From positions 1-39,146 of the IMG/VR virus record IMGVR_UViG_3300042904_000239: a stretch of 39,146 nt of DNA; one strand, 5' to 3'. Origin of the DNA: a virus. The stretch's first letter is position 1. Every line of letters begins with the position of its first letter. Shown here in pieces: positions 1-39,146 of this stretch. A model generated the notes under the pieces. That model ran no database searches. It saw only the letters and a list, made by a program, of their open reading frames with translations, and had not been told where the DNA came from. The translations under genes and the position numbers were made by a program.

Positions 1-575
1 GCACTGGTGGCCGTCAACAACTGTGAGGCAAACGCATTACCCCCGACGAAGTAACGACCATCGGCGGGAATGTCCGCACGGTCCAGGTGAACTTTGTACT
101 CCGCAACCTGTGCGGTCGTAACTGCCGCTGCTGAGTTGTCGTCGTCCTGAAGGTCTTCGTCAGTGAAGGCGACGGTTGTAGAACCATCCTCACCACTCTT
201 AGCGTCGGCGTCCATTGCGAGGATGACCTCGTAATCGTACGCCCGCTTCATCGCGTTGGCGGCGTTAATGGCGTATTCACTCTCAGGCGTGATCAACAGG
301 CGAATCTTGTCCTGTTGGTCCACGAGGTCCGCCCACTCGTAATCCACCATCGTCACCATCCGGCGTGTGTGCTGGCTGTTGACGAGCGGCGTATCCGCGT
401 GGCGAGTCGTCCGACGCACCGCGGCAGTTGCACCAAGGCGCTCGAAGAAGTGCGCTTTACCCGTCACACTTTCTTCACGAACTTTGCCCTTCAAAACACT
501 CTGGCTCTGTTGCCAGAGGTGAATAACGTTCCCCTTAAACTGTAGAACTCTCGAAACTTCGATTGTATCGGACAT
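1..575 (-). CDS. Major capsid protein, N-terminal part (cut by window edge)
   Basis: Open reading frame entering from the left edge and starting at the ATG at 573-575, so the C-terminus is missing. The visible 191 residues begin MSDTIEVSRVLQFKGNVIHL and contain SVTGKAHFFERLGATAAVRR and TPLVNSQHTRRMVTMVDYEW. I recognise this pattern from the major capsid proteins of podovirus-like phages that also carry a Bbp19-like protein and a head-to-tail connector. It forms the icosahedral shell. An AGAGG Shine-Dalgarno lies about 7 bases before the ATG. It is the last visible gene of the leftward head operon, directly downstream of the scaffold gene, which fits co-assembly. Family assignment rests on remembered similarity and gene order. 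Confidence 0.82.
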   Translation of the reverse strand, partial: MSDTIEVSRVLQFKGNVIHLWQQSQSVLKGKVREESVTGKAHFFERLGATAAVRRTTRHADTPLVNSQHTRRMVTMVDYEWADLVDQQDKIRLLITPESEYAINAANAMKRAYDYEVILAMDADAKSGEDGSTTVAFTDEDLQDDDNSAAAVTTAQVAEYKVHLDRADIPADGRYFVGGNAFASQLLTATS

Positions 576-617
576 GGAAAAACCTCTAGGTAGGTCGGCA
601 CAAGAACGGTAGGGTTC

Positions 618-645
618 GGTGAGTTACCCGTCGTACGGACTCACC
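618..645 (-). promoter_or_regulatory. Hairpin in the leader of the capsid gene
   Basis: Arms GGTGAGT (618-624) and ACTCACC (639-645) pair perfectly around a 14-base loop. The hairpin sits in the 106-base non-coding gap between the small Cys ORF and the capsid start. No T-run follows it on the minus strand, so it is more likely an mRNA processing or stability element, or a weak pause, than a terminator. Confidence 0.35.
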
Positions 646-681
646 TTCGCCGTAACGTGGCGCTGAAGCGGTAGGACTTAC

Positions 682-867
682 CTACGTGCAGAAGGACGCT
701 GACGCGCTACCCTTCAGTACTTTGGAAGACGTTTCTTTTTGCGGGTGGCCATAATGTTTCCAGGGGGGAAGTTGGGGTTGAGCGAGTTGTTGAGAGGTCG
801 GACACGGCCAGGTGACGCCGCATAAGTCACACACGGCGGGGCCTTGGTAACGGTTAGATTTCACCCG
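682..867 (-). CDS. Small cysteine-containing protein between scaffold and capsid
   Basis: 61-residue ORF whose GTG start (865-867) overlaps the end of the scaffold gene, so it could be translated by coupling. It contains CDLCGVTWPCP near residues 12-22, a C-x2-C-x4-C cluster that could bind a metal, and a final Cys near the C-terminus. No family was recognised and the ribosome-binding site is poor. It fills most of a gap that would otherwise be non-coding. A 12-codon lysine-rich ORF (714-752) overlaps it in another frame. It may be a real small head-operon gene or a chance ORF. Confidence 0.35.
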   Translation of the reverse strand, partial: RVKSNRYQGPAVCDLCGVTWPCPTSQQLAQPQLPPWKHYGHPQKETSSKVLKGSASASFCT

Positions 868-1684
868 CAACAATCTGATAATACCGGTTCACTTCTTCTA
901 TAGCGTCGTCGTGGCCTGCCAACCGCTTGTTGTGGTACGGGTGAGCCTTATCGTTCATAATCGCGTCAATCTTCTTTTGCGCTTCACTACGCCCGATAGC
1001 GAGTTCACCCGTTGCCGGTTCCATCCCGCCGTGTTCCGCTAACTCACGCCCGATCTTCGCGGCGAACTTGACCATGGCGGGGTGATTGCCGAGGCCCGTG
1101 GTTTCGAGGTAGTTCACGAACTCATCCCCGCCGAACTCACGTATAGATTTCGTGGCGTAGGCAATGTTCCGTTCGTACGCGGCTTCCGACCCGTACTCCT
1201 CAATCAACTTCGCCTTGTTCTCGTGGGCGACTTTCGAGTGGTCGGGGTAGAAGGACTTTATCTCGTTAGCGAATAACCCAAGGACGGCGTTCGCTTGTTC
1301 GGTAGTCAACCCCGCCTCGTGCATCTTCGCCTTGGTGTCCTTGAGGCGGTTCTCGTCCCACTTAAAGGACTCGTGAATGTCGGGGAGTTTCAGGTCGTAC
1401 TTATCGGACGACTCGGGTACGCCCAGCTTCGTACGAATGTCCTTCAGCTTGGCGGCTTTGACTTCGGGGGCGTCCTTCTCACTGGGGAGGCGTATTGATC
1501 CACCGATTACGCTCTGTGCCTCAACGTGGGACTTCAGCACCTCTGACAACGGTTTTCCCTTGAACGAGTCGAACACCTTCTCGCTCCCCTTCGGAATGTC
1601 CTTACTCCAATCGTAGGGAGTGGGGGCGGGTGTCGGCGTCGGTTCAGGGTTCGGGGTTGGTGAGGGATTAACTATCGGGTCCAT
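854..1684 (-). CDS. Capsid assembly scaffolding protein
   Basis: 276 residues. A proline/threonine-rich N-terminus (residues 3-24, repeated PTP and PAPTP) is followed by a charged helical body with many K/E heptads and a C-terminal basic-acidic helix (about residues 228-270). This architecture, together with its place immediately before the major capsid gene, is typical of phage scaffolding proteins, which line the procapsid interior and leave or are degraded during DNA packaging. The start overlaps the upstream Bbp19-like gene by 17 bases, so translation is probably coupled. No protease motif was seen. The function call is mainly contextual. Confidence 0.72.
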   Translation of the reverse strand: MDPIVNPSPTPNPEPTPTPAPTPYDWSKDIPKGSEKVFDSFKGKPLSEVLKSHVEAQSVIGGSIRLPSEKDAPEVKAAKLKDIRTKLGVPESSDKYDLKLPDIHESFKWDENRLKDTKAKMHEAGLTTEQANAVLGLFANEIKSFYPDHSKVAHENKAKLIEEYGSEAAYERNIAYATKSIREFGGDEFVNYLETTGLGNHPAMVKFAAKIGRELAEHGGMEPATGELAIGRSEAQKKIDAIMNDKAHPYHNKRLAGHDDAIEEVNRYYQIVAGEI

Positions 1685-1916
1685 CTAACTCTACGTCCTC
1701 CATTATGGGGTTGTTGGTGTACGAGTTGAACATTCGGATTACGCTACGCTCCCCCTCGTTGCGGGCCATGATGAGGGGGTCGCTATTGAAGGAAGAACGG
1801 TCGTTGTAGAGGCGGTTGAGGTCTTCGAGGAGTAACTTACCGAGGGGGGTACTGAAGACGGTCTTGATACGTTCGTGAAGGGTCTCAGGCGACTTCGGCG
1901 GCTTGCGGGGTGCCAT
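1668..1916 (-). CDS. Bbp19-like phage protein
   Basis: 82 residues. The central part LGKLLLEDLNRLYNDRSSF followed by DPLIMARNEGERSVIRMFNS matches the conserved pattern of the Bbp19-like family (named after Bordetella phage BPP-1 gene 19): leading helix, a short DP-containing turn, then N-E-G-x-R-S-V. These small proteins lie between portal and scaffold in many podoviruses, and their biochemical role is not established. The start lies inside the 3' end of the portal gene (32-base overlap) and its end overlaps the scaffold start, so it is part of a tightly coupled head operon. Confidence 0.72.
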   Translation of the reverse strand: MAPRKPPKSPETLHERIKTVFSTPLGKLLLEDLNRLYNDRSSFNSDPLIMARNEGERSVIRMFNSYTNNPIMEDVELDGPDS

Positions 1917-3570
1917 AGGGGGAAGTGGGCGCTCCTTGTGAGGCGACTAACTGTTCGTTCGCCCCTGCGAGTTTGGACACGGTATCGGCGTTTACGTTTT
2001 GCTGTTCGGCTTGCATCGCGGCCTGTTGTGCTTCAGCTTCGGCGGCCATGAGTGCGTCGGCATCTTCATCGGAGAGTTCGAGGTCAACCGGGGCACCCGT
2101 CGCCTTCATTAAGAACGAGAAGGTTTTGTTCGTGTTGAGCTTCTTCATAATCTTGGAAGTCGGGTCAATCTGTACGACCGCCCCGCACCCCATCATTAAC
2201 TTATTGAAGGACGTAAGCTCCCCACCGCGCTGTGCCCGTGCAAGTGGGCCTTCATACTGTACGTCAATCCCGACGAGACCGTGCTTTGAGGCGTACTCCT
2301 TCACGATAGGAGGGGGTGGGGGCATTAGTCCCGCCCGTTCGAGCATCTTGAAACCACGAGCGATAAGGGGGTTCAGATACTCAAACTCTAACCGCCCCAT
2401 CGTCGGACCAAGAATCTGTTGCGCGAGTTCGATACGGCGTTCGACTTCAGTAGCGGTAATAATCGTTTTGTCGGGAAGTTGAAGTTGATCCGCGAAGAAC
2501 ATCCGACGAATGGAAGCGCGGCGGTCTTGCGTGAGGGCCGCATTCACGTCCCACTTGCCCCCTTGCTCCATCGGCATAAGGGCGTCCATATCACGGACGA
2601 TATTGATAGACGAGGGTTGAGTCCGAACACGCCCGATAACCCCATCCTCACGCGCCTTCAACGGGGGTTCAATGATCTTCCCCCAACCTCGAAGCGTGAG
2701 TTCGTCAGCCTTGTTGAGAGTCTTAATGTCGGGAAGGGCAATGTGCCCCGGCCCGCGTCCAACCGTCTCACCCGACGTTTTACTCCACCGCGTACAGAAG
2801 AACGGGTTCTCGTCAAAGCCGTCTTCGTTTAACAACTTCTTTTCGTCTAACTCAACGTAATACGAACCCCAGGGTTTGTTACGCTTCAGTTTCCCCGGGG
2901 CCGTGTGGCGAGGAAGGACCGCGTGGAGAATGTCGATATGCTCGTCAGGGTTCTTCTGAAACTTCTTACGCGCCTTTTCGCTTAACGCGTCCTCGCCCCA
3001 CTTCTTCACCGCGGCACCGACCGCCCAATCCAATTTACGGATAACCGTATCGACTAACCCCTCCGCGTCTTCAGCCATGACGTAGGAGCCGATCGCTTCA
3101 GCACGAAAGAGGAAGCCCCCGAAGCGTGCGCCGTTCTTGGCTTCACGTTCTTCGAGAGACAGATTGCCAAGGCCGAACGTAGCTAAGTCAAGGTAGAACT
3201 CTTGGGACTCAGTGACAAAATTCGACTGACGAAGGTACAGGTAGAAAATGTTTGCACACTTCTCTAACCATAGCTGAACGTCTTTCTCCTCGTTCAACTC
3301 CTCCTCGTTCATCTTGAGAGAAAACCACCGTATCGCCATGTTGGTAAGGGACCCAGCGATAAAGGCGGCTAGTTTCGTAGCGGCGTCAGGGGCGGTGGAA
3401 TCAAACAACCGATCGGTCTGTTTCGCCCCTTCCGTGCGTTTGGTGATGATGTTCTTACGCGTGGTGAGGATGTAGTCAGCGAGTTCTTGCCACACACCCC
3501 GCGCCACGCCGTAGTGGTCCCAGAGGGTGTTGTACCGCTTGACAATCTTCTCGCCCTTGGACATGGCCAT
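1885..3570 (-). CDS. Portal / head-to-tail connector protein
   Basis: 561 residues, the usual length for podovirus head-tail connectors. The N-terminus carries a KRYNTLWDHYGVARGVWQEL-type segment followed by RLFDSTAPDAATKLAAFIAG, the hallmark of the bacteriophage head-to-tail connecting protein family. The C-terminal ~70 residues are Ala/Gln/Glu rich (MAAEAEAQQAAMQAEQQ), a common portal tail feature. It forms the dodecameric DNA channel at one capsid vertex and binds the terminase. The ATG overlaps the stop of the preceding 49-aa gene as TAATG. It lies downstream of terminase and upstream of scaffold, the expected position. Confidence 0.93.
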   Translation of the reverse strand: MAMSKGEKIVKRYNTLWDHYGVARGVWQELADYILTTRKNIITKRTEGAKQTDRLFDSTAPDAATKLAAFIAGSLTNMAIRWFSLKMNEEELNEEKDVQLWLEKCANIFYLYLRQSNFVTESQEFYLDLATFGLGNLSLEEREAKNGARFGGFLFRAEAIGSYVMAEDAEGLVDTVIRKLDWAVGAAVKKWGEDALSEKARKKFQKNPDEHIDILHAVLPRHTAPGKLKRNKPWGSYYVELDEKKLLNEDGFDENPFFCTRWSKTSGETVGRGPGHIALPDIKTLNKADELTLRGWGKIIEPPLKAREDGVIGRVRTQPSSINIVRDMDALMPMEQGGKWDVNAALTQDRRASIRRMFFADQLQLPDKTIITATEVERRIELAQQILGPTMGRLEFEYLNPLIARGFKMLERAGLMPPPPPIVKEYASKHGLVGIDVQYEGPLARAQRGGELTSFNKLMMGCGAVVQIDPTSKIMKKLNTNKTFSFLMKATGAPVDLELSDEDADALMAAEAEAQQAAMQAEQQNVNADTVSKLAGANEQLVASQGAPTSPYGTPQAAEVA

Positions 3571-3719
3571 TAGTCAGACTTCCCGAAGTTGTGACGCCAG
3601 ATGTGGGTGAGCAGGTAGGACAGAGGGACAGTGATAGCGGGTTCTTGTGGCGGGACGGGAAAGCCCGCTAACCGACGAAGCCAATGGGCACGAAACGTAA
3701 TCTTTGGATCACACCACAT
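3570..3719 (-). CDS. 49-aa protein between portal and an unknown head-operon gene
   Basis: Short ORF beginning MWCDPKITFRAHWLRRLAGF and ending HIWRHNFGKSD. Its ATG (3717-3719) overlaps the stop of the upstream gene as TAATG, and its own TAA overlaps the ATG of the portal gene in the same way. The ORF therefore fits exactly between two coupled genes with no base to spare, which is strong structural support despite its size. It is rich in Trp, Arg and Pro, with a short amphipathic middle and no clear transmembrane segment. No family was recognised. Confidence 0.68.
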   Translation of the reverse strand: MWCDPKITFRAHWLRRLAGFPVPPQEPAITVPLSYLLTHIWRHNFGKSD

Positions 3720-4447
3720 TATCGACCTAACGTTTTGAAGTTGCCGCCGAGGAGGGTAGGGCGTCCAATGTTCTCGTCGTCAGGAACACCTTTCGACCCC
3801 GTAAGGAGCGTACTGTTCTTCCTTCGCCGTGGGGAGCTTGCGGGGGTTACGTCCGGTGAGGCGAGCGGTTGAACGGCGGGAGTAGCGGGGAGTTTCGGGG
3901 GTTCGGGTTGGAGGGCGGCTTGATAGGATTGTGCGGCGTCGAGAGAGACACCACCCGCCGCGCCTGTTTGGGTGGCGGCTGAAAGGATTGCCCCCGCAGC
4001 GGCTCCACCTTTTCCTTGTTTCGCTTTCTCGTTAGCGATGTAGCCAGCGCGGGCGTACTCACTGTATCCACCCGTAGCGAAGGCGGCGAGTCCGCGGGTG
4101 AGGGGGTTATTCAGTACCTTCTCTTTGAAGTCGCCTTTGTAGCGTGACCCTTTCGGGTGCGCGGCTAAGTGATTCAATCCCCACTCAGTTGCTTCGAGAC
4201 GATTATTTTTACCTGAATACTGTTCAGGCATTTGATACGTTTCAGCTTGCCAGTTACGAAGGATGGCGGCGTCGTCCGCGGTGGGGCGTCCTGCAACGAT
4301 CCGGTGAAGGGCCGTCGCTTCCTGTTCGGAGATACGAAAGTACGCGGCAAGGTCCGCCGTGTCGTACCCGAAGGTGAGCATCTTCGAGTCTTCGTCAAAC
4401 TGTTGTGTAGCTTTTTGAGCGGTGAGAAGGGTATCGCGGCGGGCCAT
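3719..4447 (-). CDS. Unknown head-operon protein
   Basis: 242 residues. The N-terminal ~70 residues look folded and helical, and DTADLAAYFRISEQEATAL could form a helix-turn-helix. The centre (about 130-175) is Gly/Ala rich (GKGGAAAGAILSAATQTGAA), and the C-terminal ~65 residues are Pro/Ser rich and probably disordered. It lies between the large terminase and portal and is joined to both sides by TAATG overlaps. The position and possible HTH would allow a packaging (small-terminase-like) role, while the Gly/Ala stretch would also suit a minor virion protein. Neither is proved by the sequence. Confidence 0.75.
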   Translation of the reverse strand: MARRDTLLTAQKATQQFDEDSKMLTFGYDTADLAAYFRISEQEATALHRIVAGRPTADDAAILRNWQAETYQMPEQYSGKNNRLEATEWGLNHLAAHPKGSRYKGDFKEKVLNNPLTRGLAAFATGGYSEYARAGYIANEKAKQGKGGAAAGAILSAATQTGAAGGVSLDAAQSYQAALQPEPPKLPATPAVQPLASPDVTPASSPRRRKNSTLLTGSKGVPDDENIGRPTLLGGNFKTLGR

Positions 4448-5823
4448 TAGACACCGTACACAGAGAAGTCAGAATCGGCTGAGGACTGGTAAACCCCAAG
4501 AGGATTGTAGGCAGAGTCGGCGTGAGTTTGTGCGAGTGGAGGACGGCCGGATTTTTCTACGACCGCGCCTGTGCGTACGGCGTCAGCGAAGTTAGACGCC
4601 CAATCGTGGACGGGCGTTTCGGCGTAACACTTCTTCTCGTCGTCGTATTCCTTGTGATATTCCTCTAACGCTTGAATGCCCTTGAGACACTTCTTGTCGT
4701 TGAACTCCATGCGGGGGAGTAACAAGCGTACGGACTCAATACCTTCCGTAATGTGGAGCTTCGGGGCTACGGTGATGTGGGTGAGGCCGAGGGAACGGGC
4801 TACGTCGATCCGCTTCACGTTGGAGGAGTATTCAGTGACGTTAATGTCGTGCGGGAGAACGTGTTTCTCGTACGTGTAGTCCTTCTCACGGACCACCTTG
4901 ACGTAGTGCGCGAGTCCCTGTTGTCGGTTGTAGTAGAGGTCGATAGCGCGGGGGCGTCTGCCGATATGTTGTACGAACCAAATCACATTGGCGTCGTTCC
5001 GTCCTAAGTCCCACCACGTCTCTACAGGAAAGCGCGGTTCCCACGGGAAATCACCAATCCGGTGTTCCGCGTGGGCGAGCTTCATGAGGTGCCCGTAGTA
5101 CGCCCCTTCAATCGACCCCGTGAACGAACAGTAGTACTCTTGGTTAATGATGCCTTCATCAGTTCCCCGTCGCCGGAGACTGTCAATGTAGGCTTGGTCA
5201 ATAATCGGCTCGCCAGCTTCATTCTGAGTCTGTTCAACCGTGAGGAGTTGTCTGAACCATCCTTCGATCCCGGCCCCTTCGTACAAGTCGTATCCATGAT
5301 TGTGTCCTCGTGGGGTGTAGACGAATAACGCCCACCCCTTGTTGGCGGCGAGAATGGGTTCAATGAGCTTCCAGGCGATAGGCTTCTGAATGGCGTACTC
5401 TGAGAAAACGCAGCCTACGGGGTTGGTGCCCATGATGGAGTCAATACGGTCGGTTCCGACAAGTTGAATAATTGAGCCAGTCACTAGCTCAATCTGCATG
5501 TCGGTTTCGTTGATTTTGGGCTTGTTGGCCTTGTCAAGTGCTATGAGTTCTTTGGGGATGTACGAGAGAAACTTACGGCCCTTGTCGTCCATTCCATCCC
5601 AAATAACTTTTTTGGCTTGCCCGTAAGTTGGGAACGCATAGAAATAAGTTCCCACACGGTCGTAAATGGCGGCAGTAATCAGAAGGTTCAACGCAGTGAT
5701 ATCTTTTCCGCATCTTCGGTGCCAAAGCAGGACCGCCCGTTTCTTCTGCATACCCCCTTGGAGCATGTAGTCGATCACGGGACGTTGGTAGGCTCTAGGG
5801 GTGTAGTGGAATTCAATAGCCAT
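4447..5823 (-). CDS. terL: Terminase large subunit
   Basis: 458 residues. The DNA-packaging ATPase and nuclease cuts concatemers and pumps DNA through the portal. The N-terminal ATPase has the terminase-type Walker A WHRRCGKD (residues 34-41) and a Walker B region VGCVFSEYA (136-144), where E142 follows Ser instead of the usual Asp. The C-terminal RNase-H-like nuclease is visible as WWDLGRND (270-277, D272) and HDWASNFADAVR (406-417, D407/D414). Length and motif order are normal. Its start is coupled to a 43-aa ORF by TAATG and its stop to the next gene in the same way. No adjacent small terminase was recognised with confidence. Confidence 0.95.
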   Translation of the reverse strand: MAIEFHYTPRAYQRPVIDYMLQGGMQKKRAVLLWHRRCGKDITALNLLITAAIYDRVGTYFYAFPTYGQAKKVIWDGMDDKGRKFLSYIPKELIALDKANKPKINETDMQIELVTGSIIQLVGTDRIDSIMGTNPVGCVFSEYAIQKPIAWKLIEPILAANKGWALFVYTPRGHNHGYDLYEGAGIEGWFRQLLTVEQTQNEAGEPIIDQAYIDSLRRRGTDEGIINQEYYCSFTGSIEGAYYGHLMKLAHAEHRIGDFPWEPRFPVETWWDLGRNDANVIWFVQHIGRRPRAIDLYYNRQQGLAHYVKVVREKDYTYEKHVLPHDINVTEYSSNVKRIDVARSLGLTHITVAPKLHITEGIESVRLLLPRMEFNDKKCLKGIQALEEYHKEYDDEKKCYAETPVHDWASNFADAVRTGAVVEKSGRPPLAQTHADSAYNPLGVYQSSADSDFSVYGV

Positions 5824-5954
5824 TAGAGACAGAGAACGAGTGAGACGAAGGGGAGGTTGATGAAGACGTACCGGGCGTTATTGCCCCGTTCAGTGGAGAA
5901 GGAAGGACGTTGCTTCCAGTCGTGACGACTTACAGTGAGGTTAAAGTAGTGCAT
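5823..5954 (-). CDS. 43-aa protein ahead of terminase
   Basis: ORF starting MHYFNLTVSRHDWKQRPSFS and ending with a hydrophobic stretch YVFINLPFVSLVLCL. The stop TAA overlaps the terminase ATG (TAATG), the coupling mode used throughout this operon. No strong Shine-Dalgarno precedes its ATG at 5952-5954. It is the first gene after a run of hairpins, so it may act as a leader peptide or a small membrane-associated protein. No family was recognised. Confidence 0.5.
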   Translation of the reverse strand: MHYFNLTVSRHDWKQRPSFSTERGNNARYVFINLPFVSLVLCL

Positions 5955-5965
5955 GGGTGGGATGC

Positions 5966-6093
5966 CCCGTGATTAACCTGGCTCACGGGACCAGAAGCCG
6001 TGTCCGCACAGTCATGTACGGAGTGGGCCGTTGATTCGCTATGCTGGCTCAACGGTTAAAGCCTCTGTACACTCTCCACACTCGGTAGAGAGT
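5966..6093. other. Chain of three hairpins upstream of the late packaging operon
   Basis: Three perfect inverted repeats follow one another: CCCGTGA 5966-5972 with TCACGGG 5983-5989; CCGTTGA 6028-6034 with TCAACGG 6049-6055; ACTCTC 6071-6076 with GAGAGT 6088-6093. The first two share the pattern GTGATT/GTTGATT ... GGCTCA(C/A)GG and look like diverged copies. With the terminator hairpin at 6112-6138 they form a structured 5' leader on the minus-strand transcript of the terminase-to-capsid genes, in the 254-base gene-free stretch 5955-6208. I see no standard promoter there. Confidence 0.45.
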
Positions 6094-6099
6094 CAGTTA

Positions 6100-6138
6100 G
6101 AAAAGGAAAGACGCCCCGACGCTCAACACGTCAGGGCG
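6100..6138 (-). terminator. Leftward Rho-independent terminator
   Basis: On the minus strand the arms CGCCCTGACG (6138-6129) and CGTCGGGGCG (6121-6112) pair with one mismatch around a 7-base loop. They are followed directly by the T-rich tract TCTTTCCTTTTC. This would end transcription from the 6209-8428 small-gene cluster before the packaging genes, implying that the late genes have a separate promoter or need antitermination. Confidence 0.6.
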
Positions 6139-6178
6139 CAAATGGGGCGAGGTTGAGAAGGCATGGAGGGGGTTGGGC

Positions 6179-6188
6179 GTTAGTAAAC
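6179..6188. repeat. GTTAGTAAAC operator-like motif, copy 1
   Basis: GTTAGTAAAC here also occurs at 8183-8192 and 13057-13066, each time between genes. GTT...AAC ends make it partly symmetric. This copy is just downstream of the 6209 gene stop. Flanks differ (CAAACT on the right, GGGC on the left). Confidence 0.4.
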
Positions 6189-6208
6189 AAACTGAGGATG
6201 TGGACTAT

Positions 6209-6385
6209 TTACCACGCTGCATGTAAACGTGCCGCGATATTGCCTATCTTCCACCCTACGTGGCGATATAACGGCTTACGGTATAGGCTATCCTCGAACG
6301 GGTTCCGCACGTAATCGCGCCAGCCCTCTACGACGCACACAGGTACCCATGTATCCACCCGTTCTCCGCAATAATCAAACGTCAC
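6209..6385 (-). CDS. 58-aa hypothetical protein
   Basis: Start taken at GTG 6383-6385 because a near-perfect Shine-Dalgarno AAGGAGG lies 5 bases before it; an upstream in-frame GTG at 6415 has no such site. The protein (TFDYCGERVDTWVPVCVVEG followed by WRDYVRNPF) has alternating hydrophobic and charged residues, two Cys and a basic C-terminus. No transmembrane segment and no recognised family. It is isolated: non-coding on the upstream side for about 700 bases, terminator downstream. Confidence 0.6.
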   Translation of the reverse strand: MTFDYCGERVDTWVPVCVVEGWRDYVRNPFEDSLYRKPLYRHVGWKIGNIAARLHAAW

Positions 6386-7083
6386 AGGAACCTCCTTGGT
6401 TGGTAGAAATGACACACTTTTCTAACTCGTGGAAAAAATGGTGCGGCGGGAAAATTGATCCCCACGCGGCGAACTCACGCCAACAAATTATGGGGTACGG
6501 GGGGTAAGACTCCAACAATTCCGCTGACTTACGAGGCGATAGACCCTCAGCTTGAGAGGCTGGGGTACTGTATAACCCGTGGGATTACAACAACTTAGCG
6601 GGAGAGCTACTATTCACATTATGAGGCATTCTGCCCCAGTCTCACTACCAGGACTACCACAAGTGGGGCAGGTTGCCACACTCACTACTACCCATAACCG
6701 TATGATCCCTATGCCGTCGCGTAACCACGCGAAATCCCATCACTATTTACTAGCCTACCGTAACCTATTGAAATCCCTACAATCCCACTTGTCCCACTAG
6801 TCTGTCCCACGGGGTGTGGTGGGACGACGATTATTCACGATTATCAACAATTACCATCGTATAAGTGCTTGTAATCCCATGCAATCTAGCGATGTGGTTC
6901 ATAACATCTCGAAATCCCATGTGTTTCTCTAAAAGCAAAGTCATGGGATTTCGCGCACTTACGACACAGAGCCTATAAACGTGCATGTAATAATATCAAT
7001 GACTTAGAGAATGTGGTGAAATGTGCCAAAAACAGATGGGATTTCGCTAACTTACGCAAAACACCCTTCAAAAGCCCAATGTT
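6386..7083. other. 700-base non-coding region with repeats; candidate replication origin
   Basis: No convincing gene. The core GAAATCCCAT occurs exactly at 6731-6740 and 6911-6920 and, inverted, at 6943-6952, 7036-7045 and 7116-7125 (the last in the end of the next gene). Looser copies are at 6579-6588, 6770-6779 and 6871-6880. Two adjacent DnaA-box-like nonamers, TTATTCACG (6831-6839) and TTATCAACA (6841-6849), each differ from TTATNCACA by one base and sit in an AT-rich patch. Hairpins CTGCCCCA/TGGGGCAG (6631-6638/6664-6671) and GTCCCAC/GTGGGAC (6804-6810/6819-6825) flank it. Iterons plus DnaA-like boxes plus AT-rich DNA suggest an origin. A regulatory repeat array is the alternative. Confidence 0.45.
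6910..6953. repeat. Perfect 12-bp inverted repeat in the candidate origin
   Basis: CGAAATCCCATG (6910-6921) is the exact reverse complement of CATGGGATTTCG (6942-6953), with a 20-base spacer. It contains two of the five exact copies of the repeat core. Confidence 0.8.
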
Positions 7084-7127
7084 TCAAGGGTTCGTTTCAC
7101 GCTCGTCTAAAACAGATGGGATTTCGC
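7029..7127. repeat. 19-bp direct repeat pair, 80 bp apart
   Basis: AAAACAGATGGGATTTCGC occurs identically at 7029-7047 and 7109-7127, exactly 80 bases start to start. The right copy lies inside the 3' end of the 7084-7533 gene and encodes part of its REIPSV segment. Both end with the repeat core found across 6731-7125. Confidence 0.85.
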
Positions 7128-7533
7128 GGACTTGTGAGGCTTCTACGGTGACAGGCGTTGGGGCTGGCTTATTCGCCCCTATTGCGATAGACGCCCAAGG
7201 GGGTAGGGGAATCTCCACCTTCACAGGGGCTTGACGTTGTTCAGTCTGTTTACCAGACGCGCCTAATAGGTCAATGAGTTGTTCACGCGCCTTCGCTCGG
7301 GCGCTGTGATCCGGTTGTTTATGCACGTCCACGAGCTTCCCGAAGGCCCACCCCGGCGTCTCCTTCTCAGCGTCTAATCCATCAACGGCGGACTCAATCA
7401 CCGCTTTCATAATCTCAACCTGTTGAGAGTGATCGAAGCCCGCTGCATCCAGTAAGTCATTACGCAACTGAGCCGCGTTGAGTGGGGCGAGTCTATCGGT
7501 GTGGCCCTTCGTAAGGGCTTTCTGTTCACTCAT
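7084..7533 (-). CDS. 149-aa phage protein, possibly DNA-packaging or replication accessory
   Basis: Starts MSEQKALTKGHTDRLAPLNA; helical N-terminal two thirds, then a Pro/Val-rich tail (VKVEIPLPPWASIAI, KPAPTPVTVEA). The segment HSARAKAREQLIDLLGASGK resembles the 'R-x-(K/R)-A-x-E-x-L-x-x-L' tail of some small terminase subunits. That is weak evidence, and the gene is separated from the large terminase by about 1.3 kb. The ATG overlaps the stop of the 51-aa gene upstream (ATGA). Its last codons contain one copy of the GAAATCCCAT repeat, so coding and cis-acting functions overlap here. Confidence 0.7.
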   Translation of the reverse strand: MSEQKALTKGHTDRLAPLNAAQLRNDLLDAAGFDHSQQVEIMKAVIESAVDGLDAEKETPGWAFGKLVDVHKQPDHSARAKAREQLIDLLGASGKQTEQRQAPVKVEIPLPPWASIAIGANKPAPTPVTVEASQVREIPSVLDERETNP

Positions 7534-7685
7534 AGAACAACGCTACCAAAGATGGTGAGTTCGTCTAAATCTATTTTACGCACTTCCTGCTCTAGCCGAC
7601 GCGCCACGGCGTCGAGCCATTGAATACCTTCAGGTGTGTTTAATGACTCATCATTCGGGTGAAGCGTAATCGTTATATCGTTCAT
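7530..7685 (-). CDS. 51-aa hypothetical protein
   Basis: MNDITITLHPNDESLNTPEG... ending LTIFGSVVL. A perfect Shine-Dalgarno AAGGAGGTG precedes the ATG by a short spacer, and the TGA overlaps the next gene's ATG (ATGA). Acidic, probably one helix with short strands. No family was recognised. The ribosome-binding site and coupling make it a confident real gene. Confidence 0.75.
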   Translation of the reverse strand: MNDITITLHPNDESLNTPEGIQWLDAVARRLEQEVRKIDLDELTIFGSVVL

Positions 7686-7694
7686 AACACCTCC

Positions 7695-7916
7695 TTAGTG
7701 ATCCCCCTTATTATCAAGTCCTGTGTAATCATTCAATATACCTTTCAAGACGTGTAACTCATGCGTCAATGTTCCAGGGAGACACCGTAGCTCTTTGTGT
7801 AACGCCGTCGCGTCACTCGGGCCATACACGATAATCAGCGAGTCGTCAAGGATGGTCGGAGTTAAGGGGGGTGAGGGTGTCGGGTTTGGGGGGAATGACG
7901 AAGGGTCGGAGGACAT
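7695..7916 (-). CDS. 73-aa hypothetical protein
   Basis: The first ~20 residues (MSSDPSSFPPNPTPSPPLTP) are Pro/Ser rich because they are read out of frame over the end of the HTH gene, a 71-base overlap. The rest (ILDDSLIIVYGPSDATALHK and on) looks like a small folded alpha/beta domain ending TGLDNKGDH. The true start could be internal. No family was recognised. It lies just before the well-supported 51-aa gene. Confidence 0.5.
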   Translation of the reverse strand: MSSDPSSFPPNPTPSPPLTPTILDDSLIIVYGPSDATALHKELRCLPGTLTHELHVLKGILNDYTGLDNKGDH

Positions 7917-8178
7917 TCGCTAACCCTGGACCTTTCAGTAAGCGTGATCTAATTAACATGATTTCTTCAGCACTGAGGAGACGTTTCTTCACACCAGGAC
8001 GCCCGAAACGCCGATACACCGCGGGGTGTTCGGCCTTGTGGTTTTTGAGGTAGTAGTGAAGCGCGTCGTACGTACAGGGGATAAGTTGAGCCGCTAAGCG
8101 TAAGTCGTAGAGAGGAACAACGGGTAGGACGCGGGTAATATCCACGCTCCCCGTGACCTCAACGTATTGAAGTGACAT
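7846..8178 (-). CDS. Helix-turn-helix DNA-binding protein
   Basis: 110 residues. The segment VPLYDLRLAAQLIPCTYDAL followed by HYYLKNH (about residues 21-47) and RRFGRPGVKKRLLSAEEI (56-73) has the pattern of MerR/excisionase-like winged HTH proteins: a recognition helix, a basic wing with PG, then an 'L-S-x-E-E-I' helix. It may be an excisionase or a lysis-lysogeny regulator. The GTTAGTAAAC operator-like motif lies 4 bases before its ATG, overlapping the ribosome-binding region, so autoregulation is plausible. The precise role is inferred. Confidence 0.6.
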   Translation of the reverse strand: MSLQYVEVTGSVDITRVLPVVPLYDLRLAAQLIPCTYDALHYYLKNHKAEHPAVYRRFGRPGVKKRLLSAEEIMLIRSRLLKGPGLANVLRPFVIPPKPDTLTPLNSDHP

Positions 8179-8182
8179 GGGG

Positions 8183-8192
8183 GTTAGTAAAC
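8183..8192. promoter_or_regulatory. GTTAGTAAAC operator-like motif, copy 2
   Basis: GGTTAGTAAACC here immediately precedes the ATG of the leftward HTH gene. Too close to the start codon to be a promoter core, but well placed for translational or transcriptional blocking. Confidence 0.45.
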
Positions 8193-8212
8193 CGTGGGGG
8201 GATTACTTCTGC

Positions 8213-8428
8213 TTATCGTGCGTTTGCCCGTTTAAGGGGAAACGTGGGGCGTAGATTGCCGTCTACGCCACCCGCACTTTCTACGGCCTCGAAGTAGAAA
8301 CGCATGGCCGCATTCACGATCATGGACATGGGGAGTAATGGGTAACTTCGCATGAACGTGTCGAGTTCAGCGAGAATATCATCATCGAGGTAAATACTTT
8401 TCTGATTCACGCGTCGTTTCTTGCCCAC
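8213..8428 (-). CDS. Ribbon-helix-helix (CopG/Arc-like) regulator
   Basis: 71 residues. Start chosen at GTG 8426-8428, preceded by AGGAGGTGGAAG; the ATG at 8443 would put this Shine-Dalgarno inside the gene. After a basic N-terminus (GKKRRVNQ) come the strand KSIYL, the helix DDDILAELDTFMRSY and the helix PMSMIVNAAMRFYFEAVES, the RHH fold of small dimeric DNA-binding proteins. The inverted repeat GTAACCTAG/CTAGGTTAC about 50-90 bases upstream is a candidate autoregulatory operator. It faces away from the integrase, so it may control the lysogeny region. Confidence 0.65.
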   Translation of the reverse strand: MGKKRRVNQKSIYLDDDILAELDTFMRSYPLLPMSMIVNAAMRFYFEAVESAGGVDGNLRPTFPLKRANAR

Positions 8429-8474
8429 CTTCCACCTCCTCATTAGGGTGTTCGCCTTAATCCATTGTCTGACT

Positions 8475-8518
8475 GTAACCTAGCCCACAGTCTATCTGCA
8501 ATACCCTAACTAGGTTAC
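8475..8518. promoter_or_regulatory. 9-bp inverted repeat upstream of the RHH gene
   Basis: GTAACCTAG (8475-8483) and CTAGGTTAC (8510-8518) are perfect reverse complements with 26 bases between them. The pair lies in the presumed promoter region of the leftward RHH gene, as expected for a dimer-binding operator. Confidence 0.5.
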
Positions 8519-8530
8519 GTATTTCCGCAT

Positions 8531-8548
8531 ACTAGGGGACGCCCTAGT
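8531..8548. promoter_or_regulatory. 18-bp palindrome with CTAGGG arms
   Basis: ACTAGGG (8531-8537), spacer GACG, CCCTAGT (8542-8548). The arms share CTAGG with the neighbouring 9-bp repeat, suggesting the same binding protein (RHH or integrase arm sites). It lies just upstream of the promoter at 8568. Confidence 0.45.
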
Positions 8549-8567
8549 TGTGCTTCACTTAACGTAC

Positions 8568-8596
8568 TTGACATTCACAGACATTACGTGTACAAC
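8568..8596 (+). promoter_or_regulatory. Rightward sigma-70-type promoter
   Basis: TTGACA (8568-8573), a 17-base spacer and TACAAC (8591-8596) form a perfect -35 and a fair -10. It points toward the attP/integrase side, but no ORF follows for about 470 bases. It may drive a non-coding RNA or a long leader of the integrase transcript. Confidence 0.55.
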
Positions 8597-8602
8597 TACT
8601 TA

Positions 8603-8760
8603 CTACATGCTAACCCATAGGAGCATATCACGGCGTAGAAGCGGCTAGGGACGCCGACTCCCACCCAGTCAACACCTGGGGCCTAGAGTAGACAGGACGA
8701 GGCAGCTACCAGTAATGGGAGCCTCGCACCTGGAAAACGCACGAGGTTGTATAACGTGAT
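8603..8760 (+). ncRNA. Possible structured RNA upstream of attP
   Basis: The stretch after the 8568 promoter has no ORF but three successive hairpins: CGGCGT 8631-8636 with ACGCCG 8651-8656; ACTC/GAGT (8657-8660, 8686-8689) enclosing CCCAG/CTGGG (8664-8668, 8676-8680); CGAGGC 8698-8703 with GCCTCG 8721-8726. Bases to the left of 8603 are promoter and no T-run terminator is seen, so the 3' end is a guess. It is part of the 640-base gene-free stretch 8429-9069. It could also be integrase-binding DNA rather than RNA. Confidence 0.3.
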
Positions 8761-8895
8761 CGGACGATAATACATCTTGTTAGTGATACTGTGAGTGAAT
8801 CACTTCTCGTACTAGGTAATCCCCTAAATACAGACTGTGATACTACTCACAGAAAAGTAGACAGCGCGGAATGAAGTAGAGTAAGGTGGAGTCTA

Positions 8896-8945
8896 CTAGC
8901 CTTCTAAGCTGAGGGTCGGAAGTTCAAGTCTTCCCGGGCGCACCA
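8896..8945 (+). other. attP: attP core: 3' half of a tRNA-Arg(UCU) gene
   Basis: The sequence reads as anticodon loop CTTCTAA (8901-8907, anticodon TCT), stem GCTGA (8908-8912), variable GGGTC, T-arm GGAAG/TTCAAGT/CTTCC (8918-8934), acceptor strand CGGGCGC, discriminator A and CCA (8943-8945). The 5' half (GCGCCCG... and D-arm) is absent upstream, and the 5' anticodon strand CTAGC does not fully pair. It is therefore a tRNA fragment, as carried by phages that integrate into a tRNA 3' end and restore it. It lies 125 bases before the integrase start with phage genes on both sides. Apparent ORFs across it are spurious. Confidence 0.85.
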
Positions 8946-9069
8946 GTACAACAGAGTACGACGTACGCCCACCCTCAGTTTCCCCTAGACAATCAAGGCT
9001 AGTGCGGGGTATACATGGAGTGAATGTATTCCACGCTACACTTACTTCACTACGTGTCAAGGGGGTGTT

Positions 9070-9888
9070 ATGCAGCTTAAGACGTTCATCTACGAGCGGT
9101 ATTGGCCCACGATTAAACCCACATTGTCTCCGAAGTGGCAACAGCACACGGAACACTTGTTTAAGTTGATTGTGGGGAGGTTGGGGGAGTTTGACGTGAG
9201 CGACATTCCATTGGAGTACGTAGACGGATGGTGGTCGTACCTGCAAACGCTCTACGACACACCAGTCACACCAAACAAAGCGTTAGTGAGAGCCAAGCAC
9301 ATAATGAAGGTCGCTATCCGTTGGAAGCTCGCCCCGAGTAATCCCTTTCTCGATATTCGTAAGCTCAAAGAACCTGAACGGAAGTTTACGCCCATCAGTG
9401 ACGTAGTACACGAGACGTTATTCAATGACGCGTCCCCGAGACTCCAATGGTATCTCGTGTTTGCGCGTTATACCGGCGCACGTCTCTCGTCGTTAGCCAA
9501 ACTTGAAAGGAGGGATGTTAACCTTGAACGGAATACGGTTACTTTCAGGCGGACAAAGAATGGCGAAGATTACACAATACCTCTACATCCTAAGTTACGT
9601 CCTTGGTGTGAACGTCAGAGTGGGCAAACACCGACGGCGAAGGTGCTTCCTCAATACGCGGACCCACACGCTGTTAGTCAACTGTTCCGACGCCTTAAAA
9701 AGCGGCACGGCGTAGAGGGATTTCGGTTTCACGATTTCCGGCATAACGTCGGCACCAAGTTAGCTGAGGCGGGTCTCGACGTGAAAGGACGCATGCAGTT
9801 ACTAGGACATAAAGACTCACGCATGGCGATGAGGTACACCCACATCGCAGAAGACGTGTTAGGGAAAGCAATGGAGGCCGCACTATGA
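9070..9888 (+). CDS. int: Tyrosine-family integrase
   Basis: 272 residues. Site-specific recombinase for insertion into and excision from the host tRNA-Arg gene. The N-terminal SAM-like core-binding domain (about 1-100) is followed by the catalytic domain with Arg138 (TGARLSSL), Lys163 (RTKNGEDY), His221-x2-Arg224 (HDFRH), His247 (LLGHKD) and the nucleophile Tyr256 (MRYTH), all in the expected order. No separate arm-binding N-terminal domain is evident, making it short. AAGGGGGTG precedes the ATG. attP lies directly upstream. The stop overlaps the next gene's start by 4 bases, so it is co-transcribed with the early genes. Confidence 0.96.
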   Translation: MQLKTFIYERYWPTIKPTLSPKWQQHTEHLFKLIVGRLGEFDVSDIPLEYVDGWWSYLQTLYDTPVTPNKALVRAKHIMKVAIRWKLAPSNPFLDIRKLKEPERKFTPISDVVHETLFNDASPRLQWYLVFARYTGARLSSLAKLERRDVNLERNTVTFRRTKNGEDYTIPLHPKLRPWCERQSGQTPTAKVLPQYADPHAVSQLFRRLKKRHGVEGFRFHDFRHNVGTKLAEAGLDVKGRMQLLGHKDSRMAMRYTHIAEDVLGKAMEAAL

Positions 9889-10196
9889 CTACCACCGCCG
9901 CGAAGGGAGCGCATACGCCGACACCTTGGCATAGGGAAATGGTTGCACCTAGTAACTTTCAAAAGAATGGCAAGCGTATACGCGATGCAAATAACCAGGT
10001 AGTTGCGAGCATTGCCACTCGCAAATTTGCCCGTGACGAGGAGGAGGTTCTAGCTACAATCGTCAACGCCGTCAACTGCCACGCTGACTTGCTGGAGGCG
10101 CTGGAAGATGCATGCACGACCTATGCTTTTTACGGCGCACAGCCACCAGAGAAATGGTTAAAGGCTGTTCAAAAAGCCCGCACAGGAGGAGGGTAA
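9885..10196 (+). CDS. Conserved phage hypothetical protein (HTPTPW type)
   Basis: 103 residues. It has the recurring phage/plasmid layout: HTPTPWH near the N-terminus, a short 'I-R-D-A-N-N-Q-V-V-A' strand pair, then N-A-V-N...LLEALEDA and a helical tail. Members of this family are common in phages of Gram-negative bacteria, but the role is unknown. It overlaps the integrase stop by 4 bases. Confidence 0.75.
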   Translation: MTTTAAKGAHTPTPWHREMVAPSNFQKNGKRIRDANNQVVASIATRKFARDEEEVLATIVNAVNCHADLLEALEDACTTYAFYGAQPPEKWLKAVQKARTGGG

Positions 10197-10199
10197 CTA

Positions 10200-10367
10200 A
10201 TGTCCACGCTCGAACTAAAAGCCGCCGTTGAACGTCGTGAATACTTTCTACAGATGGTTGCACTACTGGAAGAATTGAGCGAGAACATCGAAACCGGCAA
10301 CCTCGCGGCGTGTCGGTTTATCAATATGGACGTGAAGAAGTTGTTGACGAAGGTGCGGAAGGCGTAA
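10200..10367 (+). CDS. 55-aa helical hypothetical protein
   Basis: MSTLELKAAVERREYFLQMV... ending KKLLTKVRKA. Preceded by GGAGGAGGG, placed three bases after the upstream stop. Heptad-like leucines suggest a short coiled coil. No family was recognised. A terminator follows 27 bases downstream, so it closes the integrase transcription unit. Confidence 0.7.
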   Translation: MSTLELKAAVERREYFLQMVALLEELSENIETGNLAACRFINMDVKKLLTKVRKA

Positions 10368-10393
10368 CACGGGTTCGATAGTTAGTCTAACTG

Positions 10394-10426
10394 GGGCGTT
10401 GGGGAAACCTGACGCCCTTTTTGTTT
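10394..10426 (+). terminator. Rho-independent terminator after the integrase unit
   Basis: GGGCGT (10394-10399) pairs with ACGCCC (10412-10417), followed by TTTTTGTTT. The 13 bases CTTTTTGTTTGTC recur exactly at the terminator near 23655. The next gene starts only 17 bases later, leaving no room for a promoter, so read-through or antitermination is implied. Confidence 0.82.
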
Positions 10427-10442
10427 GTCCAAAGGAGGGGCG

Positions 10443-10661
10443 ATGGACGAGAAAGCGTTGTGTGTGATCTTAGCGGAACGGTTGCAAGGGTTGAAGGACG
10501 CGATTGAAGCGAACCCGTGGAGTCATTACGCGGATAACTACAAACGGATGGACGTAGAGCTACGGCGTTCAGAAGCGGTGTTGAACATTGCGAAAGGGAA
10601 AGGGGTGAACTATGGAAGCAACGATTTTCACATTCGCATGTGCGGTGCCAGTGGTGCTTAG
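10443..10661 (+). CDS. 72-aa hypothetical protein
   Basis: Start ATG 10443 is set by AAAGGAGGGG just upstream. The protein (MDEKALCVILAERLQGLKDA...) is helical and charged in its first 55 residues; the last ~17 are read over the start of the 29-aa membrane ORF in another frame. No family was recognised. It begins directly behind a terminator. Confidence 0.65.
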   Translation: MDEKALCVILAERLQGLKDAIEANPWSHYADNYKRMDVELRRSEAVLNIAKGKGVNYGSNDFHIRMCGASGA

Positions 10662-10701
10662 TGTCGTAATGATCGTAGTCAACTGGTTGGTTGAGTATTA
10701 A
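10612..10701 (+). CDS. 29-aa single-span membrane microprotein
   Basis: MEATIFTFACAVPVVLSVVM followed by IVVNWLVEY: nearly the whole peptide is one transmembrane helix with an acidic N-terminal residue. AAGGGGTG lies before the ATG. It overlaps the 10443 gene by 50 bases and ends 3 bases before the Tat-signal ORF, so the three are translationally linked. Function unknown. Confidence 0.55.
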   Translation: MEATIFTFACAVPVVLSVVMIVVNWLVEY

Positions 10702-10704
10702 CTT

Positions 10705-10848
10705 ATGCCACTTTTTCTCAGTCGGAGACAATTCTTAAAAGTGTCGGTGGGCACAGTCGCATGTTACGCGATTGCCGATAAGGTTATAGCGTTGACTACG
10801 CTACAACCAGTGAACGGGCTTAACCTATTCAAAGGAGGGGCGTCCTAA
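10705..10848 (+). CDS. 47-aa microprotein consisting mainly of a Tat signal peptide
   Basis: The N-terminus MPLFLSRRQFLKVSVGTVAC contains SRRQFLK (residues 6-12), an exact match to the twin-arginine consensus S-R-R-x-F-L-K, followed by a moderately hydrophobic stretch to about residue 30 and a 17-residue tail (TTLQPVNGLNLFKGGAS). Known Tat signals precede folded, often cofactor-containing proteins; here there is no mature domain. It is flanked by a membrane microprotein and the 86-aa gene, whose ATG overlaps its stop (TAATG). It could occupy or tag the Tat translocon, or be a remnant of a larger exported protein. Confidence 0.55.
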   Translation: MPLFLSRRQFLKVSVGTVACYAIADKVIALTTLQPVNGLNLFKGGAS

Positions 10849-11108
10849 TGATGGTGGTCAATATCAAGAACCTCGACACAGCACGAACGATGGTCCGTCA
10901 GTTGGCGGTGCGGCAACTCGTGACGGGTCTCATCCGTCAATACGGCTTCGATGAGTTAATGACGGGCGTGCATTACTGTTACCGGGAGAACGTGTTAGCG
11001 CCGTCTCGCCATAACCCCGAAGTGCAACGTCGGGCGGCGGTATTAGATGAGGCAATCCGTAACCTTCAACTCTCAAAAGGGGGCAACGATGAAGCTCACA
11101 CCTCATAG
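10848..11108 (+). CDS. 86-aa hypothetical protein
   Basis: Start at ATG 10848 (or the adjacent ATG 10851) after AAAGGAGGGGC; TAATG coupling with the preceding ORF. The sequence (NIKNLDTARTMVRQLAVRQLV, RQYGFDELMTGVHYC) is helical and Arg-rich. No family was recognised. Its end overlaps the next gene's start by 20 bases. Confidence 0.7.
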   Translation: MMVVNIKNLDTARTMVRQLAVRQLVTGLIRQYGFDELMTGVHYCYRENVLAPSRHNPEVQRRAAVLDEAIRNLQLSKGGNDEAHTS

Positions 11109-11262
11109 TCAGTACGACGAAACACCGCAAGTCCTCGATAGCCGTCTCTATTACGACACGAAGGAGAAGGTGTATCTGTACCACGAAAAGGGTCAACTCG
11201 TGGGGGCGTATAACACGTTTGCAGACGCGGCGAAACAACTTAGCCAGAGGGGGAACTCATGA
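11089..11262 (+). CDS. 57-aa hypothetical protein
   Basis: Start ATG 11089 chosen because AAAGGGGGC precedes it; an earlier in-frame start at 11047 lies deep in the upstream gene. MKLTPHSQYDETPQVLDSRL, then YYDTKEKVYLYHEKGQLVGA: a beta-hairpin-like middle ending in a helix. No family was recognised. Stop overlaps the next ATG (ATGA). Confidence 0.65.
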   Translation: MKLTPHSQYDETPQVLDSRLYYDTKEKVYLYHEKGQLVGAYNTFADAAKQLSQRGNS

Positions 11263-11621
11263 AGTTGTCGGAAGCTATTTTGTTAGGGAGTATTGGGACA
11301 CCACAAGCATTTTGCGAGAGTCGGCCAGAGGAAGAAACAGCGTGCGCCTTAGAAGCTGCGGCGTTGGCTATTGGGGTGCCTAAAAGATTGTGGGGAGTGC
11401 TTGATCGTCATTGGCCGTGGATAAATCGGGCGGCTACATGTCCACACAGGGGAGAATGTGACTTTAACAGGGTGGACCGCGATGTAAGTCAAGTTATATG
11501 GCACCTTAACGACCAACACCATTGGCCGCGGCCCCAAATCGCCGCATGGGTCGCTACTATCGAACCCCAAGACACTCCCGTTGAAGCCGAAAAGGTAGAG
11601 CATGACCGAACCCGAGTTTGA
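11259..11621 (+). CDS. Conserved phage/prophage protein (MKLSEAILLGS family)
   Basis: 120 residues. It begins MKLSEAILLGSIGTPQAF and later has ALEAAALAIG, CPHRGEC (about 68-74) and VIWHLNDQHHWPRPQIAAWV. The same arrangement (MKLSEA start, Ala-rich middle, Cys pair, 'HLND-x-H-x-W-x-x-x-Q-I-A-x-W-V' end) is widespread in phages, with no established function. The Cys/His residues could bind zinc. It overlaps its neighbours on both sides (4 and 20 bases). Confidence 0.75.
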   Translation: MKLSEAILLGSIGTPQAFCESRPEEETACALEAAALAIGVPKRLWGVLDRHWPWINRAATCPHRGECDFNRVDRDVSQVIWHLNDQHHWPRPQIAAWVATIEPQDTPVEAEKVEHDRTRV

Positions 11622-12183
11622 AGCCCTTTACCTCAAACACCGGGCGGATTGGCTCACCCTCGCACGGAAGCTCACGAAGAACAGCGCCGTAGCAGAGGAC
11701 GTACTCTCCGAGGTGATGGTGATTGTCGCCAGTGAGGGGTTAGCGAAGTTTCAGATTAACGAGAACCCCGAAGCGTGGATACGGCAACGCCTCGTGTGGT
11801 ACGTGAAGCGTTTTATATGGTTGAATCCAAAGAACGTTGACTCGATGGAACAGAATACGGTGAGTATGACGGGGTACGAGAACGTCCTCCCCATCAAACC
11901 CCCAGTAGACGACGAAAGAACAACGCCCCTCGAAGGGCCACTTCGAAGGGCGTTAGACTCTCTCGACGTTGTGCAACAGGATATTATCTGTCTACGCGTC
12001 TTTGCGAAGATGTCATATCCTGAAATTGGAAGGATACTCAGCCTCCAACCGGATCAAGCGCGGAAGGCGTACAACCGGGCACTCCCGAGGCTTCAATTAG
12101 CGTTGGAGAGTGTCGGCATTTCAGCCCAGACATGCGGCGGAAGTATGCTGAACGCGATAACCCAAACCGAGTCTTCACGATAG
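11602..12183 (+). CDS. ECF-like RNA polymerase sigma factor
   Basis: 193 residues. Region 2 is about residues 6-72 (AEDVLSEVMVIVASEG core contact helix; NPEAWIRQRLVWYVKRFIWL at -10 recognition). A linker follows, then region 4 at about 113-168 (RRALDSLDVVQQDIICLRVF then MSYPEIGRILSLQPDQARKA), a standard -35-binding HTH. With no phage RNA polymerase visible, this is the best candidate for redirecting host polymerase, probably to the leftward late genes. It starts within the preceding gene and its 3' end overlaps the convergent ATPase gene by 146 bases, so both strands are coding there. Confidence 0.82.
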   Translation: MTEPEFEALYLKHRADWLTLARKLTKNSAVAEDVLSEVMVIVASEGLAKFQINENPEAWIRQRLVWYVKRFIWLNPKNVDSMEQNTVSMTGYENVLPIKPPVDDERTTPLEGPLRRALDSLDVVQQDIICLRVFAKMSYPEIGRILSLQPDQARKAYNRALPRLQLALESVGISAQTCGGSMLNAITQTESSR

Positions 12184-13027
12184 GAGCCAACTGACTATGA
12201 GACTGGCCGGGGAACTCGTCACATAAATGGACAAGTTTCTCGGCCTCGTCTCGTATCTCACTCTCTTGTGGAAACACGAACAACCCCGTTTCACTGTCCC
12301 GTATCGCCTGTAACTTAATATCCTCATCGAATCGTGACTCCGCCCAAAACAACGCTTGGTTGTCCCCCGTGGGCCAAAACAACCAATTCGCGTCCACTTC
12401 ACCCCCAATGAACCCCGACCCTCGACCTGCAGTAGACGGGCGGGGAATGTACCCCGTAGACTTTTTCTCCTTATCATCAGACACCGTAATCCCCGCACCT
12501 TTCGCGGTGTGGTGAACGACAATAAGCGTAATCCCCTCGAAGATCGCGTTCAACACGTCCCATATACGCTTACAGTCTCGGGCGGTGTTCTCGTCGAGGT
12601 GGTGAATCTTCGAGAGTACGTCCAATACCACAAGTTTCGGTTCGACACGCGCAACAAGTTTATTGAGAAGCGTCTTACACCGATCGTTCATTAAGTCGAA
12701 AGGCTTCTCAACGGTAGCGGGGTGGACCTTCACAATATCCCCCGAGAGGTCCACGCCGTTCACGTCCAAGTCGTCAAGTCGTTCTTTCCATATTGAATCG
12801 GGCGTGTCGAATTGGAGATACAACACGCGCCCCTGTTTCGTCTCACGCCCTAAAAACGGTCTCCCTTGAGCAACCGCTAAAGCAATCTGAAACGCGAGAA
12901 ACGACTTACCCGCCTTGGCTGGACCCACGAGAGCAATACGCGCACGTTCGGGAATAAGGCGATGAACAAGGTAGGGAACAGACAAAGCTGGTAGCTTCCG
13001 ATACTCAGCGAGCGAAATCGGTTCCAA
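12038..13027 (-). CDS. RepA-like RecA-fold ATPase (AAA_25 type), replicative helicase or loader
   Basis: 329 residues. Walker A GPAKAGKS (35-42), Walker B LVVLDV (132-137), sensor HH (172-173) and a GRGSG segment (201-205) likely giving the arginine finger: the order seen in hexameric RepA-like helicases. The C-terminal part (about 265-305, HSQLAPIVKTRFGLSRSAYF) looks like a winged helix. Start is TTG 13025-13027, the only reasonable one, with GGGGG about 5 bases before it. It is transcribed leftward, opposite to all other replication genes, and the GTTAGTAAAC motif lies 30 bases upstream, so it may be separately regulated. Confidence 0.85.
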   Translation of the reverse strand: MEPISLAEYRKLPALSVPYLVHRLIPERARIALVGPAKAGKSFLAFQIALAVAQGRPFLGRETKQGRVLYLQFDTPDSIWKERLDDLDVNGVDLSGDIVKVHPATVEKPFDLMNDRCKTLLNKLVARVEPKLVVLDVLSKIHHLDENTARDCKRIWDVLNAIFEGITLIVVHHTAKGAGITVSDDKEKKSTGYIPRPSTAGRGSGFIGGEVDANWLFWPTGDNQALFWAESRFDEDIKLQAIRDSETGLFVFPQESEIRDEAEKLVHLCDEFPGQSHSQLAPIVKTRFGLSRSAYFRRMSGLKCRHSPTLIEASGVPGCTPSALDPVGG

Positions 13028-13056
13028 GTAACCCCCATTAAAGTGTTTGCGAGGCG

Positions 13057-13066
13057 GTTAGTAAAC
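13057..13066. promoter_or_regulatory. GTTAGTAAAC operator-like motif, copy 3
   Basis: GGCGGTTAGTAAACCA lies in the 106-base divergent gap between the ATPase gene (minus) and the nuclease gene (plus), where one bound regulator could control both. The core is identical to copies at 6179 and 8183. Confidence 0.5.
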
Positions 13067-13133
13067 CAGAAACGCCGGGGGTGGGCGGTTCGGGTTTATC
13101 AACGCCACGCAAAAATTTGAATAAGGAGAATGT

Positions 13134-14018
13134 ATGGACGGTAACGCCCCCGTATTTTCACCGTCCGCTACGGAAACCTTCTCGAAGTGTCCCCGTAAAT
13201 GGATACTCAATCGAGAAGGCTGGAAGTCGCGGATCATCTATTACCCCGAACTGTGCGCGGTGCTCGGTGACGGCTTCAGTGCGTCAATGAACCTTTACAA
13301 CGCGATGGTGATTGACGGTGCGACGACGTTTCCAATGGCGGAAATTGTCGGCATTGGTAATCGCACCATGTCTGAACGTCTCGCCGCCTATCAGGACGCG
13401 GGTAGACGCATTGACGAAAAGAGTGTCGAGTTCGCTGACTTGTTACCCCTTCGACTGGATCAAGCCGTCCAAGTGTATATGGCCCAAAACCCGTTGAAGG
13501 ATTGGAAGTTACTCCAAAGTGAAAAGACGTACGACGAGTCCGGGAAGTGTCGTATCGACCTGCTTGCGGAGGACGAAGTAGGTCAAGCGGTGCTCGACTA
13601 CAAGGTGAAGGTGAAGTTGGACCCTGAGTGGGAATCCAAAAGCGTGAATGATCACGCAAACGGGACACAACGCTTCCATTATCAACACGCAACGGGGGCC
13701 AAACGGTTTGGAATCATCCTCGTGGTGTTGGGTGGGAATAGAAAGAAGGTGAAGCCCTATACGAAGGTGTTTCTGTTTGGCGACTCACCCTATTACGACT
13801 CGGGGTTGTGGTTTAACGACGCCCGCGAACACTGGCAAAGAATGAGCGTCTACAAACACGCGAGAGAACAGTTTGGGGATCGGGTGTTTATTCCCGGGTC
13901 GGTGGTGCATGACGATAAGTTCGGTCCGTGTGAGTACGAGGACGCTTGTATGGTGCATAACTTGGACCCTCAAGCGATGGCAGTTCAATACGTCAAGATA
14001 GAAAGGAGTAAAGGTTGA
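13134..14018 (+). CDS. Cas4/RecB-like PD-(D/E)XK nuclease
   Basis: 294 residues. The N-terminus has the SATETFSKCPRKW entry motif (Cys19). The nuclease core shows RIDLL (D142), LDYKVK (D155, K157) and a Gln-Tyr helix FHYQHA (Q184-region). Near the C-terminus is CEYEDAC (C266, C272). Cys19 plus the C-terminal pair resembles the Fe-S cluster ligands of Cas4/AddB-type nucleases, although only three of the usual four were identified. It likely resects DNA ends to feed the Sak4-like annealing system encoded downstream. AAGGAG precedes the ATG. First gene of the long rightward replication operon. Confidence 0.85.
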   Translation: MDGNAPVFSPSATETFSKCPRKWILNREGWKSRIIYYPELCAVLGDGFSASMNLYNAMVIDGATTFPMAEIVGIGNRTMSERLAAYQDAGRRIDEKSVEFADLLPLRLDQAVQVYMAQNPLKDWKLLQSEKTYDESGKCRIDLLAEDEVGQAVLDYKVKVKLDPEWESKSVNDHANGTQRFHYQHATGAKRFGIILVVLGGNRKKVKPYTKVFLFGDSPYYDSGLWFNDAREHWQRMSVYKHAREQFGDRVFIPGSVVHDDKFGPCEYEDACMVHNLDPQAMAVQYVKIERSKG

Positions 14019-14257
14019 TTAAGTTCACGACGGGGCAACCGGAAACAACGGCACAGATAACGGTCAGTGTCCGTGAAGGACAGTCTGACGCCGTTATCAA
14101 AATTAACGGGATTGAGATTGCGTGGATTGACGCATGCGACGGGGATCTTTGCTGTCAGTTAATTAAGGGAGAAGACGCAATAACATTGCAAGCCCTGGGG
14201 GTCAAATTGCGTAAAAAGACTTCAGGTTATTCAGAAATTGAGGTGTACAAAAACTAA
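14015..14257 (+). CDS. 80-aa hypothetical protein, TTG start
   Basis: Starts at TTG 14015, overlapping the upstream stop as TTGA, with AAAGGAG nearby. Beta-rich (TAQITVSVREGQSDAVIKIN, IEIAWIDACDGDLCCQLIKG). More AT-rich than its neighbours. A second small gene at 15096 uses the same TTGA arrangement, also inserted between recombination genes. No family was recognised. Confidence 0.65.
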   Translation: MIKFTTGQPETTAQITVSVREGQSDAVIKINGIEIAWIDACDGDLCCQLIKGEDAITLQALGVKLRKKTSGYSEIEVYKN

Positions 14258-15099
14258 TGGGTTACTCATCAAACCGTGACATTGACACCCTTCGTAAGAA
14301 GTTCCGTCGTGTCCTTCTCAATGGTCCCCCCAACAGTGGGAAGACCACGAGTCTACGGTCCTGGCCTGGTCCTGTAATCGGGCAAGTGTTCCCGAAGGAG
14401 AAAGGGTCGTCGTCCATGCCGTTTACTACGTTGGACGGTCAACCCTTACTCGCCCTTATCCCTGACGACATTGACGTAACAAAGCCCCAAGACTGGCGGG
14501 CGATTGCAGCGGAAATGCGGAAGGTGACGATTGACATTCTCGCGGGGAAACACGGCGCGGTGCGGACGTACTTCGGTGATGGGCTTCATAAGGCGTACCA
14601 AATCATCCTTGCCGCCTGTACGGGCGGGGCGAACTTCACAGGTGAGGAGTTTGAACCGAAGCTCTACGCTAAGGCTCACTCGCTCTTTTGGGAGTATATC
14701 GACCTCATCCTTAACTCGTCCGTGGAATACGTCGTATTGACGTGTTGGGACGGCGCGGAACAGGACAATAAGCTGGATCAATCGAACGAGGGTAAGAAGA
14801 AGGTTCACGTCTACCCCGACCTCCCCGGCCAAGCGGCGAAGAAGATCATGGGGGAGTTCTCGTTAGTCCTCAACGCCGGTATTGAGGGCGTCGGCGGGGC
14901 GGCACGGTACTACTGGCAGACTCAGCCAGGCGGGTGGGTGTGGGGGGCGGGTATGAAGCTCCCCCTCGAAGTCACGGCGAAACTCAAACTACCACGGGAG
15001 GTGGAACAGAACTGGACGAAACTAGACGCACAAATCACGAAAGCCTTAGACGACGTGTACGCGACGGTGAACCCACAACAGAAGGAGGTCGTAGGTTGA
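14257..15099 (+). CDS. Sak4-like RecA-fold ATPase (single-strand annealing)
   Basis: 280 residues. Walker A GPPNSGKT (23-30) lies at the very N-terminus; a hydrophobic Walker B strand is VEYVVLTCW, followed by a basic/acidic loop and VYPDLPGQAAKKIMGEFSLV. This matches the phage nucleotide-binding (AAA_24, Sak4) family, which anneals or pairs single strands during phage recombination and replication. A nuclease upstream, probable SSB downstream and endonuclease VII nearby complete a recombination module. TAATG coupling with the preceding gene. Confidence 0.85.
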   Translation: MGYSSNRDIDTLRKKFRRVLLNGPPNSGKTTSLRSWPGPVIGQVFPKEKGSSSMPFTTLDGQPLLALIPDDIDVTKPQDWRAIAAEMRKVTIDILAGKHGAVRTYFGDGLHKAYQIILAACTGGANFTGEEFEPKLYAKAHSLFWEYIDLILNSSVEYVVLTCWDGAEQDNKLDQSNEGKKKVHVYPDLPGQAAKKIMGEFSLVLNAGIEGVGGAARYYWQTQPGGWVWGAGMKLPLEVTAKLKLPREVEQNWTKLDAQITKALDDVYATVNPQQKEVVG

Positions 15100-15323
15100 G
15101 ACTGGCTATTTATGACGAAGAAGGCGCTATTGACCCGATTCGTTTGCGTTTAGTTAATGAGGGTGATCACATCACAGTACAAGCTGTTGACCGGATGGGC
15201 GAGTGCCTTCTGTCGGGAAACATTCTTAGTTTCTATCCAAACGGCACAATGCGGCGGCATTGGTCATTGAATCCGGCAATTGGATTTCAGATGGACAACA
15301 CTAAAATTAAGGAGGACGCATAA
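15096..15323 (+). CDS. 75-aa hypothetical protein, TTG start
   Basis: TTG 15096 overlaps the upstream stop (TTGA) and has AAGGAGGT in good position, so this start is preferred over an earlier in-frame GTG. The protein is beta-rich (IRLRLVNEGDHITVQAVDRM, CLLSGNILSFYPNG). I recall similar small proteins in other phages without known function. Lies between the Sak4-like gene and the possible SSB. Confidence 0.68.
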   Translation: MRLAIYDEEGAIDPIRLRLVNEGDHITVQAVDRMGECLLSGNILSFYPNGTMRRHWSLNPAIGFQMDNTKIKEDA

Positions 15324-15326
15324 CTA

Positions 15327-15860
15327 ATGGTTGACGTTGACGTGAACGCAGCAATGGACGAGGAAGTTTCCGCGGATCTGATTAAGGCGGCCCAGGAAGC
15401 AGACCTGATTGAAGGCGGGCGATATCGGTTCCAAGTGGAGACCGCTGAACGTGTCGAGAACATGAAGGAGTTCTTCGACGAGGAACAGACCCGTAAGAAC
15501 CCCTTCTACGGGAAGAACGTCTACAACCTTCGTATGCGACTGACGGCGAAGCGTGACGGGAAGGGTAAAAATGACCCGTTCGTGACGCTGGACCGCCCCC
15601 GTACGCACTTCCAGAAGGTGACGGCGGCGACGGTGTTGAACTCCCGCGGCGAACTGTCCACGGAGTCCGTGTTGTTCGGACAGATGGCGGGTATCTACGC
15701 CAAGGCAACCGGCGAGAAGCCGACTGTTGGCGCGGTGTTGGGATACTTCTCCGATAACGCGGCTGAAGTCCACATTACGAAGTCCGAGGAAGCCGAGAAG
15801 AACGGTGTCACCTATGCCGCGAAGAACTGGGTGCGTGGCATAAAGGCGATTACTGAGTAA
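15327..15860 (+). CDS. Possible single-stranded DNA-binding protein
   Basis: 177 residues. After an acidic N-terminus come EGGRYRFQVETAERV, NPFYGKNVYNLRMRLTAK and DPFVTLDRPRTHFQKVTAAT, a beta-rich profile with basic/aromatic residues compatible with an OB fold. The C-terminus is not the classical acidic SSB tail. Placement directly after a Sak4-like ATPase is typical of phage SSBs. The call is contextual; no decisive motif. GGAGGACGC precedes the ATG. Confidence 0.5.
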   Translation: MVDVDVNAAMDEEVSADLIKAAQEADLIEGGRYRFQVETAERVENMKEFFDEEQTRKNPFYGKNVYNLRMRLTAKRDGKGKNDPFVTLDRPRTHFQKVTAATVLNSRGELSTESVLFGQMAGIYAKATGEKPTVGAVLGYFSDNAAEVHITKSEEAEKNGVTYAAKNWVRGIKAITE

Positions 15861-15952
15861 TGGCATACCCCGAAGTGATTGAACTGATTTCCAACTGGTG
15901 CTTAATCGGGTTGTCGTTAGTAGTTGCGGTCGTGTTAATCCGCGAACTCTAA
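15860..15952 (+). CDS. 30-aa single-span membrane microprotein
   Basis: MAYPEVIELISNWCLIGLSL followed by VVAVVLIREL. ATG overlaps the upstream stop (TAATG). One transmembrane helix (about 13-27) with a charged end. A terminator lies 16 bases after its stop. Function unknown; similar in size and style to ORFs at 10612 and 21342. Confidence 0.6.
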   Translation: MAYPEVIELISNWCLIGLSLVVAVVLIREL

Positions 15953-15967
15953 ACCTCAGTAAAAGGA

Positions 15968-16004
15968 CGGGGGTAGGCTTAATCGGTCTACCCCCGAGTT
16001 TTAT
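15968..16004 (+). terminator. Rightward terminator inside the early operon
   Basis: CGGGGGTAG (15968-15976) pairs perfectly with CTACCCCCG (15988-15996), followed by AGTTTTAT. The T-run is short. The next gene starts within 5 bases, without a clear promoter or Shine-Dalgarno, so this may be an attenuator bypassed by antitermination. Confidence 0.7.
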
Positions 16005-16008
16005 CTAC

Positions 16009-16218
16009 ATGGAAAAAGAGAAGTGGCACACAACGCCGTGTGAATTGAGTCGCACGTACGTCTATCCCGACCACTCCATTGTGTTCATTCGGAATCTCAA
16101 TAAGCTCAAGGTGTCAGATTCAGGGACACATTACCTCGAATACGACGGAACCCATAAAGCCATTGTCGCGCCCGGGTGGACGCACATTCTCATTGAAGCC
16201 GACGAGTGGGACGTGTGA
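16009..16218 (+). CDS. 69-aa conserved phage protein
   Basis: MEKEKWHTTPCELSRTYVYP..., with LKVSDSGTHYLEYDGTHKAI and VAPGWTHILIEADEWDV. The 'S-G-T-H-x-L-x-x-x-x-G ... V-x-P-G-W-x-H-I-x-I-x-A-D-x-W' pattern recurs in small phage proteins I have seen without a known role. Start taken at ATG 16009 because the terminator occupies the upstream region. Confidence 0.62.
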   Translation: MEKEKWHTTPCELSRTYVYPDHSIVFIRNLNKLKVSDSGTHYLEYDGTHKAIVAPGWTHILIEADEWDV

Positions 16219-16343
16219 CAGCTCTAGCACCCGACGACAACGAAATGCACGAAGTCTATTCCTGTGACTGTGCCGAGTGTCGAGAGTGGCGGTTCGATCA
16301 ATGGCTTGAACATGAATATGACCGAGTGAGGGGGTACGGGTGA
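16215..16343 (+). CDS. 42-aa Cys-rich small protein
   Basis: GTG start overlaps the upstream stop (GTGA). Contains YSCDCAECREW (Cys at three positions, C-x-C-x2-C), a likely metal site, in an acidic helix-rich peptide. Its stop overlaps the lipoprotein start in the same GTGA fashion. No family was recognised. Confidence 0.55.
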   Translation: MTALAPDDNEMHEVYSCDCAECREWRFDQWLEHEYDRVRGYG

Positions 16344-16516
16344 AACACTTATTCTTACCACTTACTGTTTTGCTCACACTTACTGGGTGTGTGACTTCAT
16401 ATCGTGACGATTTCCCGCAAACTTGCCGCAACATTCAGCGGCATACCGAAGGGAACGGTTACGAGGTCATTTATTACCCGTGTAAGTGGGACTGGGTAGG
16501 AGAGATTCACAAGTGA
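16340..16516 (+). CDS. Small lipoprotein (58 aa)
   Basis: Begins (M)KHLFLPLTVLLTLTGCVTSY: basic start, hydrophobic core and lipobox LTGC (Cys17). The mature part is about 42 residues with two further Cys (CRNIQRH, YPCKWDW) that may form a disulphide in the periplasm. GTGA overlaps at both ends. It could be a surface-modifying or superinfection-exclusion lipoprotein; nothing specific shows which. It is not next to the lysis cassette, so an outer spanin role is less likely. Confidence 0.65.
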   Translation: MKHLFLPLTVLLTLTGCVTSYRDDFPQTCRNIQRHTEGNGYEVIYYPCKWDWVGEIHK

Positions 16517-16656
16517 CAGGTAATACGTTCGTCTACTGTTTAATGACACTCAACGCGGGGGCTTCCGTGACGTACTTCATCCAAGGCGAACCGTGGCGGG
16601 CGATGTACTGGGCCGCGGCGTTTACCCTGAACCTTTGTATTGTCAACCTGAAATGA
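16513..16656 (+). CDS. 47-aa membrane protein with two hydrophobic segments
   Basis: (M)TGNTFVYCLMTLNAGASVTY... FIQGEPWRAMYWAAAFTLNL CIVNLK. Two short hydrophobic stretches separated by the polar turn QGEPWR, the arrangement of a small helical hairpin. I recall similar 'N-x-G-A-x-V-x-Y ... YW' phage membrane proteins of unknown role. GTGA and ATGA overlaps tie it to its neighbours. Confidence 0.6.
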   Translation: MTGNTFVYCLMTLNAGASVTYFIQGEPWRAMYWAAAFTLNLCIVNLK

Positions 16657-17156
16657 CGAAGGCGGACCGGCTTGCTTATTTCCGGGAATACAACAAACGT
16701 CGAACGAAACCACATTCAACAGCGGAACAAGCGCGGGCGTGGCGTAAACGAAATCCCGACAAAGCCCGAGAATACTGCAAACGTTGGCGGGCAAAGAACC
16801 CCGAAAAATATCAAGCAGCGCAAAAACGGGCGTACGCAAAACGCAAAGCTCAGTACTACACAAAAGTAAAAGCACAACGAACAGCGTCTCACTATTACCT
16901 GAAGGCACGCCTTCGCCCTTACAAAATGACTATCGGACAATTTCACGCCACGTTAGCCGCACAAGACTGGAAATGCGCTTGTTGCGGGGACGCGATAACG
17001 GAAACACGGTCACATATCGATCATTCGCACACGTTAGGTTACATCCGAGCGATTTTGTGCCCCTTGTGTAACAGCGGCTTAGGGTTATTCAAAGACGACC
17101 CAAGACGGTTACGTGCCGCGGCAAGTTACTTGGAGACGTATGTTACCAAAGCCTGA
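16653..17156 (+). CDS. Recombination endonuclease VII (His-Me finger nuclease)
   Basis: 167 residues from ATG 16653, which overlaps the upstream stop (ATGA). A long Lys/Arg-rich helical N-terminus (1-90) binds DNA. The nuclease core has WKCACCGD (C108, C111 zinc), SHIDHSH (H121, D123, H124 catalytic) and LCPLCNSGLGLFKDDP (C136, C139 zinc, N140), the full endonuclease VII signature. It resolves branched DNA before packaging. The next gene, the polymerase, starts inside its last codons. Confidence 0.93.
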   Translation: MTKADRLAYFREYNKRRTKPHSTAEQARAWRKRNPDKAREYCKRWRAKNPEKYQAAQKRAYAKRKAQYYTKVKAQRTASHYYLKARLRPYKMTIGQFHATLAAQDWKCACCGDAITETRSHIDHSHTLGYIRAILCPLCNSGLGLFKDDPRRLRAAASYLETYVTKA

Positions 17157-19731
17157 AACTTGTAAAACGTGTCCAATGTGGGGAAGCGGCAACGGTTTCG
17201 TCCCTGACCGTCTCGTCGAAGGTTCACGCCTTCTCGTCCTCAACCACGTCCCCGGGAAGGAGGATGAAAAGGGGCAACGGATTACGGGGTACGACGGGAA
17301 GATACCGTTGTACGAGACTGTTACGCCTCAACCCTTAATCGGTGCGACGGGCTATCAACTCGCCAACACGTACCTCCCCTTAGCCGGGGAGACGTTCGAG
17401 GGGGTGTCTACTGCCTCCCTCCTCAAGTGTCGGTATAAACACTCAAATACTTTACCACCAGGAGACGTACTACGTGACGCCGTATCTCACTGTACTACTC
17501 ATCATTTTAGTGTGCCTAGCTCTGTATCACTTATTGTCGCGTTAGGAGGACCGCCATTTGAGTTCACACAACCGGAACTTGTCAAACAACACAGGAAAAC
17601 CAAAAAGGGTGTCACGAAGGAAGGGGAAAGGGAGAAGGGTGGACCGATCAACAGTTGGCGCGGCTTTCTCGGACCCGAGCTTTACAGCGGCGTCCCGATG
17701 GATGCACGAGAAGGAGATACAACATGCTCGAAACCTACACCAGTCTTCGCCGTCGTCCACCCCGCGGACCTCTTTAGAGACGCAGCCCAACGTGTTCCAG
17801 CAAGACTTGATTGGAAGCGCATTGGTCGAGTCCTCAAGGGAGAGTGGCCGAAGCCGATCCCGTCCCGACTTATTGTCTCGACGGGACTTGACGAACTCAA
17901 CGCCGCCTTCGATGACGCGGAGAAAGCCGAGTACGTTGCAATCGACACGGAGTTTAACGCCGAAACGAAATTTCTCACCCTTATTGGGCTGGGATGGAAA
18001 GGGGCGTCTGGTATTACTGGACTCCAATTACGTTGGGTCGGTGATGATTCTATCGGGTCTGAAGTTCGAGCGTGTTTCATACGCCGACTTGCCCGATTGG
18101 TTAAACAAGTTCCAATCGTCTTACAAAACGCGAAGGCTGACCTATCTGTAATCAGTAAAAACCTCCACATTGCCCCGAAGTCGTATCGTCAGATTGAAGA
18201 CACGATGCACATGCATAGTGTTTTGTGGTCTGAAATGCCCCACTCGTTAGACTTCCTTGCGTCGATCTACGGGGGGTATACGAAGCTCAAACACCTTCAG
18301 CACACGGATGAGCTTCTGTACAACTGGGGCGACGTGATTGAAACGATAGAAGTGTATGAAGCCTTACGTCGGGAGTTTAAGGCTGACCCACTCACGGAGA
18401 AGGTGTATCGGGAACAGTCGTTACCGTTAATCCCGATTACGTTAGAAAGGGAAACACTTGGCATACGCATTAACCAAACGCGGCTTGCCGAACTCATTAC
18501 GACCTACGGTACACGCGTTGAAGAGTTTTCACGCATGGCTGAGGCGTACGCGGGCTACCCACTTAATCTCTGCTCGCCTGGACCCAAGGGGCAACTTGCG
18601 AATTACTTACGCGTCTATGAAGGACTGGACTTGGAGTCAGTGGACGAGGAAACCATCGCTAGTGAGAGAGATAAGTTTCTCCCGTTCGAGCGGGAAACGG
18701 AAGAGAAAAATGGTTTTACCGTCAATTACATTGCCGATCGAATCGCTAACGGGGCCTCACCGCTTCTCGAATTAAGAGCCGCATACGTCTATTACGCCCA
18801 AGCATTGAACCAAGACCTTCTCCCGTTGAAGGGGAAGGTTCGCGTTCACCCCTCATTTAGACCCGACGCACAAGCAAGCGGTAGATGGTCCACTACCCGA
18901 CCCGCATTGGCGAAAGTCCCGAACGACTTCTTGTCCATCTATGTGCCTGACGAAGGAAAGATTCTGTTCGGTGCCGATTACGACGCCCAAGAACCACGTA
19001 TCTTCATGGCGGAAGCGAAGTCCACGTACCTGAAACGCTCCTTCGACGACGCCTTAGACATACACACCATGCTCGTGTGTGACATGTTTGGATGGCCGCA
19101 CCCCCCGAACCTCACGAACCCACACAATACCCCTGAGTGTGAAGCGTGGCGTAACCAAGTGGGGTGGGGTGGGAAAGAGGACAAGCGCCGTACGGTGTCC
19201 AAGAACGTGCGGTACGAGCGGTACTACATGGGCACGGGTAAACAGGCCATTAAGAAGGCGGTGAAGTTAGGTCTCCCGAAGGAAGCTATGGAACGGGCGT
19301 CCCGTCTCGTGATCCAGCAAGACCCGAACGTGGCCGACTTCCATAGGGGGATCAAGAAGCTCGCCAAGACGAAGCGTGTACGGTCGTGGTTTGGGCGGTT
19401 GCGGGTGTGTTTGGGGACGGGTGAGCAAGTCGAACGGGAAATGTGCAACCACAAGATGCAAGCGGGGGGTGTGGACATTCTCAACCTTGGACTGATTGAA
19501 GTCGCTCAAAAGTACCCCTTCGCGTCGATGTTCTACACCCGACACGATAGCTTTTGGTTTGAGATACCCGAGTCACTATTTACTGAGGAGGTAGCGAACG
19601 GCATACGTCAAATCTGTGAGCAACCGAGACCTATTAACGGAATGATGGTCAAGTTTCCCGGGTCGTGGAAGACGATGACGAGTGACGGTGTAATGAAGTC
19701 TTACAAATTCACAAAGGAGGTTTCTAAGTGA
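17140..19731 (+). CDS. DNA polymerase: UDG-like domain, 3'-5' exonuclease and family A polymerase fused
   Basis: 863 residues from ATG 17140 (GGAG 5 bases upstream). Residues 1-230 resemble a family 4/5 uracil-DNA glycosylase: C8-x2-C11, HVPGKEDEKG (36-45), ALGGPP, HPADLFR (207-213), with C97 and C118 as further Fe-S ligands. The exonuclease shows AIDTEF (D269, E271) and NAKADL (D334). The polymerase shows motif A GADYDAQEPR (D613), an O-helix R684/K688 with Tyr692 at the Pol I Phe762 position, and motif C RHDSF (H802, D803) with Ser instead of the common Glu. It replicates the phage genome; the UDG part may recognise or remove uracil. It is unclear whether the glycosylase is active. Confidence 0.88.
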   Translation: MLPKPETCKTCPMWGSGNGFVPDRLVEGSRLLVLNHVPGKEDEKGQRITGYDGKIPLYETVTPQPLIGATGYQLANTYLPLAGETFEGVSTASLLKCRYKHSNTLPPGDVLRDAVSHCTTHHFSVPSSVSLIVALGGPPFEFTQPELVKQHRKTKKGVTKEGEREKGGPINSWRGFLGPELYSGVPMDAREGDTTCSKPTPVFAVVHPADLFRDAAQRVPARLDWKRIGRVLKGEWPKPIPSRLIVSTGLDELNAAFDDAEKAEYVAIDTEFNAETKFLTLIGLGWKGASGITGLQLRWVGDDSIGSEVRACFIRRLARLVKQVPIVLQNAKADLSVISKNLHIAPKSYRQIEDTMHMHSVLWSEMPHSLDFLASIYGGYTKLKHLQHTDELLYNWGDVIETIEVYEALRREFKADPLTEKVYREQSLPLIPITLERETLGIRINQTRLAELITTYGTRVEEFSRMAEAYAGYPLNLCSPGPKGQLANYLRVYEGLDLESVDEETIASERDKFLPFERETEEKNGFTVNYIADRIANGASPLLELRAAYVYYAQALNQDLLPLKGKVRVHPSFRPDAQASGRWSTTRPALAKVPNDFLSIYVPDEGKILFGADYDAQEPRIFMAEAKSTYLKRSFDDALDIHTMLVCDMFGWPHPPNLTNPHNTPECEAWRNQVGWGGKEDKRRTVSKNVRYERYYMGTGKQAIKKAVKLGLPKEAMERASRLVIQQDPNVADFHRGIKKLAKTKRVRSWFGRLRVCLGTGEQVEREMCNHKMQAGGVDILNLGLIEVAQKYPFASMFYTRHDSFWFEIPESLFTEEVANGIRQICEQPRPINGMMVKFPGSWKTMTSDGVMKSYKFTKEVSK

Positions 19732-19937
19732 TTAAAGCGGAAGCGTCGCCCCCCGTTGAGCAAGAAATTACACTTCGTATGTCTATGTCAGACGCCCGAA
19801 AGCTGCAAACGTTAGCCAATCACTACACGTGTGGTGTCACAAATCCAAAGGCGTACCCCGCAGAAGTAGCGGAAAAAGTAGGCCAAATTCAACACGATTT
19901 ATGGACCGCGTTAGACGAGGCAATCGGACTTTCATGA
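19728..19937 (+). CDS. 69-aa hypothetical protein
   Basis: GTG start overlaps the polymerase stop (GTGA); AAAGGAGG lies just before. EITLRMSMSDARKLQTLANH... ending WTALDEAIGLS: strand plus two helices, acidic. No recognised family. Confidence 0.65.
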   Translation: MIKAEASPPVEQEITLRMSMSDARKLQTLANHYTCGVTNPKAYPAEVAEKVGQIQHDLWTALDEAIGLS

Positions 19938-20179
19938 GCGCAACCCAGTTGAAACTCTTCACCCCCACCGCGAAGGACCGTAGCCGGTTCGGTAATCAGC
20001 GAGACTTCATCCTCAGCATGTTAGAGAAAGGCCCGGTGTTACGGTCGGAGTTGGTCAACGTGGCGCGAAACGTCACCGCGAGGATTTCAGAGTTACGGGC
20101 AAGTGGGTACGACATTGAATGTCAACGGTATAACGACACGGGGGAGACGGTGTATTGCTTGTTAGGTGCCAATGGTTGA
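19934..20179 (+). CDS. Winged-helix DNA-binding protein (HTH_39-like)
   Basis: 81 residues. The segment QRDFILSMLEKGPVLRSELV then NVTARISELRASGYDIECQR and a short wing follows the pattern 'I-L-x-x-L-x-x-G-P-V ... N-x-x-A-R-I-S-E-L-R-x-x-G-Y-x-I', characteristic of a small phage winged-helix family. ATG overlaps the upstream stop (ATGA). It may regulate the early operon or assist replication; target unknown. Confidence 0.72.
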   Translation: MSATQLKLFTPTAKDRSRFGNQRDFILSMLEKGPVLRSELVNVARNVTARISELRASGYDIECQRYNDTGETVYCLLGANG

Positions 20180-20909
20180 GAAGCTAAAGCGTGTCCTCAT
20201 CCTCCCCGACTTACACGCGCCCTTTCACGACAAGACGGCGTGGAAGTTGGTGTTACAAGCGGCAAAGGCGTTTGAGTGGGACACGATTGTCTCACTCGGG
20301 GACTTCTACGACTGTTACAGCGTGTCCCGGTACGTGAAAGACCCGAAGATTAAGGCGTCGTTTGACGAGGAGATAGAGAAGGGGCGGAAACTTTGCCTTG
20401 AGCCGTTAAACCGTATCCCGTGTCGTCAGAAACTCATCGTGTTAGGCAACCACGAGGAGCGTCCGAGAGATTACCTCAAGGACAAAGCGCCTGAAATTTA
20501 CACAAAGTTCGATAAGGAGGATTGGTTAGGGTTCAGGTCTACAGGGTGGGACGTGTACGAGTACCACGATCACGCCCGCATGGGGAAGTTACTGTTCACT
20601 CACGAGGTCGGGGCGAGTGGGGCGTTGGCGGTACTTAACGCGGTGCAAGGGAATATCGTCACCGGCCATGACCACCAGTTGAACTACGTCGTACGAGGGA
20701 CGGCGCTTGGAATAATGCACGTCTCAGCGACGTTCGGGTGGTTGGGGGATCGGGACCACGCGAAGTACATGCACTCCATTAAGGCCATGAGGAATTGGGC
20801 GTTAGGGTTTGGCTATGGGTACGTGAGAGACAACGGGTGGGTGTATTTGAAGCCCGCCACGATTATTAAAAACTCTGTTGTGGTGGAGGGGAGGCTATTT
20901 ACAGCATGA
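20172..20909 (+). CDS. Calcineurin-like metallophosphoesterase
   Basis: 245 residues from ATG 20172 (AGGTG upstream). The metal-binding motifs are in order: DLHAPF (D-x-H), GDFYD, GNHEE, FTHE and GHDHQ. That is a complete calcineurin-like active site. Phage members hydrolyse phosphodiesters or phosphomonoesters, including DNA ends or nucleotides; the substrate here is unknown. Position after the polymerase suggests a role in DNA metabolism. Confidence 0.92.
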   Translation: MVEKLKRVLILPDLHAPFHDKTAWKLVLQAAKAFEWDTIVSLGDFYDCYSVSRYVKDPKIKASFDEEIEKGRKLCLEPLNRIPCRQKLIVLGNHEERPRDYLKDKAPEIYTKFDKEDWLGFRSTGWDVYEYHDHARMGKLLFTHEVGASGALAVLNAVQGNIVTGHDHQLNYVVRGTALGIMHVSATFGWLGDRDHAKYMHSIKAMRNWALGFGYGYVRDNGWVYLKPATIIKNSVVVEGRLFTA

Positions 20910-21100
20910 AGACGTACACGATTAGTCTTAATTATTACAGTGGAAGGCCCCGTTATATCGTCCACCAAAAATCAACGTGTTGGGCGTACGACGACACATA
21001 CATTAGTGCATTCGACACCGAAGCCGAAGCGGCAGAAGCGGTTCAGAAACTCTGTGCCTACAAGACACGGGAACTCGTCTGCGGGGTTGAGTGTAACTAA
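20906..21100 (+). CDS. 64-aa hypothetical protein
   Basis: MKTYTISLNYYSGRPRYIVH..., beta strands then a helix (TEAEAAEAVQKLCAY) and three Cys. ATGA overlap upstream, TAATG downstream. No recognised family. Confidence 0.65.
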   Translation: MKTYTISLNYYSGRPRYIVHQKSTCWAYDDTYISAFDTEAEAAEAVQKLCAYKTRELVCGVECN

Positions 21101-21345
21101 TGGCTCAACTGAAACGTCCGTTAACGTACCTCGTCCACCCGTTGTTACTTGAGACACCCGAAGTGCAAGCGTTGATCCGTAAGGGGCACACCGTCACCAC
21201 GGAGAAGGCGCTCGACGGCCCGGACTTGGTAATCGGCCCCAACTGTTACCGTATCAGCCCTGAGACGATTAACCTTCTCGACATGGCAACGTTAAGCGCA
21301 CGGTTGAGTAAGTACGGACCACCAACGAAACGGGGGGAGAAGTGA
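21100..21345 (+). CDS. 81-aa hypothetical protein
   Basis: MAQLKRPLTYLVHPLLLETP..., with HTVTTEKALDGPDLVIGPNC: an alpha/beta pattern reminiscent of a small Rossmann-like half domain, ending in a basic tail. TAATG coupled to the previous gene. No recognised family. Confidence 0.65.
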   Translation: MAQLKRPLTYLVHPLLLETPEVQALIRKGHTVTTEKALDGPDLVIGPNCYRISPETINLLDMATLSARLSKYGPPTKRGEK

Positions 21346-21476
21346 CAAGTAATCGAATGGTGATTGCAAACGTCTACATTGCGGCGTCGTTAATTACAAC
21401 AGGTTGGATGGGTATTGCCTGTTGGGTTCTCGGGATGGCGTGGTTTCTGTATGACCAATTCGTAGTGGGTGATTAG
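21342..21476 (+). CDS. 44-aa membrane microprotein
   Basis: GTG start overlaps the upstream stop (GTGA). (M)TSNRMVIANVYIAASLITTG... WMGIACWVLGMAWFLYDQFV: hydrophobic over nearly its whole length, one long or two short transmembrane helices. The next ORF begins on the last base of its stop. Function unknown. Confidence 0.58.
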   Translation: MTSNRMVIANVYIAASLITTGWMGIACWVLGMAWFLYDQFVVGD

Positions 21477-21790
21477 TGAAAGGACGTTGGCAGAAACATA
21501 AAGGTAAAAAGTGTGGCGGCGTCGAGGCGAAATGTTACTACTGCCTCAACCCACCCATCGGCCCAACAAGTAACGTCGTCCGATCTAGTGCAGCAAACAT
21601 TAAACTAACGAGGCGAGGATGGAAACTTATAGCGGGAATGTGGAGACAACAGGTGTTGAGCAAGGTGACGACTTCACCTTTGCCCAACGCGTCGGACTCT
21701 CAATTATCCTTGCCGTTGGAGTCGTCGGACTCTGGTGGAGCTTCCACGAACCCACCCCCCGATACCACGCCGGGGCCTGTATCCAGTTAA
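21476..21790 (+). CDS. Basic small protein with disordered tail, overlapping the next gene
   Basis: GTG start at the last base of the previous stop. Residues 1-48 (MKGRWQKHKGKKCGGVEAKC, YYCLNPPIGP) are basic with three Cys. After about residue 48 the ORF runs 172 bases over the 21619 gene in another frame and becomes Ser/Pro/Thr rich. The first part is the only plausible coding frame for 21476-21618; whether the long overlap is translated is uncertain. Confidence 0.45.
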   Translation: MKGRWQKHKGKKCGGVEAKCYYCLNPPIGPTSNVVRSSAANIKLTRRGWKLIAGMWRQQVLSKVTTSPLPNASDSQLSLPLESSDSGGASTNPPPDTTPGPVSS

Positions 21791-21972
21791 AACAGTCTGA
21801 ACCGTGGGAGGCGTTACACCGTGTCGAAATGGTGGGGAAGCGAAGCTACCTCGTACGCCGAATCCCCGAAACGCTTGTTCATACAACGCTAGGCGGTACC
21901 TTGTATTTTAGTGACGCACACTCAGATTACGAAGAAGTCCCCTGTCCTCAACCAACGAAAGGAGCGAAGTGA
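21619..21972 (+). CDS. Membrane-anchored protein with one transmembrane segment
   Basis: 117 residues. Acidic N-terminal tail, transmembrane helix VGLSIILAVGVVGLWWSF (about 25-42), then a soluble domain of about 75 residues (YHAGACIQLKQSEPWEALHR ... DYEEVPCPQ) with two Cys, likely periplasmic. GAGGCGAGG precedes the ATG. GTGA overlap with the following lipoprotein gene. Function unknown. Confidence 0.62.
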   Translation: METYSGNVETTGVEQGDDFTFAQRVGLSIILAVGVVGLWWSFHEPTPRYHAGACIQLKQSEPWEALHRVEMVGKRSYLVRRIPETLVHTTLGGTLYFSDAHSDYEEVPCPQPTKGAK

Positions 21973-22412
21973 CCCGACGACTACTCATACTCACCCCCGT
22001 CTTGTGCCTCATCGCGGCGTGTGTGGTGGCGACGATTGCGAAAGGGGACGACACACTCCCTCTCATCCAAGAGTTACGCTTGAGTGACGATTACTCCGTC
22101 TCGCTGTTCGCGTGTCATGTGCCTCAGAAGACGGCTCAATTGATTGACGCCACCCCCCGTAACCTTCACGGGAAACAGGTTATTACGATCATGGCGGACA
22201 GAAACTACGACGGTTCCCCTGACATGATGCTTGTGTTTGACTTGATACGAGACGGTGAACCGGCGACGTTCCCACATTATTACGTGTACGACTTGGAGTT
22301 TACCGGACGCCCCAATAAGGCGTACCGAGACGTGAATGGAAACGGGGTGTGTCAGGAAATGGAAGAAGTACCCGTTAGCTATGTCGTTCAGGGGGAGGGC
22401 AAAGAGTTATGA
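21969..22412 (+). CDS. Exported lipoprotein with two calcium-type loops
   Basis: 147 residues. (M)TRRLLILTPVLCLIAACVV is a lipoprotein signal with lipobox IAAC (Cys18); an uncleaved anchor is the alternative. The mature part has DRNYDGSPD (77-85, D-x-N-x-D-G-x-x-D) and DVNGNGVCQEME (121-132, D-x-N-x-N-G with E at position 12), matching EF-hand or dockerin-like calcium loops. Few phage lipoproteins have such loops. Role could be modification of the lysogen surface. GTG start overlaps the previous stop; its own stop overlaps the next ATG. Confidence 0.68.
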   Translation: MTRRLLILTPVLCLIAACVVATIAKGDDTLPLIQELRLSDDYSVSLFACHVPQKTAQLIDATPRNLHGKQVITIMADRNYDGSPDMMLVFDLIRDGEPATFPHYYVYDLEFTGRPNKAYRDVNGNGVCQEMEEVPVSYVVQGEGKEL

Positions 22413-23047
22413 AGGTGGGGGATAAAGTTCGCGTACTGGATACCGGCTACAGTGACGACAAGTTAGAGGACGGAAACTGGCACTGTTTCGATAAGGGGTC
22501 TGTATGTGAAGTTGACAAAATATACAACGATTCAGTCAGCCTAAAGGGGTATACGAACATGGGGCAGACTACAGACGGAGTGTGGCAAACCCTTAAACTG
22601 TGTCAAATAGAACCCCTTCGACCCCCACAATTCGCCCAACCCCAACCGGCGACGATTGAGCCGCCGTTGAAGGATGAACTAGATGAGGGGGAGTTGTGTG
22701 ACGAGTACGAACGGGTCGCGCCACACCCCGTACTTCCGTCTACTTCAAGTGAACGTAAGGCCATACCGATAACTACCGGCGTCCTCGACTACTTCCCCGC
22801 GGCGTTGGCGGAAGTAGCGAAGGTGTCCAAGGCGGGGAACGATCAACACAACCCCGGCGAACCCCTTCACCACGCCCGGGGGAAGTCAATGGATCACGCG
22901 GACTGTCTGTTACGCCACCTCATTGAACGGGGCACATTGGATACGGACGGCCTCAGCCACACGGGTAAGTTGGCGTGGCGGGCGTTGGCGTTGTTACAAG
23001 AAGAATGTGAAGCGAACGGGGCACCGTTGCCGAGGGGGGCGAGGTGA
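22409..23047 (+). CDS. dATP/dGTP diphosphohydrolase-like N-terminal-domain protein
   Basis: 212 residues. Residues 1-75 (MKVGDKVRVLDTGYSDDKLE...) look like a small SH3/KOW-type beta barrel. After a Pro-rich linker comes the domain RKAIPITTGVLDYFPAALAE, GNDQHNPGEPLHHARGKSMD, HADCLLRHLIERG (about 120-205), which I recognise as the phage domain named after dATP/dGTP diphosphohydrolases (MazZ-like N-terminal). In phages with 2-aminoadenine DNA this acts in nucleotide supply, but no PurZ is visible here and the domain also occurs elsewhere. Likely nucleotide-pool function; enzymatic activity not proved. Confidence 0.65.
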   Translation: MKVGDKVRVLDTGYSDDKLEDGNWHCFDKGSVCEVDKIYNDSVSLKGYTNMGQTTDGVWQTLKLCQIEPLRPPQFAQPQPATIEPPLKDELDEGELCDEYERVAPHPVLPSTSSERKAIPITTGVLDYFPAALAEVAKVSKAGNDQHNPGEPLHHARGKSMDHADCLLRHLIERGTLDTDGLSHTGKLAWRALALLQEECEANGAPLPRGAR

Positions 23048-23550
23048 GTGAGTACGGTGACGAAGCGTTACGACGCTTAGAATACAACGATGTGATACGA
23101 GCTAATGGCGAGTTGCTGGCGGAAAATGAAGCCCTGCAACGCCAGGTGAGGGAGTTGGAGCGGCTTGAGCAAGTAGGGCAAGCACAAATTGTTCATGATG
23201 AGACGGTGAAAGTTGTATTACAAGCCAGAATCACGGCGCTGGATACCACGCTTAGAGGCTATCGACACTCTATGAAGATTGTTGGTCAACACCTTACCGA
23301 CGCACAGCAGCGCATCACGCAGTTGGAAGAGGCGCTGAATGAGCAGATGAGGCAGATGGATCATCCCGACTTGTCGCCAGCGTTTGCAGCGACCATGAAG
23401 CGCATGATCCTGGCAGAATTGTACCCCCAGCACGCCCTGACGCCTGTAGAGGTGGTAGTCCGCAACCCCCCTTACAAAGAATGGTGTCGAACCCCTGAGA
23501 CGTGTCGGGGGTTGAGTAGTTGTCCGTTAGACCCGATATGTGCGGATTAG
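23044..23550 (+). CDS. Coiled-coil protein with Cys-rich C-terminal motif
   Basis: 168 residues. Residues 10-110 form a long predicted coiled coil (LLAENEALQRQVRELERLEQ ... QRITQLEEALNEQMRQM). The last ~25 residues, EWCRTPETCRGLSSCPLDPI C, carry four Cys in the spacing C-x5-C-x5-C-x5-C, a C-terminal motif seen in various phage early proteins. GTGA coupling with the previous gene. It is the last gene of the rightward operon. Function unknown. Confidence 0.68.
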   Translation: MSEYGDEALRRLEYNDVIRANGELLAENEALQRQVRELERLEQVGQAQIVHDETVKVVLQARITALDTTLRGYRHSMKIVGQHLTDAQQRITQLEEALNEQMRQMDHPDLSPAFAATMKRMILAELYPQHALTPVEVVVRNPPYKEWCRTPETCRGLSSCPLDPICAD

Positions 23551-23616
23551 TCTAGTGAGTGTCGTATTAGGGGCAATGCCCAGGCGGTTGCGCTAAGCGA
23601 GCAACCGGCACTAGAC
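23550..23616 (+). ncRNA. Three-way-junction RNA in the 3' end of the early operon
   Basis: Closing stem GTCTAGTG (23550-23557) with CACTAGAC (23609-23616), 8 perfect pairs. Inside are hairpin GGGC/GCCC (23571-23574, 23578-23581) and hairpin CGGTTGC/GCAACCG (23585-23591, 23601-23607). Together they make a compact junction starting at the last base of the stop codon. A strong terminator follows 7 bases later. Could be a 3'-derived small RNA, an RNase-protecting element or a processed regulatory RNA; no known family was recognised. Confidence 0.55.
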
Positions 23617-23622
23617 ACACGA

Positions 23623-23664
23623 AGACCTCGGTAGCTGTAACAAGCCGCCGAGGTCTTTTTGTTT
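23623..23664 (+). terminator. Strong terminator of the rightward early operon
   Basis: AGACCTCGG (23623-23631) pairs with CCGAGGTCT (23648-23656), followed by TTTTTGTTT. It separates the plus-strand early operon from the convergent lysis genes. Its CTTTTTGTTTGTC tail is identical to that of the terminator at 10394. Confidence 0.9.
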
Positions 23665-23670
23665 GTCTAT

Positions 23671-23823
23671 TTACTTTACGCCAAGGATGCCGAGTATCGC
23701 CACCCACGCGCCCGTGACAGTACGCTTGAGCCACTTAATGTCATTTTGCATGACCACCACAAGGTCCACTTTCGTTTCAATCCGGTCAAGCCGTTTAATG
23801 ATTTCGTCCTCAGCGGTAGCCAT
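23671..23823 (-). CDS. XhlA-like small membrane protein (lysis cassette)
   Basis: 50 residues from ATG 23821-23823, chosen for the AAGGGG site 4 bases before it rather than an upstream TTG. MATAEDEIIKRLDRIETKVD is an amphipathic helix or coiled coil, followed by DIKWLKR and the C-terminal transmembrane helix TGAWVAILGILGV. This layout matches XhlA-type hemolysin/holin accessory proteins. It directly follows the 3-TM holin gene. Confidence 0.72.
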   Translation of the reverse strand: MATAEDEIIKRLDRIETKVDLVVVMQNDIKWLKRTVTGAWVAILGILGVK

Positions 23824-23824
23824 G

Positions 23825-24295
23825 TTACCCCTTATGATTGACCACGCGGTCAAGAATTTGAGTTTTTTCCTTGCTTCCGTAACTTGTCCCGAGCCAAAAC
23901 CCGTAGACTAACAACACGCCGTTCTCGAGCGTGGCAAACCATTGGATCATAATATCGCGCCCCTCTTGACTCGTTTGGGGGACGCCGTGGGTGAGGAGAT
24001 ACCACCCGAGAATGAAGAACCCCCCGAGCGTGAGCGCCGACAACAACCCCGGCCAGTAGCTTTTATTCGACACTTGCATAGCCCGGGCGGATTGCACGTC
24101 CGAAATCATGCTTTGATACGCGGAGAACTTCAGTTGCGAGAGTTTGAGGTTAATCTCCGCTTCTTGCCCCGGGGGGAGCTTGAAGGTTTGAATGAGTTCC
24201 GTCACCCCGCTGAAGATAGAGTCTACCGCTGCAGCCCCCGCACTGGCCGCAATCGCTGAAGGGTTCGAGCCGGTCAACCAACTAAATAAACTCAT
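23825..24295 (-). CDS. Holin (3-TM, GTA-type)
   Basis: 156 residues from ATG 24293-24295 (AGGGAG upstream), preferred to an in-frame start at 24316 inside the endolysin gene. An Ala-rich N-terminal segment (SAIAASAGAAAVDSIFSGVT), a helical middle with SARAMQVSNKSYWPGLLSAL, then two clear membrane helices (TLGGFFILGWYLLTHG; LENGVLLVYGFWLGTSYG). The 'A-R-x-M ... W-P-G-L-L-S' region is typical of the holin-of-3TMs family. It forms the lesion that releases the endolysin. Confidence 0.8.
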   Translation of the reverse strand: MSLFSWLTGSNPSAIAASAGAAAVDSIFSGVTELIQTFKLPPGQEAEINLKLSQLKFSAYQSMISDVQSARAMQVSNKSYWPGLLSALTLGGFFILGWYLLTHGVPQTSQEGRDIMIQWFATLENGVLLVYGFWLGTSYGSKEKTQILDRVVNHKG

Positions 24296-24297
24296 AA

Positions 24298-24642
24298 TTA
24301 GCGTCTCCCTAGCCACTCAAAACTGAAGTGATTCCCGTCGTTAAAGCGCCCACCCCACCGTAGGGGGAGTTCGTGTTCAATCCCCAGGCACTCCCACAAC
24401 TCGCCCGCCTTCTGATAATCAGTGGTGTTGGTGAGGTACTTCTTATCCTTGTAGAGTAATAAGTCAGCCGCTAACCCTAACTCGTGTAACGACCCCTTCA
24501 TGTGGTCCGTCGTGGGGTCTTTGGCGGTGATACGGTCGGTTACTTCATCGAACGCTATCTCGTACCCCTCCCACGTAGACACTTCCACCACAAACCACGC
24601 GAGTTGTTTACTGAAGGCGCAACGGGCTTCTCGGAGTGTCAT
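24298..24642 (-). CDS. Endolysin: M15-type peptidase
   Basis: 114 residues from ATG 24640-24642 (ATGA overlap with the upstream gene). Zinc ligands follow the VanY/M15 pattern: SLHELGLAAD (H53, D60) and WGGRFNDGNHFSF (H105), with the catalytic Glu expected around EHELP/FEW. It cleaves peptidoglycan cross-links (L-alanyl-D-glutamate or D-Ala-D-Ala type). No signal sequence, so it depends on the holin. Single catalytic domain, typical size for Gram-negative phages. Confidence 0.88.
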   Translation of the reverse strand: MTLREARCAFSKQLAWFVVEVSTWEGYEIAFDEVTDRITAKDPTTDHMKGSLHELGLAADLLLYKDKKYLTNTTDYQKAGELWECLGIEHELPLRWGGRFNDGNHFSFEWLGRR

Positions 24643-25103
24643 AGCTTCACACACTCGCTAAAGGTGGGGTCGGTGCTGAGATACCCCGCCACCCACACGT
24701 TCATGTTTTGGGGTTCGTCGCTGGCGTTCGTGACCGCCCCGTCGAGTCTAAAACCAGGGGGGAGGATAAGGGGGACGTTTGTATGGACAGAGGACGCGTG
24801 TTCCGTAATCGTAATCGCACCCCATAACATGAGGTAGCTATTTCGAGTGGTGCCGTTCTTAATGATATTCTTACTGGCAAAGTGGAAGTCCGTTAGCCCG
24901 AGGTAGTGCCCCGTAGGGACGACGTAGGGGAAGCTATACCCATACGGGGCGTACGGGGGTTGATACGTGAGCGGGGTGTTAAACTGTTCCGTCCACGGTT
25001 TGACCGCCCCGATTGTAGCGGTGAACTGAATAAACTCACACGCCGCCGACGCAATTGACGGCCACAACAGACACGCGAGAAGGGCAAGGGCTTTAACACT
25101 CAT
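24639..25103 (-). CDS. Secreted protein between tail fibre and endolysin
   Basis: 154 residues. MSVKALALLACLLWPSIASA followed by AC is a classical signal peptide (cleavage after ASA near residue 20). The mature part is beta-rich (FIQFTATIGAVKPWTEQF, NSYLMLWGAITIT, PLILPPGFRLDG, NVWVAGYL). Virion proteins normally lack signal peptides, so it may act in the periplasm or outside during late infection. The beta-rich domain could also be a fibre-tip or accessory protein. It overlaps the fibre gene by 11 bases, so is co-expressed with the late genes. No family was recognised. Confidence 0.7.
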   Translation of the reverse strand: MSVKALALLACLLWPSIASAACEFIQFTATIGAVKPWTEQFNTPLTYQPPYAPYGYSFPYVVPTGHYLGLTDFHFASKNIIKNGTTRNSYLMLWGAITITEHASSVHTNVPLILPPGFRLDGAVTNASDEPQNMNVWVAGYLSTDPTFSECVKL

Positions 25104-26328
25104 ACAGCACCGTCACCGCCCCGGCGTCAAACGTGTCCGTTCCTGTGCGGGTGAGGCGTACCGTCGTGAGTTCCGCTGAGAGGGCTTTATCGCCCGCTGA
25201 GTGGTGGGAGGCACTCGTACCTTGTTTCAGGTGGCCTGACGCCACCCACACAAAAGTAGCTGCGTCCATTAAGCATAGCGTGAGAATGCCGCTGATGGTC
25301 GAAGCCGCGCTTCCGCTCAATAGGAGGAAGCCAGCCGTAGACGTGCCAAAGGTGCCGTCGTGCGCCGTAGCCGTAGAGAGGTAGCCACTGGTTTCGATCC
25401 CGTCTGTATCGCCTATTTGCACAAGTAAGTTGTCAGTGGCGCTGAGCGACACGCCGCGCAGAATGACTTGAATCCGTTTCGCCCCCGTAGGGATAGTAAA
25501 GTCAAACGCTGTTCCCGACGTGGTGGCTTGCATCGTCATTAACGTACGCGCCCCGAGGTTTCGCAACTTGACCTTTTTCCCCGTGGTCGCGCTGGCGTCG
25601 TAGATAGGGGCAAAATCTGCAGACGTGTCGGGGGACGTGTCTTCCGTGAGGGCGTTCGTGCCTTGTCCAAAGAGTTCGGCAATCGTCGTGCGTCCACCCG
25701 TGTCTTGGTCTACGTCTCGGTAGGGGAGTTGATCTCCACTCGCCAAGGCATTCCCACTGTCACTCAACCCGTCCCCGATGAGCGTATTAACGAACGTGTC
25801 CCCGTCCTCGTCGTCAAGTAAGGACTCGGTAAAGTCCGTCGTGAGGGCGGTATCGGTGGGGGCGGTGGAAACGGTCGGGTCGCCGTCTGCATCGAAAATG
25901 AGATACTTCGAGGCGCGGTCTACTTTCGGGGGAAGTTCGCCAATCGTCGCGGAGTCGCCGTTAGGTTGACGTAGGGACCGATCAATCAACGCAGCCACTT
26001 CCTGACATATCTTCACGTTCTTATCCAGCGCGGCTTCTACCGTCGCCGTAGGGAGGGCGTCATTCTCCACAAGGTCCACAAGTTGAGTCTTCGCCGTGGA
26101 GCGACTAATCACCCACCGAACTGTAGACGCCGGGGCGGACACCGCTTCGACGTTTTGCCCTGAAATGGTGTAGTGCGTCGTGAGGGTTTTGACCGTTTCA
26201 ACGCCGGTCGCAATAATCACTTCCGTCACAATAATTTCACTGTCGGCGTCAATGTCGAAGGTGAAGGGGAAGGTCGTGGTGGACCCGTTTCCGTTGTACG
26301 AAACAGGGGCGTAGGCAGCTTCAATCAC
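25093..26328 (-). CDS. Tail fibre protein (T7 gp17-like N-terminus)
   Basis: 411 residues, GTG start with AAGGAG 7 bases upstream. The N-terminus YAPVSYNGNGSTTTFPFTFD ... ADSEIIVTEV ... LTTHYTISG is the virion-attachment domain of T7-type fibres and related receptor-binding proteins. A helical middle (VEAALDKNVKICQEVAALID) and a Thr/Ser/Asp-rich shaft follow, with a C-terminal beta-rich domain from about 250 (IPTGAKRIQVILRGVSL ...). It binds the host receptor. Host range is expected to be shared with the tailspike near 37164. Confidence 0.85.
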   Translation of the reverse strand: MIEAAYAPVSYNGNGSTTTFPFTFDIDADSEIIVTEVIIATGVETVKTLTTHYTISGQNVEAVSAPASTVRWVISRSTAKTQLVDLVENDALPTATVEAALDKNVKICQEVAALIDRSLRQPNGDSATIGELPPKVDRASKYLIFDADGDPTVSTAPTDTALTTDFTESLLDDEDGDTFVNTLIGDGLSDSGNALASGDQLPYRDVDQDTGGRTTIAELFGQGTNALTEDTSPDTSADFAPIYDASATTGKKVKLRNLGARTLMTMQATTSGTAFDFTIPTGAKRIQVILRGVSLSATDNLLVQIGDTDGIETSGYLSTATAHDGTFGTSTAGFLLLSGSAASTISGILTLCLMDAATFVWVASGHLKQGTSASHHSAGDKALSAELTTVRLTRTGTDTFDAGAVTVLYEC

Positions 26329-26364
26329 GGTGAGACTCCTTACGAGGGGTGAAGGCGAGGGGGA

Positions 26365-29300
26365 TTAGTTACCGGCGATGGTGAGGGCGTCGAGGTCTAC
26401 GGTAGAGTTCTCAATGGCATCGTCTGAGGGGACTACGGGAACGGACTTCATCTTACGGGCTTTCTCTTTCGCGGCGTCCTTCATGGCTTGCTTGATTTCA
26501 GGGTGCTTCTTCAACATTTTCAACTCGCCCATTTCCACGAAGGCGTGGACGAGGTGACGGATCATTAACGACTTCCGACCGTCAGGCCCATCACTTCCAC
26601 GCTTGTACGTCCCTGTTTCCATCATGTGTGCAAGGGACTCGTGGAGGTTCCGCCCGCCCTTTTTGACTTCGTGAGTGATGATCTTCTGTAACTCGTGAGC
26701 GGCTTCGGGGGTGAGCTTGACGCCGTGGATTTCGTCGTCAGCGGTGGAGACTTGCGTACCATGCTTGACGATTTCGTTGAGTACCTTATCGTCCTTAAAC
26801 TCCCCCTTGAGTGGGGAGAAGACGATAGGTTCCCCCGTGATCGGGTGGAGACGGGGTAACAAATCCTTCGAGAGTCCCGGGGTACGCTTACGGGCTTCCT
26901 CAATGATGCCGTCAGCTTCACGCACCACGGGGTCAAGTTGTTTCGTAGCAAAGTTCGTCATACCCGCCCCGAGGACTGGGGTAAGCGAGATAACTTCCTT
27001 CTCAATGGTAGACGTAAGGAACTCGTCGGGCATGGCGAAGGCGAGCATGGTACGTGACAACCCCTGAATCCACGTCTTTGAACTCATCGCTTTGAACGTA
27101 GCCAGGGCTAACGACGCGGCTAAGTCTTCCGTCTTCTCGTAGCCGTTCGCTACGAGTTCGTAATAGTTCGCCGCCATACCCAACATTGACCCGAGGGGTT
27201 CAATACGGTTAATAGGCTTCAGTACGTCACCCTTCCGCCAGGTTGGATCTTCCCCCATTGCCTTACGTTTGATAGCGGACACGTTGAGGGAATACGGCAT
27301 ATACCCCGCTTCCCGCCACACTTTTGCCTGGTCGGGGAACTTCTTGGAGTCTGGACCGGCCCCCGTAATGAGACCGTCAGACGCCCACAACACGCCTAAG
27401 CCTGTGAGGAGTGCGCCGGTTTGGAGTTTGGCTAGTGTCAGTTCAGCCCTTGCACCCCCCTGGTTCAGTTCGTGATACGTGGACTTGGCGAGGAGGGCTA
27501 ACGGTGAGCGTTCCCCCACGATTTTGAAGATGTTCAGGGGGGCTTTAATGAACGGGACGACGAGTTTAACGGCTAAGAACTTATTCGACCCCTCAGTGAG
27601 CCACTGGCCGAACTCGCCTAACCCAGTCGTCATGGTGTTGTACGCGGCGAACTTTTCAGCCTTTTGCTGGATGTCCACGGGTACGTCGGCGCGGTACTGT
27701 TCGGTAAGTTCCTTCACCTTTGCCGCGAGCTTCTTACCTGTCAACCCTTCCGCGTTGGCGACGTTGTAGGCTTCTCGTAACGAGAGGGCGTGTATCTCCA
27801 TTTGAAAGTTGATCGACTTGAAGAACTCGTCAGCCGTGAGGAGTAATCTACCCCCCGCGCCTTCCATGAACGCTGAGAGGTAGTCCAAGGGTGGGCCGAA
27901 CGGACCTAATTTCTCCACGTCCGCAAACAACGCCTTCGGTGGGCGTTCACCTTTCGACGCCCCGAACTTCGCCGCGTCTTCACCCTCTCGGGCAACCTTC
28001 GCAGCTAACGTGAGGGCGTCCCCGAATCCCGCAAACATCCCCTGAACCATTGCGAGGGCTTCCCCAGGTCGGACTTCTCCACCCGCCAGTCCCGCTATCT
28101 GACGCTCGAAGATGGACATGGTGGACATGGCGGTGTTGCCGAGTCCGTTGAAGACGTGGGTGGTGGGGGCACTCAGTAACGAGTTAATGAACAACGGTAC
28201 GAACGCGTCCTTAAACTCAGGCTTGACGGCGTTCTTGGCGAAGGAGGCTAACTGTTCAGGTGTTTCCAGTTCCTTCACCATTTCAAGGAGGCGTTGAGCC
28301 GACACACCTGTCTTCGCCTCTTTCATTAGGCCGCTAAATTGATCAAGGAACAGGCGCATCGCCTCCATTTCGACAGGCTTGTTCACGCCAAGAATACGCT
28401 CCGATCGGGCGGACTCAGCCGCTGCGCCAAAGCGTTTGGGGTCTAGTACCATGCCGTGAGTCCAAAACGCCTTTAAGAATTCTTGGAATGAGGCGTCGTC
28501 CGTCACACTTCCCGCGAGGTCTAACACCTGACGCCCCGACTCGGTGAGGACTTTATGGAGGGCGTACATTTCTTCCACGTTGAGGGCCGTACCAGGCATG
28601 AGACGTTGAATCGTCTCAGGGGTTATGGCGGCGTAGTCGATAAGTTTCTCACCCCCCGCCATTGCTTCGGGGTCGGACACCACACCACGCTTCTGAAACT
28701 CGACAAGGTTACGGTATTGATTCTGGAAGTGGCCTATGTCGAGGGAGGCAACGGGGGCAGCTTCCGCACCCGCTTCCGTAGCCTGTCCCGCTGTTTTAGG
28801 GGCTTTCGTAGCTCCACCCTTGACGAGTCCTGCAATACGTTTGATGAGGGCTGGTGAGGCTAACCCACCCCCTAACGCCCCAATGACGGCGTTACGGACA
28901 GCGTTCTCCTCGTCACCCGCCATTGATCCCGCAACCGCGCCGAGTATCGCCCGTGTCAGGAACATCGCGGGTTGAACGTTGACGGACCCCTTCTCGTTGC
29001 CGATGTTGTTACGGATGATCTTGGGGAGGGATTGTAAATACTCGTCAACCGCTTGGAAGGTGCTACCCATTAACGATTGAGGGTTGCGGACGACGGCTTC
29101 GGACATGGCGGGGGTGACGGGGAGACTATGTACTTTGAAGCCTTCAGGCGTGGCTGTTGAGTGTAAGTGTTGCGTCAGTTCAGCGTCGGAAAGGGCGTCT
29201 ATCTCTTTCCCGCTCAACTTACTGGGGGCGGGTAACGTCGTCTCCTCAACCTTACTCCCCCACTTCTTCCCGTACTTATTCAAGAAGCGTGGGACGATTT

Positions 29301-31125
29301 CGTCGTAGAAGCCCTTCATCCCTTCGCCGCCGACTTTGAGGTCAAGACCTTCGAGCGTAAGGCGTCCGTCTTCGTTCGCGTGACCTTCCCCGGCAACAAT
29401 CTTTTTCGCAACGTCTTTGCCGACGAAATCTTCTAACTTGGTATCGACCATATTAAACTGTTCCGTAAGGACTTTACCGTCTTTTACGATAAACAAGTCA
29501 AAGGTGCCGTCAGCGTTCTTGTTATAGTCAATCGCATCAATCTGTTTCGCTAAGTCATACCGTTCCGCCTGTTGTGCCCCCGTGGTCCACGCTATCCGTT
29601 CGTACCCCTCTTCCGCGGCCATACGGAGAACACGTTTCAACGCTAACTCGTGCCAGGTCTTTTTGAAAGGGGCGTCGGGGACACGGCCACTTTTAACGTG
29701 CGGTTCGCCCGAGTTCATTTCATCGAGGTAGGATTGTCGTTGAGCGTCGTCTAAACCCGCCCACGTTTCGTCATTGATACCGAAGAACTGTTTTGCTTCT
29801 TCGGGGGTTTTCGCCTCGCCCGCGTACCCCTGTTGTCTCCCCTTCTGATGCCAGTCTGACTGTATCTCCTCAATGAATAACGTGCGCTTGCCTTCCGCGT
29901 CTAACCGATCATTGAGGCGCATGTGGACGAGGATGTTAGGTTCGTCGAAGTGGGGGGATTTAAAGTTAGCCGCGGTGTCGGGAACCGTGACGGACGTACG
30001 GTCGCTATACGACTCCTTAACGGGTAACTCTTTCGTCTGTTCAGGCAACGTCAACAACACTTCCCGATAGTTCGTCCCACCGGGGAGGGTGTATTGAGAG
30101 AACTTGGTGTCGTCTTGTGCGCCCTTTTCACTTAACGCAAGAAACTCTGCCTGTTGTTCGGCAGTTTCTAACCGGCCCATATCGTTAAGTTGCGTTAATA
30201 AGCGGAGGCGTTGCGTATCTTCAGGCTTACTACGCTCACCCGCGGGGGTACGTTCAACCTCCTTTATCTCTACCTGATTCTCCTTCACGAACTGAAGAAG
30301 CTCGTCCTTCTTGACGACTTCCTTCCCCGCCAAGAACCCGTCAAGGTCCATCCATTTCGCTTCTTCGGGGGACACGCCCGAGTTAGCGAGTGTCGCTTGA
30401 ACCTGTTGCGGCGTGGCAACAGTCGGCACCTTCGCTTCAATGACACGTTGGGTGGGGGAGTAGAATACGTCGGGGGTGAGAAGGCGGTTGTTAATCATAC
30501 CCGCTTCAGAGGCGAGGTCCACGCCCGCGGCTTTGGACGCCTCGCCCACTTTCGCGGCGACATTCGTAACACCTTCACCCACCTTTGTATAGGTGCCTTT
30601 AGGGGCGAGACCTATACCGGGGAGGTACGTGAGGGGGTCAGTAGCGAGGTTGACGGCTAACTCGGTGACGGCGTGGGAGACTGGATCACCTTCCGTCACG
30701 CCGCCCGCGATGTACGCGGCGACGTTCTCACCCGTAAGGTTCGTACCCCGAGCTTCGTTAATCTTCTTCGCTATCGCTTCACGTACGACTTCAGCGGGGT
30801 ATTCAAACGCCCCGAGGTCTAACACGGGGGGTTGAGCGGGGGTGGGTTTGGCGAGGTTCTTCTGTAACTTCGCCTGACGGTTCGCTTCACCTTCCGCCTT
30901 ATGCTGTTCGATAATCTGAGGCGTAAGGGTAGGCTGTTCCCCGACCGGCTTACCGGAGTGCATGTCGTATTCGACACCCTCTTGCACGGTAGACTTCTCG
31001 CCTTTACCCGTGTCGCCTTTGGGGATGAGGCGTATCTCTCTACCTGTAGGGGAGTTATCAAACTCCGCTTCGGTGCGGTGCTTCAGGTACGAGTCGTCAG
31101 GGTGTAACCAGGATGAGAGGTCCAT
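26365..31125 (-). CDS. Large internal virion / polyvalent ejection protein (LPD38-type)
   Basis: 1586 residues. Features in order: disordered N-terminus; helical region; NILVHMRLNDRLDAEG and EIQSDWHQ (about 420-427), the signature of a domain found in phage polyvalent proteins. Next comes a hydrophobic stretch (FLTRAILGAVAGSMAGDEEN); then a long helical half with the pattern I associate with the large polyvalent-protein domain LPD38 (FFKSINFQMEIHALSLREAY ... KFLAVKLVVPFIKAPLNIFK). Such proteins enter the cell with the DNA, forming the ejection channel and carrying effector domains. Start ATG directly abuts the upstream stop (TAAATG). Confidence 0.8.
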   Translation of the reverse strand: MDLSSWLHPDDSYLKHRTEAEFDNSPTGREIRLIPKGDTGKGEKSTVQEGVEYDMHSGKPVGEQPTLTPQIIEQHKAEGEANRQAKLQKNLAKPTPAQPPVLDLGAFEYPAEVVREAIAKKINEARGTNLTGENVAAYIAGGVTEGDPVSHAVTELAVNLATDPLTYLPGIGLAPKGTYTKVGEGVTNVAAKVGEASKAAGVDLASEAGMINNRLLTPDVFYSPTQRVIEAKVPTVATPQQVQATLANSGVSPEEAKWMDLDGFLAGKEVVKKDELLQFVKENQVEIKEVERTPAGERSKPEDTQRLRLLTQLNDMGRLETAEQQAEFLALSEKGAQDDTKFSQYTLPGGTNYREVLLTLPEQTKELPVKESYSDRTSVTVPDTAANFKSPHFDEPNILVHMRLNDRLDAEGKRTLFIEEIQSDWHQKGRQQGYAGEAKTPEEAKQFFGINDETWAGLDDAQRQSYLDEMNSGEPHVKSGRVPDAPFKKTWHELALKRVLRMAAEEGYERIAWTTGAQQAERYDLAKQIDAIDYNKNADGTFDLFIVKDGKVLTEQFNMVDTKLEDFVGKDVAKKIVAGEGHANEDGRLTLEGLDLKVGGEGMKGFYDEIVPRFLNKYGKKWGSKVEETTLPAPSKLSGKEIDALSDAELTQHLHSTATPEGFKVHSLPVTPAMSEAVVRNPQSLMGSTFQAVDEYLQSLPKIIRNNIGNEKGSVNVQPAMFLTRAILGAVAGSMAGDEENAVRNAVIGALGGGLASPALIKRIAGLVKGGATKAPKTAGQATEAGAEAAPVASLDIGHFQNQYRNLVEFQKRGVVSDPEAMAGGEKLIDYAAITPETIQRLMPGTALNVEEMYALHKVLTESGRQVLDLAGSVTDDASFQEFLKAFWTHGMVLDPKRFGAAAESARSERILGVNKPVEMEAMRLFLDQFSGLMKEAKTGVSAQRLLEMVKELETPEQLASFAKNAVKPEFKDAFVPLFINSLLSAPTTHVFNGLGNTAMSTMSIFERQIAGLAGGEVRPGEALAMVQGMFAGFGDALTLAAKVAREGEDAAKFGASKGERPPKALFADVEKLGPFGPPLDYLSAFMEGAGGRLLLTADEFFKSINFQMEIHALSLREAYNVANAEGLTGKKLAAKVKELTEQYRADVPVDIQQKAEKFAAYNTMTTGLGEFGQWLTEGSNKFLAVKLVVPFIKAPLNIFKIVGERSPLALLAKSTYHELNQGGARAELTLAKLQTGALLTGLGVLWASDGLITGAGPDSKKFPDQAKVWREAGYMPYSLNVSAIKRKAMGEDPTWRKGDVLKPINRIEPLGSMLGMAANYYELVANGYEKTEDLAASLALATFKAMSSKTWIQGLSRTMLAFAMPDEFLTSTIEKEVISLTPVLGAGMTNFATKQLDPVVREADGIIEEARKRTPGLSKDLLPRLHPITGEPIVFSPLKGEFKDDKVLNEIVKHGTQVSTADDEIHGVKLTPEAAHELQKIITHEVKKGGRNLHESLAHMMETGTYKRGSDGPDGRKSLMIRHLVHAFVEMGELKMLKKHPEIKQAMKDAAKEKARKMKSVPVVPSDDAIENSTVDLDALTIAGN

Positions 31126-32721
31126 TTACTTCTTCTTCACCACGCTAGAGGTTTTGGTAGGGGAGGAGGCGGGGGTAGACACCTTATCGGCGTTCGAGAA
31201 GTACCATAACATCTGATCGGACTCCGTGCGGCTAATCTGTTTCGCTTCGTAGAGTTTAATTACGTCGCCGGGGGACTTGACGTTGTACTTCTCCACAATC
31301 GCTCCCGTTACGTCGAGGTATCTATCCGCCACGTAATCACGATACTTGAGCATAAGCCGCCGCCCTTCCGTTTGGGGGTCGAGCTTCGGGTCATTACGGA
31401 GATTCGTAAACAGTTCGTCTTGGAAATTCTGTTGTGCGTCAGAGGAAGTACCGTCAAAGTCGTTAATCCCCGTCACCCGTAACATGGGCTGAAACGTGTC
31501 TACCGCTTCCTTAATCAACTTCGTACGGACTTGTTCGGTTTCAGTCTTGAGCGAATGAATCCGTTCCGTGATCCGGTTGAACATCGTCGCGTGTTGTTGG
31601 GCGTCGATCTTGTGGGAGTACAGAAGGGCGTCTACGTGTCCGTACGTGCCTTGAGTGGGGTTCAACTCAATCTCACGTTTGACCTTCCCAATCGCCCGCG
31701 TATCCTTATCGGTGGGGAGGGGACTCTTGAGGTATTCCCGCACCCGTCCAACTGTGTCGTCGTAATGTGTCCCGAGGGCTAGGCGTGTCTCTTGATTCTG
31801 TAACCGTGCGTATGCCGCGCCGGGGTCTTGTATCGCTTGCCCGATAATCTCACTCATCACACTTTGGGCGTAGAACTCGTTATTCTCCTTCTCAACCTTA
31901 CGACGGTGTTCCGCCCGTGTCACCTTCGCGTCGAGGGCTTTGTCAGCGTGGGTGACTAACTCACTTCGTAACTTCGGTTCGAGGCGGTCGAACTCGTGGT
32001 TTTCGTTCCCGTCAAGGAAGCCTTGAGGATCACGGGCGACGACTTGATACGCCCGTTTCGTTTCGACGGTCTCCTTAAACGCTTCCTTCTTGGCGACTAT
32101 CTGATCATGGTTGTACGCACCGGACTTCTCAAGGGTGTCGAGGTGTGCGAGCCAACCTTGAACCCCCTGTTGATACCCTTCGTAGTCACCGATGGACTCC
32201 GCAAGGAGCGCCTGGTTCATGGCCATGTCGCCTTGAGCGTCTGTCTTCTTGTGGGTAATATCAATGAAGGACGTACGGGCGTGAGTACGCGCCTTCATCA
32301 TTGTGTCGGTGTAGACGTGATCGTAGGCGAGGTCTAAGGCTTCTTGTGCGTACGGGTTCTTTTTCGCTTCCTCACCGTACGCCGCGTCCATTAACCCGCG
32401 TTGGTCTTTGAAGAACTGTTCAAAGTCGAGGACGGCATTTTCTGTTGACTCCCCCTGTTGAACAACCTTCGTGTCCCAGTCGTTCCAGAATTGGGACGCC
32501 TTGTCCCGTAGGGCGTATTCAAACCCTTTCGCCCGCGTTGTAGCGGTCGTTTTATTCTGGCTATCGGCTAACGCGGTGAAGTATTGCAAGCCCTGGTTTG
32601 CGGTATTTGCTATTTGTTTTCCAGCGGTTGCGAAGGCGGACCCTTCCCCGGCGTACTGAGCGTTCGGTAGGGCCGTACGATTAGGTAGACTCTGTGACTC
32701 TTGCGGGCGTATAATAATCAT
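31126..32721 (-). CDS. Internal virion / ejection protein (gp15-like)
   Basis: 531 residues, almost entirely charged alpha-helix with repeated helical hairpins (KGFEYALRDKASQFWNDWDT ... DQRGLMDAAYGEEAKKNPYA ...). It ends VVKKK after a Ser/Thr/Pro linker. Length, composition and position between a gp14-like protein and the giant polyvalent protein match podovirus internal core proteins that form part of the trans-envelope tube. The ATG at 32719-32721 has no recognisable Shine-Dalgarno, and the plus-strand lipoprotein gene occupies its upstream side. Confidence 0.72.
   Translation of the reverse strand: MIIIRPQESQSLPNRTALPNAQYAGEGSAFATAGKQIANTANQGLQYFTALADSQNKTTATTRAKGFEYALRDKASQFWNDWDTKVVQQGESTENAVLDFEQFFKDQRGLMDAAYGEEAKKNPYAQEALDLAYDHVYTDTMMKARTHARTSFIDITHKKTDAQGDMAMNQALLAESIGDYEGYQQGVQGWLAHLDTLEKSGAYNHDQIVAKKEAFKETVETKRAYQVVARDPQGFLDGNENHEFDRLEPKLRSELVTHADKALDAKVTRAEHRRKVEKENNEFYAQSVMSEIIGQAIQDPGAAYARLQNQETRLALGTHYDDTVGRVREYLKSPLPTDKDTRAIGKVKREIELNPTQGTYGHVDALLYSHKIDAQQHATMFNRITERIHSLKTETEQVRTKLIKEAVDTFQPMLRVTGINDFDGTSSDAQQNFQDELFTNLRNDPKLDPQTEGRRLMLKYRDYVADRYLDVTGAIVEKYNVKSPGDVIKLYEAKQISRTESDQMLWYFSNADKVSTPASSPTKTSSVVKKK
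32686..32715 (+). promoter_or_regulatory. Promoter of the plus-strand lipoprotein moron
   Basis: TAGACT (32686-32691), 18-base spacer, perfect TATAAT (32710-32715), then GAAAGGGG and the ATG at 32737. It reads out of the 5' end of the leftward gp15-like gene. A host sigma-70 promoter would allow expression in the lysogen. Confidence 0.6.
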
Positions 32722-32736
32722 AGAAAGGGGTGACTT

Positions 32737-32952
32737 ATGATCTACCTTATAGTGTTAGCTGCGTTACTCGGTGGATGTGCGTCAAGCTCGAACTGGGAAG
32801 GGTTAGGACGGGCGACGTACAATTACTGCATTGACGGATTAAAAACTGAACGTGAGCGAGATTTGAAGTGTGGGCGCTACCTCACACAAGCTGAACCAAC
32901 GGCGTCTGTTCCGGTCGCTATCGTAACGGTAATGCCGACACAGTTGCATTAA
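32737..32952 (+). CDS. Small lipoprotein moron (71 aa)
   Basis: MIYLIVLAALLGGCASSSNW is a lipoprotein signal with lipobox LGGC (Cys14) and Ala/Ser after it, which favours outer-membrane sorting. The mature part has NYCIDGLKTERERDLKCGRY (two Cys) and a Val/Pro-rich tail. It is on the strand opposite to all surrounding late genes and has its own promoter, the hallmark of a moron. Possible roles are superinfection exclusion or surface change in the lysogen; an outer spanin is possible but no inner partner is seen. Its stop overlaps the end of the gp14-like gene by 4 bases. Confidence 0.72.
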   Translation: MIYLIVLAALLGGCASSSNWEGLGRATYNYCIDGLKTERERDLKCGRYLTQAEPTASVPVAIVTVMPTQLH

Positions 32953-33464
32953 CTCACGCCTCCCGTTGCCGTCATACCGTAGTTTGTGGCGTATCCCGAT
33001 TTACCTAAACGGTACGAAAGCCCCGTCTGTCCAAACCCTGTGAGAAGTGTTGACCCCGCCCCGATCCAACTATTCTTTTGCGCCACTTCCCCCTGATACC
33101 GTGACTGTTGGGCGCTGAACAAGTAGCCTTGTTTCGCTAATCGCCCTTGTTCCTGAATCCTGAACGTGTCCATGTCCTGAATGTTCGCCGTCTCGGTCAA
33201 CACTTCCAACGCCGAACCTGAACGCTTCACCCCCGCCGCTGCGTATCCCGCCCGCTGCTTCCCGCCGATCACACGGAACTTCCGCGCCAACTGATCCAGT
33301 TGGTCGTGCATGGCAAGGTCGGACTGTTGGGCGTTGAGTTCGGCAATCGCAGCGTTTTGTTCGCCGACTCGTTTAGCGGCGTTCCCGGCCTCAATCTGTC
33401 CAAACGCACTCATCCCTATTCCAGCGAGGGAGATTGCAGCGAATACGGGGGCGGCAACGGCCAT
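32949..33464 (-). CDS. Internal virion protein (gp14-like)
   Basis: 171 residues. N-terminal hydrophobic Ala/Gly-rich segment (APVFAAISLAGIGMSAFGQI), long helix, then GGKQRAGYAAAGVKRSGSAL EVL, a motif common in internal core/ejection proteins of podoviruses, and a Gly-rich C-terminus. It is thought to insert in the outer membrane on DNA ejection. TAATG coupling with the gp13-like gene. Confidence 0.75.
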   Translation of the reverse strand: MAVAAPVFAAISLAGIGMSAFGQIEAGNAAKRVGEQNAAIAELNAQQSDLAMHDQLDQLARKFRVIGGKQRAGYAAAGVKRSGSALEVLTETANIQDMDTFRIQEQGRLAKQGYLFSAQQSRYQGEVAQKNSWIGAGSTLLTGFGQTGLSYRLGKSGYATNYGMTATGGVS

Positions 33465-33895
33465 TACAACACCTTCGAGTAGAGGTAATACGTCTCACCG
33501 TTCGGGCCGTAGTTTAGTAGCCCGTTCGGTGTATCGTTGGTAAAGCCTAACTTTTCAACAAACTTAATGGCCGTTGAGAAGTCCGCGGCAATCGTGGCCT
33601 GTATGCGTCGATAGTGGGGCGCGGCTACGTTAAGGTACGCCACCGCTTGACGGTAGACGAAACCCGCGTGTTTGCGTCCTTCGGGGGTGACGGCAAACCA
33701 CGCTTCCCCCACACCAGGCCATACGCGTACGATACCACCAGCAACCAATAGCCTATTATCCTTCGTCCCGACATACGAGATCCCTTTCAATAACTTCTCC
33801 GTGAGGTCTGAGTCGAGGAGGGACCACGAGGCGTCTTTCGACCCGTCACGTAACCACTCAATATCGTCACACTGTAACCGTCTAACTTCGTACAT
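33464..33895 (-). CDS. Gp13-like / GNAT-fold virion-associated protein
   Basis: 143 residues from ATG 33893-33895, which overlaps the previous stop (TAATG); an upstream in-frame start at 33988 would run inside the tail gene. The sequence MYEVRRLQCDDIEWL ... LLVAGGIVRVWPGVGEAWFA ... RIQATIAADFSTAIKFVEKL GF has the GNAT acetyltransferase layout: strand, GxG-like turn region, then the final 'A-x-x-F-x-E-K-L-G-F'. It matches the phage T7 gp13-type family. An assembly or internal virion role is more likely than real acetylation. Confidence 0.72.
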   Translation of the reverse strand: MYEVRRLQCDDIEWLRDGSKDASWSLLDSDLTEKLLKGISYVGTKDNRLLVAGGIVRVWPGVGEAWFAVTPEGRKHAGFVYRQAVAYLNVAAPHYRRIQATIAADFSTAIKFVEKLGFTNDTPNGLLNYGPNGETYYLYSKVL

Positions 33896-35853
33896 TAGTC
33901 TTCTATTTCCAAGCGTCCGTAGTGCCCGAGGATAGTCGAGGGGAGGGGTTGAATTTGAGAGAAGGTGAGTTGTCCGTTTCGATCCCACCCCGAGTTAGAC
34001 ACGCGCACGTCGCCGTCAAACTCAGGGGGCGGAGCGTCCATCGGGTCTGAGGCGGAACGAAAGGGGTATTGATCCCCCTCAATCGTCATACCGAGTGTGT
34101 CAACGACGCGGACAAATATCTCACTCCACTTCTTCCGTTTCCCTTGGGACGTACCCCCGTCAGGCATTTTCACTTCGGGGCGTAAGGTGGTAATGGTGGA
34201 GTTGTAATGGAGGCCAACGTGAATCTCTTGAGCCGCGGGGCCGTCTAACGTAATCTCGCCACTGTCCACGGTTTCGCGTGGGTACACTGCGCCGTCCCCT
34301 ACCGAGACGACAACCTCACCCTCTAAGTGATCTAAACCGGACACGGCGGTTGTGGCTGACCCATCGTATGTCAAGGCACAATCCATTTGTAGGTTCGGGT
34401 CGAAGTATTCAACGTACCGTTTCGTAGAGCCGTCGATGGTACGCTTCACCACCACCCATGTTTCATCGTAGCTTCCGTCTGATGAAGGAATGGTAGCGAC
34501 GGCTTCAAAGAGTCCGGTTGCGTCCGTGGTGTGGCGGGCGAGGGCAATGATTTCTTGCGCGGGGTTGTACGTGAGGGAGACAAGCACCCCGTCACTTCTC
34601 ACAAGCCATACGATTGAGTCGGGTTCTTGCTGATACGACATATCCACGATAGAGGGCGTGGTGATGTGTTCAGCGAGAAGGGTTAAGTCAGTAGCGAGGT
34701 ACGTGCCCCCTGCGGCGTCGAACTTCAACTCACGTATCTTTTTACCCGAGCGTTGAATGAATAGAGCGGCGTTACCGACGAGGGCGATTGTTCCACTTAA
34801 CGAGCCGTGGGTAGACTGACGACGGACGGTGACGTTAGTTGGTGTGAGGGGTGAATCATTCCCCCCGAACAACGCGAACTCGCCCCCCACTGTCCCGACG
34901 AGTAGTCCCACACTCGACGCTAACCACTTAATCGCGTTCACCTTGTTTGCGGCAATGGTGTACGTCAAGGCGTCGTCATCGTCAGCACCAGGGGTGAAGT
35001 CTTCGTAATCGCTCGACACACTCAACCACACCGTTTGGGGTTGTTCAGTTGAGCCGCCAAACGCTAATCGTTCCTCGAAGAACGTCACGGCTGAGGGGTA
35101 GCCGGTTGTGTCGCTCCACGCGCCCAACCGCCACTCACTCTTAGAGGTCGTGTCGGTGAGGGTGGAGTTAATAGTAATTTCAACTTCAGTCGCACTTGTG
35201 TAATCGGTGATAGTTGCCCACCCCCACACCGCCCCTTCGAGTATCCGAATAGACCGCCCCACGTCAGTTGAAACGAACAAGTTAGCCGACGCGGTGAGGG
35301 TGACACCGCTTCCAGTCGCGGCGGACGGGGTGAGGGTGATTGAGAGGGGTGAACCCGACGCCGTGAACAAATTCGCGTCAAGGTACGGGCCGTCCCAAAA
35401 GGAGACCGTCGTAAGTGTCCAAGATGTGTGAGAGGAACGGGTGAGTTTGCGGGGGGCGTACGAAGGGTGACAGATGTAGAGGGTATCAGCGGATTGAGCA
35501 AATGTGAGGTCAAAGATGTCCGCTTCGAGGTAGGGGGTAGCGATTTCCGTAGGGACAGACGCGACTTCGATTCTCCCGTTATCCCGGTAGAACCGCATGT
35601 ACTGATCCCCCACCTCAATAATGTAGGCTTGCGTGGTGGAGAACTCGAAGGGGATGAGACGGGTAGCCGTGGCGGACGTTTTCACCTCAGCGACGAAGTG
35701 GGTTCCGTTACGCCGCGACACGCCCCCGTGGGGGAGGGTGATGTAGTTCTCTTGCGTCTCTAACCCGTTGGCGTACTTATTAAAGTCTACGCGTAGGGAG
35801 AGCCGGGGGGAGAGTTCACCCGCGGTGTAGTTGGTTTGGATGGGGTAGGCCAT
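33895..35853 (-). CDS. Tail tubular/nozzle protein (gp12-like)
   Basis: 652 residues. The N-terminus QTNYTAGELSPRLSLRVDFN, KYANGLETQENYITLPHGGV and SRRNGTHFV is the conserved start of podovirus tail nozzle or stabilisation proteins. The remainder is beta-rich with DEAD-like repeats of 'W-x-x-x-x-x-x-L-x-F-G' type (FFEERLAFGGSTEQPQTVWL). It forms the distal tube of the tail. The ATG has no visible Shine-Dalgarno; a plus-strand moron lies immediately upstream. Confidence 0.85.
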   Translation of the reverse strand: MAYPIQTNYTAGELSPRLSLRVDFNKYANGLETQENYITLPHGGVSRRNGTHFVAEVKTSATATRLIPFEFSTTQAYIIEVGDQYMRFYRDNGRIEVASVPTEIATPYLEADIFDLTFAQSADTLYICHPSYAPRKLTRSSHTSWTLTTVSFWDGPYLDANLFTASGSPLSITLTPSAATGSGVTLTASANLFVSTDVGRSIRILEGAVWGWATITDYTSATEVEITINSTLTDTTSKSEWRLGAWSDTTGYPSAVTFFEERLAFGGSTEQPQTVWLSVSSDYEDFTPGADDDDALTYTIAANKVNAIKWLASSVGLLVGTVGGEFALFGGNDSPLTPTNVTVRRQSTHGSLSGTIALVGNAALFIQRSGKKIRELKFDAAGGTYLATDLTLLAEHITTPSIVDMSYQQEPDSIVWLVRSDGVLVSLTYNPAQEIIALARHTTDATGLFEAVATIPSSDGSYDETWVVVKRTIDGSTKRYVEYFDPNLQMDCALTYDGSATTAVSGLDHLEGEVVVSVGDGAVYPRETVDSGEITLDGPAAQEIHVGLHYNSTITTLRPEVKMPDGGTSQGKRKKWSEIFVRVVDTLGMTIEGDQYPFRSASDPMDAPPPEFDGDVRVSNSGWDRNGQLTFSQIQPLPSTILGHYGRLEIED

Positions 35854-35861
35854 AAAGGGGC

Positions 35862-35889
35862 TTGCGACGGAACGGCGGGGGCGTATAGA
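35862..35889 (+). promoter_or_regulatory. Promoter of the CTERM-like moron
   Basis: TTGCGA (35862-35867), 16-base spacer, TATAGA (35884-35889), then GGAGGTGAG before the ATG at 35915. Both hexamers match 4 of 6 consensus bases. Spacing is one base short of ideal. Confidence 0.5.
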
Positions 35890-35914
35890 CTAGGGGTATA
35901 AACGGAGGTGAGTT

Positions 35915-36397
35915 ATGCTAAGACAACTACTGATCTTATTGTGTTTTGCCGTGCCGGTGAATGCCGCTTCCTACACACTCACAAGCGGAGACGTGGCGGG
36001 ATACTTTCACTTTGAGGCGAACGCCGTAACGGATCGGCTCTTTAGCTACACCATTAACGGCCTGACGCATCATTGGACGGTTGACGATAGTAACTACTAT
36101 TCCACCCTGTCAGGGTCGTTCCTCTCGACCAATGCCAAAAATATGACCCTCACGTTTCAATTCTGTTTTGACGATTGTCGGATGATTCAAGGCACTATCC
36201 CGCTTCAGAATGCGTATACAGCGAACGTCTTTGACAACAATCGTGCATATCGCCCCGCGTCCACCACGGGGTTTTTCAACGCCACAAACAGCCAAGCGGC
36301 GTCAGCTACGTCTATCCCTTTACCTGGAATGACTGTCTTCACGTTGGCGCTTGGGACGCTGATGGCATTAACGCGACTTAGTAGCGTATGTCGGTGA
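35915..36397 (+). CDS. Secreted protein with VPLPA/PEP-CTERM-like sorting tail (moron)
   Basis: 160 residues. Signal peptide MLRQLLILLCFAVPVNA (cleavage before residue 18), a beta-rich Ser/Thr/Asn/Tyr mature region with one Cys pair (FQFCFDDCRM, 84 and 88). The C-terminus is IPLPG (134-138), a ~15-residue hydrophobic segment and a terminal Arg-containing tail (LTRLSSVCR). That tripartite end is the layout of VPLPA-/PEP-CTERM signals processed by exosortase in EPS-making Gram-negative bacteria. Strong GGAGGTGAG site and own promoter on the strand opposite to the late genes. Its last 20 bases overlap the end of the tail tube gene. Likely expressed in lysogens. Confidence 0.72.
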   Translation: MLRQLLILLCFAVPVNAASYTLTSGDVAGYFHFEANAVTDRLFSYTINGLTHHWTVDDSNYYSTLSGSFLSTNAKNMTLTFQFCFDDCRMIQGTIPLQNAYTANVFDNNRAYRPASTTGFFNATNSQAASATSIPLPGMTVFTLALGTLMALTRLSSVCR

Positions 36398-36956
36398 GAA
36401 TCGAGGAGGTCTGTTCTTCCTGGTAATCGTCTTGCCCGTCCGCAACCTTCGCTTCCTTCATCTTCTCTAGGTACTCACCCCACATGGAGTCACGGTACGA
36501 TTGTTTCCCCGTGATCACGTTGGCGAGTTCAAAGGCTAAGAGGGCTTCGAGGGCGTCCACGTGGAGGGAGTCGTAGGAGGCTACGTCGGTATTGTCGAAC
36601 ACGTACGTAATGTAGAGAGACGACTCATCCGTCACAAGTACCCGTTGACCGTTATACGTTTCGAGCTTGTAGGCTTCGTCGTATTGGTCAATGGAGGTTT
36701 TGACCATCTTCATAAAGTCTGACGGGAGGGCGAACATATAGGAGTATTCCCATACGGGTTCGGCGTCGAGTTCCGCGAGAGCGACACGTTTAATGGAGTC
36801 GTTCCAGTTCCCCTTACGCAACAACGCCTGACGAGTAGGGTCAAACTTTCGATTGCACCATCTAGCACGGTTCGTGTTGTCGCTAAGGGACGTAATAGGA
36901 TCGTCACCAAGTTTCCCGAGTGCGTTAGAACAGATGGAAACAGTTGTATTAGCCAT
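36378..36956 (-). CDS. Tail tubular protein A (gp11-like)
   Basis: 192 residues. ICSNALGKLGDDPITSLSDN, then CNRKFDPTRQALLRKGNWN and YMFALPSDFMKMV: the conserved pattern of podovirus head-tail adaptor/tail tube A proteins ('A-L-x-x-L-G ... Y-x-x-x-R-x-x-L-L ... P-W/N-W ... Y-x-L-P-x-D'). It forms the gatekeeper ring between portal and nozzle. The next downstream late gene (nozzle) is separated from it only by the plus-strand moron. Confidence 0.88.
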   Translation of the reverse strand: MANTTVSICSNALGKLGDDPITSLSDNTNRARWCNRKFDPTRQALLRKGNWNDSIKRVALAELDAEPVWEYSYMFALPSDFMKMVKTSIDQYDEAYKLETYNGQRVLVTDESSLYITYVFDNTDVASYDSLHVDALEALLAFELANVITGKQSYRDSMWGEYLEKMKEAKVADGQDDYQEEQTSSILTDIRY

Positions 36957-37164
36957 GACGTAGTGGGGCTTCCGTGGGGTGTTCCTTCACGCCGTAGAGC
37001 TTGTGAAAATCGGCGCGGGCTTTATCGAGTTGGTGGGAGAGACGGTTGAACTCGTGAGAGTCGTGTTTCGCTTTTACTAAGTCACGTACGAGGAGTTGGA
37101 CCTTCCGTTCTAGTGCCCCGCGCCCCGCTTTATCAGGAAGCGGTAAGTTCGGTACGTATTCCAT
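36949..37164 (-). CDS. 71-aa hypothetical late protein
   Basis: MEYVPNLPLPDKAGRGALER then a strongly helical charged body (LLVRDLVKAKHDSHEFNRLS HQLDKARADFHKLYG). TAATG coupling with the tailspike gene; overlaps the tail tube start by 8 bases. Possibly a small virion or assembly factor. No recognised family. Confidence 0.7.
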   Translation of the reverse strand: MEYVPNLPLPDKAGRGALERKVQLLVRDLVKAKHDSHEFNRLSHQLDKARADFHKLYGVKEHPTEAPLRHG

Positions 37165-39146
37165 TAAAACATCCCCCCACCAACAGAGTTTTGAACGGTC
37201 GCTCGTGGGGTGACGGTGTACGTGTCAATGACAGAGCCGTCCTGCTTGCGGAGACGAAAATCGTAAGTCGCCCCCGCCTCGGCGTCGGTATCCCACACGA
37301 AACAATACTCAAGTTCGGTCTTCTGCGCGGGGTCGTTGTCGAGATCGACGGTCGGAATGGCGTTACTGGTTCGCACCAGGGCACCCGCTACAAACGTGCC
37401 GCTTGTTGAAAGTTGATCTGTGGTGGCCGTCCCTGATTCTGGAATGGTCGGGTTCGCGTCCGTCCCGCAAAACGCAATGTTGGACGCATCAAACGGCAGG
37501 TCTGCAATTTGAGCATAGCCCCCGCCGCTCACAGAGACAAAGGGGAAAAATCCCACGGGCGGGCAATCAGCGTCCTCACAGGTGACACTGATACGGAGCC
37601 GTGCCCTCCCTCCAGGTATCACATTAATTGGCAAATTCTCTGTAGCCCCCGCTGCGGTGCGAAGCATGACAGGGGCCGCTTCCGTCCCGTACAAGCCGTG
37701 CCATTCGCTAGAGGCTTGAATGAATAGATGAGAGGCGGCGGCACTCACGTTGTTGGTGCAAGATTGCTGCGAGAGGGTGGTTACATAAGGTTGCGTGAGC
37801 GTCCCGCCGATCAAAGCGCTGTCGGTGAGGTTCCCGCTCGACCACGAGATGTCAACCGTATTCCCACCTGTGACATCATCGGTCAGTGCAATATCCAACT
37901 GATTATCGCCATTGCGCGTGACCCCCGTGACCACATTCGCGCCCCCGTCATGCCGCGTAGTGAACGTGGTAACGCCCGTGGCTGGGAGGAGTGGCGCATT
38001 GACGTTATTCGTGAAGGTGACGGTAATAACCCCGGCTGCGCCGTCCTCCACCGCGCACGCACTGAACACAATGGTTTCAAACGCCCCGATGTCGGGAGCA
38101 CTGCCGTTAGAACCAAAACCGGCGACTGTCGTACCTTGGTCAATGCAGGAAGATCCGGCCTTCTGTGTAAAGTCGCTGGTGCTGGGCGTGCAATCGGTAA
38201 TCGCCGCAATGTCCAACGCACTGCTCCCGCAGGATTCACCTGGCGTATTGCAGGCATTGTGGCTATTGGTCGTGTTCGTGCCAGCGGCGACTAGAATTTC
38301 TTCAGCGTCATTGCCCGTGACAATGTTGTTTTGAATCGTCGTATTGCTTGGCGAGGCCGAGGCATAGGATTGCAGAACAATCCCACGACCAAGCGCCCCA
38401 GTGGCGCTGCTATGGTGATTGTTATAGACGACATTATGAATAATGCGCGTGCCGTCCACCCCGCCCTGAATGTCAATGCCTGGGGATGGGCCGTTGGAAA
38501 CCGCCGAACCGTTGCTATAAATCAAATTCCTGCTGATGGTGACGCCGCTGACCGTGCGTCCAGATTCTTCAGCCACGACAATGCCGCCGACCGATGAGGA
38601 CGTACAGGAGTTGTTATCCCTAATGATGTTCTTGCGGATCGCCACGGTGCTGATGTTGCCGGAGGCTGAGTACACTTGAATACCGCCACCAGGGTTGCTG
38701 TAGACTTGATTCCCTTCCACGACATAGCCAGAGCCTTTGGCCAGATACATCCCATACCACCGATTGCCAGCCACACACGCGCTGACTTGATCGTGAATGA
38801 CCACGTTTTTAATCGTGATGGTGCTCGCCTCAACGTACAGGCCGTGGTAGTGAAAGCCGGTAATCTCGACATCCTCAATCCTGCCGTCTGTGACGGTATC
38901 CATGTACCAGCCTTGGATTTGACCCGCTGGGCTGGGATCGCTTGTCGGGCCATTGGCTCCGCTCAAGGTGAAATGCTTGAAGGTGATGCCGGTGGTGGCG
39001 GTGTTGCGAATGACCGGATTCCCAGTAGTAAAATTATTCGCCGCATTGGGCGCAATAATAATGTCCTCCCGCGCATCGTCGGGGTAGCCCGCAAACGTGA
39101 TGTTGCTTTTCCCTTGGCCGGTGAAAATCACCCGCGTCAGATAGGT
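37164..39146 (-). CDS. Beta-helix tailspike / depolymerase-like protein (N-terminus cut by window edge)
   Basis: At least 660 residues; the frame is open to the right edge. The N-terminal visible half has repeated rungs ITFKHFTLSGA, GRIEDVEITGFHYHGLYVEA, TITIKNVVIHDQ, YVVEGNQVYSN, VAIRKNIIRDNN, VTISRNLIYSNG, RIIHNVVYNNH, TTIQNNIVTGN, a right-handed parallel beta-helix. A Cys-containing segment follows, then an Ig-like/SwmB-type domain (GVITVTFTNNVNAPLLPATG ... GNTVDISWSSGNL) and a C-terminal beta domain. Such proteins bind and often cut surface polysaccharides. No catalytic residues can be assigned. The beta-helix half looks less biased in codon use than the rest. Confidence 0.82.
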   Translation of the reverse strand, partial: TYLTRVIFTGQGKSNITFAGYPDDAREDIIIAPNAANNFTTGNPVIRNTATTGITFKHFTLSGANGPTSDPSPAGQIQGWYMDTVTDGRIEDVEITGFHYHGLYVEASTITIKNVVIHDQVSACVAGNRWYGMYLAKGSGYVVEGNQVYSNPGGGIQVYSASGNISTVAIRKNIIRDNNSCTSSSVGGIVVAEESGRTVSGVTISRNLIYSNGSAVSNGPSPGIDIQGGVDGTRIIHNVVYNNHHSSATGALGRGIVLQSYASASPSNTTIQNNIVTGNDAEEILVAAGTNTTNSHNACNTPGESCGSSALDIAAITDCTPSTSDFTQKAGSSCIDQGTTVAGFGSNGSAPDIGAFETIVFSACAVEDGAAGVITVTFTNNVNAPLLPATGVTTFTTRHDGGANVVTGVTRNGDNQLDIALTDDVTGGNTVDISWSSGNLTDSALIGGTLTQPYVTTLSQQSCTNNVSAAASHLFIQASSEWHGLYGTEAAPVMLRTAAGATENLPINVIPGGRARLRISVTCEDADCPPVGFFPFVSVSGGGYAQIADLPFDASNIAFCGTDANPTIPESGTATTDQLSTSGTFVAGALVRTSNAIPTVDLDNDPAQKTELEYCFVWDTDAEAGATYDFRLRKQDGSVIDTYTVTPRATVQNSVGGGMF

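Follow-up and report, generated by a model that had tools for sequence, protein, structure and literature searches.

An optional gene for a candidate envelope protein, inserted in reverse orientation between the tail genes of a temperate T7-like podovirus

Results

A temperate podovirus with a tRNA-Arg attachment site

The DNA analyzed here, referred to as the window, is an IMG/VR virus record of 39,146 bp from a temperate T7-like podovirus (HTVC010P-type). Its recognizable genes encode tail tubular proteins A and B (TTPA and TTPB), internal virion proteins, a terminase, a head-tail adaptor, a DNA polymerase, a sigma-factor-like protein and a tyrosine integrase, TTPB being closest (~48%) to that of Pelagibacter phages of the HTVC010P type. 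The presence of both the integrase gene (9070-9888, plus strand) and a 45-base attP core identical to the 3′ half of tRNA-Arg(TCT) (CTTCTAAGCTGAGGGTCGGAAGTTCAAGTCTTCCCGGGCGCACCA; 8901-8945, plus strand) indicates that the phage is temperate. The same 45-mer is carried unchanged by the related phages L002/L032 and L031, the latter of which starts within 2 bp of the attP site, and no exact match to it was found in 84,980 species genomes (genome_contigs). The nearest loose matches, ~90% identical, were to tRNA-Arg of Methylophilales phages and to Rhizobiales plasmid sequences; they hint at a host that may be a pseudomonadote and decide nothing.

Comparison with the circular relative L002 indicated that the window is incomplete, ~4 kb being missing between its two ends. 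Another IMG/VR contig, L035, is 99.6% identical to positions 99-6616 of the window.

A moron inserted between TTPB and TTPA

Between the leftward genes for TTPB (phrog_376; 33895-35853, minus strand) and TTPA (phrog_394; 36378-36956, minus strand) lies, on the opposite strand, an ATG-initiated open reading frame (ORF) encoding 160 amino acids (35915-36397, plus strand), in agreement with the first-pass annotation of this DNA, which had reported a plus-strand gene amid leftward tail genes. The 3′ ends of the ORF and of TTPA overlap by 20 bp, and a Shine-Dalgarno-like element (GGAGGTGA; 35904-35911, plus strand) can be read 3 nt before the ATG. The encoded protein consists, in order, of a signal peptide, a Thr/Ser/Asn-rich ectodomain, the motif IPLPG, a C-terminal hydrophobic helix and the terminal sequence RLSSVCR.

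The ORF occupies a 524-bp segment between TTPB and TTPA (35854-36377) that corresponds to 16 bp in L002/G001, a relative of 42,889 bp which, because of its 45-bp end repeat, is probably a complete circular genome. The DNA of the two phages is 82-100% identical over aligned pieces covering most of the window, and their TTPB proteins are 92% identical. TTPA and TTPB could both be located in another 20 relatives, where their alignment ends lie within ~100 bp of one another, leaving no room for the gene, and the encoded protein was absent from the 13 related records searched for it. The gene is thus specific to this phage among the relatives compared and, given the empty site in L002 and the lack of room in the 20 others, may be regarded as optional cargo. 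The earlier proposal of a phage moron was borne out by this clean insertion, which is missing from a near-twin, placed on the opposite strand, lower in G+C (50.5% vs 53.9%) and carried by a phage that has both an integrase gene and an attP of tRNA-Arg type; we consider the identity of the ORF as a true phage moron to be well supported.

Coding evidence and upstream signals

When scored against the codon usage of the phage, the ORF's own frame was the best of six, with 0.06 bits/codon, a value exceeded by all core genes (0.13-0.43 bits/codon). A score this low is the pattern of a recent acquisition and not strong proof of coding. Homologues of the ORF were found neither in viral contigs, GTDB genomes, annotated phages and plasmids nor in the related records, the viral- and genome-contig searches reaching close relatives only, and no match of the protein in Pfam, NCBIfam, PHROGs or PDB rose above chance. 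The low codon score, the lack of a homologue in any collection searched and the existence of a single known sequence would all fit an ORF without function, be it a chance 160-codon frame in inserted DNA or a decaying gene. Against this, the ribosome site is strong, the signal peptide starts exactly at the first ATG, the layout runs the full length of the ORF up to the C-terminal helix, its own frame prevails over the five others in codon usage, and the phage genome is dense. Dense phage genomes rarely retain 500 bp of junk. On balance, we consider a non-functional ORF improbable.

The gene had also been credited with its own promoter, a claim that was not confirmed: the site concerned, TTGCGA-16 nt-TATAGA (35862-35889, plus strand), matches the consensus at just 8 of 12 positions and was not reported upstream of the ORF by a consensus promoter scan. 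No terminator was found for the ORF, and no sigma-54 site (GG-N10-GC), typical of proteobacterial PEP-CTERM genes, was seen upstream of it by eye. The weak promoter-like site contains GGCGTATA, which occurs three times in the window vs 0.7 expected (35880-35887, 32706-32713 and 11205-11212), each time on the plus strand and 31-54 bp upstream of a plus-strand gene start. Both plus-strand genes of the tail block, namely the moron and a lipoprotein gene at 32737-32952, have it 31-35 bp upstream, and GGCGTATA is possibly part of a phage promoter. A sigma-factor-like protein encoded at 11602-12183 (phrog_1740) could read phage-specific promoters.

Other envelope-directed and tail-region genes

The second plus-strand gene in the leftward tail block (32737-32952, plus strand) encodes a 71-aa lipoprotein (MIYLIVLAALLGGC) with the lipobox LGGC, and the same slot in L002 is occupied by a diverged lipoprotein of similar start and different remainder. 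Thus, this phage group appears to keep envelope-directed genes reversed within its late block, which supports the view that the tail block carries optional envelope-directed genes in reverse orientation; we infer that such genes may serve in phage exclusion.

Elsewhere in the window, a 58-aa lipoprotein (16340-16516) weakly matched the Cor family of superinfection exclusion proteins in PHROGs (E 0.001), the match being confined to the signal-peptide region, and a stretch of the 1586-aa internal virion protein (26365-31125) matched an endolysin PHROG (phrog_7348), as is expected of a cell-wall-piercing ejection protein. In L002 (4307-9199; also L031, 9571-13656), four consecutive late genes located between capsid-region genes and TTPA each start with a Sec-type signal peptide, an unexpected feature for tail-region proteins. 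One of them encodes a 921-aa spike-like protein with a lectin/LamG domain (Pfam) which, judged by its resemblance to the window's spike, is beta-helix-like. This four-gene stretch is missing from the window or cut at the contig end.

The position of the moron in the tail block, and the several signal-peptide proteins found beside the tail genes of L002 and L031, raise the question of whether its product might be a virion-associated protein or a tail-assembly accessory and not a lysogeny gene. Both the orientation of the gene, opposite to that of the late genes, and its dispensability in a 92%-identical relative speak against such a function, to which we give little credence.

An exported protein with a single C-terminal helix

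As had been claimed, the protein begins with a signal peptide: MLRQLLILLCFAVPVNA (35915-35965, plus strand), followed by A, was recognized by inspection as a standard Sec signal peptide without lipobox, likely to be cleaved after A17 (V-N-A↓A). Inspection of the sequence and a hydropathy survey disclosed no further membrane segment between this signal peptide and the C-terminal tail. Export of the predicted protein to the envelope is supported at the sequence level, and the combination of a signal peptide with a C-terminal helix would confer on it a simple periplasm-facing topology.

The ectodomain (~116 residues) contains 13.8% Thr, 10.3% Ser and 9.5% Asn (33.6% summed), 4.3% Lys+Arg and 1.7% Cys; the spike of the same phage is similar in composition, with 27.5% Thr+Ser+Asn. 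A low-confidence single-sequence AlphaFold2 model (mean pLDDT 46.8) placed an N-terminal helix at residues 2-10, seven strands and a C-terminal helix at residues 139-158; the ectodomain is probably beta-stranded.

A beta-rich periplasmic domain, as this weak model has it, followed by a C-terminal transmembrane helix is the layout of unimolecular spanins, or u-spanins (PMC6139136). The sole N-terminal Cys of the moron protein, however, lies in ILLC, which misfits the u-spanin lipobox consensus [LVI][ASTVI][GAS]C (PMC6139136), and its periplasmic domain contains two Cys (FCFDDC), where 0 of 58 u-spanins have any (PMC6139136). Further, the gene does not adjoin the endolysin-like gene at 24298-24654, and L002 does without it. 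With no lipobox, two periplasmic Cys and a location outside a lysis cassette, u-spanin identity was set aside as very improbable indeed.

The C-terminal tail and the exosortase question

The protein ends with SIPLPG-MTVFTLALGTLMALT-RLSSVCR (residues 134-160 and 36314-36394, plus strand, from IPLPG onward), the 15-residue hydrophobic core of which has a mean hydropathy of 1.76. The first-pass annotation had read this tail as the IPLPG, hydrophobic helix and Arg-containing end of an exosortase substrate. The layout and the Arg are indeed present, but the basic cluster is not, RLSSVCR having two separated Arg in seven residues; IPLPG, for its part, retains the PLP of VPLPA and differs from it at the first and last positions. 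Among 3441 distinct ORFs of at least 60 codons collected in six frames from the window and related phage contigs, this was the most hydrophobic PxP-helix-basic tail, and the moron was the only strong-tail ORF to have a strongly hydrophobic N-terminus as well; when the protein was shuffled 200,000 times, the tail layout arose 31 times, and a PxP within eight residues before the helix arose in 0.5% of ectodomain shuffles, all of these being flattering figures in that the motif was picked after having been seen.

PEP-CTERM proteins have been described as ending, at the extreme C-terminus, in a short motif and a hydrophobic helix of ~14 residues (PMC1569441); the motif is a near-invariant Pro-Glu-Pro (VPLPA in the variant), and a strongly basic region of five residues follows the helix. 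Whether searched as whole protein, tail alone or contig DNA, the moron yielded no match to the NCBIfam and Pfam sorting-signal models at E<=10, and direct searches with TIGR03370 and PF07589 returned no match. Synthetic VPLPA-CTERM and PEPxxWA-CTERM (PEP-CTERM) controls passed through the same search scored 39.8 and 48.3 bits, respectively, far above the cut-off, indicating that the filters do not simply lose short tails. As both the HMM match and the basic cluster fail, the protein was not assigned to the PEP-CTERM/VPLPA-CTERM family, and its earlier designation as an exosortase substrate of that type failed the HMM check that had been suggested for it. No exosortase gene is encoded on the phage contig, and the synthetic VPLPA probe drew a single weak match from PHROGs, in which no other family carries a tail of this kind. 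A BLAST search with a synthetic VPLPA tail gave no hits, probably owing to low-complexity filtering, and plasmids, surveyed for real sorting tails, yielded none above the cut-off. None of the papers searched that concern exosortases together with phages, prophages or morons, or VPLPA-CTERM, describes a phage-encoded substrate.

The missing HMM match leaves room for a divergent signal that would work like that of an exosortase substrate. A host exosortase would then cut at IPLPG, and the phage protein would be released to the cell surface or into the EPS matrix, altering the lysogen surface. HMMs for short signals can miss divergent examples, as stated for GlyGly-CTERM (PMC3237569), and the tail does present a PxP at the edge of the helix, a hydrophobic run of 15 residues vs the 14 described and then a basic residue, all at the extreme C-terminus of a protein that has a signal peptide but lacks any further membrane segment. 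The bias toward Thr+Ser+Asn (33.6%) and away from Lys+Arg (4.3%) is that described for PEP-CTERM proteins, of which an absence of homology outside the tail is likewise typical. This composition is nonetheless shared by other surface proteins of the phage, such as its spike, and the Cys content of 1.7% compares with ~0.4% in PEP-CTERM proteins. Added to the failure of every sorting-signal model where the synthetic controls succeeded, the dispersed R-LSSVC-R end, the lack of an exosortase on the contig and the near-silence of PHROGs, these differences lead us to view exosortase processing as unlikely, though deserving of consideration, and a plain C-terminal anchor as the likelier reading on the tests available. 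That the protein might block EPS receptors used by the phage's own tailspike is speculation.

Discussion

The explanation that we favor, with middling confidence, is that the moron encodes an exported envelope protein anchored by its C-terminus, acting independently of exosortase and having as its likeliest role, by analogy, the exclusion of competing phages. A temperate T7-like podovirus would have recently acquired the gene. Its product, once expressed, would be exported by the Sec pathway with loss of the signal peptide; the beta-rich domain would fold in the periplasm, and the C-terminal helix would keep the protein in the inner membrane, facing the periplasm, with its short tail in the cytoplasm. 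The envelope of the lysogen so altered would exclude competing phages (superinfection exclusion), as other prophage envelope genes do. The failure of any sorting-signal model to match the tail favors such an anchor. Weighing against it are the lack of a homologue of known function, exclusion being argued from analogy only, the weak codon support and unclear promoter, and a structure model whose pLDDT of 46.8 says little. A plain anchor would also not need features as specific as a PLP at the helix boundary and an ectodomain rich in Thr/Ser/Asn and poor in Lys/Arg.

If the protein is a plain membrane anchor, the gene adds one more orphan envelope moron. Were processing by a host exosortase to prove true, the protein would, as far as the literature searched goes, be the first known phage cargo to take this Gram-negative route of surface sorting, and prophages would thereby be connected with the surface traits of flocs and biofilms.

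Set beside known systems, the moron protein shares with VPLPA-CTERM/PEP-CTERM substrates (TIGR03370, TIGR02595, PF07589) a signal peptide, a homologue-less ectodomain rich in Thr, Ser and Asn, and a PxP opening a C-terminal helix of ~15 residues that is followed by a basic residue. It departs from them in having IPLPG in place of VPLPA or PEP and two separated Arg in place of a basic run, and in being phage-encoded, with no HMM match and no exosortase on the contig. With unimolecular spanins such as phage T1 gp11, it would have in common a beta-rich periplasmic domain and a C-terminal transmembrane helix, but it differs by the missing lipobox, the two periplasmic Cys and a location outside the lysis cassette. 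Finally, although it is no lipoprotein, carries a C-terminal anchor and bears no sequence similarity to them, it resembles prophage envelope morons such as the Cor-type superinfection exclusion lipoproteins (phrog_1119) in being the predicted exported product of a single small opposite-strand gene that lies among late genes and is optional in close relatives.
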